Both the position numbers and the translations under genes were made by a program. From positions 134,714 to 198,713 of the forward strand of contig KB910522.1 in assembly GCA_000383115.1 (NCBI GenBank): 64,000 nt of DNA. The letters are read 5' to 3'. The stretch comes from an alpha proteobacterium SCGC AAA015-N04. GTDB taxonomy: Bacteria; Pseudomonadota; Alphaproteobacteria; Puniceispirillales; Marisalimonadaceae. Under the pieces are notes generated by a model. The model did no database searches and was not told the DNA's origin. It saw only the letters and a list, made by a program, of their open reading frames with translations. This document shows positions 1 to 64,000 of the stretch, piece after piece. Each line of letters opens with the position of its first letter. The first letter of the stretch is position 1.

Positions 1-696
1 ATTGAATGTATGAATGGAAACACTTTTTGTGCTGATAATTTTATTTTTAATGGAGATCCTCCAACTTTCTATAATGAGATTTTGCAATCAAAGATATCCA
101 AAAGGAAAAAGTTTTTACCAGAGAGATTTACAAGTTATTCTTTTGGTATGTTTGTTTTATTCTTTGGAACGAAAAAAAATTATCCAAATATTGCTCATCA
201 TTCAATTTGGTTGGGTAAAAGATTTAAAAGCTTATTAACTGATATATTCGACAATAAGACTTTAAGTGACGATTTTTCATTATACATTCATAGACCAACA
301 GCTACTGATAAATCTTTTGCACCTCAAGATTGCGATAGTTTCTATGTTTTGTGCCCTGTGCCAAATTTACAAGGTAAAGTTAATTGGAATGAAGAAGGTG
401 ACAAATTAAAAGATAGAATAGTTAATGCCTTAGATTTAACTATTCTACCACAGTTAAAGGAAAATATTTGTGACGCATTTTACATGACACCAATAGATTT
501 TAAAAATAATTATCGCTCTACTCATGGTGCGGGATTTTCAATTGCACCAAATTTTTCTCAATCCGCGTGGTTTAGGTATCACAATAAAGACCCTCATATT
601 GATAATTTATTTTTTGCTGCAGCTGGTGCTCATCCAGGCGCAGGTATACCTGGTGTTTTGTCATCTGCAAAAGTTGTTGAAAATCTTTTAAAATAA
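1..696 (+). CDS. crtI: Phytoene desaturase (CrtI), C-terminal part, cut by the window edge
   Basis: The reading frame is open to base 1, so the N-terminal dinucleotide-binding part lies outside the window and the ATG at 10 is an internal Met. About 231 residues remain. The C-terminal signature AGAHPGAGIPGVLSSAK is typical of the FAD-binding end of CrtI-type desaturases, preceded by a GAGFSIAPNFSQSAWFR segment as in bacterial CrtI. CrtI introduces double bonds into phytoene to give lycopene. It lies 11 bases before crtB, co-directional with crtY and blh, so it is part of a carotenoid/retinal operon. Assignment as CrtI rather than another carotenoid oxidase rests on the crtB neighbour and the signature. 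Confidence 0.93.
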   Translation: MECMNGNTFCADNFIFNGDPPTFYNEILQSKISKRKKFLPERFTSYSFGMFVLFFGTKKNYPNIAHHSIWLGKRFKSLLTDIFDNKTLSDDFSLYIHRPTATDKSFAPQDCDSFYVLCPVPNLQGKVNWNEEGDKLKDRIVNALDLTILPQLKENICDAFYMTPIDFKNNYRSTHGAGFSIAPNFSQSAWFRYHNKDPHIDNLFFAAAGAHPGAGIPGVLSSAKVVENLLK

Positions 697-707
697 AGAG
701 CAAATTT

Positions 708-1622
708 ATGGATTACCATATCAAGAATGCCAAGTCAGTTTTGAAAAAAAATGGTAAGAGTTTTTATTGGGCGGGGAAACTTCTCACTGAAGAATACATT
801 AATAGAGCATCATTATTATATTGTTTTTGTAGAGCTTTAGACGATATAGCCGACAGCGGAAAAGAAAACGCATTAAATCAACTCAACAGTATTAGACTAA
901 ATGTTAGAAAAAAATTATTTTCTAAATTAGAAAATCTTTACAAAATAAAATATCCTACATTTTTTAAAGAGCCCTCTCACAAAGCAGTTATTGATTTAAT
1001 TGACGGTCTCATTTTAGATCAGAATAATGTATTATTTAAAGAACAACGTGAACTTATTAGATATTCTTATCATGTTGCTGGTACTGTTGGCTTAATGATG
1101 TGTGATGCGGTCAAATGTACAAATGATGAAGCTAAATTATTTGCTATTGATCTTGGAATAGCTATGCAGTTAACGAATATAGCAAGAGATGTGTTGGAGG
1201 ATGCAAATATGGGCAGAAGATATTTACCAGGTTCTTGGATAGATAATATCTCACCTAATGACATTGTGATTGCTGCAAAAACAAATGATTTAAAAAAAAT
1301 TAAAATTATTTCTAATGGTATTAAAAAATTATTACTATTAGCAGAAAGTTATTATTCAAGTGGTGCAAAAGGTTTTTTTTACTTACCTCTCAAATCTAGA
1401 ATAGCAATCTCAGTAGCATCTGGCGTCTATAGACAAATAGGTGTGCAATTACAAAATCAAAAACATAATTGGCATAATGGCAGACAAGTGACTTCAATTT
1501 TAACAAAAACAAAAATTACATTATTAAGTATTTTAAAAGAATTATTTTTACATAGGCTTAAAAAAGAACATAAGTCTGAACTTCACATTGATTTAAAAGG
1601 ATTAGTTAATTTTGATAAATAA
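708..1622 (+). CDS. crtB: Phytoene synthase
   Basis: 304 residues, the usual length for bacterial CrtB of the squalene/phytoene synthase family. Two aspartate-rich Mg-diphosphate binding motifs are visible: DDIAD at residues 45-49 and DVLED at 161-165 within an NIARDVLEDANMGRRYLP block. It condenses two geranylgeranyl diphosphates into phytoene. It follows crtI by 11 bases, and its last 11 bases overlap the start of crtY, suggesting translational coupling. The GGPP synthase (crtE) is not seen here and is probably upstream of the window. Confidence 0.96.
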   Translation: MDYHIKNAKSVLKKNGKSFYWAGKLLTEEYINRASLLYCFCRALDDIADSGKENALNQLNSIRLNVRKKLFSKLENLYKIKYPTFFKEPSHKAVIDLIDGLILDQNNVLFKEQRELIRYSYHVAGTVGLMMCDAVKCTNDEAKLFAIDLGIAMQLTNIARDVLEDANMGRRYLPGSWIDNISPNDIVIAAKTNDLKKIKIISNGIKKLLLLAESYYSSGAKGFFYLPLKSRIAISVASGVYRQIGVQLQNQKHNWHNGRQVTSILTKTKITLLSILKELFLHRLKKEHKSELHIDLKGLVNFDK

Positions 1623-2712
1623 AGAAATTAATATTATTGGAGGTGGGTGTGCAGCTTTTTCATTTGCTAGATTAAGTAATCACTTACCCAATTACAGATT
1701 TAATTTGTTTATAGGTAAAAACAAAGACAAACCAAAAGATCATTTTTGGGGATTTTGGAAAAACAACTTTAACGATGAAGCCTTTATGAATGCAAATCAT
1801 ACGTGGACAAAATGGGCGATACAAACAAAACATTCTCGACATATATTAGAATCTAAAAAACATCCATATTGTGTAATAAAAAGACAAAAATGGTTAGATG
1901 TGTGTAAGAGAACATGTAAAAGCAAAAAAATTAAAATTTTTGAAAAAAATGTATATGAAAAGAGTAATAAATTATTCACGCATGACGAAAAAATTGAAGG
2001 TGATTTAATATTTGATAGCAGACCACCAAGTATACCTAATAATACTTTACTACAGCACTTTGAAGGTTTTGTTATAAACTCTACAAAAGATGTTTTTGAT
2101 GATAAGACAGTTATTTTAATGGACTTTAGATGTGATCAGTCAAAAGGATTACATTTTATTTACTTATTACCATTTAGCAAAAGAAAAGCACTTGTCGAAT
2201 CAACAATGTTTTCAAAAAAAATTGCAAATAAAAAATTTTATTCTGTTGAAATTTCAAAATATCTTAGAAGGTATTTTAACTTGGATAAATTTACAAAGAG
2301 TAATCATGAAAAAGGAGTAATACCTATGCATTATATATCTAAAAATTCTGAAGGAATATATAATATAGGAACTAGAGGAGGAGCGGTGAGACCTTCTTCA
2401 GGATATGCATTCACTTTTATACAAAAACAAGTGTTTCAAATTGTTAGTCAGTTAATAAAAGGAAGAACAGTTAGTACAAATATTCACAAAAAGTTAGATT
2501 TGTTTTTAGATAATATTTTCATAAATGTAATCAACGAATTTCCGTTGCTTGCTCCAAAAATTTTTTCTACCCTAGCTAAAACTCTAAATGGTGACGAATG
2601 GGCTAAATTTATGTCTGGAAATTCTAATTTATTGATAATTTGCAAAATAATTTTATCAATGCCTAAACTGCCGTTTATTAAGTCATTTCTTCGTGTTGTG
2701 TATCACAAATGA
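1612..2712 (+). CDS. crtY: Lycopene beta-cyclase
   Basis: 366 residues, CrtY type. An N-terminal nucleotide-binding loop (IIGGGCAAFSFA, residues 8-19) binds FAD; an FDSRPP motif and a later IPMHY segment are family features. It cyclises both ends of lycopene to beta-carotene. The start is TTG at 1612, inside the end of crtB (11-base overlap); no later start would preserve the dinucleotide-binding loop. The stop overlaps the blh start (ATGA at 2709-2712). Gene order crtI-crtB-crtY-blh indicates that its product is cleaved to retinal. Confidence 0.93.
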   Translation: MINKEINIIGGGCAAFSFARLSNHLPNYRFNLFIGKNKDKPKDHFWGFWKNNFNDEAFMNANHTWTKWAIQTKHSRHILESKKHPYCVIKRQKWLDVCKRTCKSKKIKIFEKNVYEKSNKLFTHDEKIEGDLIFDSRPPSIPNNTLLQHFEGFVINSTKDVFDDKTVILMDFRCDQSKGLHFIYLLPFSKRKALVESTMFSKKIANKKFYSVEISKYLRRYFNLDKFTKSNHEKGVIPMHYISKNSEGIYNIGTRGGAVRPSSGYAFTFIQKQVFQIVSQLIKGRTVSTNIHKKLDLFLDNIFINVINEFPLLAPKIFSTLAKTLNGDEWAKFMSGNSNLLIICKIILSMPKLPFIKSFLRVVYHK

Positions 2713-3530
2713 GTAATTTTGCCCTTGATTGGATAGACTACATTTCACTATTTTTAATTATTTTTGTTGGAATTCCTCATGGAGCTTTTGACGGCGCTAT
2801 TTCTGTTACACTTGGTTTTACAAAAAATTTTTATTTGCAATTACGCTTTATAGTTATTTACCTGTTAGTTGCATTTGGAGTGATGATATTGTGGTATTTT
2901 CTCCCAGTTTTAACACTTTTTTTATTTTTATTAACTAGTATTTTTCATTTTGGGTGTGGTGATTTAAGTTGGGAAAAAGATAATCTGTATTATTTTAGAG
3001 GATATGCTCATGGTGGTTTAGTTGTTTTAGGTATTATTTTTTTTAATCAAGATGATGTCGAGTCTCTTTTTACTATACTATCAGGAGATTATTCATCCAT
3101 ATTGTGGCAATTTTTACATATAGCCTTATTTACTTGGTTATTATCTATATTAATATTATTACTTAATTTCAAAAAAATTAAAGTGTGTAAATATTATATC
3201 AAACTCTTAACTTTAATAATGATTATAATTATAATTTTTCCTCCTCTGCTAGCCTTTGCTATGTATTTTTGTTTCATTCATAGCATTCACCACATCAAAA
3301 GAATTTTACCAAAATTAATTAACTTCATGGAAAAGAAAAAAATATTCTACTTAGTGATCATTTTTTCTTTTATTAGTTGGTTAGGGGGAGGTATAGCTTT
3401 TTATATTATATCAAGTCTAAATACACATACAGAAGCAATTGTAAAAGTGACTTTTATTGGTTTAGCAGCATTAACTTTCCCTCACATGATTCTAGTTGAT
3501 GGTATTTTTAGATCAAAATTTAAAGTGTAA
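2709..3530 (+). CDS. blh: Beta-carotene 15,15'-dioxygenase (Brp/Blh family)
   Basis: 273 residues, strongly hydrophobic with several membrane segments. Conserved histidine motifs of the Brp/Blh family are present: GIPHGAFDG (His24), FHFGCGD (His80) and a FIHSIHHIKR segment, the likely iron ligands. The family cleaves beta-carotene into two retinals, the chromophore of proteorhodopsins. It overlaps crtY by four bases (ATGA) and is the last gene of the cluster, ending 11 bases from the convergent ubiA. No rhodopsin gene is present in the window, so its role in light capture is inferred from family and context. Confidence 0.93.
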   Translation: MSNFALDWIDYISLFLIIFVGIPHGAFDGAISVTLGFTKNFYLQLRFIVIYLLVAFGVMILWYFLPVLTLFLFLLTSIFHFGCGDLSWEKDNLYYFRGYAHGGLVVLGIIFFNQDDVESLFTILSGDYSSILWQFLHIALFTWLLSILILLLNFKKIKVCKYYIKLLTLIMIIIIIFPPLLAFAMYFCFIHSIHHIKRILPKLINFMEKKKIFYLVIIFSFISWLGGGIAFYIISSLNTHTEAIVKVTFIGLAALTFPHMILVDGIFRSKFKV

Positions 3531-3541
3531 CATTTTAATTT

Positions 3542-4459
3542 TTAAAAATTTATATGATTAGCTAAGGATGACAAAGTTAAAATTAATCCCAATGATACAT
3601 TTGATTTAAATATTTTTAATGGATTGTTTCTATCTAAATTTTTTAACTTCAATACTTGATTCATTAAATGAATTCCACAAAAGAACACCCCTACAAACCA
3701 AAAGAAATTGTTTTTTAAAAAAAATCCACTTAATAATAATAAAATAAACATAAAAATATAGGAGGTACCAACAAAAAAAGTTAAAAAATTCTTTGCAGAT
3801 ACAGCAGAATTTTCTACGCCTAAGATTTCATCTTCATTTTTATCCTGACATCCATAAATAGTGTCGTAACCAATGATCCAAAAAACAGTTGCAAAATACA
3901 TTAAAAATATTCCTAAATTCCATTGCTCATTTGCGGATGCCCATGCTGTTGGAACAGCCCAACTAAATGTTAATCCTAAAATAACTTGTGGCCATTTAGT
4001 AAATCTTTTTGCTAAGGGGTAAATGATAATTAAAGGTATTGCAGCAAGTGCAACTATCCATGTATAAATATTTAATTGGTATAAACAGATAAATCCAACA
4101 AATAGCATTATTATTAAAAAATAAAATGCACCCGGAATTGAGATTTCACCGTTAGCTAAAGGTCTTCTTTTTGTTCTAGTTATTTTTTTATCAATGTCCT
4201 TATCCCACATGTCATTAACAGTGCATCCTGCACCCCTCATAACTACTGAGCCTATCAAAAAGATAAACATAATTTTTGTACAGTCTATAAGATTTAAACT
4301 TGTTAAAGGAAGAACCCACCATCCAGGAAGTACAAGTAGCCAAAACCCAACGGGTCTATCGAATCTTCCTAATCTTATCCACTTAAGCGAGCTTTTAGGT
4401 AGTATGTTCCACCAACCATTGTCTAAAATATCTGAATTATTTTGTTTTGGTATATTCAT
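3542..4459 (-). CDS. ubiA: 4-hydroxybenzoate polyprenyltransferase
   Basis: 305 residues with multiple membrane helices. The first prenyl-diphosphate/Mg motif NDMWDKDID lies at residues 82-90 and the second near residue 200 (YDTIYGCQDKNED). UbiA attaches the polyprenyl tail to 4-hydroxybenzoate in ubiquinone synthesis at the inner membrane. The RGAGCTVNDMWD block is characteristic of UbiA rather than CtaB; the window also has a separate ctaB beside the oxidase genes. It is divergent from rsmE and convergent with blh. Confidence 0.94.
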   Translation of the reverse strand: MNIPKQNNSDILDNGWWNILPKSSLKWIRLGRFDRPVGFWLLVLPGWWVLPLTSLNLIDCTKIMFIFLIGSVVMRGAGCTVNDMWDKDIDKKITRTKRRPLANGEISIPGAFYFLIIMLFVGFICLYQLNIYTWIVALAAIPLIIIYPLAKRFTKWPQVILGLTFSWAVPTAWASANEQWNLGIFLMYFATVFWIIGYDTIYGCQDKNEDEILGVENSAVSAKNFLTFFVGTSYIFMFILLLLSGFFLKNNFFWFVGVFFCGIHLMNQVLKLKNLDRNNPLKIFKSNVSLGLILTLSSLANHINF

Positions 4460-4536
4460 AAATAATGCAATATCATTTTAATATTTCTTAATCAATTATC
4501 AGTAAAATAATTTTTTAATAATATAGGTTTTTATAA

Positions 4537-5295
4537 ATGTTAGATTTATCTTATAAGGCTAAAGTAAGGATTTATTTTCCTAAAAAAATGGCACTAAAAC
4601 AAACAGTTATACTTTCATCAAAACAAGTTCACTATCTCACAAATGTAATGCGGAAAAAGAAAGATGACATAATATTGATTTTCAATAATGTTGATGGTGA
4701 ATTTTTAGCTAAAATAACAAAAATTCATAAAAAAAATATTATTTTAGACATAATCAAAAAAACTAGAGACATAGGTGAAGAAATTGATTTATGGATATTA
4801 TTTTCACCAGTTAAGAAATCACCAACAGAATTAATTATACAAAAGGCAACCGAATTAGGGGCTTCGAAAATTTTTCCTGTAATTACTGATCGAACTATTA
4901 CAAAACAAATAAATTTAGATAGATTGCTTGATATTGCTATTGAGGCATCAGAACAATGTGAACGTCTAACAATACCAGAAATATTTGATTTAAAAAAATT
5001 AAAGGACTTAATTGATAGTTGGGATAAAAAAAGAATTATCCTTTATGGTGATGAGACAATAAGAAAAAGAGATGAAATTAAATTTAATTTTCAGAATCTA
5101 AATTTTAATTCTTTAGGTGCTATACTAATTGGCCCAGAAGGTGGTTTTAGTAATAATGAGATAAATTATCTAAGAAAAAAAACTTTTATTAAACCAGTTG
5201 ATTTAGGTCCAAGAATTTTAAGATCTGACACAGCTGTAATTTCAACTATAGTTTTATGGCACTGTTTGAACGGTGATATGAAAAAATATACATAA
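4537..5295 (+). CDS. rsmE: 16S rRNA (uracil1498-N3)-methyltransferase
   Basis: 252 residues, normal for RsmE. The SPOUT-fold SAM-binding knot is clear at the C-terminus: IGPEGGFSNNEI followed by LGPRILRSDTAVI. The N-terminal PUA-like part contains the usual VHYLTNVMR segment. It methylates N3 of U1498 in 16S rRNA. In many alphaproteobacteria rsmE sits between ubiA and gshA, as here. The ATG at 4537 gives a slightly long N-terminus; a later ATG at 4588 would remove the first beta strand, so the longer form is kept. Confidence 0.94.
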   Translation: MLDLSYKAKVRIYFPKKMALKQTVILSSKQVHYLTNVMRKKKDDIILIFNNVDGEFLAKITKIHKKNIILDIIKKTRDIGEEIDLWILFSPVKKSPTELIIQKATELGASKIFPVITDRTITKQINLDRLLDIAIEASEQCERLTIPEIFDLKKLKDLIDSWDKKRIILYGDETIRKRDEIKFNFQNLNFNSLGAILIGPEGGFSNNEINYLRKKTFIKPVDLGPRILRSDTAVISTIVLWHCLNGDMKKYT

Positions 5296-5387
5296 TTTAA
5301 TAATTAAGTATCAATGTGTTCAAGGAAATATTATAATAAAAATTTAATTTATATTTTTTAAAGCTTACCATAACATAAGAGACCATT

Positions 5388-6734
5388 ATGCAAAGATTAG
5401 AAAAGGAACAGCTTATAAATTGGTTTAAAGCTGGTGAAAAGCCCAGAGAAAACTGGAAAATAGGTACAGAACATGAAAAATTTGTTTTTCATTTAAATAA
5501 CCTTGAAAGAGCAGGATATTTTGGTAAATCAGGAATAAGTGAGTTATTAAATAACCTTGCAAAAGAAAATAATTGGGAAAAAGTTTTAGAAAATAATAAT
5601 ATCATTGGTCTTAAAGATGAAAGAGGTGCATCAATTTCTTTGGAGCCTGGAGGTCAATTAGAATTGTCAGGATCTCCTTTGGAAAATTTACATCAAACAT
5701 GCAAAGAGACTGGCAGACATTTGCACATAATGAAAAAAGCTATGAATAAGCTTGATTTGTTAATGATTGGATTAGGACATGATCCTAAATGGTCTCAATC
5801 AAAACAAAAATGGATGCCTAAGGGTCGTTATGAAATCATGAAAAACTTTATGCCTAAAGTAGGTAAACTTGGTTTAGATATGATGTTAAGAACGTGCACT
5901 ATTCAAGTTAATCTTGATTATTTAAATGAAAAAGATATGGTACAAAAATTTCAAATATCATTAGCCTTACAATCAATCGCAACAGCTATTTTTGCAAATT
6001 CCCCTTTTGTTGAGGGTAGAGAAAGTGGTTATTTATCCTCCAGAGCAATAGTATGGACTGATACTGATCCACATAGAACAGGTGTACCTGAGATAGTATT
6101 TACTAAACATTTTGGTTATGAAGCATGGTTGGATTATGTCCTTAAAGTACCAATGTATTTTGTTTATAGGGAAGGTAAATACATTGATGTATCTGGAAAA
6201 TCTTTTTTAGATTTTATGTGCGGACAGTTGGAAGGTTTTGAAGGTCAATTTCCTTCAATACAAGATTGGGAAGACCACATAACTGTTCCATTCCCTGAAG
6301 TAAGGCTTAAACAATATTTAGAAATGAGAGGGGCAGATGGAGGTCCTTGGAATATAATTTGTGCTTTGCCAGCTCTATGGGTAGGTTTGTTGTATGATAA
6401 AGAAGCTCAATTAGAGGCTTATGATTTAGCTAAACCATTTATGAATAAAATGCTCCTTGAAGATACAAGAATTTCGGCTGCAAAATATGGTTTAAATGGT
6501 AAAATAGGTAGTAAAAATATTATTGAAATAGCTGAAGAAATGTTAAGGATATCTAGTTTAGGTCTTGAAAGGCGCAATAAATTAGATCACAGGGGTATTG
6601 ATGAAAGACAGTTTCTAGATCCGCTAGTAAATATTATTAAAAATAAAACTACAGGTTCTGATACACTTTTAGAAAAGTTTAGAAACACTTGGCAAAAAAA
6701 CATTGACAGAATTTTTAGTGAAAATGCTTTTTGA
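5388..6734 (+). CDS. gshA: Glutamate-cysteine ligase, alphaproteobacterial/plant type
   Basis: 448 residues, matching the GCS2 (plant/alphaproteobacterial) form rather than the longer enterobacterial one. Visible landmarks are WKIGTEHEKF near the N-terminus (ATP/Mg site), a LEPGGQLELSG segment, and a central MMLRTCTIQVNLDY block. It makes gamma-glutamylcysteine, the first step of glutathione synthesis. It ends four bases from the convergent tldD with no visible terminator. The second enzyme, gshB, is not in the window. Confidence 0.95.
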   Translation: MQRLEKEQLINWFKAGEKPRENWKIGTEHEKFVFHLNNLERAGYFGKSGISELLNNLAKENNWEKVLENNNIIGLKDERGASISLEPGGQLELSGSPLENLHQTCKETGRHLHIMKKAMNKLDLLMIGLGHDPKWSQSKQKWMPKGRYEIMKNFMPKVGKLGLDMMLRTCTIQVNLDYLNEKDMVQKFQISLALQSIATAIFANSPFVEGRESGYLSSRAIVWTDTDPHRTGVPEIVFTKHFGYEAWLDYVLKVPMYFVYREGKYIDVSGKSFLDFMCGQLEGFEGQFPSIQDWEDHITVPFPEVRLKQYLEMRGADGGPWNIICALPALWVGLLYDKEAQLEAYDLAKPFMNKMLLEDTRISAAKYGLNGKIGSKNIIEIAEEMLRISSLGLERRNKLDHRGIDERQFLDPLVNIIKNKTTGSDTLLEKFRNTWQKNIDRIFSENAF

Positions 6735-6738
6735 TATA

Positions 6739-8187
6739 CTAGTTCGTATCTGTACCTCCCACTGTTATCCCTCCCATTAGTAAGGTAGGTTGTCCAACGC
6801 CAACAGGAACGCCCTGACCTTCCTTACCACAGGTGCCAACTCCATCATCTAAAGACATATCATTTCCAATTAGAGAAATTTTTGACATCGCATCTGGTCC
6901 ATTACCTATTAAAGTAGCCCCTTTTAAGGGTTGCTTCACTTTCCCATTTTCTACGAGATAAGCTTCCGAAGCAGAAAAAACAAACTTCCCATTTGTGATA
7001 TCTACTTGTCCACCAGCAAAATTAACTGCGTAAATACCCCTTTTAACAGAGCTTATAATTTCTTCTGGTTCGATAGTTCCATTATCCATGAATGTGTTAG
7101 TCATTCTAGGCATAGGATAATGAGAATAAGACTGTCTTCTTCCATTTCCAGTTGGTTCCATTTTCATTAGTCTAGCGTTCTGTCTGTCTTGCATATAGTT
7201 TTTTAAAATTCCATTTTCAATTAAGATATTTTTAGATGATTTTGTCCCTTCATCATCTATTGTAATTGATCCTCTTTTATTTTCGATTGTCCCGTCATCA
7301 ATAACCGTAACCCCATCAGCTGTAACTTTTTCTCCAATTTTACCTGAAAATATCGAAGTACCTTTTCTATTAAAATCGCCTTCTAATCCATGACCTACGG
7401 CTTCGTGTAACATGACACCAGGCCATCCAGGCCCTAAAATGACTGGCATTTCTCCAGCTGGAGTTGGAATGGATTCTAAGTTGGTATTAGCAATTCTCAA
7501 AGCCTCTTTTACTTTACCTTTCCATCTGTCTGAATTAATCCATTCTTCATACATACCTCTTCCACCGCATCCTGAACTGCCTGTTTCCCTTCTACCATTT
7601 TTTTCAACTACCAAAGAAACATTCAATCTTATTAAAGGTCTGATGTCTGCAGATCTTTCTCCATCACCTCTTAATATTTGTATTGCTTGATAAGAAGCTG
7701 AAATAGACGCTGATACTTGAATAACATTTGTATCTATCGACCTTGCGTAGGTATCTATTTCTTGTAGTAAGCTAGTCTTTACTTTAAATGAAGTTTCCTC
7801 TAGCGGATTAATTGATGTATAAAGTGGTTTATTATTTCTATGTAATGGTCCAGGGGCCATAATACCTGAGTAATTTTTTGATACTGATTTAACAGTTTCT
7901 GAAGCTCTTTTCAGAGAAGATTCTGTTATTTCTCCCGAATGAGCAAAACCCCTAGCCTCTCCTGCAATTGCTCTTAAACCAAATCCTTTAGTGCTATCGT
8001 AGGCAATATTTTTCATCCTGCCGTCATCAAATGAAAACGATTCTGATTTAGTTGATTCAAGATACAATTCACCATCATCTGAGTCTTGCAAAGTGTCTGA
8101 AAGTAAAGATTGCACTTTTCTTAGATCAAAGTCATTATTTTCATAAAAAATTTTGTCAGTGATTTCTAACGGTGATTTATGTTGCAT
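6739..8187 (-). CDS. tldD: Metalloprotease TldD
   Basis: 482 residues, full length. The zinc motif HEAVGH is at residues 261-266, followed by GLEGDFNRKGTS as in TldD. The TldD/TldE heterodimer degrades small or unfolded peptides and takes part in peptide modification pathways in other bacteria. The partner TldE (PmbA) is not in this window. tldD is divergent from the cytochrome oxidase operon, a common alphaproteobacterial neighbourhood. The start ATG at 8187 fits the family. Confidence 0.96.
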   Translation of the reverse strand: MQHKSPLEITDKIFYENNDFDLRKVQSLLSDTLQDSDDGELYLESTKSESFSFDDGRMKNIAYDSTKGFGLRAIAGEARGFAHSGEITESSLKRASETVKSVSKNYSGIMAPGPLHRNNKPLYTSINPLEETSFKVKTSLLQEIDTYARSIDTNVIQVSASISASYQAIQILRGDGERSADIRPLIRLNVSLVVEKNGRRETGSSGCGGRGMYEEWINSDRWKGKVKEALRIANTNLESIPTPAGEMPVILGPGWPGVMLHEAVGHGLEGDFNRKGTSIFSGKIGEKVTADGVTVIDDGTIENKRGSITIDDEGTKSSKNILIENGILKNYMQDRQNARLMKMEPTGNGRRQSYSHYPMPRMTNTFMDNGTIEPEEIISSVKRGIYAVNFAGGQVDITNGKFVFSASEAYLVENGKVKQPLKGATLIGNGPDAMSKISLIGNDMSLDDGVGTCGKEGQGVPVGVGQPTLLMGGITVGGTDTN

Positions 8188-8450
8188 TTTATACCTATCG
8201 TTTTAAGAATTAACTACTTTAACATGGCATTATAGTTTAGTTTCTTCAAGGTTGAAGGTTAAAAAATGAATATTTTATGATTAAATCAAATTTTTAATGA
8301 AAAATTACAATTTATTTTGTTTTTGACCTAGCATTTTTTAAAAAAAAGCATTAAATAATACTTATTATACATTTTAGAATCATTTTAAAAACTTTTATAA
8401 ATATTTACTATTGATAGTGAATTATAAATCACGATTGAGGAGAATCAACA
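8188..8450. promoter_or_regulatory. Divergent intergenic region of tldD and the cox operon
   Basis: This 263-base AT-rich stretch is the longest non-coding interval in the window and must hold promoters for tldD and coxB. A TTGACC resembling a -35 box lies at 8323-8328, but no well-spaced -10 box can be chosen in such AT-rich sequence. A strong Shine-Dalgarno sequence GAGGAG is at 8437-8442, eight bases before the coxB ATG. No riboswitch or small gene was recognised. Confidence 0.4.
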
Positions 8451-10945
<2,495 letters not shown>

Positions 10946-10966
10946 TTTAATTCTAGGATAGCTTCA

Positions 10967-11887
10967 TTGAATACAAAAACTTTTACAAACAATTTAGATA
11001 ACAGTATCAAGTTTGGGAACTCACCAACTGATTATCTGATTTTAATGAAACCGAGGGTTATGTCATTAGTAGTGTTTACTGCTTTCGTTGGTTATTTTGT
11101 AGGCTTATCAGATAATACTGATCCCTTGAACCCAATACTCGCTACAATTGGTATATTTGCTATTGCAATTGGTGCAGGCGCATCAGGTGCATTAAATCAA
11201 TGGTATGAAAGAGATATCGATACTATTATGGAAAGGACAAGGAACAGACCGATACCTTCAAAAAAAATTGAACCTTCAGAGGCACTTACCTTTGGTATAA
11301 TATTATCTTTTATTTCAGTAATTATACTCGGGCTAGCTGTAAACTGGTTTTCTGCGTCACTACTTGCTTTTACAATCATTTTTTACGCTTTTATCTATAC
11401 TGTGTTACTAAAAAGATCTACTATACAAAATATCGTTATAGGAGGTGCATCAGGAGCTTTTCCTCCAGTAATAGGTTATTCTCTAATTGATGGTAACATT
11501 TCAATAGAACCATTGATTCTTTTTGGGATAATTTTTTTGTGGACACCGCCACATTTTTGGGCTTTGGCACTTTTGAGACAAAATGAATACAAATTAGCAA
11601 ATATACCTATGTTACCAGTTGTTTATGGTGAAAAAATAACAAGAAAATACATATTATATTATGTGTTATTATTAATACCTTTTTCGTTATTACCATTTGC
11701 GCTAGGTTATTCTTCATTAGTTTATTTTAGTGCCTCTATACTTTTAGGATTTGAATTCTTAAGACGAACGCACTCATTAATGAAAGTTAAAACTAATGCT
11801 GAAAAAAAATTGTTTTTATTTTCTATCACTTACTTATTTTTGCTATTTTTAAGTATATGTTTAGACAAATTTTATCAAAATTTTTAG
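10967..11887 (+). CDS. ctaB: Protoheme IX farnesyltransferase (heme O synthase)
   Basis: 306 residues, UbiA superfamily, multi-helix membrane protein. The Mg-prenyl motif NQWYERDID followed by MERTRNRPIP is diagnostic for CtaB/Cox10. It adds a farnesyl group to heme B; CtaA, not in the window, would then make heme A. The start is TTG at 10967; no ATG lies near the expected N-terminus. It sits 21 bases after coxA, in the usual alphaproteobacterial position. Confidence 0.95.
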   Translation: MNTKTFTNNLDNSIKFGNSPTDYLILMKPRVMSLVVFTAFVGYFVGLSDNTDPLNPILATIGIFAIAIGAGASGALNQWYERDIDTIMERTRNRPIPSKKIEPSEALTFGIILSFISVIILGLAVNWFSASLLAFTIIFYAFIYTVLLKRSTIQNIVIGGASGAFPPVIGYSLIDGNISIEPLILFGIIFLWTPPHFWALALLRQNEYKLANIPMLPVVYGEKITRKYILYYVLLLIPFSLLPFALGYSSLVYFSASILLGFEFLRRTHSLMKVKTNAEKKLFLFSITYLFLLFLSICLDKFYQNF

Positions 11888-11897
11888 AAGTATTCAT

Positions 11898-12038
11898 GTG
11901 AAGCAAAAAAATCCAAAAAATATTGAAGATTTTTATCAAAGCAAAAAATCAAAAAACATAGCAATGCTTCTAATTATAATAAGTCTAGCAGTTCTATTTT
12001 TTTTAATAACAATTTTACGAATGAATGTGGTTGATTGA
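11898..12038 (+). CDS. coxF: Small single-helix membrane protein, CoxF-like
   Basis: A 46-codon frame starting at GTG 11898, between ctaB and ctaG. It encodes a polar N-terminus of about 20 residues, then one hydrophobic helix (IAMLLIIISLAVLFFLITIL) and a short tail. Alphaproteobacterial oxidase operons commonly have a small one-helix protein, often called CoxF, at this place with a similar N-I-A-hydrophobic pattern. The function is not established. Its stop at 12036-12038 falls just before the preferred ctaG ATG at 12040, which suggests coupled translation. Identification is by position and pattern, so it is less certain than its neighbours. Confidence 0.7.
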   Translation: MKQKNPKNIEDFYQSKKSKNIAMLLIIISLAVLFFLITILRMNVVD

Positions 12039-12039
12039 A

Positions 12040-12633
12040 ATGTCCCAAACAAATAGTAAAACTATAAGAAATAATAAATTATTAAGAAAAATCATTCTTT
12101 TTGTTTTCTTTATGGTCGGCTTGTCGTATGCATCTGTTCCTCTTTATGATCTATTTTGCAGAGTAACAGGTTATGGTGGAACAACGCAAAAGTCTTCTCT
12201 TGCACCAGGCTCACAAGGCAATTATAAAAATATTCAGATTCGATTTGACGCTAACGTTAATAATAATTTAAATTGGGAGTTTTTGGCACCTAAAGATGAA
12301 ATTTTAGTTCAACCTGGTGTAGAGAAAATTATTTATTACACTGCAAAAAATTTATCAGATAAAACAATCGTGGGAACAGCTACTTATAATGTATCTCCGC
12401 CAAAGGCTGGATCAGTATTTATGAAGATTGACTGTTTTTGTTTTATTGAGCAGACCCTTAAACCGGGTGAAGAAGTGAGAATGCCTGTTGTTTTTTATAT
12501 AGATCCTATTATTGACAGTGACGAGAATTTAACAAAGTTAAGTGAAATTACATTATCTTATACTTTTTTCAAAAAATATGAAAAAGAAGTTCGCAATAAA
12601 AAAACCAATTTAAAATTAACCGATCTTCTGTAG
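12040..12633 (+). CDS. ctaG: Cytochrome c oxidase assembly protein CtaG/Cox11
   Basis: About 197 residues from the ATG at 12040. A start at 12025 is possible but would overlap the CoxF-like frame and add five atypical residues. One N-terminal membrane helix is followed by a periplasmic domain with the copper-binding CFCF motif in KIDCFCFIEQ. CtaG delivers copper to the CuB centre of subunit I. The PVVFYIDP segment near the end is also a family signature. It is followed by coxC after 49 bases. Confidence 0.95.
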   Translation: MSQTNSKTIRNNKLLRKIILFVFFMVGLSYASVPLYDLFCRVTGYGGTTQKSSLAPGSQGNYKNIQIRFDANVNNNLNWEFLAPKDEILVQPGVEKIIYYTAKNLSDKTIVGTATYNVSPPKAGSVFMKIDCFCFIEQTLKPGEEVRMPVVFYIDPIIDSDENLTKLSEITLSYTFFKKYEKEVRNKKTNLKLTDLL

Positions 12634-12682
12634 TATGAAAAAAAGTGTTAAAATTACTTTATGATATGTTTAGGAGTAAAAT

Positions 12683-13468
12683 ATGAGTGGTGAACAAAAA
12701 CATCAATATCATTTAGTTGAGCCCAGTCCATGGCCTGCTCTTGGTGCAGCTGCGGGTTTTACACTAGTTTTAGGTCTAACCTTATTTATGCACGAATATC
12801 CATACAGTATTTATGTAATGATTGCAGGAGCTTTAATGGTTTTGCTCACAATGTTTTTATGGTGGAGAGACGTTGTAAGAGAAGCAGAGTATCAAGGTCA
12901 CCATACACCAATTGTTCAAATTGGAATGAGATATGGCATGATTTTTTTTATTTGCTCTGAGGTTATGTTTTTTGTTGCATTTTTCTGGGCTTTTTTTGAT
13001 TCTAGTTTATATCCTGACACAGGTGTATGGCCTCCTGAGGGTATCGAAACCTTTGATCCGTTTGATTTACCACTTATAAATACTTTAATATTATTATTAT
13101 CTGGATGTACAGTTACTTGGTCTCATCATGCTCTTCAACATAATAATAGAAAAGATTTTATAACAGGACTTATCTTAACAATTATACTTGGCGCTCTTTT
13201 TACAGCTCTTCAGGCTTACGAATATGATCATGCTGCATTTTCCTTTACAGATGGAATTTATGCATCTACTTTTTACATGGCAACAGGCTTTCATGGGTTT
13301 CATGTTTTAGTTGGAACGATATTTTTAACTGTTTGTTTGTTTAGAGGTTTGAAAGGACATTTTTCTCCCGATCATCATTTTGGGTTTGAAGCGGCCGCAT
13401 GGTATTGGCATTTTGTTGACGTAGTTTGGTTGTTTTTGTTTGTTTGTATATACTGGTGGGGCGGTTGA
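12683..13468 (+). CDS. coxC: Cytochrome c oxidase subunit III
   Basis: 261 residues, seven-helix subunit III. Typical segments include [10 protein letters not shown] at the N-terminus, [25 protein letters not shown] and the C-terminal [14 protein letters not shown]. Subunit III stabilises the oxidase and supports proton uptake. A ribosome site TTAGGAG lies shortly before the ATG. It follows ctaG and precedes surf1, as in other alphaproteobacteria. Confidence 0.97.
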
Positions 13469-13514
13469 TAAGTAATTATAATACTTATTAAAATTTAAGG
13501 TTCTTTTACTAATA

Positions 13515-14258
13515 ATGAAAATACAATTTAGACCGATGTTATGGCCATCAATTTTTTCAATAATAACTTTCATTATTTTATGTGGTTTTGGAACATGGCA
13601 AATAAAGCGGCTTTACTGGAAAGAAGCATTAATACAAAGATACATTACAGAGAGCCAGTCAAAACCTATATCTAATCTTTATGAAGTATCTAAATCTAAA
13701 ATTAACGAATTTAAAGCGGTAGAATTATCAGGAAAGTTTCTTCATAACAATGAAATATACATTACCGGTAAAACATATGAGGGGAATGCAGGTTTTCATG
13801 TTGTAACACCGTTTAAAATGGAAAATAACAAAATTGTTCTTATTAATAGAGGTTGGGTATCAGAAGGTTATAAAAACCCGAATAAAAGAAAATTTAGTCT
13901 TGTCAAAGGAAAAGTGAAATTAAAAGGTATTATACGTTATCCCCAAAAAAAAGGTTATTTTGTACCAGAGAATGACGGTGAAAACGGATTTTGGTTTACG
14001 ATAGTTCCAAATCAAATTTTTAACTTTATTAAAATAAATACTAATTTTGTAGTAAAAGATTATTATATTGATGCATTACGTCTGGGCAAAAAAATAACCC
14101 TTCCCATTGGCGTGGACGGAAAACCTAATTTAAGAAATCAACACTTATCATATGCTATAACGTGGTATGGATTAGCTCTTTCCCTTCTACTTGTTTACTT
14201 TTCATATCATGCATCATCCGGAAGATTAATATTTAAAAAGACTAAACGTAATGGATAA
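13515..14258 (+). CDS. SURF1 family oxidase assembly protein
   Basis: 247 residues with a membrane helix at each end and a periplasmic domain between, the SURF1 topology. Recognisable pieces are LCGFGTWQIKRLYWKE near the N-terminus, LINRGWVSEG in the middle and NQHLSYAITWYGLALSL at the C-terminal helix. SURF1 proteins help heme A insertion into subunit I. The gene overlaps the start of thrC by eight bases, so thrC is probably read from the same transcript. Confidence 0.94.
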   Translation: MKIQFRPMLWPSIFSIITFIILCGFGTWQIKRLYWKEALIQRYITESQSKPISNLYEVSKSKINEFKAVELSGKFLHNNEIYITGKTYEGNAGFHVVTPFKMENNKIVLINRGWVSEGYKNPNKRKFSLVKGKVKLKGIIRYPQKKGYFVPENDGENGFWFTIVPNQIFNFIKINTNFVVKDYYIDALRLGKKITLPIGVDGKPNLRNQHLSYAITWYGLALSLLLVYFSYHASSGRLIFKKTKRNG

Positions 14259-15669
14259 TTATATTAAATATTCAAGTACAAGAGGAGGAGATGTTTCTCT
14301 TTCATATGAAGAAGTTCTTTTGGCTGGTTTAGCTAGGGATGGTGGACTATTTATGCCAGAAAGTTGGCCAAGTTTTAGCCATAGTGACTTAAAAAACATG
14401 AAAGAGCTTAGTTATGCAAAATTAGCTACTAAAATTTTAAAACCATTTATTGAGCCTTTTTTGAATGAAGATGACATTTTAAATATATGTAAATCTACTT
14501 ATTCTCAATTTGGTTATAATGTAGCTCCTTTAAAGGAACTTAAAAGAAACACTTATATACTTGAACTTTTTCATGGCCCTACACTAGCTTTCAAAGATTA
14601 TGCTATGCAATTTTTGTCCAGTGCATTTAATTTAGCGCTAGAAAAAAAAGGTAAAAGAGCAGTAATTTTGGGAGCAACTAGTGGCGACACAGGTTCTGCA
14701 GCCTTAGAGGCATTTAAGGGTAAAGCAAACATTGATATTTTTATACTTTTTCCTCACAGAAGAGTTTCAAAAGTTCAACAAAAACAAATGACCTGGATAA
14801 ATGAAGAGGGAGCTCACGCATTATCTGTAAAAACTGATTTTGATGGTTGCCAAACAATAGTTAAGGATTGTTTTGAGGATTTAAATTTTAAAGACCAAAC
14901 ATCCCTTTCAGCTATAAATTCAATTAATTGGGTTAGATTATTACCTCAGATAGTTTATTATTTCTATTCCGCACTTAGAGTAGGATCCCCAGAAAAAGAG
15001 TTGGTTTTTTCAGTACCGACAGGTAATTTTGGAAATATCTTGGCAGGATGGATGGCCAAAAAAATGGGGCTTCCTATCTCTAGATTGATATGTGGTTCAA
15101 ACCAGAATGATATACTAACTAGATTTTTTAAAAGTGGTATAATGGAACGAAAAAATGTTTCTCCTTCTTATAGTCCAAGTATGGATATTCAAGTATCTAG
15201 TAACTTTGAGAGGCTTTTATATGAAATAAATGATAGGGATACGAATTTAGTAAAAAAGCAAATGAATGGTTTTAAAGTTGATGGAATCTTTAATATTAAA
15301 CAAGAGCAACTTAATAAAATAAATAATTTATTTTCTGCTTTTAAAATTGATGATGTTGAGACGCTTGATATAATTAAAAAAATATATCTTGATCATGAAT
15401 ACATTATTGATCCACATAGCGCGATAGGCTATGGTGCTGTACAAAAGGCTATTGAACAAAAGATTATTTCAAATAATTCTACAATAATTTCTCTTGCTTG
15501 TGCTCACCCTGCAAAATTTCCAAATGTTATAAATAAAGCCATTAATGTTACCCCTGAATTACCAACTCATCTAAAATTTTTAATGTCTTGTGATGAGAAT
15601 TTTGACACTATCGAGCCTGATGTAAATAATATTAAGTTATACATAAAATCTAAAATGAGAGTAAAATGA
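14251..15669 (+). CDS. thrC: Threonine synthase
   Basis: 472 residues, the long bacterial/fungal ThrC form. The PLP lysine is Lys115 in GPTLAFKDYAMQF, and the phosphate-binding loop ATSGDTGSAALEAF follows. It converts O-phosphohomoserine to threonine. It overlaps surf1 by eight bases and the M16 peptidase gene by four (ATGA). The linkage of thrC and an M16 peptidase to surf1 is widespread in alphaproteobacteria. Homoserine kinase (thrB) is encoded separately at 20.5-21.4 kb. Confidence 0.97.
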   Translation: MDNYIKYSSTRGGDVSLSYEEVLLAGLARDGGLFMPESWPSFSHSDLKNMKELSYAKLATKILKPFIEPFLNEDDILNICKSTYSQFGYNVAPLKELKRNTYILELFHGPTLAFKDYAMQFLSSAFNLALEKKGKRAVILGATSGDTGSAALEAFKGKANIDIFILFPHRRVSKVQQKQMTWINEEGAHALSVKTDFDGCQTIVKDCFEDLNFKDQTSLSAINSINWVRLLPQIVYYFYSALRVGSPEKELVFSVPTGNFGNILAGWMAKKMGLPISRLICGSNQNDILTRFFKSGIMERKNVSPSYSPSMDIQVSSNFERLLYEINDRDTNLVKKQMNGFKVDGIFNIKQEQLNKINNLFSAFKIDDVETLDIIKKIYLDHEYIIDPHSAIGYGAVQKAIEQKIISNNSTIISLACAHPAKFPNVINKAINVTPELPTHLKFLMSCDENFDTIEPDVNNIKLYIKSKMRVK

Positions 15670-16925
15670 AAGCAACTTTTCAAAAATTAGATAATGGTTT
15701 GACGGTAATTTCTGACCCAATGGAAGTAGGTAGCGTTTCGATTGGAGTTTGGATTAATGCAGGCAGTTCTAAAGAGAATAAAAATCAGTGTGGAATTGCA
15801 CACATGTTAGAACATATGGCATTTAAAGGAACTGAAAATAGGAGTTCTGAAACTATCGTTAGGGAAATAGAAGATGTTGGTGGCGATATTAACGCTTATA
15901 CTAGTAAAGAAGTAACAGCCTATTATTTAAAAGTTCTTTATGAGCATAAAGAACTTGGAATTGATATTTTATCAGATATCGTAAAAAACTCAATTTTTCC
16001 AAAACATGAAATTGAAAGAGAAAAAAGTGTAATAATATCTGAAATTGGACAATCTTTTGATTCACCTGATGATAGGGTTTTTGAAAATTTCACCTCCACT
16101 GCGTTTAGGGGGCAATCCATAGGAAGGCCAATATTAGGAACAAAAAAAACAATTAGCGCTTTTGAACGTAAAGATTTAAAGTCATTTTGCATGTCTCATT
16201 ATGCTCCAGAAAATATAGTTGTCGTTTGCTCAGGTAGAGTTGAGCACCAAAAATTTTTTGAAAATGTAAAAGAAAGATTTGCTGGTTTTAAACATAATTA
16301 TAAACCAATTAAATTAAAGTCTGAGTGGTTTTCAGGTTTTTGTGGAGAAGATAGGGATTTAAAACAAACACAATTAGTTTTTGGAATTGAAGGGTTTAAA
16401 AATATTGATAATGATAGATACTCTTTTCAAGCTTTGTCTATAATTTTGGGGGGAGGGATGTCTTCAAGGTTATTTCAAGAAATACGAGAAAAAAGAGGAA
16501 TATGTTATTCAATTTTTTCATTTGCTCAAATGCAATCATCAACGGGTTATTTTGGATTTTATGCTGGTACTTATCCTGAAAATGTTCAAGAACTACTTGA
16601 GACAAGTATAAATGAGTTGAACAAATTAAAAAATACTATTACTGAAGCAGAGGTACTCAAGGCAAAAGCTCAAATACGATCTAGTTTTATGATGGGACAA
16701 GAAAATAATAGCTCAAGAAGTGAGTATTTAGCTAAAACTATGATTATTTTTGGACATTTAAAAACCACCAAAGAGGTGTTGATGGAAATTGAAAATATTT
16801 CTAAAAATTCTCTTAAAAACACTATTGAAAGACTTCTTTTTTGTGCGAAACCAGTTCTTTCTGTAATAGGTAAAAATTCTTCTTATTACAAAATGCTAGA
16901 TATTAATAGCTTATTTAAATATTAG
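15666..16925 (+). CDS. M16 family zinc peptidase (mitochondrial processing peptidase-like)
   Basis: 419 residues. The inverted zinc motif HMLEH is at residues 46-50, inside GIAHMLEHMAFKGT, as in M16B peptidases and beta-MPP. A glycine-rich ILGGGMSSRLFQEIREKRG segment in the second half is also conserved. Relatives degrade peptides or, in mitochondria, remove targeting presequences; the substrate here is unknown. It is translationally coupled to thrC and ends one base before the convergent yqgE stop. Confidence 0.93.
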   Translation: MKATFQKLDNGLTVISDPMEVGSVSIGVWINAGSSKENKNQCGIAHMLEHMAFKGTENRSSETIVREIEDVGGDINAYTSKEVTAYYLKVLYEHKELGIDILSDIVKNSIFPKHEIEREKSVIISEIGQSFDSPDDRVFENFTSTAFRGQSIGRPILGTKKTISAFERKDLKSFCMSHYAPENIVVVCSGRVEHQKFFENVKERFAGFKHNYKPIKLKSEWFSGFCGEDRDLKQTQLVFGIEGFKNIDNDRYSFQALSIILGGGMSSRLFQEIREKRGICYSIFSFAQMQSSTGYFGFYAGTYPENVQELLETSINELNKLKNTITEAEVLKAKAQIRSSFMMGQENNSSRSEYLAKTMIIFGHLKTTKEVLMEIENISKNSLKNTIERLLFCAKPVLSVIGKNSSYYKMLDINSLFKY

Positions 16926-17492
16926 CTAAGCTTTACCAGAATATGTAACTAGTTTGTCTGGGTTGATACCAATATCTTTTAAAGACCTATTCCAAAGAGA
17001 TACTTCCTTATCATTATTATTGTAAAATACTAACTCTAACTTAGAGTTACTGATGATCCAAGAATTGTCCAAAATTTCGTTATTGAGTTGATCTTTATTC
17101 CAGACTGCACAACCAAGGCATATTTTGGTTTTTGTTGGGGGTAATCCTTCAGATATATCTTTCAATATTTCATCTGAAGTAGTAAGCATCACTTCTTTAG
17201 AAACTGTTTCTGACGTTGAATATTGTTTATCATTAGAATGAATTATAAAACCTTGGTTAATGTGAACAGGCCCTCCAAAAAAAGTAGTTTTATTGTTGAG
17301 TGTGGACTTATCATTTAACCTAACATTGTCAAAAAGTTTAAAAGTATTAAAATTATTAAGAGGTTTATTTAATATAAGACCCATAGTTGCTTCAGTTGAG
17401 TGTTCACAAATTAAAACAACTGAATTACGAAACCTAATATCCTCCAGGCCGGGAGAGGCTATCAAAAGTTTACCTAACAATTCTTGATCCAT
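16926..17492 (-). CDS. YqgE/AlgH family protein
   Basis: 188 residues, DUF179 family. Typical motifs are LLIASPGLEDIRFRNSVV near the start, ATMGLILNKPL, FFGGPV and LGCAVWNKDQL. The molecular role of the family is unsettled. It is convergent with the M16 peptidase, with no bases between the two coding regions, and divergent from the DsbD-like gene. Confidence 0.94.
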   Translation of the reverse strand: MDQELLGKLLIASPGLEDIRFRNSVVLICEHSTEATMGLILNKPLNNFNTFKLFDNVRLNDKSTLNNKTTFFGGPVHINQGFIIHSNDKQYSTSETVSKEVMLTTSDEILKDISEGLPPTKTKICLGCAVWNKDQLNNEILDNSWIISNSKLELVFYNNNDKEVSLWNRSLKDIGINPDKLVTYSGKA

Positions 17493-17544
17493 ATATATTA
17501 TTCCAATATATTACAGCTTTCTTATTATTATCTAAAAAAAAATA

Positions 17545-19488
17545 ATGTACAATGATGTAATGCATTTAAAATTTTATAAAATATTTTTTATATTTAAATT
17601 TTTGATTATTCAAAATATTTTTATATGTGTTAGCTGTCTTTCTTATACTAAAATTGCATTTGCAAGCACTAGTTTCAATGAAAGTTATGATTTTGTAAAA
17701 TTTGATCTACTATATGGACAAATTACCCAAGATAAACCCTCAAGAATGTTATTAGGGTTGAATGTTAATTTATCACCTGGGTGGAAAATTTATTGGAAAA
17801 ATCCTGGAGAAGCTGGCCTGCCTCCTATTTTAGATACTAAAAAAACTAAAAATATCAACTCAGCAGAGTTATTGTTTCCAAATCCAAAAAGATTTGTTTT
17901 TTTTGGTATTGAAACCTTTGGGTATGATGATCAAGTTATTTTTCCAATTATAATTGATAAAATTCAACAAGAAAAAGATGTATCTGGATTTTTAGAACTT
18001 AATGCACAAGTTTGTTCTGAGATCTGCGTTCCTGTACGATATAATTTTGATCTAAGTTTGCTACAAAAAAGTTCGACTAACTTAGATAAAATATTAAAAT
18101 TTTATAAAAAAGTTCCTATTGCATTAAACAAAAAGGATTTAAAACTTCATTCAGTAAAGATTAGAGGTAATGAGTTTACATTTACACTTGATAATAATTT
18201 AAGTATTCAACCTAAAGACATAATTGTTGAGGATAATAAGGGAAATATTTATGAAAAACCAATAGTTTATATTAATGGCAAAATTTTAAGTTTTCGTATT
18301 GATATGAAAAATTTTGTAGTTAATGATTTAAATAAATTTGTAAAGCTAACTTTTATAACCGATAAAATTAATTATGAAAAAAAAATAACAAATTTAAAAG
18401 AAAAAATATTTTATACATCTATTTTGGGATTAGAAATTTTAATTATAGCTTTTGTAGGTGGTTTCATCTTAAATTTCATGCCCTGTGTTTTACCAGTTTT
18501 ATCTCTAAAAATGTTACAATTAGTTAATTTCAAAACTAATGAAGGAATTATGTATAGAAACAAAATTTTATGTAATATAGCAGGAATTCTTATAACATTT
18601 TTAATATTGGCTGTTGGTACTTATTTAATTAAATTTACGGGAAACATTGTTGGATGGGGAATGCAATTTCAAAATATTTATTTTCTTATTTTTATGATTA
18701 TGCTTACACTTTTTTTTGCTTTAAATTTACTTGATATATTTCAGTATTTTATACCATCAAAAATTTTGTCATTGCTTTCATATAAAACTGAAGGTTATTT
18801 TGGTGATATTTTGACTGGCATTTTTTTAACTTTTTTAGCAACTCCTTGTACAGCACCTTTAGTAGGAACAGCAATAGGATTTGCTTTATCTGGAGACATG
18901 GTTGAAATTTTTTCTATTCTTCTAATAATGGGTTTAGGATTTTCAGCCCCATTAATATTACTAATGATTTTTCCTAGTTTAATCACATTTATACCAAAGC
19001 CAGGTAAGTGGATGGTAACTTTCAAAAAAATTATGGCGTTCTTACTTTTATTAACTTCTTTTTGGTTAATAAGTGTATTAATAGAACTACAAAATACAAA
19101 TAATCAAACATCAAAAGTTTATGAAGATAATTTGTCAGTTATTAATTGGGATATGAATGATAATGACAATCTGATAAAAGAATTATTAGAAAAAAATAAA
19201 AATGTTTTTTTAGATGTAACTGCTGATTGGTGTTTAACATGTCAAGCAAATAAGATATTTGTGATTAATTCAAAAGAAATAATAGAGTTATTTAAAAAAA
19301 ATAATATAACTATTGTAAGTCTTGATTGGACAAAACCAAATGATAAAATTAAACAATTTTTGAATAGTAAGGGGCGCTATGGCATTCCTTTTAATGAATT
19401 TTATAGTAATTCAATTCCAAATGGAAAAGTGCTTCCAGAACTACTTAGTAAAAAAATAATTAAAGATTATTTAAAACTAATTGAATAA
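17545..19488 (+). CDS. Cytochrome c biogenesis / thiol-disulfide interchange protein, DsbD-like
   Basis: 647 residues in three parts: a signal peptide and periplasmic DsbD-type N-terminal domain (about 40-290), a membrane core with two conserved cysteines (NFMPCVLPVLSLKM and ATPCTAPLVGTA), and a C-terminal thioredoxin-like domain with WCLTC. DsbD carries electrons from cytosolic thioredoxin to periplasmic partners such as CcmG and CcmH, so it fits with the ccm operon at 43-50 kb. ATG at 17545 or at 17560 may be the start. The domain layout resembles the ScsB-like DsbD variants as well as DsbD itself. Confidence 0.88.
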   Translation: MYNDVMHLKFYKIFFIFKFLIIQNIFICVSCLSYTKIAFASTSFNESYDFVKFDLLYGQITQDKPSRMLLGLNVNLSPGWKIYWKNPGEAGLPPILDTKKTKNINSAELLFPNPKRFVFFGIETFGYDDQVIFPIIIDKIQQEKDVSGFLELNAQVCSEICVPVRYNFDLSLLQKSSTNLDKILKFYKKVPIALNKKDLKLHSVKIRGNEFTFTLDNNLSIQPKDIIVEDNKGNIYEKPIVYINGKILSFRIDMKNFVVNDLNKFVKLTFITDKINYEKKITNLKEKIFYTSILGLEILIIAFVGGFILNFMPCVLPVLSLKMLQLVNFKTNEGIMYRNKILCNIAGILITFLILAVGTYLIKFTGNIVGWGMQFQNIYFLIFMIMLTLFFALNLLDIFQYFIPSKILSLLSYKTEGYFGDILTGIFLTFLATPCTAPLVGTAIGFALSGDMVEIFSILLIMGLGFSAPLILLMIFPSLITFIPKPGKWMVTFKKIMAFLLLLTSFWLISVLIELQNTNNQTSKVYEDNLSVINWDMNDNDNLIKELLEKNKNVFLDVTADWCLTCQANKIFVINSKEIIELFKKNNITIVSLDWTKPNDKIKQFLNSKGRYGIPFNEFYSNSIPNGKVLPELLSKKIIKDYLKLIE

Positions 19489-19547
19489 AATAATTTAGAG
19501 TACATATATAAACCACAACACTATATATAAAATTTAATGGAGTTCAT

Positions 19548-20027
19548 ATGTCAATAAACTTAGGAGATAATTTTCCTAGTGGAATTTTAATGATTAAAGA
19601 TAGCGAAGGCGTAAAAGAAATTGAAACAGAAAAATATTTTAAATCAAAAAAAATTGTTTTATTTGCTTTACCTGGTGCTTTTACGCCCACTTGTTCAGCA
19701 AAACATTTGCCGGGATATATTAAACATCATGAAGAAATTATAAAAAAGGGTGTTTCTAAAATCGCTTGTATGTCGGTAAATGATCCTCATGTTATGCAAG
19801 CGTGGGGTGAATTAAATAGAGTAACTGGTAAAATTGATATGTTATCAGATACTGATTGCTCTGTTTCAATGTCTCTGGGTTTAGATATGAATTTTGGAAG
19901 AGTAATGGGTCATCGCTCAAGGCGTTTTGCAATGATAATTGAAGACAACATTATTTTAAAGTTATTTCTAGATGAAATTGGAGCATTTGAGGTCTCCTCA
20001 GCCGAAAATATTTTGAAAAATTTATAG
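19548..20027 (+). CDS. Peroxiredoxin, Prx5 type
   Basis: 159 residues. The peroxidatic cysteine is Cys49 in PGAFTPTCSAKHLPGY, characteristic of the Prx5/AhpE-like group that reduces hydroperoxides using thioredoxin, glutaredoxin or glutathione. A GGAGTT-like ribosome site (ATGGAGTT) precedes the ATG. It is convergent with rnhA, separated by 12 bases. The order peroxiredoxin-rnhA-thrB-ispH is common in alphaproteobacteria. Confidence 0.95.
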   Translation: MSINLGDNFPSGILMIKDSEGVKEIETEKYFKSKKIVLFALPGAFTPTCSAKHLPGYIKHHEEIIKKGVSKIACMSVNDPHVMQAWGELNRVTGKIDMLSDTDCSVSMSLGLDMNFGRVMGHRSRRFAMIIEDNIILKLFLDEIGAFEVSSAENILKNL

Positions 20028-20039
20028 TATTTCCTTTTG

Positions 20040-20483
20040 TCAATTATTCATTGCCTCTACTGCTAATTTGTCTGCGATTTCATTATAATAATTACCTGAA
20101 TGTCCTTTTACCCAAAACCATGAGATCTTGTGGTGTTGTGTTAATAAATCTAATTCTATCCACAATTTCTTGTTAGCAACTTCTTTTTTATTTGCAGTTT
20201 TCCAACCATTAATTTTCCATTTATTAATCCATAAATTTATACCATTTTTTACATATTGTGAATCTGTATAAATTTCAATTAGGCTTTTTGTATCCTTGAT
20301 TGACTTTAAACCCTCAATAGCCGCCTTAAGTTCCATTTTATTATTAGTTGTCAGTTTCTCATAGCCTGATATGAAACTTTCTTCACCTGTATCAGAAAAT
20401 ACTAAAACTACCCCCCAACCCCCTTTTCCAGGATTGCCAGAACATGCTCCGTCAGTATAGATTGTTATTTTATTTTTCATCAT
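20040..20483 (-). CDS. rnhA: Ribonuclease HI
   Basis: 147 residues, normal length. The four acidic catalytic residues are visible: Asp11 (YTDGACSGNPG), Glu51 (NNKMELKAA), Asp74 (IYTDSQYV) and Asp138 (NEIADKLA). It cuts the RNA strand of RNA-DNA hybrids. Its start overlaps the end of thrB by 14 bases, so the two are probably co-transcribed from upstream of ispH. Confidence 0.97.
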   Translation of the reverse strand: MMKNKITIYTDGACSGNPGKGGWGVVLVFSDTGEESFISGYEKLTTNNKMELKAAIEGLKSIKDTKSLIEIYTDSQYVKNGINLWINKWKINGWKTANKKEVANKKLWIELDLLTQHHKISWFWVKGHSGNYYNEIADKLAVEAMNN

Positions 20484-21447
20484 AATTTCTTTGGGTAGCT
20501 ATACTTTTGTGAAATCTCAATTTCTCAATGTATTCTTTGGGGTCCTTTAGTCTAACATCAGCATTTTTTGGTGTATGAGCCCAATCATATATCCTTGTTA
20601 ATAAGAACCTCAATGCAGCTGCTTGAGATAAGAGAGGCAAATAAAAAAACTCTTGCTCACTTAATCTTCTTTTTAAGGAGTAGCCTTCTATTAATGAACT
20701 AAATTTTTTCTTATTAAATTTTTTTTGATCATCAAAACACCACGCATTGACCGCAACCGCAATATCATAAGCAAAAAAATCTGTACATGAAAAATAAAAA
20801 TCTATGATACCCGAAATTTCATTATTTTGGAAAAAAACATTATCTGGGAATATATCTCCATGAATAAAACCTTTAGGTAAATTATTAGGCCAATTTTTTT
20901 TACAAAAATTAAAAGAATTTTGTATCTCTTCTAATATGTTGTGTTCTATTTCATTTAAATTATTAATTGAAATTGAATTAGAACAACTATTTATAAGCTG
21001 CTCCCAACCTTCAATTGACAGTGAATTTTTTCTTTCGAGAAAAAAATCTTTACTTTTTAGGTGCATTGAAGCCATTTTATTCCCTAATTTAAAACAATCT
21101 TTAGCATTTATCTTAGTTTTTGATTTACCCTTTAAAAAGTTAACTATAAGAGCTGGCTTTTTTTCTAATTCTTGAAGATATTTTTTTTTTTTATCAAAAA
21201 TAGGTGTGGGGCACACAAAATTTTTTTTGCTTAAGTGCTTCATTATAGCAACAAAAAATGGTAAATCACATCTATTAACTCTTTTCTCAAAGATTGTTAA
21301 AATAAATTCACCTGTTGAAGTTTTTATATAGAAATTACTGTTTTCAATTCCCTCTGTAATGCCGTTAAAAGAAATTAATTCACCTATATTGTATGATTTT
21401 AAAAAAGCTATAACTTGTTCAATTTTTAAGTTCGTGTAAACAGCCAT
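20470..21447 (-). CDS. thrB: Homoserine kinase (aminoglycoside-phosphotransferase fold)
   Basis: 325 residues, the ThrB2 type found in alphaproteobacteria rather than the GHMP kinase. The kinase catalytic loop GFIHGDIFPDNVFF and the following GIIDFYFS (metal-binding Asp) are clear. It phosphorylates homoserine, supplying ThrC. It follows ispH by 12 bases and overlaps rnhA, forming an ispH-thrB-rnhA operon. Confidence 0.95.
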   Translation of the reverse strand: MAVYTNLKIEQVIAFLKSYNIGELISFNGITEGIENSNFYIKTSTGEFILTIFEKRVNRCDLPFFVAIMKHLSKKNFVCPTPIFDKKKKYLQELEKKPALIVNFLKGKSKTKINAKDCFKLGNKMASMHLKSKDFFLERKNSLSIEGWEQLINSCSNSISINNLNEIEHNILEEIQNSFNFCKKNWPNNLPKGFIHGDIFPDNVFFQNNEISGIIDFYFSCTDFFAYDIAVAVNAWCFDDQKKFNKKKFSSLIEGYSLKRRLSEQEFFYLPLLSQAAALRFLLTRIYDWAHTPKNADVRLKDPKEYIEKLRFHKSIATQRNYDEK

Positions 21448-21459
21448 TTTATTTCCAAT

Positions 21460-22419
21460 TTACTTTTCTCTTAAAATTTTTGGTAAATTAAATGTTACAT
21501 TCTCTTTTGTCACCTCATGATGTATAAGATTAACTTCAAAGTCTTTTTTAAGTTTTGAAATCAAAATTTGTACCAATGTTTCAGGAGCAGAAGCTCCAGC
21601 CGTTAATCCAATATTGGGTGACGATAAAGAGTCAAATTTGCTTAAAAATTGATCTAGAGTTTCTTCATCTGGAATAAGTTGGGCAACTTTAACACCATGA
21701 GCAAGGGCTACTTCTACTAATCTTAAAGAATTTGAAGAATTTTTTGCACCTATTACCAAAATAGTATCACATAATTTAGACATAGATTTAACAGCTTTTT
21801 GCCTATTAGTGGTAGCATAGCAAATATCTTCAGAGTTTGGCCCTTTAATTTTTGGAAATCTTGATTTTAAAATTTCCAGTATATTTTTAGTATCATCCAA
21901 GGAGAGAGTTGTTTGTGTTGCATAAGCTAGTTTTTCTTTACTCTTTACTTTTATATTCAAAGCATCTTCTTCTGTTTCAATAAGTGACACAAAATCCTTT
22001 GGTACTTGACCCATAGTTCCAGTTACTTCAGGGTGATTTCTATGTCCAACTAATAAAATATGTCTTCCAAGATTATAGTGCTTTATCGTTTCATTATGGA
22101 CTTTAGTTACAAGCGGACAAGTTGCGTCAATTGAAATCATTTGTCTTTCATTAGCTTCTTTTAAAACAGATTTTGCAACTCCGTGAGCAGAAAATATGAT
22201 TGGTCTATCAACAGGAGCTTCAATTACCTCTTCAACAAATACAGCGCCTAATTTTGCTAAGGAATTTACTACATCTTTATTATGAACAATCTCATGTCTA
22301 ACGTATACTGGTGACCCAAATTTTTTTATTGTTTCTTCAACTATTTTAACAGCTCTATCCACCCCAGCGCAGAAGCCACGAGGTGATGCTAAGTATAAAT
22401 TTATATTATTTTTCTTCAT
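21460..22419 (-). CDS. ispH: 4-hydroxy-3-methylbut-2-enyl diphosphate reductase
   Basis: 319 residues. Three cysteines that bind the iron-sulfur cluster are at 17 (PRGFCAGVDRA), 101 (DATCPLV) and 200 (EDICYATTNRQ). IspH makes IPP and DMAPP in the last step of the non-mevalonate pathway. With dxs and ispA elsewhere in the window it supplies precursors for ubiquinone, heme A and carotenoids. It is the first gene of the ispH-thrB-rnhA set and is divergent from the lipoprotein gene. Confidence 0.97.
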   Translation of the reverse strand: MKKNNINLYLASPRGFCAGVDRAVKIVEETIKKFGSPVYVRHEIVHNKDVVNSLAKLGAVFVEEVIEAPVDRPIIFSAHGVAKSVLKEANERQMISIDATCPLVTKVHNETIKHYNLGRHILLVGHRNHPEVTGTMGQVPKDFVSLIETEEDALNIKVKSKEKLAYATQTTLSLDDTKNILEILKSRFPKIKGPNSEDICYATTNRQKAVKSMSKLCDTILVIGAKNSSNSLRLVEVALAHGVKVAQLIPDEETLDQFLSKFDSLSSPNIGLTAGASAPETLVQILISKLKKDFEVNLIHHEVTKENVTFNLPKILREK

Positions 22420-22502
22420 ACTTAAATTTTGATGTATTACATTGTTTACGTCAACAAAGATTAATGATGTAATATGTTTTTTTACATTTGAGGTAATAAG
22501 TT

Positions 22503-22931
22503 ATGAATGCAAGATTTTTTTTTCCAATTTTAATTCTCCTTACTAGCTGTTCAACATTTAATAAAAAGGTCGTAGATTGTCCAAATTTATCCTCTCCTAA
22601 AAAAGCTTCAGAGATAATTGTTAATTCGAATAACAATAGACCCGTTTATCTTGGTATCAGAGGAGTTAAATTAACATGCACAATGAACAAAAAAAATATT
22701 GCGATGGAAGCCTCGATAAATATTAGAGCTATAAGAAATTTTACAAAAGACGAAGATTATGCTCCTGTTACATTATCAATAGTATCTGTAGATAAAAATA
22801 ATAAAGAATTTGATCGAGATGAGTTTTCATATTCACAATTTTTATTGTTAGGCAGTAAGATAGTTGACAGAACAACCAATATGAAGTTAAACGTGCCACT
22901 TAAAGGTGAGGTTTATTTTGGTATAAGATAA
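22503..22931 (+). CDS. Uncharacterised lipoprotein
   Basis: 142 residues. A short signal peptide ends in a lipobox LLTSC with the acylated Cys at about residue 16, so it is probably an outer- or inner-membrane-anchored periplasmic lipoprotein. The rest is a soluble domain of mixed strands with no motif I can name, ending in LNVPLKGEVYFGIR. It stands alone, divergent from ispH and one base from the convergent atpF stop. The function is unknown. Confidence 0.82.
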   Translation: MNARFFFPILILLTSCSTFNKKVVDCPNLSSPKKASEIIVNSNNNRPVYLGIRGVKLTCTMNKKNIAMEASINIRAIRNFTKDEDYAPVTLSIVSVDKNNKEFDRDEFSYSQFLLLGSKIVDRTTNMKLNVPLKGEVYFGIR

Positions 22932-22932
22932 T

Positions 22933-23418
22933 TTAATTCAGAACTGACTTTTTAATTTCTTTAGAAGCTTTTAAAATTAGGTCAGCATTTTCTTTTTTAT
23001 CTAATTTTGAAATAATAAATAGTTTTGAAGCATTTATTATAATTTTACCAGTTACAGTTTTAATATTGTTAATAGAGTCTGTCTCCATACTTAAGATTTT
23101 TTGATCAGCTTGATATTCTATTCTTTTAACAATTTCTGAAGATTTAACTTTAGCATCTTCGAGAATTTGTTTGGCACTATTTTTTGATTCTTCAATAATT
23201 TTTTCAGATTCATCAGATATAATTTTTTTAAGTTGCATAGATTTTCTTAGTTCTTCTAATGCTTCTTCTTTTAATATTTTTGCTTCATCTAAATCATTTT
23301 TTATTAATAGTGATTTATTATTTAAAATTGAAGAGATACTTTCACTAGCTTTTCTCCAAATGAGCCCAATGAAAAGGATAAAAGCAATAGCAACCCAAGC
23401 GGTTTCGTCAAAATACAT
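22933..23418 (-). CDS. atpF: ATP synthase F0 subunit b
   Basis: 161 residues: one N-terminal membrane helix (AWVAIAFILFIGLIW) followed by a long charged helix rich in Glu, Lys and Ala, the peripheral-stalk architecture. It pairs with subunit b' encoded just upstream. Last gene of the F0 operon, three bases after b'. The F1 genes are not here, as usual in alphaproteobacteria where F0 and F1 operons are separate. Confidence 0.93.
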   Translation of the reverse strand: MYFDETAWVAIAFILFIGLIWRKASESISSILNNKSLLIKNDLDEAKILKEEALEELRKSMQLKKIISDESEKIIEESKNSAKQILEDAKVKSSEIVKRIEYQADQKILSMETDSINNIKTVTGKIIINASKLFIISKLDKKENADLILKASKEIKKSVLN

Positions 23419-23421
23419 ACT

Positions 23422-24003
23422 CTATTTCTCCAATAAAACACTATCAGAAGCTGATTTTATAACTCTTTTTATGTTAACTTTATCGTTAGTTATATTAGTA
23501 AATTTATAAACTATTTTTGATGTTAGATCATCAGAACTTGCAACAATATCCAAAATTGCTTGCTTTTCAATTTTTTTTATTCTCTTTTCAGCATTTGTAA
23601 TTTTAAGTTCCATCTTTTTAGAAATTTCAATTTGAGACTTTTCAATTAAATTTCTTGATTCAGCTATTGCATCATCAATAATTTTTTGAGACTTTAATTT
23701 AACATTTTGTTGGTTATCATAAATTTCTTGCTTAATTTTTTTATTTTCTTGGTTAGATGCTTTTGCTTTAACTAGATCATTTTGTATTGTTGTTTCTCTC
23801 AGATTGAAAATTGATTTTAAATTAGGAGTAACTACATATTTCATTAAAAAATATCCAATTATCAATGAAACAATTGACCAAAACACTAATGAGGGATAAG
23901 TGTCTAAGTCTAATTGTGGCAAACCAGAGTGATTATCTTTAGAATAAGAAAATTTAGAATAAAAAATTGTTGTAGATAAAAAAATAAGTTTAAATAAAAT
24001 CAT
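23422..24003 (-). CDS. atpG: ATP synthase F0 subunit b'
   Basis: 193 residues with an N-terminal signal-like segment, then a membrane helix (VFWSIVSLIIGYFLMKYVV) and a long coiled-coil-like region. The LPQLDLDTYPSLVFW lead-in is typical of alphaproteobacterial b' subunits. With b it forms the peripheral stalk joining F0 to F1. The gene name varies between annotations (atpF2, atpG, atpX). It follows atpE after 74 bases. Confidence 0.92.
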   Translation of the reverse strand: MILFKLIFLSTTIFYSKFSYSKDNHSGLPQLDLDTYPSLVFWSIVSLIIGYFLMKYVVTPNLKSIFNLRETTIQNDLVKAKASNQENKKIKQEIYDNQQNVKLKSQKIIDDAIAESRNLIEKSQIEISKKMELKITNAEKRIKKIEKQAILDIVASSDDLTSKIVYKFTNITNDKVNIKRVIKSASDSVLLEK

Positions 24004-24077
24004 AAGATAATCTTTTATAAAAAATTTCTAAAAATAAATATACAACTAATAAATATACCACTAATAAATAATTATAT

Positions 24078-24305
24078 TTAAAAAGTAAAAAGAAGAAGTA
24101 GAGCTATAACAAGAGCAAATAAAGCAACAGCTTCTGTTAACGCAAATCCTAGAATAGCTATTCCAAAAACTTCATTTTTTGCTGCTGGATTTCTTCCAAC
24201 CGCGGTTACTAATGAGGCAAAAATATTTCCTATTCCTACACCAACACCTGCGAGTGCAATAACAGCTAAACCTGCACCTATTAATTTTGCTGCATCCATT
24301 TCCAT
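24078..24305 (-). CDS. atpE: ATP synthase F0 subunit c
   Basis: 75 residues in two membrane helices joined by the polar loop [10 protein letters not shown]. The ion-binding carboxylate is the Glu in [19 protein letters not shown]. The residues around it look like the proton-binding form; the extra polar ligands of sodium-type rings are not seen. The c ring turns as ions cross F0. It lies between atpB and b'. Confidence 0.97.
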
Positions 24306-24343
24306 TTTTTTTCCTTTCGTTAAAATATTAATTTGGTTATGAA

Positions 24344-25099
24344 TTAATGTAAGTGTATGGCATCATGAAGATACATACACGTTAAGATACTAAAAACGTA
24401 AGCTTGTAAAGCGGCAACTAAAAATTCTAAACCCGTCAAGCCAATAACAGCTAAGAGCGGAAGAACAGCTCCGAACTTTAAAAAACCACTAGCTGAACCC
24501 ATCATTATTATTAAACCTGCAAATACTTTCATCATAGTGTGACCAGCCAACATGTTTGCAAATAGTCTCACTGATAGGCTTATCGGACGAATAAAATAAG
24601 AAATAATTTCAATTGGGATAAGAAGTGGCGCTAAACCTATAGGTACACCTGATGGAAAAAAATATGTAAAAAATTTGAAACCATGTTTCAAGATTGCAAT
24701 TAAAGTAACTCCAACAAATATAATTGCCGCAAGAGTGAATGTGACTGCAATTTGAGATGTAAAGGTATAGCTATACGGTATCATACCTAGTAGATTGCCA
24801 AACAAAATGAACATAAATAAAGTAAAGATGAAAGGAAAGTAAGCTTGACTTCCTTTACCAGCATTTTCTTTAACCATATTAGCAACAAATTCGTAGGATA
24901 ATTCTACTAATGCTTGATATTTATTAGGTACTAACGATTGTTTTCTTGTTCCAAGATAAAGAAACATGGTTGATCCAATTATAGATAATATCATAAATAA
25001 TGAAGCATTGGTAAATGACACATCTATTCCAAAAAGATTGATTTCATATAGAGTTTTGATAGTAAATTGTTCAACTGGTGAATTCATTTTCTTCTTCAA
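24344..25099 (-). CDS. atpB: ATP synthase F0 subunit a
   Basis: 251 residues, several membrane helices. The essential arginine lies in [18 protein letters not shown], and the C-terminal helix carries [14 protein letters not shown], both diagnostic. It forms the ion half-channels beside the c ring. It starts three bases after the atpI stop. Confidence 0.97.
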
Positions 25100-25102
25100 T
25101 AA

Positions 25103-25405
25103 TTAATTAAAATATCCAATTTTGAGACCTTTTCCTGATACAACTCTCCATAAATTCAGGATACCTGCTACACCTCCAAGTAAGAAGAAAAGTACTAAAA
25201 ACCACGGTGTTGTTCCCAACCAAGTGTCAATCGTCCAACCAACTCCAGCTCCTATTAAGAGTCCTGCCAAAAGTTCAGTAGCTAACCTCGAAAAAACATT
25301 TACTAAAGTTTTTTCATCGATCAACTTTTTATTTTCCCCTTTTTTTCTTTCTAGGGCTTTATCAATACGTTTCGATAATAAATCTTCGTTACTTTCAGAT
25401 CTCAT
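25103..25405 (-). CDS. atpI: ATP synthase accessory protein AtpI (AtpZ/AtpI family)
   Basis: 100 residues: a charged N-terminal half, then two membrane helices ([20 protein letters not shown] and PWFLVLFFLLGGVAGILNLW). This matches the alphaproteobacterial AtpI. Relatives are thought to help assemble the c ring or handle Mg. It is the first gene of the F0 operon atpI-B-E-F'-F, downstream of smc by 86 bases on the same strand. Confidence 0.9.
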   Translation of the reverse strand: MRSESNEDLLSKRIDKALERKKGENKKLIDEKTLVNVFSRLATELLAGLLIGAGVGWTIDTWLGTTPWFLVLFFLLGGVAGILNLWRVVSGKGLKIGYFN

Positions 25406-25491
25406 AATCTTCTTTCACACATACATGATGCGAGCTTAAATTATTTTGAGCTTACAAATAAGTCAAGACATTACTTTAAAAAAATTAAAAT

Positions 25492-28400
25492 TTATAAATT
25501 TTCTCTCATTTCTATTGCTTTTTCTAAATCAACTGACACCAATTTGCTAATACCTTTATTTTCCATTGTTACACCAAATAACCTATCCATTTTGGACATT
25601 GTGTGCCTATGGTGTGTTACAACCATAAAGTAAGTTTTTGTTTTTGATTCAATATTATCAAGTAGGTCACAGAATCTTGAAACGTTTGTATCATCAAGTG
25701 ATGCATCAACTTCGTCCAATATACATATAGGTGCAGGATTACACAGAAAGACTGAAAAGATTATAGCTATAGAAGTTAATGCTTGTTCGCCACCTGACAA
25801 TAAAGACAATAATTGCATCTTTTTTCCTGGTGGACTAGCCAGCACCTCTAAGCTAGCTTTAAGTGGATCTTCATTACCAATAAGTTTTAGTTCAGCATTT
25901 CCCCCGCCAAATAGTTTTTGAAATAGATTTTTAAAATTATCATTGACCTTTTCAAAACTATTTATTAATCTTTCCCTACCTTCCCTATTAAGTTCAAAAA
26001 TTCCACTTCTTAGTTTATTAATTGCTTGTTCTAAATCTACTATTTCATTTGATAAATTCTCAACTTTATTTTTCATTTCATTCATTTCATCCTCAGCTCT
26101 CAGATTAACATTTCCAAGAGCTTCTCTTTCATTTAATAAACGTTGAACTGTTTTTTCTAAAGTTTCAACTGATTTGGAGAATATTTCATTTTCATCAACA
26201 TTTATAAATTTAATTAATTCGTTTGAATTGATTCTCAACTTTTCAAAAATTCTATCTTCAATATTTTTGATTTTTGTAATTGATAAATTTGATAAAGCAT
26301 CAATCCTAATCATCTCTTCCCGAAGTAATCCAACTTTTTTTTCTGCCTCTCTTTCATTTTTTTCATGTTCAATTAAATTTGTTTCGGCTAATGCGAGGTT
26401 GTCAGCTGCAAGATTTCTCTTCTCAAAAGCCTCGTTTAATTTTGAATTTAAAATTTTTTCTTGTTCTTCAAAGTCATTTGGAAGTTTTGAGAGTTCGATT
26501 TTTTCATTTTGAGATAGCTTTAATCTTTCTTTTAACAAATTTAACCTTGAGTTTGCCTCCTTTTCTCTTATTTTCCAATTTTCTATTTGATCATTTATCT
26601 GAGTAAGATTTTGAGATTGAAAATTTTCTAAATTTTTTGTTTGTTGTTCAGATGCAATTGCGTCAGTAAGTTGATTTCTATACTGATCAGCAATATTTCT
26701 TATTTTTAATTCTTCAGCAAGTAATGATGGGAGATTAGTTATATCAACTAATTCTCTCTCTAAAATAACAAGTTCATTTTCAGATACTTTTTTGTTATTC
26801 TGAAGATCTGAAATTAAAATACTCGAAGATTGAAGTTTTGCTTCGATCTTTGAGTTTTCTATTTCTAGAAGATTTATTTCTTCATAAAGATTATCTATTT
26901 CCATTTGTAACTCAGATAAAATGGTTTTATTTTCTTCAATTTCTAAGATAGTTTTATTTAATTTCTTAAAATTTTTAGATTGGTTTTTTTCAACTAATGG
27001 TATTTCTTTTTGCAAGAGCTTAATTTTAGTAATTTGCTCTAGTCTTTCAGAATATTTGTTTCTAACACCTAAAGGTTGAACAAATCCGTCCCATCTCCAT
27101 AAACCGCCATCAATAGTTGTAAGAGCTTGACCAAAAGTGAGTTTTTTTTGTAATGATAGAGCTATTTCTTCGTTTTTGACTAGTCCAATACCAACCAATG
27201 CTCTATCAAAAATAGATAATTTTTTGGATTCAGAAATTAATGGTGTAGTACCTTCAGGCAACTTAGAACTTACCGAAGTGGTAAAATCATATCTCCAATA
27301 AGATGCATCTTTTTTTGCTTTATTTGATGAAATAATAGGAGCTAAAAGTGATTCGCCTAATACTGAGCCTATCGCTTTTTGTAGCTTTGTGTCATAAGTT
27401 ATTGATTTTTCGAAACTATTTTTTATTAAAAAGTTATTTCCTAATAAAGACAAAAGTGAATTTAATTCTGCATTTAATTGATTGAGCTCTAAGCTAATAT
27501 TATTCTTTTGATTTGATAAATCTAATTTTAATATCTCAATTTTATTTAATAAATTTTTTTTAACTTCAAAAATTTTCTTTTTACCTAAAAGAATATTTTT
27601 TTTATCTTCTATTTTTTTTTTGTTAGTTTGAAGAATTTTTTTGTCTTCATTTTTATATATTTCAGATATCTGTTTTTTAGAAGTTTCAATTTTTTCTTTT
27701 AGAGTTAATACTTTATTTTCTAATTTTTTCTTACCTGTATTTAAAGATAAAATTTTTGATGTTATTGAAGAGAGATTTTCTTCAGCAGCTTTTGACTGTT
27801 TTTTTAATTTTATAACTAAATTACTAGATTTTTTAAATTTTGAAGAATTCTTTTTATTTTCCTCGTGAAGTTTTTTCTTATCTAAATCTAAATTTAAGAG
27901 TGTTTTACTAGCATCCTCTTTTATTCTGAACTCTCTATCTATATCATTTTTAATTTGATTTATCTGATTTGTGGTATTTTCCAAGTTTTTCTTTATGGAG
28001 GATTTTTCTTCTTCGATTCTTATTTTATCTATGTTTAATTTTTGTAGAATAATAGCTTTTTCTTTTTCTATTTTTTTTAAATCAGGTATTGTATTTAAAA
28101 TTTTAATTTTTAATTCAGTATATTTTGATGCTTCAATCTGTGACGCGTTAACATTGTCTTCAGAAGTTATTAATTGTATTTTTAGAGCGTCGGCCTCTTT
28201 TTCTGCACTTTTTAATAAATTTAAAAATAAAGATGCTTCTGCTTTTCTAATTCTGTCTCCTATAGATCTATATCTTGCTGCTTTTCTACCTTGTTTTTCT
28301 AATTCAGATAGCTGTTCTTTATAAGTCTGTTCTATATCAAACAACCTATTTAAATTTTCACTTGCTCCGCTTAACTTTAATTCAGCTTCGTGTCTTCTAT

Positions 28401-28923
28401 TATGAAGACCTTTTATATTAGCAGCTTCTTCTAATATTACTCTTCTATCTTCTGCACTTGCATCGATAATTTGAGCAATTCTACCTTGACTAACAATACC
28501 CGTTGATCGTGCACCTGTTCCAGTATCAGCAAAAATAAGTTGGACATCTCTTGCTCTTACTTGTTTATTATTTATTCTGTATGTAGATCCTTTTTCTCTT
28601 TCGATTGTGCGTGTGATCTCAATTTCATCAAACTGATTAAAGTTTGCGGGAGCTTTTTTTTCAGAATTATCAAGTTTAATAGTTACTTCAGCAAAATTTC
28701 TTGCAGGTCTATCATTAGTACCTGAAAAAATAACATCATCCATGCCATCACCTCTTACTAATTTAGCCGAGGTTTCTCCCATAACCCATTTAATGGCCTC
28801 TACAATGTTTGATTTACCGCAGCCATTAGGTCCAACTATTCCTGTTAAGCCTTCTTTTATTTGTATTTCTGTTGGATCCAAAAAAGACTTAAAACCAGAA
28901 ATTCTTAGAGATATGAGCTTCAT
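25492..28923 (-). CDS. smc: Chromosome segregation protein SMC
   Basis: 1143 residues, slightly shorter than most SMC proteins. Walker A GPNGCGKS is at residues 31-38. Two long coiled coils rich in Lys, Glu and Asn flank a hinge near residues 500-640. The C-terminal head has the signature LLSGGEQALTS and Walker B ICILDEVDA. SMC dimers organise and help segregate the chromosome, working with ScpA and ScpB (not in the window). The order mutY / DUF721-dsbA-smc is standard for alphaproteobacteria. Confidence 0.97.
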   Translation of the reverse strand: MKLISLRISGFKSFLDPTEIQIKEGLTGIVGPNGCGKSNIVEAIKWVMGETSAKLVRGDGMDDVIFSGTNDRPARNFAEVTIKLDNSEKKAPANFNQFDEIEITRTIEREKGSTYRINNKQVRARDVQLIFADTGTGARSTGIVSQGRIAQIIDASAEDRRVILEEAANIKGLHNRRHEAELKLSGASENLNRLFDIEQTYKEQLSELEKQGRKAARYRSIGDRIRKAEASLFLNLLKSAEKEADALKIQLITSEDNVNASQIEASKYTELKIKILNTIPDLKKIEKEKAIILQKLNIDKIRIEEEKSSIKKNLENTTNQINQIKNDIDREFRIKEDASKTLLNLDLDKKKLHEENKKNSSKFKKSSNLVIKLKKQSKAAEENLSSITSKILSLNTGKKKLENKVLTLKEKIETSKKQISEIYKNEDKKILQTNKKKIEDKKNILLGKKKIFEVKKNLLNKIEILKLDLSNQKNNISLELNQLNAELNSLLSLLGNNFLIKNSFEKSITYDTKLQKAIGSVLGESLLAPIISSNKAKKDASYWRYDFTTSVSSKLPEGTTPLISESKKLSIFDRALVGIGLVKNEEIALSLQKKLTFGQALTTIDGGLWRWDGFVQPLGVRNKYSERLEQITKIKLLQKEIPLVEKNQSKNFKKLNKTILEIEENKTILSELQMEIDNLYEEINLLEIENSKIEAKLQSSSILISDLQNNKKVSENELVILERELVDITNLPSLLAEELKIRNIADQYRNQLTDAIASEQQTKNLENFQSQNLTQINDQIENWKIREKEANSRLNLLKERLKLSQNEKIELSKLPNDFEEQEKILNSKLNEAFEKRNLAADNLALAETNLIEHEKNEREAEKKVGLLREEMIRIDALSNLSITKIKNIEDRIFEKLRINSNELIKFINVDENEIFSKSVETLEKTVQRLLNEREALGNVNLRAEDEMNEMKNKVENLSNEIVDLEQAINKLRSGIFELNREGRERLINSFEKVNDNFKNLFQKLFGGGNAELKLIGNEDPLKASLEVLASPPGKKMQLLSLLSGGEQALTSIAIIFSVFLCNPAPICILDEVDASLDDTNVSRFCDLLDNIESKTKTYFMVVTHHRHTMSKMDRLFGVTMENKGISKLVSVDLEKAIEMRENL

Positions 28924-28942
28924 AAATTAATCTCTTATAAAA

Positions 28943-29578
28943 TTATGAATTTTTAATTTTTAAAAATTTTAAAAGCTCGCTTTCAAATTCTCTGAATGTT
29001 AAAGCTCCTGAAATTTTATGTTTATCATTTACAATAAAAGTTGGTGTGGATGTTATTTTAAATTTTTTTGATTCCATCTCCATTTTATTTATGATCTCTT
29101 GCATTAAAGGAAAATTTTGAGTTATTTTTTTAAACTGACTTGACGAAATTCCAAATGATTTTGCAATTGATGCTAATTCTTCAAGTGGCTCTTTTGAATA
29201 AGCCCATATTTTTTGTTTTCTTAACAAAGTTTTAACTGCTCCCAGATAACCTTCGTCTGTTGGAATAGTTCTTACTAATGCTGAAGCAATTACCGCTAAT
29301 CTATCTAAAGGATAGTCAATTAACTCTAACTGTACTTGTCCACTATCAATATATTTTTTTTTAAATTTTGGAAGTGTTTTAATATGAAAGCTTGCGCAAT
29401 GACCACATGTTAAGGAAAAGTATTCCTTGATTTTAATTGGTGCATCTTTAGAACCCATGTACTTTGGTTTCATTCTATTATTTAAATTTGATTTGTTTGG
29501 AAATGCAGTGGATGGGTATATGATTAAAGCTATAATGCTAAGTAAAATTTCTCTTCTGTTAAATTTAAATCTTTTCAA
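28943..29578 (-). CDS. DsbA-family periplasmic thiol protein
   Basis: 211 residues with an N-terminal signal sequence (a NRREILLSIIALIIY stretch, with paired arginines reminiscent of a Tat signal but no full consensus). The active site is CGHC in SLTCGHCASFH, followed by a DsbA-type helical insert and the cis-Pro region STPTFIVNDK. Such proteins oxidise or isomerise disulfides in exported proteins. It lies between DUF721 and smc, 19 bases before smc. Confidence 0.92.
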   Translation of the reverse strand: MKRFKFNRREILLSIIALIIYPSTAFPNKSNLNNRMKPKYMGSKDAPIKIKEYFSLTCGHCASFHIKTLPKFKKKYIDSGQVQLELIDYPLDRLAVIASALVRTIPTDEGYLGAVKTLLRKQKIWAYSKEPLEELASIAKSFGISSSQFKKITQNFPLMQEIINKMEMESKKFKITSTPTFIVNDKHKISGALTFREFESELLKFLKIKNS

Positions 29579-29654
29579 AATACTTTCCTTAATTAATTCT
29601 ATCTTTAATTATTGATAACATATATTACAAAAGAAAATAGAAGAATTTATTAAT

Positions 29655-30098
29655 TCAATTTTTTTTTTGGATAGAAATTTCTAATTTTTGCATTGCAAAC
29701 TTAAGATCTCCGTCAGGCAATACATTTGAGATTAAATTCTCTTTTTTTTTTGGAATATTTGATAGGGTTTTATCTGTTTCAATTTTTGCATTAAAGCCGA
29801 TATCTGTTTGAATTAATTTTATTTTATCTATTGCTTTGAAGCCAAATCTTGAATTAATCTGATTTAAAATAAATGGTAAGGCTTGTTGTACGATTGGACC
29901 AAAACTATTTTGGACATTCAATATCAGTTTCCCTTTATTTTTTGTTCGTTTGTCAAAAATGATTTTTTTTGGTTTTGTTATTGTAGCATATTCCTTTGCT
30001 ATATTTTTCCAATTAAGAAGGATATGAGCTTCAATAGCTCCTAGTTTACCAATATATTGGTCTAAAATTTTTTCTGTAATTTTTAACAAATGTTTCAT
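29655..30098 (-). CDS. DUF721 / DciA-like protein
   Basis: 147 residues. The N-terminal half has the DUF721 (DciA) pattern, including ILLNWKNIAKEYATITKPKK followed by a strand with LILNVQNSFGPIVQQ. DciA family members load or assist the replicative helicase in many bacteria that lack DnaC. The residue pattern and the position divergent from mutY and upstream of dsbA-smc both support the call; helicase loading by this copy is inferred. Confidence 0.82.
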   Translation of the reverse strand: MKHLLKITEKILDQYIGKLGAIEAHILLNWKNIAKEYATITKPKKIIFDKRTKNKGKLILNVQNSFGPIVQQALPFILNQINSRFGFKAIDKIKLIQTDIGFNAKIETDKTLSNIPKKKENLISNVLPDGDLKFAMQKLEISIQKKN

Positions 30099-30155
30099 TT
30101 TAAACTATAAATAACTGAATTTAAAATTAAATAAATATATTATATAAATAAATAT

Positions 30156-31271
30156 ATGACAAAGAAAAACGAAGTAAATTATAAAATATTCTCAAATAAA
30201 TTATTAGATTGGTATGATGTTAATAAAAGAGATTTACCCTGGAGGGTTAAGGCTAACCAAAATATTAATCCCTATCATATTTTGATATCTGAATTTATGT
30301 TACAACAGACTTTAGTTGTTACAGTTATTCCTTACTTTTTAAGATTTATAAATAAATGGAAAACAATAGATGATTTAGCAAAAGCAAATTTTGAAGAAGT
30401 TGCTATTAGTTGGTCTGGATTAGGATATTACAGAAGAGCTAAAAACCTTCATGAAACAGCAAAAATCATTTCTAGAGACTATTGTGGTGATATACCTAGG
30501 AAAAAGGAAATATTATTATCTTTCCCAGGAATAGGTGACTATACTGCATCAGCTATAATGGCAATAGCTTTTAATATTCAATCAAATGTTGTAGATGGAA
30601 ATATAGAGAGAATATTTTCTCGGTTATATAAGATTGAGAAGCCTTTGGAAAAATCTAAAAAGTTTATAAAAATGGTCTCAGAAAAACATTTGCCAGGCTC
30701 AAGACACGGAGATTATGCCCAAGCATTGATGGATTTGGGATCACTAATATGTGTTCCCAACAAACCAAAATGTGGAATATGTCCTATGTTATTTTATTGC
30801 AAAGTAGGCAATAAAAAAATTGCAAGCCTTTATCCAAAAAGATTACCAAAAAAAATAAAAGATCAAAGATACGGAATTTTTTTTATTTTAATAAATCAAA
30901 ACAAAGAAATTCTTTTTTATACTAATAAAAAAGATGGATTGTTTGTAAATATGGATCTTCTACCTTCTTTAGGTTGGTATCAAAGCAAATTTTTTTTAGA
31001 TCATAATCCAGATATGATTACAGAAGAAATTGCCTTGTTTAACTTTAAATGGAAAATTTTCCAAAAAAAATTATTTCACGTATTTTCTCATTTCAAATTA
31101 AGCTGTACCATTGCTTATTATCAACTTGATAATAATTCATGTAAAAATTTTTTATTAGATGAAAAAACTTTTAGGTTTGTAAACAAAAATGATTTTAACA
31201 AATTAGCTTTGCCAACTTTAATGAAAAAAATCATAAAAATAATAGAAGACGAAAATTTAATTAATTATTAA
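30156..31271 (+). CDS. mutY: Adenine DNA glycosylase
   Basis: 371 residues. Catalytic Glu46 (ISEFMLQQT), the helix-hairpin-helix FPGIGDYTASA, catalytic Asp147 (VVDGNIER) and the iron-sulfur loop with Cys199, 206, 209 and 215 (C-x6-C-x2-C-x5-C) are all visible. A NUDIX-like C-terminal domain recognising 8-oxoG follows from about residue 230. It removes A mispaired with 8-oxoguanine. The 3' end overlaps the convergent purH by four bases. Confidence 0.97.
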   Translation: MTKKNEVNYKIFSNKLLDWYDVNKRDLPWRVKANQNINPYHILISEFMLQQTLVVTVIPYFLRFINKWKTIDDLAKANFEEVAISWSGLGYYRRAKNLHETAKIISRDYCGDIPRKKEILLSFPGIGDYTASAIMAIAFNIQSNVVDGNIERIFSRLYKIEKPLEKSKKFIKMVSEKHLPGSRHGDYAQALMDLGSLICVPNKPKCGICPMLFYCKVGNKKIASLYPKRLPKKIKDQRYGIFFILINQNKEILFYTNKKDGLFVNMDLLPSLGWYQSKFFLDHNPDMITEEIALFNFKWKIFQKKLFHVFSHFKLSCTIAYYQLDNNSCKNFLLDEKTFRFVNKNDFNKLALPTLMKKIIKIIEDENLINY

Positions 31272-32878
31272 TGTTTGAAATGTCTAATAGAAGTAAATAC
31301 CATTACTAAGTCTCGTTCATTGGCTGCATTAATTACTTCTTGATCTCTTATAGATCCACCAGGTTGGATTATTGCAGTTACACCAGCTTCAGCTGCAGAT
31401 ATAAGGCTATCTGGAAAAGGAAAAAAAGCATCACTTGCAACTACACTTCCTATAGTCGGCAACTCAATTAAGTTAGATAGTTTAGCAGAAATTTTTGCTT
31501 TTTCTTTTGCTATGTTTGTAGAATCTATTCTGCTCATTTGGCCAGCACCAATTCCGACAGTTTTAAGATCTTTTGCATAAACAATAGCATTTGATTTCGT
31601 ATGCTTAACAACTTTCCATGCAAAAAGAAGATCTTCAATTTGCTTTTTTGTTGGTAATTTCTTGGTCACAATTTCAAGATCTTCTTTTTTAATAATATTA
31701 TCATCATGAGTTTGAACTAGCATACCTCCTCTTATGGACTTCATTAACAAACCTGTATCTGTTTTACTAAGCACTTTACCTGTTTGGATTAATCTTACAT
31801 TTGGTTTATTTTTAAAAACAATTTGAGCTTCAAGAGAAATTTTTGGTGCAATGATCACCTCTAAAAAAAGAGATTTCATTTTATTAGCTAATTTTTGATC
31901 TAGTTCTCTATTAATTGCTACAATTCCTCCAAAAGAACTTATTGGGTCGGTTTGAAGAGCGTTTTTCCAAGCCAAATTTATATTAGTATTCTCTGCAACA
32001 CCACATGGATTAGCGTGTTTTATTATTGCTACTGCTGGCATTTCAAATTCACGTATTAATTCATATGCAGAATTGACATCATTAATATTATTGTAAGACA
32101 ATTCTTTACCTTGAATTTTTTTAAAGATGTCATTTCTATTTTTGATATTTGAAAATTCATAAAAAGCAGCCCTCTGATGAGGATTTTCACCATATCTCAT
32201 TGGTAAAGATTTGTTTAAATTTATAGAAATTTTTTGTGGTAATTCAAGATTTCCAATATTTTTATTTTTAAACCAACTTGAAATTGAAAAGTCATATTCA
32301 TTTGTTAAATTAAAAGCTTTTTCTGCTAAGTATTTTCTAAATTTATAAGTTGTACATGTATTCTCATTTATTTCATTAATCAATTGCGGGTAATCCTCAA
32401 TCTCAGTCACTACAGTAACAAATTCAAAATTTTTTGCACCTGCTCTAATCATTGCAGGTCCGCCAATATCAATATTTTCGATTATCTTGGATACATCATT
32501 AGTATTTTTTGAAACTTGGTCAAATTCATAAAGGTTAATTATTAGTAGATCAATATTTTGAATTTTATTTTTTTTTATCTCGTTTATATGATCGCTATCA
32601 TTTCTCCTCGATAATATACCTCCATAAATATTTGGATGTAGAGTTTTAACTCTGCCATTTAAAATTTCAGGAAAATTAGTATAATCGGCAATTTGTCTTA
32701 CTGGAATTAGTTTTTCTTCTAGAAATTTTGCAGTACCACCCGTTGACAATATCTCTACATTATTTTCTACCAGGACTTTTGCAATTCTTTCAATATCTTT
32801 TTTTTTGGTAACAGATATTAAAGCTCTCTTTATTTTGATCTTATCAGTAAAAACTTTATTTTTATTTGTATTTTTCAT
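31268..32878 (-). CDS. purH: Bifunctional AICAR transformylase / IMP cyclohydrolase
   Basis: 536 residues, full length. The N-terminal cyclohydrolase part contains STGGTAKFLEE and GRVKTLHPNIYGG; the C-terminal transformylase part has AIIKHANPCGVAE and ASDAFFPFPD. It carries out the last two steps of IMP synthesis. Convergent with mutY, and downstream of the heparinase-like gene by 58 bases on the same strand, a common alphaproteobacterial arrangement. Confidence 0.98.
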   Translation of the reverse strand: MKNTNKNKVFTDKIKIKRALISVTKKKDIERIAKVLVENNVEILSTGGTAKFLEEKLIPVRQIADYTNFPEILNGRVKTLHPNIYGGILSRRNDSDHINEIKKNKIQNIDLLIINLYEFDQVSKNTNDVSKIIENIDIGGPAMIRAGAKNFEFVTVVTEIEDYPQLINEINENTCTTYKFRKYLAEKAFNLTNEYDFSISSWFKNKNIGNLELPQKISINLNKSLPMRYGENPHQRAAFYEFSNIKNRNDIFKKIQGKELSYNNINDVNSAYELIREFEMPAVAIIKHANPCGVAENTNINLAWKNALQTDPISSFGGIVAINRELDQKLANKMKSLFLEVIIAPKISLEAQIVFKNKPNVRLIQTGKVLSKTDTGLLMKSIRGGMLVQTHDDNIIKKEDLEIVTKKLPTKKQIEDLLFAWKVVKHTKSNAIVYAKDLKTVGIGAGQMSRIDSTNIAKEKAKISAKLSNLIELPTIGSVVASDAFFPFPDSLISAAEAGVTAIIQPGGSIRDQEVINAANERDLVMVFTSIRHFKH

Positions 32879-32936
32879 TTTTTAATAGCCATATTAAATT
32901 AACTAATTTGAAATATTTAATAAAATATTATTTGGA

Positions 32937-34487
32937 TTAAAATTTACTTTGTAACTGAAACGTCCAATTACATGAGATTTTTTTGTAAGCTCTGATTTTA
33001 TCTAATTTAACATTTATTACTATTTGTTTGCATGGAAAATTCCCATTATTAGTAAACATAATTGAATCTTGTAATAAGATGTTTTGAGTATTTGAACTCA
33101 TTTTCCATACAAAACCTTTTATATGATTTAACAATACAGAGCCGTTACGCGTTTTAATAAGATCAATTTGTGGATGTATATGAAAGCGAATATTAGCACA
33201 TTTTGGAATAGTTCCTATATTGTCAACATTTATTATCTCATCTTTACCTCGTAATTCTTCTTTCTTATTAGAAATATAGATTTGTCTTCTATGATGGACA
33301 CCAAAGAGAGTTTCGTAGCCAGAGTGTGTTATGTCAAGTAAAGTTCCATTATTTGTTCTACCATATTTTAAATTAAAAACTCTTGTTTTTCTTCTACCAA
33401 ATAAATCTATGTTGTTTCGGTCATCAATGTTTAGAGTAGAATGTGCTGCAGAAGATGCTAAGGAATTTTTAATATGTTGTAGCTTTGATCCTTTTAACTC
33501 GCCTAAATTGGAAATTATTTTATTTTTTTGGTAAAAAAACTCAAATGCAAACAAACTAGACTTGCTTGCATTTGTAATTTGATTTGTTCCAATATCTACT
33601 AAAGTTGTTGTGCTCAAGCCCATTATTCTTGAAAAACCAGTTTCCTTAGCTAAACTAAAAATTCTATTTTTGTAACCAATTCTATTTAAAGTTTGTTTAA
33701 TAATTTCTTTAGAAGCTATTGAGCCACCAAAAAACCAAGCAAAGTATCCATTAGGCATTTGAAAGCTTCTTAAAAATTCCCCCATTTTAATTACTTGTGC
33801 ATGTAAATTTGTTGCATCAATATTTTTTATAACTGCTAGGACTGATCTAATTTCTATCAAATGCCTAAGAAGATTTAATAAAAAAACTGGGTTTCTAGAT
33901 TTGTGACCACCATCAGGATTTGTTAAAAAAATAATTCCGTCATTAATTATAACTAACAAATTAGAGATATTATCTATTTCATCATATAAAATTGATTTGG
34001 CTATAATTATACCCTTAACAATTATTATTTTTTCAAGATGATTGTGAGAGTCTAAAAGTTTTAGTTCAAGATATTTTGTTTGCAACGCGATTGAACGTAG
34101 TATTTTTTTTTGAAACTCTAATTTACCGCTATCTACAAACCAAGAATAGTTAAAGCTCCAACATGATATTCGAGCAGACATAGTCTCTGAGTTAAATTCT
34201 TTAGATTGCAAATTGTGATCTTCATCAATCCAATCATTAACCAAAGATCTAGCAATTGACCTTGCTTTAATACTTCCTTCAGCCTTTAAATCTCGTAAAA
34301 AGTTGAATTTATTAAAATTTAGTTCTTTTTTAGGATTTAATTTACCAGTTACAATTTTTTTTCCTATGTCTGAAGAACCTAACCAGTTGTCAGTAATTTT
34401 TCTAACTGTGCCATTAAATTCTGGGACATAAATTTTTTGTTTTAGAAAATGATTATTTGTGATCCAGTTTAATACCTTTAGAATCAA
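32937..34487 (-). CDS. Heparinase II/III family protein
   Basis: 516 residues. The C-terminal heparinase II/III beta domain is marked by LASSAAHSTLNIDDRNN and HSGYETLFGVHHRRQIYIS; the N-terminal half is helical. Characterised relatives are polysaccharide lyases, but this alphaproteobacterial form sits at a fixed place between rsmB and purH and its substrate is unknown. A cell-envelope role is possible. It starts one base after the rsmB stop on the same strand. Confidence 0.88.
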   Translation of the reverse strand: MILKVLNWITNNHFLKQKIYVPEFNGTVRKITDNWLGSSDIGKKIVTGKLNPKKELNFNKFNFLRDLKAEGSIKARSIARSLVNDWIDEDHNLQSKEFNSETMSARISCWSFNYSWFVDSGKLEFQKKILRSIALQTKYLELKLLDSHNHLEKIIIVKGIIIAKSILYDEIDNISNLLVIINDGIIFLTNPDGGHKSRNPVFLLNLLRHLIEIRSVLAVIKNIDATNLHAQVIKMGEFLRSFQMPNGYFAWFFGGSIASKEIIKQTLNRIGYKNRIFSLAKETGFSRIMGLSTTTLVDIGTNQITNASKSSLFAFEFFYQKNKIISNLGELKGSKLQHIKNSLASSAAHSTLNIDDRNNIDLFGRRKTRVFNLKYGRTNNGTLLDITHSGYETLFGVHHRRQIYISNKKEELRGKDEIINVDNIGTIPKCANIRFHIHPQIDLIKTRNGSVLLNHIKGFVWKMSSNTQNILLQDSIMFTNNGNFPCKQIVINVKLDKIRAYKKISCNWTFQLQSKF

Positions 34488-34488
34488 A

Positions 34489-35418
34489 TTAATTTTCCTT
34501 TTTTAATAACGCAATGAAGAAACCATCAGTCCCATTGATAACATTTTCAGAACTAAAATTAAAATAATTTGGAAGAATTCGAATAAATCCTTCTTTTGTA
34601 ATAGCTTTTTTTATATGAGGATAATCATTTAAACAAAAACGACTTATTGCAAATTCTTTATTGTTATTTAAAAATTCTTTAATTCTATTTTCTCCTTCAT
34701 CTTTTTGAAGTGAGCAGGTTATATACATTATAAAACCATTTTTATTTAGAATTTTAGCTGAATTTTCTAAAATTTTATTCTGAGTTAAGATTAAATTATC
34801 TAAATTATTTGGGATAGCCCTTAAAAATATATCTGGGTTTTTTCTAATTGTGCCTGTTGCAGAGCATGGTGCATCTATAATAATAACATCAGCTTTTATT
34901 ACTGGATTAAAATTTTCTGCGTTTACATTAATCAATTCAGGATTAAAGTTCAAACGATCCATATTCTTTTTGAACACATTTGATCTTGATATACTTTTTT
35001 CAACACACAGTAGCTTAAGATTATTATCTAAAAGTTGAGCAGTTTTACCACCAGGCGCACAACATAAGTCAAAAGCTATAAGTTCATGTATAGACTTTGA
35101 AAAGCTTTTTTTTATTTTTGATATTAATATATTACAAGCAATTTGAGATGCAGCATCTTGTACCCACCATACTCCGTCGTTAAATCTTGGTAAACTCTCA
35201 ATATTTCCTTTATATGAACATCTTATGACATTAGGCAATATTTCTTCACCACATATTTCTATTTTTATTTTTTCTTTTTCTTTTTTGGTTAATTTCTTCG
35301 AAATTACTATATCAAGTGGAGGGGGGTCCATTGCTAATTTAACAATATCATTTGCATTTTTTTTTCCCATACAAGGAAGTCCAGCTAATAAAAAGCCATT
35401 TTGGTAAATTAGATGCAT
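34489..35418 (-). CDS. rsmB: rsmB, C-terminal methyltransferase part (frameshifted from N-terminal part)
   Basis: 309-codon frame with the Rossmann methyltransferase of the RsmB/NOP2 family: ALDLCCAPGGKTAQL-type motif (seen as FDLCCAPGGKTAQL), IDAPCSATGTIRKNPD with the catalytic Cys, and YITCSLQKDEGENRI with the second Cys. RsmB makes m5C967 in 16S rRNA. True homology to RsmB begins only near MGKKNANDIVK; the first 16 residues from the ATG at 35418 are out-of-frame sequence of the NusB-like part. A run of nine A (35357-35365, written as T on the plus strand) lies at the junction; removing one A would fuse both parts into one protein of normal length. Confidence 0.88.
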   Translation of the reverse strand: MHLIYQNGFLLAGLPCMGKKNANDIVKLAMDPPPLDIVISKKLTKKEKEKIKIEICGEEILPNVIRCSYKGNIESLPRFNDGVWWVQDAASQIACNILISKIKKSFSKSIHELIAFDLCCAPGGKTAQLLDNNLKLLCVEKSISRSNVFKKNMDRLNFNPELINVNAENFNPVIKADVIIIDAPCSATGTIRKNPDIFLRAIPNNLDNLILTQNKILENSAKILNKNGFIMYITCSLQKDEGENRIKEFLNNNKEFAISRFCLNDYPHIKKAITKEGFIRILPNYFNFSSENVINGTDGFFIALLKKEN

Positions 35419-35866
35419 CGTTTATAATAATATCAGAAAATTCTTTTTTATTTTGGATAATTTTTCTAAGAATTGCATTTACTAACTTAGATTGCTTTTC
35501 ATTAATAAATAATTTTGCTTGGGACACAGCTTCATTTATAACTGCATAAGGTGCCATTTCTAGCCAGATTAATTGAACTGTTGCAATCAACAGAATACTA
35601 TTTAAGTATCTATTCCTTGGATTTAAACCGTATTTCGCGTATTTAGTATAAATATTTTGCGCTTGTTTATGTCTCCTCATAGATGAGTTTATTAAGTGAT
35701 ATATAAAGGATTTGTCCCTTTTATCTAATTTATTAAAATCAAAAGAGTTATTTATGACTTTTTCAAAATTTTTGTTTTTATAAAAAATTAAAATCCAAAT
35801 TTCTAAAGCAATTATTCTTGCGTTTTTTGGTAATTTTTGAAATTTAAGTGACTTCTTTTCAAACAA
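35348..35866 (-). CDS. rsmB: rsmB, N-terminal NusB-like part (frameshifted)
   Basis: 172-codon frame with the all-helical NusB-like RNA-binding domain that precedes the methyltransferase in RsmB (LINSSMRRHKQ, VQLIWLEMAPYAVINEAV, KLVNAILRKI). It ends LPKWLFISWTSLYGKKKCK and then stops; in RsmB the segment PKWL...YG continues directly into the PPLD-containing linker, which here is in the other frame at 34489-35418. The two parts total about 450 codons, the family norm. Whether the gene is broken, read by slippage on the A9 run, or a sequencing error cannot be told from one sequence. Confidence 0.88.
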   Translation of the reverse strand: MFEKKSLKFQKLPKNARIIALEIWILIFYKNKNFEKVINNSFDFNKLDKRDKSFIYHLINSSMRRHKQAQNIYTKYAKYGLNPRNRYLNSILLIATVQLIWLEMAPYAVINEAVSQAKLFINEKQSKLVNAILRKIIQNKKEFSDIIINDASNLPKWLFISWTSLYGKKKCK

Positions 35867-35940
35867 AACTACTGCCTTGTATTTATAATAAAAATAAATA
35901 TTATATTGTTGATTTACTAAATTGATTTTATAGAAAGTAA

Positions 35941-36111
35941 ATGATTATGAGCAAAAAAACTACAAAATTGAGTAAACAAATAGAACAAAATAATATAAAG
36001 AGTAAATTAAAAGAAAAAGTTATTTTTCCAAAAGAGCAGGGTGGCCCAAAAGGCCCAGAACCTACAAGATACGGAGATTGGGAAAAAGCCGGTAGATGTT
36101 CTGATTTTTAA
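35941..36111 (+). CDS. DUF1674 protein (SDHAF4-like succinate dehydrogenase assembly factor)
   Basis: A small 56-residue gene. After a lysine-rich N-terminus, the conserved C-terminal motif GGPKGPEPTRYGDWEKAGRC ends in SDF. This is the DUF1674 signature shared with mitochondrial SDHAF4/Sdh8, which binds the flavinylated SdhA subunit during complex II assembly. The start may be 35941 or the in-frame ATG at 35947. It is divergent from rsmB, a usual place for this family in alphaproteobacteria. The assembly role is inferred from the eukaryotic homologue. Confidence 0.9.
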   Translation: MIMSKKTTKLSKQIEQNNIKSKLKEKVIFPKEQGGPKGPEPTRYGDWEKAGRCSDF

Positions 36112-36132
36112 TTTATTTAATATTATCACAAC

Positions 36133-36480
36133 ATGAATGAATTAAAAGCTGAAACAATAATTAATGCAGGCATCAGAATTGCAGAAAAAAATTTAACAAG
36201 TGCTTATGTGATCAAAAGAGGTGATGAGCAGGCAGGTGCCATATTTGTAAAAATTGACACTTTAGACGGGTTTTCCAAACTTTTCTTACGAAATATTAAA
36301 TATGATTTAAATAACGACAAAGAAATTTTTGAGTTTGTTGATTTATATCCACAAAAACGAATAACGACTAAAGAAATTGATAAAAGAATTTCTAGAGAAA
36401 TAGAAATAGATAGAGATTGCTGGGTTGTAGAAATCGAAGATAGAAAAGGTTTTAATGCATTTGATAATTTAGATTGTTAA
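36133..36480 (+). CDS. DUF1491 family protein
   Basis: 115 residues. The pattern of an N-terminal helix (INAGIRIAEKN), strand AYVIKRGDEQAGAIFVKI and C-terminal IDRDCWVVEIEDRKG fits the alphaproteobacterial DUF1491 family. The function is not known. It lies 21 bases after the DUF1674 gene and overlaps the 3' end of the convergent PanE-like gene by 12 bases. Confidence 0.85.
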   Translation: MNELKAETIINAGIRIAEKNLTSAYVIKRGDEQAGAIFVKIDTLDGFSKLFLRNIKYDLNNDKEIFEFVDLYPQKRITTKEIDKRISREIEIDRDCWVVEIEDRKGFNAFDNLDC

Positions 36481-37482
36481 TTTTTCTATAAGTTCGTTTC
36501 TATTATACAAGCCTAAATAATCTGCCTTAAGTTTTAAAATACTGTTAATATGTTTTAACATAGGCGTAGGAATTTTGAGTTTGTTTCCAATTTCTATTAT
36601 TGCACTCATTATAGGATCTATTTCTAGGGGTCTTTTCATTTCAATATCTTGTCTCGTTGATGGTTTATGACCTATTATTGAGGATGCGCCATCAATTCTT
36701 TTTTCGATTGAAACACCAAAATTCACTCCAACGGCTTCCCCAACCTTTTGGCATTCTTCCATCATTTGTCTAATTAAGATTCTTGAGCTAGAATCGTTTC
36801 CAATGATATCTAGGCTGGCTCCTGTAATAGCGCTTATAGGATTAAATGAACAATTTCCCCATAATTTAATCCAGATTTCATTTCTTAGATTTTTCTTTTG
36901 TGGAGCTTTTAGTCCACCTTTAATAAAAAGATCAGATAATATTTTTAATCTATCTGTATTTAAGCCACTAGGTTCTCCAAGGCTAAATCTATTTCCCTCT
37001 ATATGTTTTATAACACCTGGCTTTTCTATTTCGCATGCTGGATAAACAACACAACCTAGTGCTCGTTCTGGATTTATATTTTTCCAGATAATACCGTCAG
37101 GATCAACAGAATCTATATGAGTGTTTTCTAAAATTGTATTTGAGTTTGCTTTGTAAAAATACCACCAAGGTATTCCGTTCACTGCAGATAAAATAGATGT
37201 ATTTTTATTTAAAAGTGGTTTTAAATTTTCAACAATACCAGCTATAGCATGCGCTTTAACACCAATTATTATATAATCTTGAGTTTCTAACTCTTTTGGA
37301 TTTTCTGTTACTTTCAAATTAAAAGTATCTGAACTATTTCCAGTGATTAAGGTTAATCCATTTTTTTCTATAGCTTCTTTATGGGGCCCCCTAGCAATCA
37401 ATGAAACATTGGCTCCAGCTTTACTTAAGCAGCATCCAATATATCCTCCAATAGCTCCTGCACCAAATACACAAATATTCAT
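36469..37482 (-). CDS. 2-dehydropantoate 2-reductase family protein
   Basis: 337 residues, KPR/PanE fold. The NADPH-binding loop GAGAIGGYIGCCLSKAG starts at residue 7; a conserved Lys lies in IIGVKAHAI and the C-terminal helical domain has EIWIKLWGNCSFNPISA and the KPSTRQDIE motif. The family reduces ketopantoate or related 2-oxo acids. It follows the acyl-CoA ligase gene by 12 bases, so the two may share a pathway, which leaves open whether this is the CoA-pathway enzyme or a catabolic reductase. Confidence 0.88.
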   Translation of the reverse strand: MNICVFGAGAIGGYIGCCLSKAGANVSLIARGPHKEAIEKNGLTLITGNSSDTFNLKVTENPKELETQDYIIIGVKAHAIAGIVENLKPLLNKNTSILSAVNGIPWWYFYKANSNTILENTHIDSVDPDGIIWKNINPERALGCVVYPACEIEKPGVIKHIEGNRFSLGEPSGLNTDRLKILSDLFIKGGLKAPQKKNLRNEIWIKLWGNCSFNPISAITGASLDIIGNDSSSRILIRQMMEECQKVGEAVGVNFGVSIEKRIDGASSIIGHKPSTRQDIEMKRPLEIDPIMSAIIEIGNKLKIPTPMLKHINSILKLKADYLGLYNRNELIEKLTI

Positions 37483-37494
37483 TTCAACATTTCT

Positions 37495-39003
37495 CTATTC
37501 TAAACCAAGTTTTTCTGCAAGTCCGATTCTTTGTAATTTACCTGTGGCTCCTTTAGGTATTTCTTCTAAAAAACGTATATATTTTGGAATTTTAAAATCA
37601 GCAAGATGTTTTCTGGCATAATTTTTAATATCTGTTTCATTACAATTAATTCCACTCTTTAATACAATTGCAACGCCTATCGCCTCTCCAAGTAAATTAT
37701 CTTTAACTGCAAAAGTTACAACTTGTTCAACAGCCTTGTGTTCCATTAAGGTATTATCTACTTCTAAAGGTGATACTTTTTCTCCACCTCTATTTATAAT
37801 TTCCTTTAATCTTCCAGAAATTTTTAAATATCCCTCATCATCAAAATGACCTTGATCTCCTGTCCTAAACCATCCATTTATAAAAGCAGTTTTATTAGCC
37901 TCTTCATTATTTTCATAGCCATTTGTCACGTTATCTCCGCGGATACATACTTCTCCATCCACACCACTATCAAGTTTGTTACCTTGTGCGTCCATTATAC
38001 AAACTTCAGGTCCTGCTGGTTTACCAACAAAGCCAGCTTTTTGTTTTTCTGGAGGCATAGGATTTGATGTCATTTGATGAGTGGCTTCGGTCATTCCGTA
38101 AGCTTCAATGACGGTTGTCTTAAATATCTTTTTTAGTTCATCAAAAACAGCTGGAGGTAATGAGGCAGATGAAGATCTGATAAATCTTAGAGAAAGTTCT
38201 TCGGCAAGTTTTGGATTCTTTTTTGCACGCATTAAAATAGCTTGATGCATTGTTGGAACACCAGAATACCATGTGATTGATTCTTTATCTGCTGTTTCTA
38301 AAAATTTAAGTGCATTAAAACCACCACTCGCAAAAACAGAAGCTCCAGCATTAATCGAAGAACTTAATACTGCAATTAATCCATGAATATGAAAAAGAGG
38401 CATAATGTTATAACAATGATCTTGTGAGCATAGTTGAAGAGAATTTGCAATATTAGTTGCTGACGAAACAATATTTTTATTTGTTAATGGTACAACTTTT
38501 GGTCTTGAGGTTGTTCCAGATGTATGTAAAACCAAGGCTTCATTATTTTCAGTAGCAAGTTCAAAATTTGTAGTTTTGTCGTATAAATTGAATATTCCAG
38601 CTGGTACATTATCTATCTTTTTGATTTCACATATTTCTATACCCAGATTTTTTGCAGCTTCAACTGCTGGATTCTGACTATCCTTTTCTACAATAACTAT
38701 TTTAGGCATAAGATCTTGAAGGTAAAATTCATATTCTTTTAATTTATATGAAGGGTTTAAAGGAGCAGCTGACATATAACTAGAAATTGACAAAAAGGCA
38801 GTTGCCATTTCTGGACCATTTGGTAGGACTATCGCCGCTCTATTGGACGGTGTAATTCCTTGGCTAGCTAATTGACCGGAAATATTAAAGATGTGTTTTT
38901 TTAAATCTGAATATTTAATTACATTATTATTTTCAGATGTGATTGCAATATTTTCATCTTTGTTGTTATTAATTAAATCTCTTATCGTATAATTCATTCG
39001 CAC
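37495..39003 (-). CDS. Acyl-CoA ligase, oxalate-CoA ligase-like (AAE3/Pcs60 type)
   Basis: 502 residues, ANL superfamily. The adenylation motif is LHTSGTTSRPKVVPLT; the core motif is YGMTEATHQMTSNP; the hinge is GRLKEIINRGGEKVSPLEVD; the catalytic Lys lies in PKGATGKLQR. The TEATHQMTSNP and NRGGEKVSPLEVD stretches closely resemble the oxalyl-CoA synthetases AAE3 (plants) and Pcs60 (yeast). The acid activated here is unproven. It is probably co-transcribed with the downstream PanE-like gene. A start at residue 3 is also possible. Confidence 0.85.
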   Translation of the reverse strand: MRMNYTIRDLINNNKDENIAITSENNNVIKYSDLKKHIFNISGQLASQGITPSNRAAIVLPNGPEMATAFLSISSYMSAAPLNPSYKLKEYEFYLQDLMPKIVIVEKDSQNPAVEAAKNLGIEICEIKKIDNVPAGIFNLYDKTTNFELATENNEALVLHTSGTTSRPKVVPLTNKNIVSSATNIANSLQLCSQDHCYNIMPLFHIHGLIAVLSSSINAGASVFASGGFNALKFLETADKESITWYSGVPTMHQAILMRAKKNPKLAEELSLRFIRSSSASLPPAVFDELKKIFKTTVIEAYGMTEATHQMTSNPMPPEKQKAGFVGKPAGPEVCIMDAQGNKLDSGVDGEVCIRGDNVTNGYENNEEANKTAFINGWFRTGDQGHFDDEGYLKISGRLKEIINRGGEKVSPLEVDNTLMEHKAVEQVVTFAVKDNLLGEAIGVAIVLKSGINCNETDIKNYARKHLADFKIPKYIRFLEEIPKGATGKLQRIGLAEKLGLE

Positions 39004-39097
39004 AATACCATTTTTTAGCTTATTTTTACAATTTTAATTATCAAAGGCAATCTAAATTCAAAAATGACAAATGAGCTTAATATAAACTTATTTATAA

Positions 39098-40600
39098 TTA
39101 TTTTTGATTTAAAAATTTTTTGGCTGCTGGTGTCAAATCTTTATCATTTTTATCATTGGAGATTTTGTTAGCAATAGTTTTTCCAAGTTCCACTCCCCAT
39201 TGATCAAAGCTATTAATGTTCCAAAGGAATCCAGATGCAATTGTAATATTTTCATAAAGAGCTATTAACATCCCAATAGAAAATGGTGTGTTTTCTTCCC
39301 AACTTATTATTGTTGAAGGCCTGCCTCCTAAAAAATTTTTATTTTGATTAATTAAATCAACTGAACCTCTTGCTAGAGCTTCAGCCTGTGCAATTGCATT
39401 TATTAATAAATATTCGTGATTTTTCTCAGAGCCTTTGAAGCAAATTGTACTAAGAGGTTTACGAGGCACTAAAATATCTGTTGGGCTTACTTCTAACCCT
39501 TGATGCAAAAATTGAAAGAAACTATGTTGTGCATTAGTGCCTACTTCTCCCCAGATTAATGGGCTTGCTGGCATTTTTAGAGTAGCGCCGTTAATATCAA
39601 CACCTTTCCCATTGCTTTCCATTTCTAATTGTTGCGTCCATGCAGGGAATTTAGAAAGATTGTCAGTATAAGGAACTATGCAATGATTATTTCTATTTAA
39701 AAAATTTCGGTTCCATATTCTAAGTAAAGCAAGGATAATCGGAATATTATTTTCAACTTCTTCATTTATGAAATGCTCATCCATTGTCCTTGCCCCAAGA
39801 AGAAAATTTTTATAATTATCTTCCTCCAAACCAATAAATATTGACATACCAACTGATGACCAAAGAGAGTAACGTCCTCCAACATTTTCTGATATTTCAA
39901 AGATGTTTGAATCTTTAAATCCCCAATCTAATGCTTTTTTTCTCACTGACGTAACCGCAACCATAGAATAATTTAAAGAAACTTTATGTTTGGATAACCA
40001 TTCTGCCACAATCTTGGCGTTTTCAAGAGTTTCAAGTGTACTGAAGCTTTTAGATGTAACTATAAATAGAGTTTCTTTGGGATTACATTTTATAAATATT
40101 TCAGAGATCTTGGTTGGGTCAATATTGGATACATATAAAATATCAGGAACTTTATAAAAACTTTTCAAAGCTTTGTTAACCATTAAAGGTCCTAAGTCAG
40201 ATCCACCAATGCCAATGTTCACAATATGTTTAAAATTATTTTTGCTTGAAATATTTTGAACAAAATTTCGAAGTTTCTTCCATTCTTGTGTTTTAAAACG
40301 TTCTTCTTTTCTTAGACTAAAATGATCAACAGAACGATTTTCAGATAAGTTTACTTTTACACCTGAAATAAGTTCACTTATTTTTGTTTTAATTTTAGAT
40401 TCTTTAGCAAGATTTATCAAATCTTCCTTTATCTCTTTGTCAAGGGATTGCCTTGTAATATCAATTTTTAAATCTTGAAGTTCATATTGAAATTCAGAAG
40501 GTCTTTTTTCATCAAAAATAAGATGATTTAAGTTTCGAAAATCTTTGTGTTTTAACTTTTCTAGTATAATTTTTGTGATTGGGTTGTCAGCTAATTGCAT
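39098..40600 (-). CDS. pgi: Glucose-6-phosphate isomerase
   Basis: 500 residues. Visible signatures are NIGIGGSDLGPLMV, VTSKSFSTLETL, a GGRYSLWSSVG block, and GEVGTNAQHSFFQFLHQG. It interconverts glucose-6-phosphate and fructose-6-phosphate. It is divergent from the PCu(A)C gene. A hexose-phosphate isomerase indicates that sugar-phosphate or gluconeogenic flux is retained in this compact genome. Confidence 0.96.
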   Translation of the reverse strand: MQLADNPITKIILEKLKHKDFRNLNHLIFDEKRPSEFQYELQDLKIDITRQSLDKEIKEDLINLAKESKIKTKISELISGVKVNLSENRSVDHFSLRKEERFKTQEWKKLRNFVQNISSKNNFKHIVNIGIGGSDLGPLMVNKALKSFYKVPDILYVSNIDPTKISEIFIKCNPKETLFIVTSKSFSTLETLENAKIVAEWLSKHKVSLNYSMVAVTSVRKKALDWGFKDSNIFEISENVGGRYSLWSSVGMSIFIGLEEDNYKNFLLGARTMDEHFINEEVENNIPIILALLRIWNRNFLNRNNHCIVPYTDNLSKFPAWTQQLEMESNGKGVDINGATLKMPASPLIWGEVGTNAQHSFFQFLHQGLEVSPTDILVPRKPLSTICFKGSEKNHEYLLINAIAQAEALARGSVDLINQNKNFLGGRPSTIISWEENTPFSIGMLIALYENITIASGFLWNINSFDQWGVELGKTIANKISNDKNDKDLTPAAKKFLNQK

Positions 40601-40685
40601 AAATCTTGATTGTTACCTTTCCATTTATTTGATACTAACCGTAATAAGTTATACATCATGATTTAATAAATTAGGATAAAAATTT

Positions 40686-41180
40686 ATGGTTTCACCTAAG
40701 TATGTATTAAAGTTCTTATATTTATTTACTTTTATTTTGCTATCTTCACAAAGTTTTTCTGAAACAATTACTTTTAAAGGTTTAGTTTTATCAGATTTTT
40801 GGATAAAAAAAGTAATTGCTAATAATAATATAACTGTAGGTTATATTAAAATTGAAAATAAAAATGAGAAGAATGAACGTTTGATTTCTGTGGTATCAGA
40901 TTTTTCAAAAAGGATAGAAATTCATGATATGTATATTAAAAACAACGTAATGATAATGAAACATTTAGAACAAGGAGTGTTAATTAAATCTAAATCACAA
41001 TTAGATTTTAAACCTGGAAGCCTTCATATTATGTTTATTGATTTAACAAAGTCTCTAAAAAAAACAAAATTACAAAAAGTTAAATTTAATTTTAAAAATG
41101 CAGGGTCAATAGTTGTTAATATGCCGATTATGGATAAAAGAAAAAAATCAAATGAGAAGAAAAAACACCATCATCATTAA
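40686..41180 (+). CDS. Periplasmic copper chaperone, PCu(A)C family
   Basis: 164 residues: signal peptide to about residue 25 (ends near SQSFSE), then the PCu(A)C domain with copper ligands His80 and Met82 (EIHDMYI), Met91, and His114/Met116 (SLHIMFID). These fit the family metal motif. The C-terminus is basic and ends in four histidines, an extra metal-binding tail seen in some members. Such proteins carry Cu(I) to the CuA site of subunit II, so it likely serves the oxidase at 8.4-13.5 kb. A lone gene, divergent from pgi. Confidence 0.92.
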   Translation: MVSPKYVLKFLYLFTFILLSSQSFSETITFKGLVLSDFWIKKVIANNNITVGYIKIENKNEKNERLISVVSDFSKRIEIHDMYIKNNVMIMKHLEQGVLIKSKSQLDFKPGSLHIMFIDLTKSLKKTKLQKVKFNFKNAGSIVVNMPIMDKRKKSNEKKKHHHH

Positions 41181-41270
41181 CATTTATTATTTCACAATTT
41201 TATTTCTTTTAAAATAACTTTTAAGAAAATTTTTCTAATTATCAGTACTTATAAAAAAATAAAAAAAAAT

Positions 41271-41335
41271 ATTTCCTTTTTTATTTCCTTTTAGAGAATT
41301 TCATTCTAAATGCTTAACTTTTTAATGAGGAATAT
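41271..41335 (+). promoter_or_regulatory. Possible SAM-II/SAM-V-like riboswitch leader of the metY remnant
   Basis: The leader has a hairpin AGAAT-TTC-ATTCT (41295-41307) followed directly by AAATGCTTAAC and a Shine-Dalgarno sequence GAGGAA (41327-41332). Two TTCCT copies upstream (41273-41277 and 41285-41289) are complementary to AGGAA and could mask it. metY genes of SAR11-like bacteria are known to carry SAM-V riboswitches, whose compact pseudoknots occlude the ribosome site. The match to that class is from memory and imperfect, so this is only a candidate. Confidence 0.3.
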
Positions 41336-41339
41336 ATAA

Positions 41340-41794
41340 ATGAGTAATTCTATAAATCCAGAAACCCTTAGTCTTCATGCCGGATGGAGAGCAGATGAAA
41401 CAACAGGTTCAGTTGCGGTGCCAATTCATCAAACCACAAATCAGTGGATCATGTAATTTACCCTGAGTTACAAACAGGAATTTCTAAAGAAAACGCCGTT
41501 AAGTATTTAAATAAAGGATTTGGAGGTCTAGTTGGATTTGAATTGAAAGGTGGTGCAGAAGCAGGTAAAAAGTTTATAGATAACTTAAAATTATTTTACC
41601 ACGTGGCAAACATTGGTGACTTAAGAAGCCTTGCCATACATCCAGCAACTACAACACATAGTCAATTATCATCTGAAGATAAATTAAAATCTGGTGTATC
41701 AGATTCATATGTAAGATTATCAGTTGGTATTGAACATGTAGATGATATTTTAGACGACTTAGCTGAGGCCTTAGAAAAATCTCAAGAAAAGTAA
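41340..41794 (+). pseudogene. metY: Internally deleted O-acetylhomoserine sulfhydrylase (metY remnant)
   Basis: An ATG at 41340 with a good ribosome site opens a 38-codon frame, SINPETLSLHAGWRADETTG then SVAVPIHQTTNQ, which is the N-terminus of MetY-type PLP enzymes, and stops at 41454-41456. From about 41444, in another frame, about 116 codons encode the C-terminal MetY end (FELKGGAEAGKKFIDNLKLF, LAIHPATTTHSQLSSE, VRLSVGIEHVDDILDDL). About 280 middle residues including the PLP lysine are missing and the frame changes at the join. No functional enzyme can result. It is either a real deletion pseudogene or an assembly join. Confidence 0.85.
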
Positions 41795-41904
41795 AACACG
41801 CTTTAATTGATGAAATTCTATTTATTATTATTTTAATAATCTTGGCTAAATTTTATAAATATTGTAAATAATGATGAATTATTAAATATTTGTAGAGCAA
41901 TAAA

Positions 41905-42909
41905 TTGATATTTGAGGAAAAGTTTTCTGTAGCTCCAATGATGGAATGGACAGATAGGCATTGTCGATATTTTCATAGACTCTTATCTGGTTCAGCAGTT
42001 TTATATACTGAAATGATTTCTGCTGATGCCTTAATTTTTGGGCCACGACACAAATTGTTAGCATTTAATAATGAAGAATTGCCATGTGTTCTTCAATTAG
42101 GTGGTAATGATCCTAAGAAATTATCTTTAGCAGCTAAGTTTGGTCAAAGTTATGGATACTCAAAAATAAATTTAAATATTGGATGTCCTTCAAATCGAGT
42201 CCAGAATGGATCATTTGGAGCATGCCTTATGAAAACACCTAAAATTGTCTCAGAATGTGTGAGGGCGATGCAAGATGTTAGTCAATTACCTATTACAATT
42301 AAATGTAGGATTGGTGTTGATGATATGGATGAAGTAAAAGGTTTAGATAACTTTATTGATCAAGTGTCCGCTGAAGGAGTAAAGTTATTCGCTATTCATG
42401 CTAGAAAAGCTCTGTTGAATGGATTAAGTCCAAAGCAAAATAGAGAAATCCCTCCCTTAGATTATTCTAGGGTTGGAGCATTAAAAAAAAGAAGGCCAGA
42501 TTTAAAAATTATTATTAATGGTGGAATTAAGTCAATACAAGAGGGCCAAAAATTAGTTAAACAATATTTACTTGATGGTTTTATGATTGGAAGAGAAGCA
42601 TATAAAAATCCATATATTTTGTCCTCTGTAGATAAAATAGTCCTAAATCAAAATGAAAAAATTAAGACTAGATACCAAATAGCCATGAAAATGGCTGACT
42701 ATATTGATGAATTTGTGAAAAATGATGAAGGTAATGTTCACTCTGTAATTAGACATATTTTAGGTTTGTATAACTCTTTACCAGGTGCTAAAGAGTGGAG
42801 ACGTGAATTAAGCGAAAATTCAAGATTTTCAAAAAATGGTGATTTGTTAAGATTTGCAACAGACAATATAGAAGAGTTTATTCACAGTAAGAGTTTAATT
42901 TTAGCGTAG
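41905..42909 (+). CDS. dusA: tRNA-dihydrouridine synthase A
   Basis: 334 residues, FMN-dependent TIM-barrel enzyme. VAPMMEWTDRHCRYFHR at the start and NIGCPSNRVQNGSFGACLM (with the catalytic Cys) identify DusA rather than DusB/C. It reduces uridines 20/20a in the tRNA D-loop. The start is TTG at 41905; the family N-terminus leaves no room for a later start. It is followed nine bases later by a YciB-like gene. Confidence 0.95.
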   Translation: MIFEEKFSVAPMMEWTDRHCRYFHRLLSGSAVLYTEMISADALIFGPRHKLLAFNNEELPCVLQLGGNDPKKLSLAAKFGQSYGYSKINLNIGCPSNRVQNGSFGACLMKTPKIVSECVRAMQDVSQLPITIKCRIGVDDMDEVKGLDNFIDQVSAEGVKLFAIHARKALLNGLSPKQNREIPPLDYSRVGALKKRRPDLKIIINGGIKSIQEGQKLVKQYLLDGFMIGREAYKNPYILSSVDKIVLNQNEKIKTRYQIAMKMADYIDEFVKNDEGNVHSVIRHILGLYNSLPGAKEWRRELSENSRFSKNGDLLRFATDNIEEFIHSKSLILA

Positions 42910-42918
42910 GAGAGTTCA

Positions 42919-43476
42919 TTGCAAGAAGTAAACAAAAAAGAGGGTTATAGATCCATTTTAGAGATGGGTCCGCTATTATTGTTCTTTGGTGTTAATTATT
43001 TTTACGGCATAATGGCTGGTACAGCAGTTTTGGTTATAAGTACATTATTATCTCTGATACTATCTTGGTATTGGTTTAAAAACATACCAATGATGGCTGC
43101 TGCAGGATGTGTTGCTGTTGTTTTTTTTGGTGGATTAACAATATTTTTTGATGATGAATTTTTTATTAAAATCAAACCAACCATAGTCTCTATAATAATT
43201 GCAGGAGTTTTAGCTTCAGGTAAAATTCTAGGTAAGAACCCACTAGCTGCTATCATGAAATCTGCAGTTTCGTTAAAAGAAGAGGGCTGGGATAAATTAA
43301 CATGGTTATGGGTTGGTATGTTTATAGTAATGGCTATTGCTAATGAAATAGCTTGGCGTAATTTAACTACTGATCAATGGGTATCTTTCAAAGCTTTTGG
43401 TATTCCAATTTTATCCCTTGGGTTTGGATTACTATCTTTGCCAATAATGCAAAAATACCAAATCAAAAAAGATTAA
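42919..43476 (+). CDS. Septation protein A / inner membrane protein YciB family
   Basis: 185 residues with five or so hydrophobic helices. LEMGPLLLFFGVNYFYGIMA, a GGLTIFFDDEFFIKIKPT segment and NEIAWRNLTTDQWVSFK are hallmarks of YciB/IspZ. The family is linked to cell envelope and septum integrity; an old name as isopentenyl-related IspZ persists. The start is TTG at 42919 with GGAGAG just upstream. It ends one base from the convergent ccmI stop. Confidence 0.93.
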   Translation: MQEVNKKEGYRSILEMGPLLLFFGVNYFYGIMAGTAVLVISTLLSLILSWYWFKNIPMMAAAGCVAVVFFGGLTIFFDDEFFIKIKPTIVSIIIAGVLASGKILGKNPLAAIMKSAVSLKEEGWDKLTWLWVGMFIVMAIANEIAWRNLTTDQWVSFKAFGIPILSLGFGLLSLPIMQKYQIKKD

Positions 43477-43477
43477 A

Positions 43478-44695
43478 TTAATCCTGAAGTAATTTAATAT
43501 TTTTATTTATTTCTTTTGACATTAAAGAATCCTTGGGTAGTTGTTTTAGTAATAAATCCCAATAAGTAATAGCTTTTTTCTTTTCTCCTTTATTGTAAGC
43601 AGCAAAGCCATTAAAAAACAAACCATCTACATTATTTGGTTCTAAAACTAAAATATCATTTATAAGTTTGTTTGTTTCTTTTGAAAAAACAGGCTTTTTA
43701 TTCGTGGGTAGCAATTCTCTTAAAAGTGTTTGTTTTAAAATGATGTTTTGTGGATTTAGTTTTATGGCATATCTTATAGCTTTTAATGCTTTTTCATTTT
43801 TTCCTAGAACTTTATAAGATTGATATAACTTAATCCAACCTTCTATATCATTTTTGTCATCTTTAAGCCGATCTGCAAGTTGTTCAACCATTTGATTAAT
43901 TCTTATATTTTGTTCCTTTTCATTCAAATCTATAATTTCTTTTGTTAAATCATTATTTGCTGAAACATTATTCTTTAACTTATTTTCTAGAGCTTTTTTA
44001 GAAATCCCTAAGTTTTTTGCTGCTGTTCTTATATTTTTTTCAAGATTTTTTTTCCAAGTATCATTTTTACTAGTTCGTTTATATAATTTAGTCCAAATTT
44101 CAAATGCTAACATTTCATTACCAATTTGTGTTTGTGCTAATCCGTTTAAATAATTGGCTCCAGGATTTAATGGATCCTCAGATAGAGCTTCTTTAATTAG
44201 TTTTTTTGCCTTCGGTGTGACTTGTCCGTCAGCTTTTTTGATAAGTGCTTGAGCTAGTAGAGATTTGAGATTGGGAGAATTTTTGATAGATAATATTTTT
44301 GTTAAAGATGAGATCTCCACATCGGTTTTATTTAGTCGTGAAGAAGTCTTTGCTAAGTCAAGAAGAATTTCTAGATTTTTGGGATTTTGATCTGATAACA
44401 AAACTAGTTTGTCAAAATTTTCCAAATCACGTTTTACAATTTCTTTTTGTACAATATTTTTTTTTACAAGTTTTTCTTTCGAAGAGTACAATTGGTCCAT
44501 ATTTATAAATGGATTTCCTATTTTATAGTAAATTAGTGAACTTAATAAAAACAAAAATAGAATATTAAGGTACAGTAGGAATATTTTGGATTTAGGTTTA
44601 AAATTTGTAATATTTAAAAAATTTTTATTAGAAAAATTGTAAAAAATATAAATTATTGAAAATAAACTTATAAATAAAATAGCAATAAATAACAT
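43478..44695 (-). CDS. ccmI: Cytochrome c biogenesis protein CcmI (CycH), TPR protein
   Basis: 405 residues: two N-terminal membrane helices around a cytoplasmic loop, then a periplasmic region with tetratricopeptide-like repeats (for example LNPGANYLNGLAQTQIGNEM, GWIKLYQSYKVLGKNEKALK and VDGLFFNGFAAYNKGEKKKA). CcmI holds apocytochrome c for the CcmF/CcmH heme ligation step. It is the last gene of the ccm cluster, 13 bases after ccmH. Confidence 0.92.
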   Translation of the reverse strand: MLFIAILFISLFSIIYIFYNFSNKNFLNITNFKPKSKIFLLYLNILFLFLLSSLIYYKIGNPFINMDQLYSSKEKLVKKNIVQKEIVKRDLENFDKLVLLSDQNPKNLEILLDLAKTSSRLNKTDVEISSLTKILSIKNSPNLKSLLAQALIKKADGQVTPKAKKLIKEALSEDPLNPGANYLNGLAQTQIGNEMLAFEIWTKLYKRTSKNDTWKKNLEKNIRTAAKNLGISKKALENKLKNNVSANNDLTKEIIDLNEKEQNIRINQMVEQLADRLKDDKNDIEGWIKLYQSYKVLGKNEKALKAIRYAIKLNPQNIILKQTLLRELLPTNKKPVFSKETNKLINDILVLEPNNVDGLFFNGFAAYNKGEKKKAITYWDLLLKQLPKDSLMSKEINKNIKLLQD

Positions 44696-44708
44696 TATCT
44701 ATTCTCTT

Positions 44709-45107
44709 TTATTTTTGGTTAGATTTTATGATTTTAAAAATCAATATTGAGCCAAATATTAAAATAATGAATGGTAAAAACCACAATAAGATAGTATTTA
44801 AATTTAAAGGTGGTTTTAACAAGATATAATCTCCATATCTTTCTCTCAAATATCCATAAATTTCTTCGTTACTAACACCATCTATAAGCTTTTCTCTTAT
44901 TAAAATCTTTAAATCTTTTGCTAATTCAGAATTAGACTCGTCTATACTTTGATTTTGACAAACAAGGCATCTGATGTTTTGAGAAATCTCCCTTGTTCTA
45001 TTGTTTATATTTATTTCATCATTTATAGATTTAGCAAAGACCTGAGGTTCATTATTAAAAAAAAATAAAAAAGAAAATATTATAATTATTTTACATTTTC
45101 TAGTCAT
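44709..45107 (-). CDS. ccmH: Cytochrome c maturation protein CcmH
   Basis: 132 residues: signal peptide, a small three-helix periplasmic domain with the redox pair in NIRCLVCQNQSIDES, and a C-terminal membrane helix (LLWFLPFIILIFGSILIF). It reduces apocytochrome CxxCH thiols before heme attachment. The RERYGDYILLKPP segment is diagnostic. It overlaps the end of ccmG by eight bases. Confidence 0.96.
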   Translation of the reverse strand: MTRKCKIIIIFSFLFFFNNEPQVFAKSINDEININNRTREISQNIRCLVCQNQSIDESNSELAKDLKILIREKLIDGVSNEEIYGYLRERYGDYILLKPPLNLNTILLWFLPFIILIFGSILIFKIIKSNQK

Positions 45108-45669
45108 TCTTACTACTCTCTAAGAACGGCAAAACTTCGTTTTTAAAAATGCTGTATAGAAGTGGGCCAGCATGACGATAAATTATTTCACCTTTCTTAT
45201 TAATTAGAAAAGTTTCTGGTACTCCGTAAACTCCCCATTCGATAGCTATTTTACCAGATTTATCAATTCCTGTTTCTTTATAAGGATTACCAAAATTATC
45301 CAAAAATTTTTTTGTATCTAGATATTTATCTTTATATGCTATTCCAATAACTGGTAGAATTTTACTTAATTCATCAATAATTGGTGCTTCTACTCTACAG
45401 GGAGCACACCATGATGCAAAAAAATTAACGGCAAAAATTTGGTCATGGTATTTTGCAAAATTTAAATTTTCTAAATTATTAATTTTTTCAATGAAGTTTT
45501 CTTTAGGAATTAATGTTTCAGGAATGTTTTTCCCAATTAATTGAGAAGCTAAAGATCTTTCAATTCTTTTGTCGACTTTTAATTGATATAAAACTATACC
45601 CGAAGACAATATTATAAAAAAAAATACTGTTAGAGGTAAAACGTTTAAAATTTTCAAATTATATTTCAT
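45100..45669 (-). CDS. ccmG: Thiol-disulfide protein CcmG (DsbE)
   Basis: 189 residues: one N-terminal membrane anchor, then a thioredoxin fold with WCAPC in FFASWCAPCRVEAP, the acidic-insert region and YGVPETFLINKKG containing the cis-Pro. It passes reductant to CcmH or apocytochrome; the DsbD-like protein at 17.5 kb could reduce it. Nine bases separate it from ccmF. Confidence 0.96.
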   Translation of the reverse strand: MKYNLKILNVLPLTVFFFIILSSGIVLYQLKVDKRIERSLASQLIGKNIPETLIPKENFIEKINNLENLNFAKYHDQIFAVNFFASWCAPCRVEAPIIDELSKILPVIGIAYKDKYLDTKKFLDNFGNPYKETGIDKSGKIAIEWGVYGVPETFLINKKGEIIYRHAGPLLYSIFKNEVLPFLESSKND

Positions 45670-45678
45670 AATATTTTA

Positions 45679-47619
45679 TTAAATATTTCTAAATCTTGAT
45701 GATTTTTGTGTGACAGATAAGATGCCTCCGACTGCCATAAAAAAAGCACCAGCCCATATCCAAGATACTAATGGGTTTGAATATATTCTTAAAGACCAAC
45801 CTGTTTTGTTGTCTCCTTCACCTAGAACTAAATATGTATCTCCCCAAAAATCTGATAAGATTGCGGCTTCTGTTGTCTGGCTTTTTTCATTAGTATAGAA
45901 ACGTTTTTCTGGTCTTAGTTTACTAATAAATTTCTTATTTTCGTAAAGAGTAAAGGTTGCCATTAGTGAGTTGTAATTAGGTCCATCTATATTTTCAATT
46001 TTATCAAACTTTAGTGATTTTGTTCCAATATTTATTATATCGCCAACTTTTTTTATTACATTATACTCACTTTTATAAAATTGTTCTCCAGTAACTCCTG
46101 CAAGAAAAATTGCGACTCCAATATGTGCTACATGTATTCCTAAATTAATTTTTGACATAAAGAAAAATAATTGTTTTATGTTTTGCAATTTAACCTTAGC
46201 CTCTCGAATTTTTGAAATTAAATCGGTAATAACTCCTGTGAAAAGCCAAATTGAAAGAGAGCCAGATATTAATGCAAAAATTGATTTTTCTTCAATTAAG
46301 TATAATAATGTTCCTCCTAAGAAAGTTACTGCGGATAGAAATATTATTTTTTTTATAAAATTTTTATCTGTGTATTTTTTCCAATTTAAGAATGGTGCGA
46401 TAGCCATCAAAAACACAACTGGTGCCATAATTGGAGCAAAAGTAGCGTTATAGTATGCTGGGCCAATAGATACCTTATTTCCATTTATAGCATCTAAAAA
46501 TAAAGGGTACAGAGTGCCTATTAAAACTGTTAAAGTTGCTGTAGTAAGAAATAAATTATTTACTAAAATTGCACTTTCTTTACTGACTATATCAAAATTA
46601 CCCTTTTCTTCATTAAAAGATGAGCTTTTAATTGTATATAAAATTAGAGGAACACCTATTGATATACCTAAAATTATTAAAATAAAAACTCCTCTCGAAG
46701 GATCGGAAGCAAAAGCATGTACTGAAGTTAATAATCCTGATCTTACGATAAATGTACCTAATAAAGAAAACGAAAAAGCCAGAATTGATAATAAGATTGT
46801 CCAGTTTATAAATATCAGTTTTTTTTCGAGTATTCTTACACAGTGTAGTAAAGCTGTAGCAACTAACCATGGCATAAATGAAGCATTTTCAACTGGATCC
46901 CAAAACCACCAACCACCCCAACCTAATTCGTAATATGCCCACCAACTTCCAAGTGCAATACCAATTGTTAGAGCAGACCAAGCAATTGCAATCCAGGGCC
47001 TCATTTGACGAGCCCAGTTTTTATTAATTTCACCCGTAATAAGTGCCGCTACTGCAAAAGAAAATGAAACTGATAATCCAACATATCCGATATAAAGCAT
47101 TGGAGGATGAAGAGCTAAACCTGGATCTTGTAGTAAAGGATTTAAACCTTTTCCATCTAAAGGTAATTCATCAACTCTTTCAAAAGGGTTAGATGTAAAT
47201 AATATAAAAGCTAAAAAAAGTGATAAAATTACAGTTTGAACTCCAATAATTGAAGACAAATGTTTTGAATTTATTGAATTTTTAAAAGAGACAAAAAAAG
47301 TAAAAGCAGATAAAATTAACACCCACAATAAAAGTGAACCTTCATGATTACCCCATACCCCACTAATTTTATATATCAATGGTTTTAAAGTATGTGAGTT
47401 GTTAGAGACAATTAAAAGAGAAAAGTCAGAAGTAATAAAACTATAAGTTAAAATTAAAAAAGATAAAAAAATAAATAAAAAATTTATAAGAGAACCTTTT
47501 TGAAGAACCCGCACTACATCGATGTTCGTATGTTTCAAATTATAAAGCCAGTAACAGCATTGCATTGTTGAAATGACAAACGTAATTATCACAAGAATAT
47601 GTCCTAATTCAGGTATCAT
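45679..47619 (-). CDS. ccmF: Heme lyase subunit CcmF
   Basis: 646 residues, many membrane helices. The tryptophan-rich heme-handling motif WGGWWFWDPVENASFMPW is intact, as are GVWGNHEGSLLLWVLIL and PPMLYIGYVG. CcmF with CcmH and CcmI ligates heme from CcmE to apocytochrome c. It directly abuts ccmE. Confidence 0.97.
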   Translation of the reverse strand: MIPELGHILVIITFVISTMQCCYWLYNLKHTNIDVVRVLQKGSLINFLFIFLSFLILTYSFITSDFSLLIVSNNSHTLKPLIYKISGVWGNHEGSLLLWVLILSAFTFFVSFKNSINSKHLSSIIGVQTVILSLFLAFILFTSNPFERVDELPLDGKGLNPLLQDPGLALHPPMLYIGYVGLSVSFSFAVAALITGEINKNWARQMRPWIAIAWSALTIGIALGSWWAYYELGWGGWWFWDPVENASFMPWLVATALLHCVRILEKKLIFINWTILLSILAFSFSLLGTFIVRSGLLTSVHAFASDPSRGVFILIILGISIGVPLILYTIKSSSFNEEKGNFDIVSKESAILVNNLFLTTATLTVLIGTLYPLFLDAINGNKVSIGPAYYNATFAPIMAPVVFLMAIAPFLNWKKYTDKNFIKKIIFLSAVTFLGGTLLYLIEEKSIFALISGSLSIWLFTGVITDLISKIREAKVKLQNIKQLFFFMSKINLGIHVAHIGVAIFLAGVTGEQFYKSEYNVIKKVGDIINIGTKSLKFDKIENIDGPNYNSLMATFTLYENKKFISKLRPEKRFYTNEKSQTTEAAILSDFWGDTYLVLGEGDNKTGWSLRIYSNPLVSWIWAGAFFMAVGGILSVTQKSSRFRNI

Positions 47620-48063
47620 TTAATCAGATTCACCTTTCCAAACATTATTTTTTTTTAAAGCGTCAGCAACTTCTGGAGGCATATAATTTTCATCGTGTTT
47701 TGCAAGTACCTCACTAGCAATAAAATTATTATTTTTAAAGATACCTTCTGCGACAATACCTTGACCCTCTCTGAACAAATCAGGAAGAGATCCATCAAAT
47801 ACAACCTTAACTTCTTCTTTTCTATCAGTAATTATAAATATAGTTTTTTTACCTTCTTTTTTTATTGAGCTTTCAAGAACCAAACCGCCAATTCTCATTT
47901 TATTTTGAATGTTTTGAGCATTTCCAAATTTTTCAATTAAATCATTTGGCGTATAAAAATATACAATATTTTCTTCTAGGGCCATTAATATTAATTTAGT
48001 TGCCAGCCCAAGTGTTAATACAATAATAATTGTAATAAATAGGCGTCTATATTTAGGATTCAT
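47620..48063 (-). CDS. ccmE: Heme chaperone CcmE
   Basis: 147 residues: one N-terminal membrane helix and a beta-barrel OB domain. The heme-binding His is in VLAKHDENYMPPEV (HxxxY motif), with RIGGLVLESS upstream. It carries heme covalently between CcmC and CcmF. It lies between ccmD and ccmF. Confidence 0.97.
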   Translation of the reverse strand: MNPKYRRLFITIIIVLTLGLATKLILMALEENIVYFYTPNDLIEKFGNAQNIQNKMRIGGLVLESSIKKEGKKTIFIITDRKEEVKVVFDGSLPDLFREGQGIVAEGIFKNNNFIASEVLAKHDENYMPPEVADALKKNNVWKGESD

Positions 48064-48092
48064 CTATTTTACATCTATCTATATTTTAATAT

Positions 48093-48251
48093 TTAATTTT
48101 TTGTTTTTGATAATTGTTTGAGTAACTTTTTAGCTTTTTGCAATTGTTTGGTTGAATGAACGAAAAGGAGACCTAAGCTCAATAAAGTTAATACGTAGCT
48201 TGGCCATATATAAATTTCATAACCTTGCATTACCCAAAATAATTCATTCAT
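48093..48251 (-). CDS. ccmD: Heme exporter protein CcmD
   Basis: A 52-codon gene in the gap between ccmC and ccmE. It has a short N-terminus with aromatic residues (YEIYIWPSYV), one membrane helix (LTLLSLGLLFV) and a lysine-rich cytoplasmic tail, the typical CcmD layout. CcmD helps release holo-CcmE from the CcmABC complex. It starts three bases after the ccmC stop. Identification rests on position and topology, since CcmD sequences are poorly conserved. Confidence 0.87.
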   Translation of the reverse strand: MNELFWVMQGYEIYIWPSYVLTLLSLGLLFVHSTKQLQKAKKLLKQLSKTKN

Positions 48252-48254
48252 ATT

Positions 48255-48995
48255 TTAACCTGCTTTTGATATTTCTTCTAAATTTGATTTTAATAATAAT
48301 GCTTCACATTTTTTTTCAATCAATTTAGTTTTTACGTTCAAAATTATCATATATAAAGAGAAAAAACTTAAAGCAAAAATCATAAGGATAAGTGGTAACA
48401 ACATTTTATCATCGATTGACGGACCTCCAATTTTAATAATACTCGCTGGTTGATGAAGAGTATGCCACCAATCAACAGAAAATTTAACAATAGGCAGATT
48501 GATCAGCCCAACTATGGCTAGAACAGACGCTGTTTTAGAACCATCAATTTTTCTTTCAAAAGCATTACTTAGTAATATGTAGCCCAGATAAAAAAAGAAT
48601 AATACTAACATTGATGTTAATCTTGCATCCCATACCCACCATGTCCCCCACATTGGTTTTCCCCAAAGTGAACCAGTGACTAATGTTAAAGCTGAAAATA
48701 GGGCACCAATTGGTGCTATTGAACTTGAAACTAAATCGGCTAAAGGATGTTTCCATACTAAATAAAAAACACATGAAATAGCGAGGCTAAAATATAAAAT
48801 TGATGCTAGCCATGCGGAAGGAACATGAACATACATTATTCTAACAGCATCCCCTTGCTGATAATCTTTTGGGCTATCAAAAAGACTAAAATACAGTCCT
48901 GAGACAAGTGTAATTATGGCTATTAAAAAAATACATGGCTGAATTTTTTCAGTTATTCTATTGAACCTATTTGGATTAGCTAGCCAATCAAACAT
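48255..48995 (-). CDS. ccmC: Heme exporter protein CcmC
   Basis: About 246 residues. The motif WGTWWVWDARLTSMLVL and flanking conserved histidines (MYVHVPSAWLA, WWHTLHQPAS) identify CcmC, which loads heme onto CcmE. The open frame extends to an ATG at 49019, but the ATG at 48995 has a GGA ribosome site at suitable distance and begins FDWLANPNRFNR, like other CcmC N-termini, so it is preferred. Confidence 0.95.
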   Translation of the reverse strand: MFDWLANPNRFNRITEKIQPCIFLIAIITLVSGLYFSLFDSPKDYQQGDAVRIMYVHVPSAWLASILYFSLAISCVFYLVWKHPLADLVSSSIAPIGALFSALTLVTGSLWGKPMWGTWWVWDARLTSMLVLFFFYLGYILLSNAFERKIDGSKTASVLAIVGLINLPIVKFSVDWWHTLHQPASIIKIGGPSIDDKMLLPLILMIFALSFFSLYMIILNVKTKLIEKKCEALLLKSNLEEISKAG

Positions 48996-49066
48996 TAACA
49001 AAATTCCTTTTTTCAACATTTTTTAAGTAATAAAATTCCAACATCTATACTTTTTACCAAAATCAT

Positions 49067-49756
49067 TTAACGACTTATTGCTATCCTAATAAGAAAAGCT
49101 GAAATAAAAGGCGATATCACGAGATATATTAATGTAAATCCAATTAATAAAAATAAATTACCTAAAGGTGACTCATTTATTCTAACTGCTTCACTGATGC
49201 CAACTCCAAATATTAAGATAGGAATTATTAGAGGTATGATCAATATTGGTAATAAAATATTTCCTCTTTTTGCACCTAAAGTTAGAGCAGAGCCAATAAT
49301 TCCAATAAGTGAAATTGAAAGGCCACCAATCAGTAAACTTATAAGGAGCCATGGTATCAATTTTAATTTAATGTTTAATAGAACTATGAATAATGGTAAA
49401 GAAATTAATAATGGGATTATTACTATCAACCAATAAGCCAGACTTTTTGATAATAAAATAAGTTCCATCGGTGTTGGACTTGTTGTAGCTTGATCAAGCC
49501 AACCATTATCATAATCTTTTTGTAAAGTTTTTTCTAAAGAAGGAATTATTGCTAAAATTAGCCCTATCCAAAAAATAGCGTTAGAAATTAATTTCAATTT
49601 TTCTTCAAATGGACCAATACCAAGAACAAATAATGTTACTATCAAAATCATAAAACTAATAATTGCTATAACATCAACTAATGATCGGAAATTTATCAAA
49701 AATTCCCTTTTTATGTGTGAAATAAAAATTTGAATAAAACTTGATTGTAAAGACAT
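49067..49756 (-). CDS. ccmB: Heme exporter protein CcmB
   Basis: 229 residues with six hydrophobic helices. DYDNGWLDQATTSPTPMELI and the start region with SHIKREFLINFRS are typical of CcmB, the membrane partner of the CcmA ATPase. The pair drives release of heme-loaded CcmE. It follows ccmA by three bases. Confidence 0.94.
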   Translation of the reverse strand: MSLQSSFIQIFISHIKREFLINFRSLVDVIAIISFMILIVTLFVLGIGPFEEKLKLISNAIFWIGLILAIIPSLEKTLQKDYDNGWLDQATTSPTPMELILLSKSLAYWLIVIIPLLISLPLFIVLLNIKLKLIPWLLISLLIGGLSISLIGIIGSALTLGAKRGNILLPILIIPLIIPILIFGVGISEAVRINESPLGNLFLLIGFTLIYLVISPFISAFLIRIAISR

Positions 49757-49759
49757 TAT

Positions 49760-50398
49760 TTAATTCTTCTTCTTCAATAAATCTAAATTTAGTAATTCGT
49801 AATTAAAGTTAAATAATTTTAATTCATGACAAGCTAACAAAATAGTACCTTTATTTTCTAAAAATCTTTGGATTAATTTGTTAAATAAAATGATACTTTT
49901 CTGATCCAATTCATTAGTAGGTTCATCTAATAACCAAAATCCTACATCAAATAAAAGAGATAAATATAACCTGGATAATGCTGCTCTTTTCTTCAAACCT
50001 TCTGAGCATTGTGAAACATATAAGTTTTTATGATTTAGCATGTCTACACTGTCCAGGGCTTTTTGAAGATCATTATCACTTGTTTTCCAACCCCTCATTT
50101 CTGACCAGGTTTTTAAATTTTCAAAAACTGTTAAATCTTTGGATAAACCATTTTTTGAATCAATGTAGATTAAATTTTGTCCCCATTTAATTTTATCTTT
50201 AAAAATTTCATTGTCATGGTTTTTCACAATGCCTTTTTCTATAGGTATCATGCCAGCAATTGCTCTTAACAGGGTGGATTTTCCAACACCATTTTTACCA
50301 CTTATAATTGTGACTTTAGAGTTCTCAATTGTAGCACTCCAATTATAAAAAACAGTTTTCAAACCTCTTTTAATTGTCACATCTTTCAGATAAAGCAT
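49760..50398 (-). CDS. ccmA: Cytochrome c biogenesis ATP-binding protein CcmA
   Basis: 212 residues from the ATG at 50398, which fits the family length and has AGGT a few bases upstream; a longer frame to 50506 adds 36 atypical residues. ABC ATPase motifs are Walker A SGKNGVGKST, signature CSEGLKKRAALSR and Walker B FWLLDEPTNELD. First gene of the ccmABCDEFGHI cluster; its promoter should lie in 50399-50555, shared with the divergent CoA transferase gene. Confidence 0.95.
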   Translation of the reverse strand: MLYLKDVTIKRGLKTVFYNWSATIENSKVTIISGKNGVGKSTLLRAIAGMIPIEKGIVKNHDNEIFKDKIKWGQNLIYIDSKNGLSKDLTVFENLKTWSEMRGWKTSDNDLQKALDSVDMLNHKNLYVSQCSEGLKKRAALSRLYLSLLFDVGFWLLDEPTNELDQKSIILFNKLIQRFLENKGTILLACHELKLFNFNYELLNLDLLKKKN

Positions 50399-50555
50399 CA
50401 AGTACCTGTTTATTTGATTATTAATTAATTTTATACAATATTTATAAAAAGTCTTGTAACATAAATGAGTTTTTTTAAACTGTTTTATATAAATAATAAT
50501 ACTCAATTATTTTTTGCTATAAATTCTTAAACTTAATCAAATGGATGAGTAAAGC
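50399..50555. promoter_or_regulatory. Divergent promoter region, ccm operon and CoA transferase
   Basis: This 157-base AT-rich interval separates ccmA (minus) from the class III CoA transferase gene (plus) and must contain both promoters. No convincing -35/-10 pair, operator or riboswitch could be picked out by eye. Confidence 0.35.
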
Positions 50556-51749
50556 ATGAAAGAAGCACCTTTAAAGGGTATTAAGATAATTGATGCGTCT
50601 TCGATATTGATGGTCCCTTATTGTACAAGGTTATTAGCTGATATGGGAGCCGAAATTATAAAAGTTGAAACACTTTCTGGTGATAATACCAGATATATTG
50701 GTCCTAGTATCAACAAAGGAATGGCAGCAGTTTTTTTAAACATTAATAGGAATAAAAAAAGTATTAGCGTTGACCTTAAATCAGCAGATGGTCGATTGAT
50801 AATTTATAAATTAATCAAGAAATCAGATGTTTTTGTATCAAATATCAGAAAGGCATCTTTAGAGAAATTAAAATTAACACATTCTGATTTTATTAAGATT
50901 AACCCTAAGATTATTACAGCTAATGCAGTTGGTTTTTCTTCTAGAGGACCTTATGCAGGACTTCCAGCATTTGATGATACAATTCAAGCAATAAGTGGAA
51001 TGGCTGCGTATCAAGAAATCTACTCAGATCAACCAAGCTACACATCTGGAGCAACTGCTGATAAAGTTACTGGTTTGATGCTTGGAATGTCAATTTTAAG
51101 TGCATTATTTAATCGAGAAAAAAATGGAGAGGGTACAGAATTAGAAGTTCCAATGATGGAAACTATGGTTGATTTTACTTTAGTCGAACATTTATATGGT
51201 TATAATTTTTTACCACCAAAAGCTCCACCTGTTTATCCTAGACAGTCTTCTCCGAACAGAAAACCTTACAAGACATTAGATGGATATATAGCTGTACTTC
51301 CATATAGTGATGATCAATGGTTGAGGTTTTTTAGTATCATAAAAAAAGAAAAAATTTTGAAAGATCCTAAATTTTGTTCGTTAGAATCAAGAAACCAAAA
51401 TATTGATGAATTATATAAGATTTTGTCTGAAGAATTAAAAAAAAGAAATACTAGCTTTTGGATCAAAAATCTAAGAGAACAAGATATCCCAGCAACTAAA
51501 GTAAATTTTCCAAAGGACCTTTTTGAAGATGAACATCTCGAAAGAACAAATTTTTTCAAATTACAAGATCATCCAACAGAAGGAAAGTTATTGTATCCAA
51601 GCTTTCCAGTAGAATTTAATGAAGATGAAACTTCTGAGAGCTTGCATGCTCCATCTCTTGGAGAAAACACTAAAGAAATTTTAACTGATTTGGGTTATTC
51701 AGAATTTGAGATTGAAAGCTTTGTTTCTAAAGGTACTATAAAGATATAA
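50556..51749 (+). CDS. CaiB/BaiF class III CoA transferase
   Basis: 397 residues. The N-terminal motif LKGIKIIDASSILMVPYCTRLLADMGAEIIKVE (residues about 4-36), the NRNKKSISVDLKSADGR segment and the region TSGATADKVTGLMLGMS, whose Asp matches the catalytic aspartate of formyl-CoA transferase, define the family. It moves CoA between carboxylic acids; the acids cannot be named. It is followed six bases later by a beta-hydroxyacid dehydrogenase gene, probably in one operon. Confidence 0.92.
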   Translation: MKEAPLKGIKIIDASSILMVPYCTRLLADMGAEIIKVETLSGDNTRYIGPSINKGMAAVFLNINRNKKSISVDLKSADGRLIIYKLIKKSDVFVSNIRKASLEKLKLTHSDFIKINPKIITANAVGFSSRGPYAGLPAFDDTIQAISGMAAYQEIYSDQPSYTSGATADKVTGLMLGMSILSALFNREKNGEGTELEVPMMETMVDFTLVEHLYGYNFLPPKAPPVYPRQSSPNRKPYKTLDGYIAVLPYSDDQWLRFFSIIKKEKILKDPKFCSLESRNQNIDELYKILSEELKKRNTSFWIKNLREQDIPATKVNFPKDLFEDEHLERTNFFKLQDHPTEGKLLYPSFPVEFNEDETSESLHAPSLGENTKEILTDLGYSEFEIESFVSKGTIKI

Positions 51750-51755
51750 TTCAAA

Positions 51756-52613
51756 ATGGGTGAACTTATGACAATTAAAAATATTGGATTTATTGGCCTC
51801 GGTGCAATGGGTTCTGTAATGGCGCCACTTATTGTAAAATCAGGATTTAATGTTCTTGGATATGACATAAAAACTAAAATAGATAAATCATCTGGTGTGA
51901 AGCAAGTTGAAGATATAAATGAATTTAGTGGTCTTGATGTAATAATTTTCATGTTACCCAATGGAAGAGTTGTTTCTGAAATGGCCATTAAATTATTAGA
52001 AAAGAATCTTAAGTCAGTGTTTATAGATATGTCTTCAAGTGATCCTAGAGAAACCCAAGAGTTAGGTAAGAAATTAAAAAATAAAGATTTAAAATTTTTA
52101 GACGCACCTGTTTCTGGAGGTGTTGCAAGAGCAATAACTGGTGATTTAATGATTATGGCAGGGGGAGACGAGAAGATTTTAGAAGAAGTAAGTGATCTAT
52201 TATCTATATTGGGAAAAGTTCAATTTGCTGGTCCATTAGGTTCTGGTCATGCCATAAAAGCTCTAAATAATTATGTGTCTGCAGCTGGTTTAATATCAAG
52301 TTTTGAAGCATTAGCAACGGCTCGTTCTTTTGGAATTGAACCAGAAAACTTTTTAAAAATTATAAATGGAGCTACGGGTAAAAATAATACTACTGAAGTC
52401 AAACTGGATAAATTTGTAATTACCGAAAAATTTAACTCAGGATTTGCACTAGATTTAATGGTTAAAGATGTCACGATTGCGAATAGTTTAATTAAAGACT
52501 TATCTTCTAACAAACCACTTTCAAATGATGTTTTATCTCATCTTTCAGAGTCACTTAAAGTTTTAGGTGGTAATCCAGATCACACAGAAGTTTATAAAAC
52601 AATTAAGAAATAA
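51756..52613 (+). CDS. NAD(P)-dependent beta-hydroxyacid dehydrogenase (HIBADH / tartronate semialdehyde reductase family)
   Basis: 285 residues. The Rossmann loop GFIGLGAMGSVMAP, substrate motif DAPVSGGVARAITGDLMIM and catalytic Lys in GHAIKALNNYVSAAG are intact. Members act on 3-hydroxyisobutyrate, tartronate semialdehyde and related acids. An ATG at 51768 is an alternative start. Coupled to the CoA transferase gene; the neighbouring ThDP enzyme is convergent, so a shared pathway is possible but unproven. Confidence 0.92.
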   Translation: MGELMTIKNIGFIGLGAMGSVMAPLIVKSGFNVLGYDIKTKIDKSSGVKQVEDINEFSGLDVIIFMLPNGRVVSEMAIKLLEKNLKSVFIDMSSSDPRETQELGKKLKNKDLKFLDAPVSGGVARAITGDLMIMAGGDEKILEEVSDLLSILGKVQFAGPLGSGHAIKALNNYVSAAGLISSFEALATARSFGIEPENFLKIINGATGKNNTTEVKLDKFVITEKFNSGFALDLMVKDVTIANSLIKDLSSNKPLSNDVLSHLSESLKVLGGNPDHTEVYKTIKK

Positions 52614-52659
52614 TATTTAAAGCACAAAATTTATCTGAAAACAATTTTCTTGTAGTTAT

Positions 52660-52705
52660 GGTTTTGAACAAATAACAAAACTTAAGTTTTTAGTTTGTTT
52701 GCAGT
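52660..52705. terminator. Possible bidirectional terminator between convergent genes
   Basis: A 14-base palindrome AAAACTTAAGTTTT (52677-52690) is centred in an imperfect longer inverted repeat (CAAATAAC on the left, TTAGTTTG on the right), in the gap between two convergent genes. The stem is almost all A/T and so weak. It could stop transcription from both sides, but this is tentative. Confidence 0.3.
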
Positions 52706-54348
52706 CGAGAAATTGTTGTTGTGCTAGTGTTCAATTCAAGGCTCATTTTAAATTCAATTAATGATGGTCCATCTACTTCCATAGCATTTTTTATTGTTAG
52801 TAGTATTTCTTCAGTATTATGTATTGTGAAACATTTTAAACCAAAGCTTTCTCCATACTTAGTAAAGTCTGGATTAACTAGATTTGTTGCATAATGATCT
52901 CTAGTCGGAAAGTGAACTTCTTGATGATATCGTATTGTACCATAATGGTTATTGTTAGCTACTATTACTCTTATTTTAGCCTTTTGAGCAACTGCTGTCG
53001 CAAGCTCGGAGCCAGTCATCAAAGCCCCACCATCTCCAACAATTGAAAAAACCTGCCTGTCTGGAAACCTAAGTGCAGCTGCAATACCTGCAGGAATTCC
53101 CATACCCATAGCTCCAATTTCTGAGCCTATTAATTTCATAGTAGATTTGAAGGGAAACCTGTGGTGCATCCAACTTGTAAAATTTCCAGCATCATTTGTA
53201 ATTATCGAGTTTTCTGGTGCCATTTTACCTAAACCATCAATGAAATGAGCAAAATCTAGTCCGTCATTTGCATCTCTTGGAGTTGCAGTTGCATCATTAT
53301 TTAAATAACGATAATGACAAAGTTTTACCCATTCATTTCTTTCATTACTTGTATTATTGTTAGCAAAATTTGATAGTTGTTCTAAAAAATTTTCACTATC
53401 TGCAACTATACCCATGTCAGTCCGAAAAATTTTACCTATTGCATTTGGATCAGGTATTACATGTATAAACGTTTGTTTTGGTGATGGAAATTTATATGCC
53501 ATATTTGGCACCCCATTAAACCTGTGACCAACAACTAGAACTAAGTCAGCTTCTAATGCATTTTTTCTTATCGGCTCTGGAGGCCTTAAACCTAATTCTC
53601 CTGCATAGTATAAGTTATTATTGGATATTATATCTTGATGTTCATAAGTACATAAAATTGGTAAATTATAGGCTTTTACAATTTCTTCTACGAGTATTCT
53701 TGATTTAGCAGACATATGAACTTGTCCGCCTACAACTAAAACAGGTTTTTTTGCAATTGATAATAAGTTAGATACTTCTTTTACCTTGTCAGGAAAAGCA
53801 AGAGGTGGATTTATTTTAATACGCTTTACATCTTCAGTTTCAATTTTAGTTTCTAAAACATCAGTAGGTATAGCAATAACTACAGGACCTGGTATTCCAC
53901 TTTCAGCAATGTGAAATGCTCTAGCCGTAACATTGGCAATTTCACTTGGTGTATTAATCTGTTCCACATGCTTAGCCATATCAGAAAATGTTTTGATAAA
54001 ATCCATTTCTTGTAAATGCATTTTACCAGTGCTAATGCGATTAACTTGACCAATAAACAAAACCATAGGCACCCCGCCTTGATGCGCTGAGTGAACTGAA
54101 ATGGAAGCATTTGTTGCTCCCGGGCCTCTGCTTACAAAGGCAACACCAGCTTTACCTGTGCATTTTGCATCTGCGACAGCCATAAAGCCAGCACCTCCTT
54201 CATGCCTGCAAGTGACAACTGCTATTCCTGGTGAATATAATAATTCATCCATTACGGATAGATATGACTCACCAGGCACACAAAAGAAACGATCAACACC
54301 ATGATTTTTTAAAGTTTGTACAAAAACTGAAGCAGCTTTTTTTGACAT
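52690..54348 (-). CDS. Thiamine diphosphate-dependent enzyme, acetolactate synthase-like
   Basis: 552 residues in the three-domain ThDP enzyme layout. Catalytic Glu50 lies in TCRHEGGAGFMAVAD, followed by RGPGATNASISVHSA; the ThDP-binding motif is VGDGGALMTGSE ending in NN (VIVANNNHYG). The Glu argues against glyoxylate carboligase. It does not look like oxalyl-CoA decarboxylase or anabolic IlvB, and belongs to a broad group with unknown substrates. It follows the SDR gene by 14 bases in one operon. Confidence 0.87.
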   Translation of the reverse strand: MSKKAASVFVQTLKNHGVDRFFCVPGESYLSVMDELLYSPGIAVVTCRHEGGAGFMAVADAKCTGKAGVAFVSRGPGATNASISVHSAHQGGVPMVLFIGQVNRISTGKMHLQEMDFIKTFSDMAKHVEQINTPSEIANVTARAFHIAESGIPGPVVIAIPTDVLETKIETEDVKRIKINPPLAFPDKVKEVSNLLSIAKKPVLVVGGQVHMSAKSRILVEEIVKAYNLPILCTYEHQDIISNNNLYYAGELGLRPPEPIRKNALEADLVLVVGHRFNGVPNMAYKFPSPKQTFIHVIPDPNAIGKIFRTDMGIVADSENFLEQLSNFANNNTSNERNEWVKLCHYRYLNNDATATPRDANDGLDFAHFIDGLGKMAPENSIITNDAGNFTSWMHHRFPFKSTMKLIGSEIGAMGMGIPAGIAAALRFPDRQVFSIVGDGGALMTGSELATAVAQKAKIRVIVANNNHYGTIRYHQEVHFPTRDHYATNLVNPDFTKYGESFGLKCFTIHNTEEILLTIKNAMEVDGPSLIEFKMSLELNTSTTTISRLQTN

Positions 54349-54362
54349 TATATTATCCTCAT

Positions 54363-55133
54363 TTATACCGTTGGTTTTTTTCCACCATCTAAATTAATTT
54401 CTGTACCTGTAAGATGCCTAACTTTAGGATCACACAAAAAATAAGTAAGTTCAGCAACTTCTTCTGGAGTTGAAAATCTATCTAATCCTATATTTTTTAG
54501 AGCATTTTTTTCTGCATCAGCATAACTTAAACCTTCTCGTTCAGCATTATTTTGTATAATAGTTATCAAACGGTCAGTTGATGTCATGCCAGGGTTTATA
54601 GAGTTAACATTAACTCCATCAACTAATCCTCTTTTAGATAAAGCTTTTGTAAAGTTTAGAAAAGCTGCATTGACAGCACCACCAACCATAAAAAATGGAT
54701 CAGGAGAATGACTCATTGCCCCATTAATTGAAACAATCCATCCATTGTTTTTAGATAAGGTTGGCCAAAATGCCTTTGATAATCTAACAGCACTATAAAA
54801 TTTTAGAGCAAATCCATCTTCAAAATCTTGTATGGGTTGCTTAAGGAAATCTCCACTTTTTGTTGCTCCAGCTGAGAAAATCAATGTATCAAAATTTTTA
54901 AAATCTTTTTCCACAGATTTAATAGCATTTTCACATCCTATTTTTGTTTTTAAATTAGCTGCATAATAACTTACATTAATATTATATTTGATTTGTAATT
55001 CAGATTTGGTGTTTTCTAAATTTTCTATATTAGAGGCAAGTAGATAAATATCACTATCTTCTTTTGCAAAGCGTTCGGCTATGGCTTTGCCAATTCCTTT
55101 GCTCCCTCCAGTAATAATTACTTTACGTTTCAT
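54363..55133 (-). CDS. SDR-family protein lacking the usual catalytic Tyr-Lys
   Basis: 256 residues, Rossmann fold. The cofactor loop TGGSKGIGKAIAE (residues 8-20), the SAGA motif (near NNAG) at 87-90 and the C-terminal GTEINLDGGKKP are standard for short-chain dehydrogenases. At the active-site helix, where YxxxK is expected, the sequence reads FFMVGGAVNAAFLNFTKAL, with Met149 and Ala153 aligning to Tyr and Lys. A subgroup of SDR-like proteins shares a GGxxNAA pattern. Redox activity is doubtful or uses other residues. First gene of the pair with the ThDP enzyme. Confidence 0.87.
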   Translation of the reverse strand: MKRKVIITGGSKGIGKAIAERFAKEDSDIYLLASNIENLENTKSELQIKYNINVSYYAANLKTKIGCENAIKSVEKDFKNFDTLIFSAGATKSGDFLKQPIQDFEDGFALKFYSAVRLSKAFWPTLSKNNGWIVSINGAMSHSPDPFFMVGGAVNAAFLNFTKALSKRGLVDGVNVNSINPGMTSTDRLITIIQNNAEREGLSYADAEKNALKNIGLDRFSTPEEVAELTYFLCDPKVRHLTGTEINLDGGKKPTV

Positions 55134-55280
55134 TTTTTTTGTTATTTCCCCAAAAAAAAATTATCAACTTATAGATTATATAAAAAGTGTATATTAATTT
55201 TTTGATTAAGACACTTAGATTTTGTATAAAATCTTATTATTATCTAATGATTAAAATATTTATATGATAGAGCCTGTATT

Positions 55281-57980
55281 ATGAATTTAAGCTCAAAAAA
55301 ACAATCAAATTTTAGGCGTGGTTCAATAAATCATATTCTTAAAGTTAAGGCTCTTTTAGGTCCCACAAATACAGGTAAAACTTATTACGCAATGGAGAGA
55401 ATGCTTTCTCATAGTTCTGGGATAATCGGATTTCCTCTTAGATTATTAGCGCGAGAAAATTATGATAAAGCAGTTTTAGAGGTCGGAAAATCTAAAGTTG
55501 CTCTGGTCACTGGTGAAGAAAAAATAATTCCTCCAACCTCAAAATATTTTTGTTGTACAGTAGAGGCAATGCCACTAGATAGAACTTTTTCTTTTGTCGC
55601 AATAGATGAAATACAGTTAGCAGCTGACCCTGATAGAGGACATATATTTACAGATAGAATTCTTAATACAAGGGGGACTGAAGAAACAGTTCTTCTTGGG
55701 GCTGAAACTATAAAGCCATTGCTACAAAAAATTTTACCAAATTGTTCGATAGAAATAAGGCCACGGCTTTCTATTTTAAGCTATATAGGTGTAAAAAAGT
55801 TTACAAGGTTGAAACCTCGATCCGCCATCGTTGCGTTTTCCATACCAGAAGTCTACAAAATTGCTGAATTAATTAGAACAAAAAAAGGTGGTGCTGCAAT
55901 TGTGATGGGAGCTTTGTCACCTAGGACAAGAAATTCTCAGGTCGAGCTTTATCAAAATGGTCAAGTTGACTATTTAATTGCGACAGATGCCATTGGTATG
56001 GGTTTAAATATGGATATTGACCATGTTGCTTTTGCATCTGACACAAAATTTGATGGGAAAATACCACGATACCTCAATCCGCCAGAAATCGCTCAAATAG
56101 CAGGTAGAGCTGGAAGACATTCACGAAATGGTTCATTTGGAGTGGTAGAAGATCATTTGAAATTTGATGAAGAAACAATTGAACAAATTGAAAATCATTC
56201 TTTTTTTCCTTTAAAAAATATTTGGTGGAGAAATTCAGAATTAAATTTTGACTCATTGAAAGCATTAGTTAGCTCATTAGAGGCCTATCCACCGTTTAAC
56301 TTTATGAGGAGAAAAGTTGGAGCATTAGATGCACTTTGCCTCAATCATTTATCTGAGATTAGTTCAATTAAAAATAAAATTAATAATAAGGAAGCACTAA
56401 TTTTATTGTGGGATGTCTGTCAAATCCCTGATTTTAGTAATTCCTTATCAGGTGTTCATTTTAGCTTGCTAGAAAAAACTTTTGAATTATTATTAGCAAA
56501 TGAAAAACTTGATAATGATTGGATAAAGTCTCAGCTAAACAGGCTTAATAGATTTGATGGAGAAATAGATACTCTCTTAAATAGAATATCGAATATCAGA
56601 ACTTGGACATTTATTACAAACAGACAAAAATGGATAGATGAATCTGAATATTGGCAAAATGAAGCAAAAACAATTGAAGATAAACTATCTGACGAATTGC
56701 ATAATAGATTAACTCAAAGATTTGTTGATAAGAGAATTGTAATTTTAAATAAAACTCTAAAAGAGCATAATAATTTGGAAGCTTTAATAAGATTAGATGG
56801 CAAGGTAATTGTTGAAGGAGAAGAAGTTGGGTTATTAAAAGGTTTTGAATTCATTCCTTCTCTCTCTGAAGGTGAAAAAGCTGGTCCAATTTTAACAGCA
56901 GCAAGAAAAATTTTACCTAAAGAAATTGAAAGACGTGTAAGAGAGCTTTTAATGTCTGACAACGCAGCTTTTAAGTTTAATATTGATGGTTCTATTTTAT
57001 GGCAAAATAACAAGGTTGCAAAACTAACAAGAGGTGAAATTTTATATTCACCTAAAATTATCATTCTTAATTCTGAATTTTTGTCTGACGAACAGATTAA
57101 GCAAATAGAAATTAGAGTAAATGATGCTGTGGAGAAAAACATTGAAAATATACTGTCTGAAGCTATTAATCTAAAAAACCCTATTCTAAATAGTGAACAA
57201 CCAATAAATGAAAGTGAAAAACAACAAAATATATCAATTACTATAAATGATACCGATAAAGAACTTGGTAAAAGTCTATCTGGGAAAGCTCTAGGCATTG
57301 CATATCAAGTTTATGAAGGTTTAGGTTCAGCACAAACTAACAATTTATCAATGTCCACAATGAATTTGTCAGAATTCGATAAAAGAAATTTAGCAAGATT
57401 ACGGCTAAGATTAGGTGTTGAAACTATTTATTTACCTAATCTTTTAAAACCGGCTGCTATAAAATTAAGAGCTTTATTATGGTCCGTTTATAATCAAGAT
57501 TTTCCAAAAGATGCTTCCCCACCCGATGGTCGTGTAAGTATAAAAACATCACCAAATGTTAAAAGAGAGTTTTACAGAGCTTTAGGTTTTGTTCCTTTAG
57601 GGAATTTGGCTCTTAGAGCTGATATTGCTGAGAGATTGTCAGCGTTAATAAGAACAGAGGCCAGATCTGGTCAATTTAGAATCAATGACATGATGTTATC
57701 CATAGCAGGCGCAACAAAAATTCAAATGGAAGAAATACTTTACGATTTAGGTTATTCAAAGTGTGGTGAGGAACCATCAACTTTAGTTGACCAGGTGCCA
57801 ATTATAATTTTCGAGAAAAGTAAGAAGGTCAATAGAGCTAAAGTCAAAAATTTCAATAAAAAAACACATAAAAATAAAAATTATAAAGATAAAAGACCTT
57901 CAAAAACACAAAATAAAGAAAAACTACCAGATCCCTTATCACCATTTGCGATTTTAAAATCCATAAAGATTAAAAAGTAA
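55281..57980 (+). CDS. SUV3-like ATP-dependent RNA/DNA helicase
   Basis: 899 residues. The N-terminal superfamily 2 helicase core has Walker A LGPTNTGKT near residue 27, DEIQLAADPDRG as the DEAD-like motif, ATDAIGMGLNMDIDHVAF and QIAGRAGRHSRNG as motifs V and VI. This arrangement matches mitochondrial SUV3 and its alphaproteobacterial relatives, which unwind RNA for degradation. A lysine-rich C-terminal tail suggests nucleic acid binding. It is followed one base later by an S4-domain gene, as in other alphaproteobacteria. Confidence 0.93.
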   Translation: MNLSSKKQSNFRRGSINHILKVKALLGPTNTGKTYYAMERMLSHSSGIIGFPLRLLARENYDKAVLEVGKSKVALVTGEEKIIPPTSKYFCCTVEAMPLDRTFSFVAIDEIQLAADPDRGHIFTDRILNTRGTEETVLLGAETIKPLLQKILPNCSIEIRPRLSILSYIGVKKFTRLKPRSAIVAFSIPEVYKIAELIRTKKGGAAIVMGALSPRTRNSQVELYQNGQVDYLIATDAIGMGLNMDIDHVAFASDTKFDGKIPRYLNPPEIAQIAGRAGRHSRNGSFGVVEDHLKFDEETIEQIENHSFFPLKNIWWRNSELNFDSLKALVSSLEAYPPFNFMRRKVGALDALCLNHLSEISSIKNKINNKEALILLWDVCQIPDFSNSLSGVHFSLLEKTFELLLANEKLDNDWIKSQLNRLNRFDGEIDTLLNRISNIRTWTFITNRQKWIDESEYWQNEAKTIEDKLSDELHNRLTQRFVDKRIVILNKTLKEHNNLEALIRLDGKVIVEGEEVGLLKGFEFIPSLSEGEKAGPILTAARKILPKEIERRVRELLMSDNAAFKFNIDGSILWQNNKVAKLTRGEILYSPKIIILNSEFLSDEQIKQIEIRVNDAVEKNIENILSEAINLKNPILNSEQPINESEKQQNISITINDTDKELGKSLSGKALGIAYQVYEGLGSAQTNNLSMSTMNLSEFDKRNLARLRLRLGVETIYLPNLLKPAAIKLRALLWSVYNQDFPKDASPPDGRVSIKTSPNVKREFYRALGFVPLGNLALRADIAERLSALIRTEARSGQFRINDMMLSIAGATKIQMEEILYDLGYSKCGEEPSTLVDQVPIIIFEKSKKVNRAKVKNFNKKTHKNKNYKDKRPSKTQNKEKLPDPLSPFAILKSIKIKK

Positions 57981-57981
57981 A

Positions 57982-58377
57982 ATGACATATAATATTCTAG
58001 AAAAAAAGACCCTTAGGTTAGATATTTACTTATATTACATTAGAATATTTAAAAGTAGAAGCTTAGCTTCAAAATTTGTATCATCTAATAGACCACGTAT
58101 TTCAGGTCTAGTTACACAAAAGCCACATAAACTGATTTCTATTGGTGACGTGTTAACAATGACAATTAATGATAATATTAAGATATTGAAAGTTTTGGAT
58201 ATACCCAATCGAAGAGGTCCTTATTCAGAATCATTAAATTTCTATGCAGACATTACTCCAATTTCATTTACTTCAAAAAAGGAAAACCTTAAGTCTGATA
58301 CTAATTTTGTAAAAAGAGTTGGACGTCCAACAAAGCGAGAAAGACGTCAAATAAACAGACTAATGGGAAGAGACTAA
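57982..58377 (+). CDS. S4-domain RNA-binding protein (Hsp15-like)
   Basis: 131 residues. The N-terminal S4 motif LRLDIYLYYIRIFKSRSLAS is followed by basic strands; the C-terminus is strongly basic (GRPTKRERRQINRLMGRD). Hsp15-type proteins bind stalled 50S subunits carrying nascent chains. It is tightly coupled to the helicase gene (one-base gap) and precedes fdxA. Confidence 0.9.
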   Translation: MTYNILEKKTLRLDIYLYYIRIFKSRSLASKFVSSNRPRISGLVTQKPHKLISIGDVLTMTINDNIKILKVLDIPNRRGPYSESLNFYADITPISFTSKKENLKSDTNFVKRVGRPTKRERRQINRLMGRD

Positions 58378-58446
58378 ATTTATATAATTTACGGACTTGT
58401 AATCACAGATTATGTGGCTTAAATAATAGTTAAATTCGGAATCAAG

Positions 58447-58782
58447 ATGACTTATATTGTAAATGATAAATGTATAAACTGCAGACACACTGACTGTGTA
58501 GAAGTTTGTCCGGTAGACTGTTTTTACATTGGAGAGAATACTATTGTTATTCATCCAGATGAATGCATTGACTGTGGTGTTTGTGAACCAGAATGTCCAG
58601 TAGATGCTATTCAAGCCGATTCGGATCCAGGCGCTTCAGATTGGTTAGAGTATAATAGAGAAATGTCAGAAATTTGGCCTAATATAACCCAGAAAATTGA
58701 ACCCATGCCGGATCACCAAAAATTTGCTGATGAAGATGGTAAATATGAAAAATATGGTTCAAAAAATCCTGGAACTATATAG
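58447..58782 (+). CDS. fdxA: Seven-iron ferredoxin FdxA
   Basis: 111 residues. Two cysteine clusters are visible: [17 protein letters not shown] and [12 protein letters not shown], which bind one 3Fe-4S and one 4Fe-4S centre as in FdxA (ferredoxin II). The C-terminal half ([17 protein letters not shown]) is typical of the alphaproteobacterial form. Its electron partners are not known. Located between the S4 gene and carD, the conserved alphaproteobacterial order. Confidence 0.95.
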
Positions 58783-58846
58783 TCTTTGGACATAATTATC
58801 TTATAGCTGGTGTTTTATGTGTTTCCGTGATATAGTTCCGTTTTTT
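58771..58846 (+). terminator. Candidate terminator after fdxA
   Basis: A perfect 10-base inverted repeat, GGAACTATAT (58771-58780, covering the last fdxA codons) and ATATAGTTCC (58830-58839), is followed by a run of seven T (58841-58847). The loop of 49 bases is long for an intrinsic terminator, so this may instead form a stabilising 3' structure. carD then has its own leader. Confidence 0.4.
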
Positions 58847-58903
58847 TATTTTATTGTTTTGGCATAATTAACAAACAACATAACAAATTAAGGATAAATT
58901 ATA

Positions 58904-59428
58904 GTGTCTAAAGAAAAAAAACCATTAAATACGTTTATTGCGGGTGATTTCGTTGTTTATCCAAGTCATGGTGTAGGTAAAATCATAGGTACCGAAAAAC
59001 GTAAAATTGAAAACATTGATCTTGAACTTTTAGTTGTACGATTTGATCATGAAAGAATGACTTTGAGGGTGCCCTTATCTAAAGCAAAAGAATCAGGCCT
59101 AAGAACATTATCAAGTAAAGTACAAATGGAAGAAGCCATAGTGACTTTAAAAGGTAAGGCAAAAGTAAAAAAAACAATGTGGTCTAGAAGAGCTCAAGAA
59201 TACGAAACTAAAATAAATTCTGGAAGTCTCGTATCTATTGCAGAAGTCGTTCGTGATTTGTACCGAAAAGAAGATCAAGGTGAGCAATCTTATTCTGAAA
59301 GACAAATGTACCAAGCTGCTTTGGAACGTTTAGCTAGTGAATTTGCAGTTGTAGATGATATTGATAAGGACAGTGCAATTGTTAAGTTAGAAAAAATAAT
59401 AGATGATAATGCAGATGAAGCCGCATAA
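58904..59428 (+). CDS. carD: CarD family transcription regulator
   Basis: 174 residues. The N-terminal RNA-polymerase-interacting (Tudor-like) domain begins FIAGDFVVYPSHGVGKIIG, followed by ELLVVRFDHERMTLRVPLSK; the C-terminal helical DNA-binding domain starts near MWSRRAQEYETKI. CarD contacts the polymerase beta subunit and stabilises open complexes, chiefly at rRNA promoters. The start is GTG at 58904 after AAGGA. Confidence 0.96.
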   Translation: MSKEKKPLNTFIAGDFVVYPSHGVGKIIGTEKRKIENIDLELLVVRFDHERMTLRVPLSKAKESGLRTLSSKVQMEEAIVTLKGKAKVKKTMWSRRAQEYETKINSGSLVSIAEVVRDLYRKEDQGEQSYSERQMYQAALERLASEFAVVDDIDKDSAIVKLEKIIDDNADEAA

Positions 59429-59446
59429 TTTTTAAATATTTAACTG

Positions 59447-60391
59447 ATGTTAAAAATAAAAAAAAAGACTACCGATTTTTTTGAATGCTTGCCATCTTAT
59501 GAACAGAATTACTTCAAAGTTGACCATGATCATCAAATATACTTTGAACAATATGGAAACCCAAATGGTAAACCAATCTTATTCTTACATGGAGGACCCG
59601 GTGCTGGTTTCTCTGCTTCTCATAAAAGTTTTTTTAATCCAAAAATTTTTAGAGTTATATTTTTTGACCAAAGAGGTGCTGGCAAAAGCATTCCCTTTGC
59701 AGAAACTAAAAATAACAACACAAAAAATCTTATAAATGATATTGAAAAACTAAGGGTCTTTTTAGATATTGATCAATGGTATCTTTTTGGCGGATCTTGG
59801 GGAAGTACTCTTGCTTTGTTATATGGAATAAGCTTTCCAAAAAGATGTTTAGGATTTGTATTAAGGGGCATATTTTTAGGTACAAGAAATGAGGTAAATT
59901 GGTTTTTGTATGATATTAAAAAATTTTTTCCAGAAGCTCATAATAAACTTATGTCATTCGTTCCAAAAAAATATCATAGTAATGTTTTGAAATGGTTTTA
60001 TGAACAACTTCACATAAATAACAGGTCAATTAATTTAAAAGCAGCTTCTGTTTGGGCAGAGTATGAAAATTCTTGTTCAACTCTTAGATACGTTGAGCGG
60101 CCAGTTTCAGGAGAGAGTGCTCTAGCTATTTCAAGAATAGAAACACATTATTTCATAAATAATTGTTTTTTAAGTGAAAATTTTATTTATAAAAATATTT
60201 ATAAAATTTGCAACATCCCGAGCCTAATTATTCAAGGCAGACATGATGTAATTTGTCCTCCGAATAATGCGTTTATACTTTCAAAGAGTTGGAAGGCCTC
60301 AAAATTGGAAATTGTAGAAGATGCTGGACACTCTGCATTTGAACAAAGTATGAGGATTAAATTAATTGATGCTTTAAAAAAGATATTATAA
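59447..60391 (+). CDS. pip: Proline iminopeptidase (alpha/beta hydrolase)
   Basis: 314 residues, peptidase family S33. The oxyanion motif LHGGPGAGFSASHKSFF, DQRGAGKS, nucleophile Ser in GGSWGSTLALLYG, Asp in QGRHDVICPPNN and His in DAGHSAFEQ are all present. It removes N-terminal proline from peptides. It follows carD by 18 bases and is probably read from the same transcript. Confidence 0.95.
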   Translation: MLKIKKKTTDFFECLPSYEQNYFKVDHDHQIYFEQYGNPNGKPILFLHGGPGAGFSASHKSFFNPKIFRVIFFDQRGAGKSIPFAETKNNNTKNLINDIEKLRVFLDIDQWYLFGGSWGSTLALLYGISFPKRCLGFVLRGIFLGTRNEVNWFLYDIKKFFPEAHNKLMSFVPKKYHSNVLKWFYEQLHINNRSINLKAASVWAEYENSCSTLRYVERPVSGESALAISRIETHYFINNCFLSENFIYKNIYKICNIPSLIIQGRHDVICPPNNAFILSKSWKASKLEIVEDAGHSAFEQSMRIKLIDALKKIL

Positions 60392-60474
60392 ATTATAATT
60401 CTAATTAATTTGTGTCACCACATTTTAAATTATGTTAAATTATTATTAATATTGATACTAGAGGTATTAAATCA

Positions 60475-60726
60475 ATGAATAGTGATAATACAATTGAAAA
60501 AATGACTTTTGAAGAAGCTATGAATGAACTAGAAGAGTTAGTTGATTCTCTTGATAAGGGCGAAATATCTCTTGATGAAGCAATTGCTGCATATGATAGA
60601 GGTTCGTTGCTAAAACATCATTGTCAAAAAAAACTAGATGCAGCCAAAATGAAAGTGGAAACAATAAATGTTTCAGAAAATTCAGATCTTCTCTCACAGA
60701 ACTTAACTGTTACTGACCCTGATTAG
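60475..60726 (+). CDS. xseB: Exodeoxyribonuclease VII small subunit
   Basis: 83 residues. MTFEEAMNELEELVDSLDKG followed by EISLDEAIAAYDRGSLL is the XseB signature. It joins XseA, not in the window, in a nuclease acting on single-stranded DNA. First gene of the xseB-ispA-dxs-tlyA set, the conserved alphaproteobacterial order. Confidence 0.96.
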   Translation: MNSDNTIEKMTFEEAMNELEELVDSLDKGEISLDEAIAAYDRGSLLKHHCQKKLDAAKMKVETINVSENSDLLSQNLTVTDPD

Positions 60727-60753
60727 TTTTTTTGTAAATAAGGGGTTGTTTTA

Positions 60754-61674
60754 GTGACGCATATTGAAGCAAAACTTAAAAAAAATTCACTTATTATTGA
60801 CGAATTTTTAGATTTAAATCTTCCATCTGGTAATGGTTTGAATAAGAAACTTTTTAGAGCAATGCGATATTCTACCATTAGTGGTGGAAAGAAAATTAGA
60901 GCGTTTTTACTAGTAGAAACAGCCAAACTATTAAATATTAATAATGGTAATAAAAAATTAACAAAGACAAAACTTCAAGAGCTAATCGCAGTAGCATCTG
61001 CTGTAGAAGCTATTCATACTTATTCGTTGATACATGACGATTTGCCTGATATGGACAATGCGTTAATCCGAAGGGGCAAGCCTACGACTCATATTAAATT
61101 TAATCCATATACTGCAATTCTTACTGGAGATGCCTTGTTAAGTTGGGCATTTCAAATTATTGGAGATAAGAATTTAATAAAGGATCCTAAAGTTAGATCC
61201 GAAATTTGTTATATTTTATCTAAAGCAATAGGTCCATATGGAATGGTTGGCGGACAACAAGCTGATATGGATTTAAATAATAAATCAAATTTAAGTCTTA
61301 AACAAATAGAATGGATCCAAAACCACAAAACTGGTTCATTAATATCGTGTTGTTCTCAATTAGCTGCAATTTTGTTAGATGTTAATAATATACAAACAGA
61401 AATAATTACAAATTATGCGAGAAAACTTGGTTTAGCTTTTCAAATTTCTGACGATTTGCTAGATGTATATGGCGATGAAATAATGATAGGTAAACCAATT
61501 AATCAAGACTTTAAAAATGAAACTCCTAATTTTGTTTCGGTTTTGGGTAAGAAAAAAGCTATTAAAAAAGCTTTAGAGGTATCTGAAGAAGCAATAAGTT
61601 TAATCCTTAAATTTAACCGCGGTACAGAAAACCTTGTATCTTTAGCAAAATATACTGTAAATAGAAATAATTAA
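60754..61674 (+). CDS. ispA: Polyprenyl diphosphate synthase, farnesyl type
   Basis: 306 residues. The first aspartate-rich motif is LIHDDLPDMD and the second is ISDDLLDVYGD; GGKKIRAFLLVE carries substrate-binding Lys and Arg, and MVGGQQADM is typical of FPP synthases. It makes farnesyl diphosphate for heme O, ubiquinone tails and, after elongation, carotenoids. Geranylgeranyl production cannot be excluded from sequence. The start is GTG at 60754. Confidence 0.93.
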   Translation: MTHIEAKLKKNSLIIDEFLDLNLPSGNGLNKKLFRAMRYSTISGGKKIRAFLLVETAKLLNINNGNKKLTKTKLQELIAVASAVEAIHTYSLIHDDLPDMDNALIRRGKPTTHIKFNPYTAILTGDALLSWAFQIIGDKNLIKDPKVRSEICYILSKAIGPYGMVGGQQADMDLNNKSNLSLKQIEWIQNHKTGSLISCCSQLAAILLDVNNIQTEIITNYARKLGLAFQISDDLLDVYGDEIMIGKPINQDFKNETPNFVSVLGKKKAIKKALEVSEEAISLILKFNRGTENLVSLAKYTVNRNN

Positions 61675-61711
61675 TTTTTGTAATTTTCGTCAAGGTTGAA
61701 ATTGATTAATT

Positions 61712-63652
61712 ATGAATAAAAATACGAAAAAAAGATTAACAAAAACTCCATTACTTGACCAAGTTAATAATCCAAATGATCTCAAGTTTTTTGAAATCAA
61801 TGATCTTGAAAAACTATCTCATGAGTTACGTTCTGATATGATTGATATAGTTTCGAAAACAGGAGGACATTTAGGTGCGGGTCTTGGGGTTGTTGAATTG
61901 GCTATTGCTATTCATTATGTTTTTGACACACCTGAAGATAAATTAATATGGGATGTAGGGCACCAAGCCTATCCTCATAAAATTCTAACCACAAGAAGAA
62001 ATAAGATGAGCACTCTGAGAAAAGCAAAAGGTATTTCAGGATTTACAAAAAGATCTGAGTCTATTTATGATCCCTTTGGTGCTGGACACTCGTCAACTTC
62101 TATTTCAGCTGCATTAGGAATGGCTGTTGCAAGAGATAAATTGGGCAAAGCTAATAATGTAATTGCAGTAATTGGTGATGGTGCTATGAGTGCAGGAATG
62201 GCATACGAAGCAATTAATAATGCCGGATCTTTGAAAACTAAGTTGTTGGTTATTTTAAACGATAATGATATGTCTATAGCACCAGCTGTTGGAGGTTTGA
62301 GTAACTATTTATCAAATGTTGTATCAAGTAGACCTTTCAATAATGTAAGAGAGATTGCTAAACAAATGGTCAATCTCTTCCCAAAAGAAATTAGCGAGAC
62401 TGCGAAGAGAGCAGAAAATCTTGCTCGCAATATTTTTGGATATTCTGAAGGAACAATTTTTAGTCAAATGGGTATGAACTATCTAGGACCAATTGATGGT
62501 CATGACGTTAAGTCAATGGTTAAAATATTAAAAAATTTAAAAGGTGGGTCTCATGACAAACCAATCTTGCTGCATGTTGTAACTGAGAAGGGCCGCGGCC
62601 ATCCTTTCTCAAAAGTATCTCATGAAAAATATCACGCTGTTTCAGAATTTAACCTCGTTACTGGGGATGTAACTAAATCAATTTCAAATATACCTACTTA
62701 TACAAATATTTTCTCTGATACTTTATGTCAATTAGCAGAAAATGATAGACAAATAGTGGCAATTACAGCGGCTATGCCTTCAGGTACAGGATTAAATAAG
62801 TTTGCAGAGAAATTTAAAGATAGGTTTTTTGACGTAGGTATAGCCGAACAACATGCTGTTACATTTGCTGCTGGCTTGGCAGTTGAAGGCTTAAAACCTT
62901 TTGTAGCAATTTATTCTACTTTTTTGCAAAGAGCCTATGATCAAGTTATTCATGACGTTGTTATTCAAAGATTACCAGTGCGTTTTATGCTAGATAGAGC
63001 TGGGTTTGTGGGTGCTGACGGGGCTACACATGCAGGATCTTTTGATTTATCTTATTTATGTTGCTTGCCTGGTGTTGTTGTAATGGCTCCAAGCGACGAG
63101 TCTGAGTTAGCTAATATGGTTTTAACTTCTTCATTGTATAGTGATGGACCTATTTTTTGTAGATATCCAAGAGGTGAGGGCGAAGGAGTTAATATTTCTA
63201 AATCTCCAGAAGTTATTCAAATTGGCAAGGGGCGAATTATAAAGAAAGGAAAGGATTTAGCAATTTTTGCTTTAGGTACTAGAGTAGGTGTGGCACTTAA
63301 AGTTGCTGATATTTTGACTGAAAATCAATACTCAATTACAGTAGCAGATGCCCGATTTGCAAAGCCAATTGATACAGATCTTTTAAAAAAATTATGGAAT
63401 GAGCACCCAAAACTTATAATAATAGAAGAAGGATCTGTTGGTGGTTTTGGTTCTCATTGTTTACATTTCTTATCTTCTAATGGAATGCTTAATCAACATA
63501 ATAAAGAAATAAGATGCTTAGCAATGCCAGATACTTTTGAAGATCAAGCATCACAAAAAGAACAATTATCCAATGCAGGCTTAGATGTTGAAGGATTAAA
63601 AAATACAATACTTAAGATGTTTCCTGTCTCAAAGTCAAAAATGCAGTCTTAA
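61712..63652 (+). CDS. dxs: 1-deoxy-D-xylulose-5-phosphate synthase
   Basis: 646 residues, full length. The ThDP motif GDGAMSAGMAYEAINNAG, DVGHQAYPHKILT, and the second-domain DVGIAEQHAVTFAAGLA and DRAGFVGADGATHAG are intact. It condenses pyruvate and glyceraldehyde-3-phosphate, the entry step of the non-mevalonate isoprenoid pathway that ends with IspH (also in this window). Confidence 0.98.
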   Translation: MNKNTKKRLTKTPLLDQVNNPNDLKFFEINDLEKLSHELRSDMIDIVSKTGGHLGAGLGVVELAIAIHYVFDTPEDKLIWDVGHQAYPHKILTTRRNKMSTLRKAKGISGFTKRSESIYDPFGAGHSSTSISAALGMAVARDKLGKANNVIAVIGDGAMSAGMAYEAINNAGSLKTKLLVILNDNDMSIAPAVGGLSNYLSNVVSSRPFNNVREIAKQMVNLFPKEISETAKRAENLARNIFGYSEGTIFSQMGMNYLGPIDGHDVKSMVKILKNLKGGSHDKPILLHVVTEKGRGHPFSKVSHEKYHAVSEFNLVTGDVTKSISNIPTYTNIFSDTLCQLAENDRQIVAITAAMPSGTGLNKFAEKFKDRFFDVGIAEQHAVTFAAGLAVEGLKPFVAIYSTFLQRAYDQVIHDVVIQRLPVRFMLDRAGFVGADGATHAGSFDLSYLCCLPGVVVMAPSDESELANMVLTSSLYSDGPIFCRYPRGEGEGVNISKSPEVIQIGKGRIIKKGKDLAIFALGTRVGVALKVADILTENQYSITVADARFAKPIDTDLLKKLWNEHPKLIIIEEGSVGGFGSHCLHFLSSNGMLNQHNKEIRCLAMPDTFEDQASQKEQLSNAGLDVEGLKNTILKMFPVSKSKMQS

Positions 63653-63689
63653 AATAATCTAAATAATTATTTGACAAGGTTAATAAAAG

Positions 63690-64000
63690 ATTAAAAAAGA
63701 ACGTATAGATAAACTTTTAATTACAAAAGGATTTGCAGTTAGTAGAAAGCAAGCTGCAGCTTTGCTAATGGCTGGGAAAGTATTTGTAGATCAAAAGTGT
63801 ATTGATAAATCAGGCCAACAAATTTCAATTAACTCAATAATTCATATTAAAGATAAAATTCACCCTTGGGTTTCAAGAGGAGGTATGAAATTAGAAAAAG
63901 CAATTATAGAATTCAAACTTAATTGTAAATCAGTTGTAGCTCTTGATGTAGGTGCAAGCACTGGCGGTTTCACAGATGTCTTATTAACTTATGGGGCTAA
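63690..64000 (+). CDS. tlyA: TlyA family rRNA 2'-O-methyltransferase, N-terminal part, cut by the window edge
   Basis: The frame has an N-terminal S4 domain (KKERIDKLLITKGFAVSRKQ, then ALLMAGKVFVDQK), WVSRGGMKLEKAI, and the SAM-binding motif ALDVGASTGGFTDVLL, all typical of TlyA. The frame opens after a stop at 63684-63686, and no ATG, GTG or TTG occurs before the S4 domain. ATT at 63690, giving (M)KKERIDKLL and preceded by AAGG at 63676-63679, is the best start by homology. It follows dxs as in other alphaproteobacteria. The rest lies beyond the window. Confidence 0.88.
   Translation, partial: MKKERIDKLLITKGFAVSRKQAAALLMAGKVFVDQKCIDKSGQQISINSIIHIKDKIHPWVSRGGMKLEKAIIEFKLNCKSVVALDVGASTGGFTDVLLTYGA

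Follow-up and report, generated by a model that had tools for sequence, protein, structure and literature searches.

A metY remnant in a SAR116 genome, probably left by a deletion between short direct repeats

In the genome of a marine SAR116 bacterium (Puniceispirillales), metY lacks 847 bp and survives as its two ends, out of frame with each other and joined at the one remaining copy of a 9-bp direct repeat. This is probably a recent, real and quite ordinary pseudogene, formed by a short-repeat deletion in a gene that seems dispensable in the genus: other genomes have a broken metY or none at that site, and this genome encodes a second, complete MetY. The DNA analyzed (the window, to which all positions refer unless a contig or locus is named) is 64 kb of contig C2 from an assembly of 1.71 Mb in 74 contigs, 66.8% complete; it was compared with other SAR116 genomes (Puniceispirillales). 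The fragment lies 36 kb from the end of the 212-kb contig, so this is no contig-edge effect.

The remnant and its junction

The 5′ remnant (41340–41438, + strand) retains codons 1–33 of metY. Its ATG at 41340 stands just downstream of a ribosome-binding-like GAGGAA, and its frame translates as MSNSINPETLSLHAGWRADETTGSVAVPIHQTTNQWIM, a product of 38 residues that ends at the first stop, a TAA at 41454–41456 (+). The 3′ remnant (41441–41794, +) holds about 117 codons and a stop and is out of frame relative to the head; the GTG at 41444 of the tail ORF (116 codons) lies upstream of and overlaps the stop region. Against TIGR01326 (O-acetylhomoserine sulfhydrylase), the head matches the N-terminal part and the tail the C-terminal part, aligning with positions 308–418 of the 418 in the profile; they score 23.3 and 141 bits, respectively, below the curated cut-off of 495.1 bits, and the intact ortholog in one relative (L016) scores 602.7 bits. 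Descent from metY is also evident from location: head and tail match a metY that lies between the same neighbors in relatives. The upstream neighbor (40686–41180, +) is an ORF of 164 aa with a run of His at its end, resembling by eye a copper chaperone of the PCu(A)C type; downstream is an intact homolog of tRNA-dihydrouridine synthase (dus; 41905–42909, +), likewise named by eye, which serves as the anchor of the survey described below.

What happened to the middle of the gene? In all 11 loci measured in relatives, a distance of 847 bp separates the left and right sites that are joined in the window; these loci represent 10 genomes, since the whole of L016 recurs unchanged within L036 and the two count as one record. 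The missing segment amounts to 282 codons plus one nucleotide (847 = 3 × 282 + 1), hence the frame shift; about 280 residues are gone, among them K207 of the SLTK motif of intact orthologs, which we take to be the PLP-binding lysine. A sequence-only reading of the window had described metY as reduced to its two ends, with the PLP lysine lost and the frame shifted, and the comparison with relatives bears this out. The junction reads CCAATTCATCAAACCACAAATCAGTGGATCATGT, and the sole copy left of the repeat, AAACCACAA, occupies the deletion site (41431–41439, +). The join thus lies slightly to the left of 41444–41456, where that reading had placed it; the interval it named is about where the first stop falls. 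In five of the ten relatives AAACCACAA is present, exact, at both ends of the segment missing here (L008, L013, L014, L015, and L016, which equals L036), and in the other five (L009, L010, L011, L017, L018) one repeat copy carries a single mismatch.

When deletions of 100 bp or more are considered in metY of five relatives, homology of at least nine bases is found at 7–9 of the ~527,000 possible junctions. With such junctions so few, the repeat at the deletion ends is hardly accidental. Chance is excluded by this count together with the tail, which shares 95–99% identity with the 11 nearest open copies (contig ends truncate three of these). Replication slippage between short direct repeats is a standard route of bacterial gene loss; slippage, or another short-homology deletion, would have removed the 847-bp stretch between the two copies of the repeat, as the form of the junction suggests. 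The frame shift together with the loss of the presumed PLP lysine would leave the product inactive.

The event appears to be recent, as had been supposed from the well-preserved ends: the head (codons 1–33) has no private change relative to nine relatives, and the tail, set against twelve, has three synonymous and one non-synonymous. In the intact dus gene, private changes number two synonymous to one non-synonymous (twelve rows) or three to one (eight rows); the ratio in the tail resembles these, and thus no relaxed selection is visible. A private C-to-T change at 41622 (+) replaces Ser with Leu in the GD-S-RSL stretch of the tail, at a column that holds A in 79, S in 25, T in 4, V in 2 and Leu in none of 110 homologs; at a column so constrained, the substitution may be a weak hint of lost constraint.

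Deletion in the cell or artifact

Could the gap have arisen in the test tube? Supposing that the DNA came from a single cell by way of MDA, a displaced 3′ end might have annealed at the 9-bp repeat and skipped 847 bases, and the skipped molecule might then have dominated the assembly, the cell itself having had an intact metY. The genome is indeed fragmentary (74 contigs, 66.8% complete), the head and the tail are hardly degraded, and the deletion is known from one assembly: its exact junction did not turn up in the 39 other genomes of the genus, a set that includes some without the locus. A second gene, 6 kb away, is disrupted at a homopolymer relative to five relatives and may be a sign of sequence errors in this region. 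In a published set of MDA chimeras, homologies of 2–21 nt likewise occur at the joins (PMC1855051), so the repeat by itself is compatible with an artifact. Yet in that set, inversions account for 406 of 475 chimeras, and direct-orientation joins less than 10 kb apart for just 11 of 475 (PMC1855051). Furthermore, when the window is aligned with five relatives, no internal gap of at least 20 bases is seen apart from two breaks, one at metY and one at 52.6 kb (the latter seen in G032, G009 and G014, as the other two relatives end before 52 kb). An artifact, being random, would also need to strike a gene that relatives lose too, the same site being broken (G026) or empty (G024, G001, G034) in other genomes of the genus. 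With the window nearly collinear, deletion-type chimeras rare in that MDA set and the same gene broken or absent elsewhere in the genus, an amplification or assembly artifact is unlikely, and the deletion was probably present in the DNA of the cell.

The sequence-only reading had also proposed an assembly join between strains, which is rejected: in 1-kb steps, identity to the five relatives is 0.93–0.98 to the left and to the right of the join, with no shift there, and the break runs from repeat to repeat. A single dip, to 0.80–0.92, in the 100-bp step at 41200, falls in the spacer 5′ of the ATG, away from the join. That the 38-residue head or the 116-codon tail still functions, for example as a partner of the second MetY, is highly improbable: the tail ORF is open and 95–99% identical to its closest open copies, but such conservation is expected anyway after a recent deletion, the deletion took about 280 residues and with them the presumed PLP lysine, the private amino-acid substitution (Ser to Leu) falls at a tightly conserved column, and the junction is found in none of the 39 other genomes.

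Several other features of the window deserve mention in their own right. At 52613–52700, the window is without ~1.7–1.8 kb that in G032, G009 and G014 holds two extra ORFs of 236–312 aa, one of which resembles, by eye, an inverse-autotransporter-type barrel. At 34495–35866 (− strand), a 458-aa ORF of the five relatives, by eye similar to an RsmB-type rRNA methyltransferase, is split by a frameshift near 35360–35367, where the window has one base more than G032 at a T run (A on the coding strand); this may be an error, slippage or a pseudogene. From ~15000 to 34000, gene order is kept but the five relatives are all less similar (identity of about 0.65–0.79), with flanks at up to 0.90 on the left and 0.99 on the right; perhaps this block was replaced by recombination. 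Two ORFs flagged for a stop in the window (1612–2724 and 4522–5283) were set aside, as they differ only at their very ends.

Loss of metY elsewhere in the genus

Of 37 genomes of the genus, the survey scored the 24 in which dus was found, among them that of the window; the other 13 were left unscored. Beside dus, 15 genomes have a full-length metY and four an open copy cut by a contig end; one (G000, the window's genome) has the deletion, one (G026) a gene with a frameshift and stops, and three have none. The G026 copy (contig C14, 29312–30570; L023, L131) is an independent pseudogene. In the three genomes without the gene (G024, G001, G034) the upstream gene is followed directly by dus, and no other tail of the lost-MetY type was found in them; the loss in G024, as compared with G014, also ends in an overlap, T/A-rich and eight bases long. 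The same methionine-assimilation gene is thus deleted, frameshifted or absent at one site in five of 24 genomes of a marine genus, and no report of metY loss in SAR116 was found among the open-licence papers listed.

On a tree of dus, the metY states need four changes (three to four in the 5–95% range of bootstrap trees), a count that does not distinguish gain from loss, and just two of these changes are forced by well-supported branches; the metY labels cluster no more than random reassignment would give, 121 of 500 shuffles being as low. Since metY adjoins dus also in deeper branches (G027–G030), the absences are read as losses, and they would accordingly represent genes that were once present rather than genes never gained. 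There seem to have been about four separate losses in the genus, a modest case for recurrent loss. Differing in form and accompanied by retention of a second full-length MetY, they suggest that metY is dispensable in this SAR116 genus, and it is the second MetY or imported methionine that would make it so.

A second MetY

If the gene is so readily lost, what could take its place? The sequence-only reading had weighed the consequences for a cell in which this was the only copy, and here it did not hold: a search of the genome for another metY or metX turned up a complete MetY paralog on contig C24, and MetX gave no match. The C24 protein has 431 aa and the lysine motif SLTK, scores above two NCBIfam cut-offs (NF006004, 640.1 vs. 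636; TIGR01326, 559.1 vs. 495.1) and is 45% identical to the intact ortholog of the broken gene; among solved structures, the one closest to it in sequence is 8sf5, that of an O-acetylhomoserine/O-acetylserine sulfhydrylase. A full-length second MetY is present in all five genomes that lack an intact metY.

Whether this paralog makes methionine is another matter. Its gene lies in a cluster (L174, 2222–12482; L175, L176) whose order and ORF lengths are nearly equal in G014 and G024; in G000 the families are an acyl-CoA ligase, MetY, an alpha/beta hydrolase, another acyl-CoA ligase and a DHDPS-family protein, followed by a 174-aa protein that matches nothing in Pfam and, encoded on the opposite strand, a rhodanese protein. 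The conserved cluster also has a TPP enzyme. Given the acyl-CoA ligases, the alpha/beta hydrolase and the DHDPS-family protein, the role of the C24 MetY may differ from that of the lost one: the setting looks catabolic, perhaps an organosulfur pathway, and synthesis of homocysteine or methionine by this enzyme in the cell is not certain. A cystathionine beta-lyase is encoded on contig C3 of the same genome.

The sulfur and methionine background

A search of 25 genomes of the genus, four with a completeness of 90% or more, detected no sulfite reductase (NIR_SIR); it left out twelve further genomes (G025–G036), and six of 16 other genomes of the order gave a match. Two SAR116 strains, HIMB100 and Ca. 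Puniceispirillum marinum, are described as having incomplete sulfate reduction (PMC3368413). Because no sulfite reductase was found in the 25 genomes searched, dependence on reduced sulfur is plausible as a background, with or without loss of metY. The sequence-only reading had tied the broken gene to this dependence; the trait itself remains credible and does not come from the metY deletion.

For MetX, the partner enzyme, nothing scored above the cut-off in the 37 genomes of the genus or in 14 control genomes; long matches occur in three of the 37 (G013, G033 and, partial, G001), in addition to short weak ones. MetA (PF04204) is present in 28 of the 37 and was not found in the window's incomplete genome; homoserine activation in the genus seems to proceed by MetA. 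The B12-binding domain of MetH (PF02965) was detected in none of 61 genomes and in seven of 14 controls, a result that fits the mtgC homologs (part of a split methionine synthase) reported from SAR116 and other marine bacteria (PMC12478193). The homocysteine methyltransferase domain PF02574 is found in nine of ten genomes examined, the window's own included; G034 is without it. A pangenome study describes methionine synthesis in SAR116 as patchy and allows that genome incompleteness may be the reason (PMC12262181).

A tentative picture, and one on which we would not insist, is that of a genus seemingly without sulfite reductase in which metY is lost repeatedly and lineages either use the second MetY to fix sulfur or need imported methionine. 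If this is true, sister cells would differ in their ability to turn sulfide or methanethiol into methionine. The survey in itself allows the dependence of SAR116 cells on methionine and reduced sulfur to be tested one strain at a time. As an event, the deletion is ordinary gene decay; its modest interest lies mainly in drawing attention to variation in methionine assimilation within SAR116.

Comparison with known systems

The remnant matches what a deletion between short direct repeats leaves behind: one 9-bp copy stays, the intervening 847 bp are missing, and nothing in the window departs from that mechanism. Among known enzymes, the C24 protein corresponds to a PRK08134-type O-acetylhomoserine aminocarboxypropyltransferase; it is full length and belongs to the same TIGR01326 subfamily as the broken metY, from which it differs in sequence (45% identity) and in its conserved-cluster setting.

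Another comparison is with MetY, an O-acetylhomoserine sulfhydrylase, of SAR11 (Ca. Pelagibacter ubique). A riboswitch 5′ of metY, as in SAR11, was considered and rejected: no Rfam family reached the gathering score at 16 SAR116 loci, ten of which hold metY of the lost type, and 41150–41500 yielded three weak matches, all below the gathering score and on the other strand. SAR11 MetY belongs to the same family as the broken gene; among the 80 loci listed, those of Pelagibacteraceae are 62–67% identical to the tail. SAR11 also lacks assimilatory sulfate reduction, its MetY (or MetC) is said to form methionine from methanethiol and O-acetylhomoserine, and a SAM riboswitch precedes its metY (PMC5069961), whereas the copy in the window is broken.
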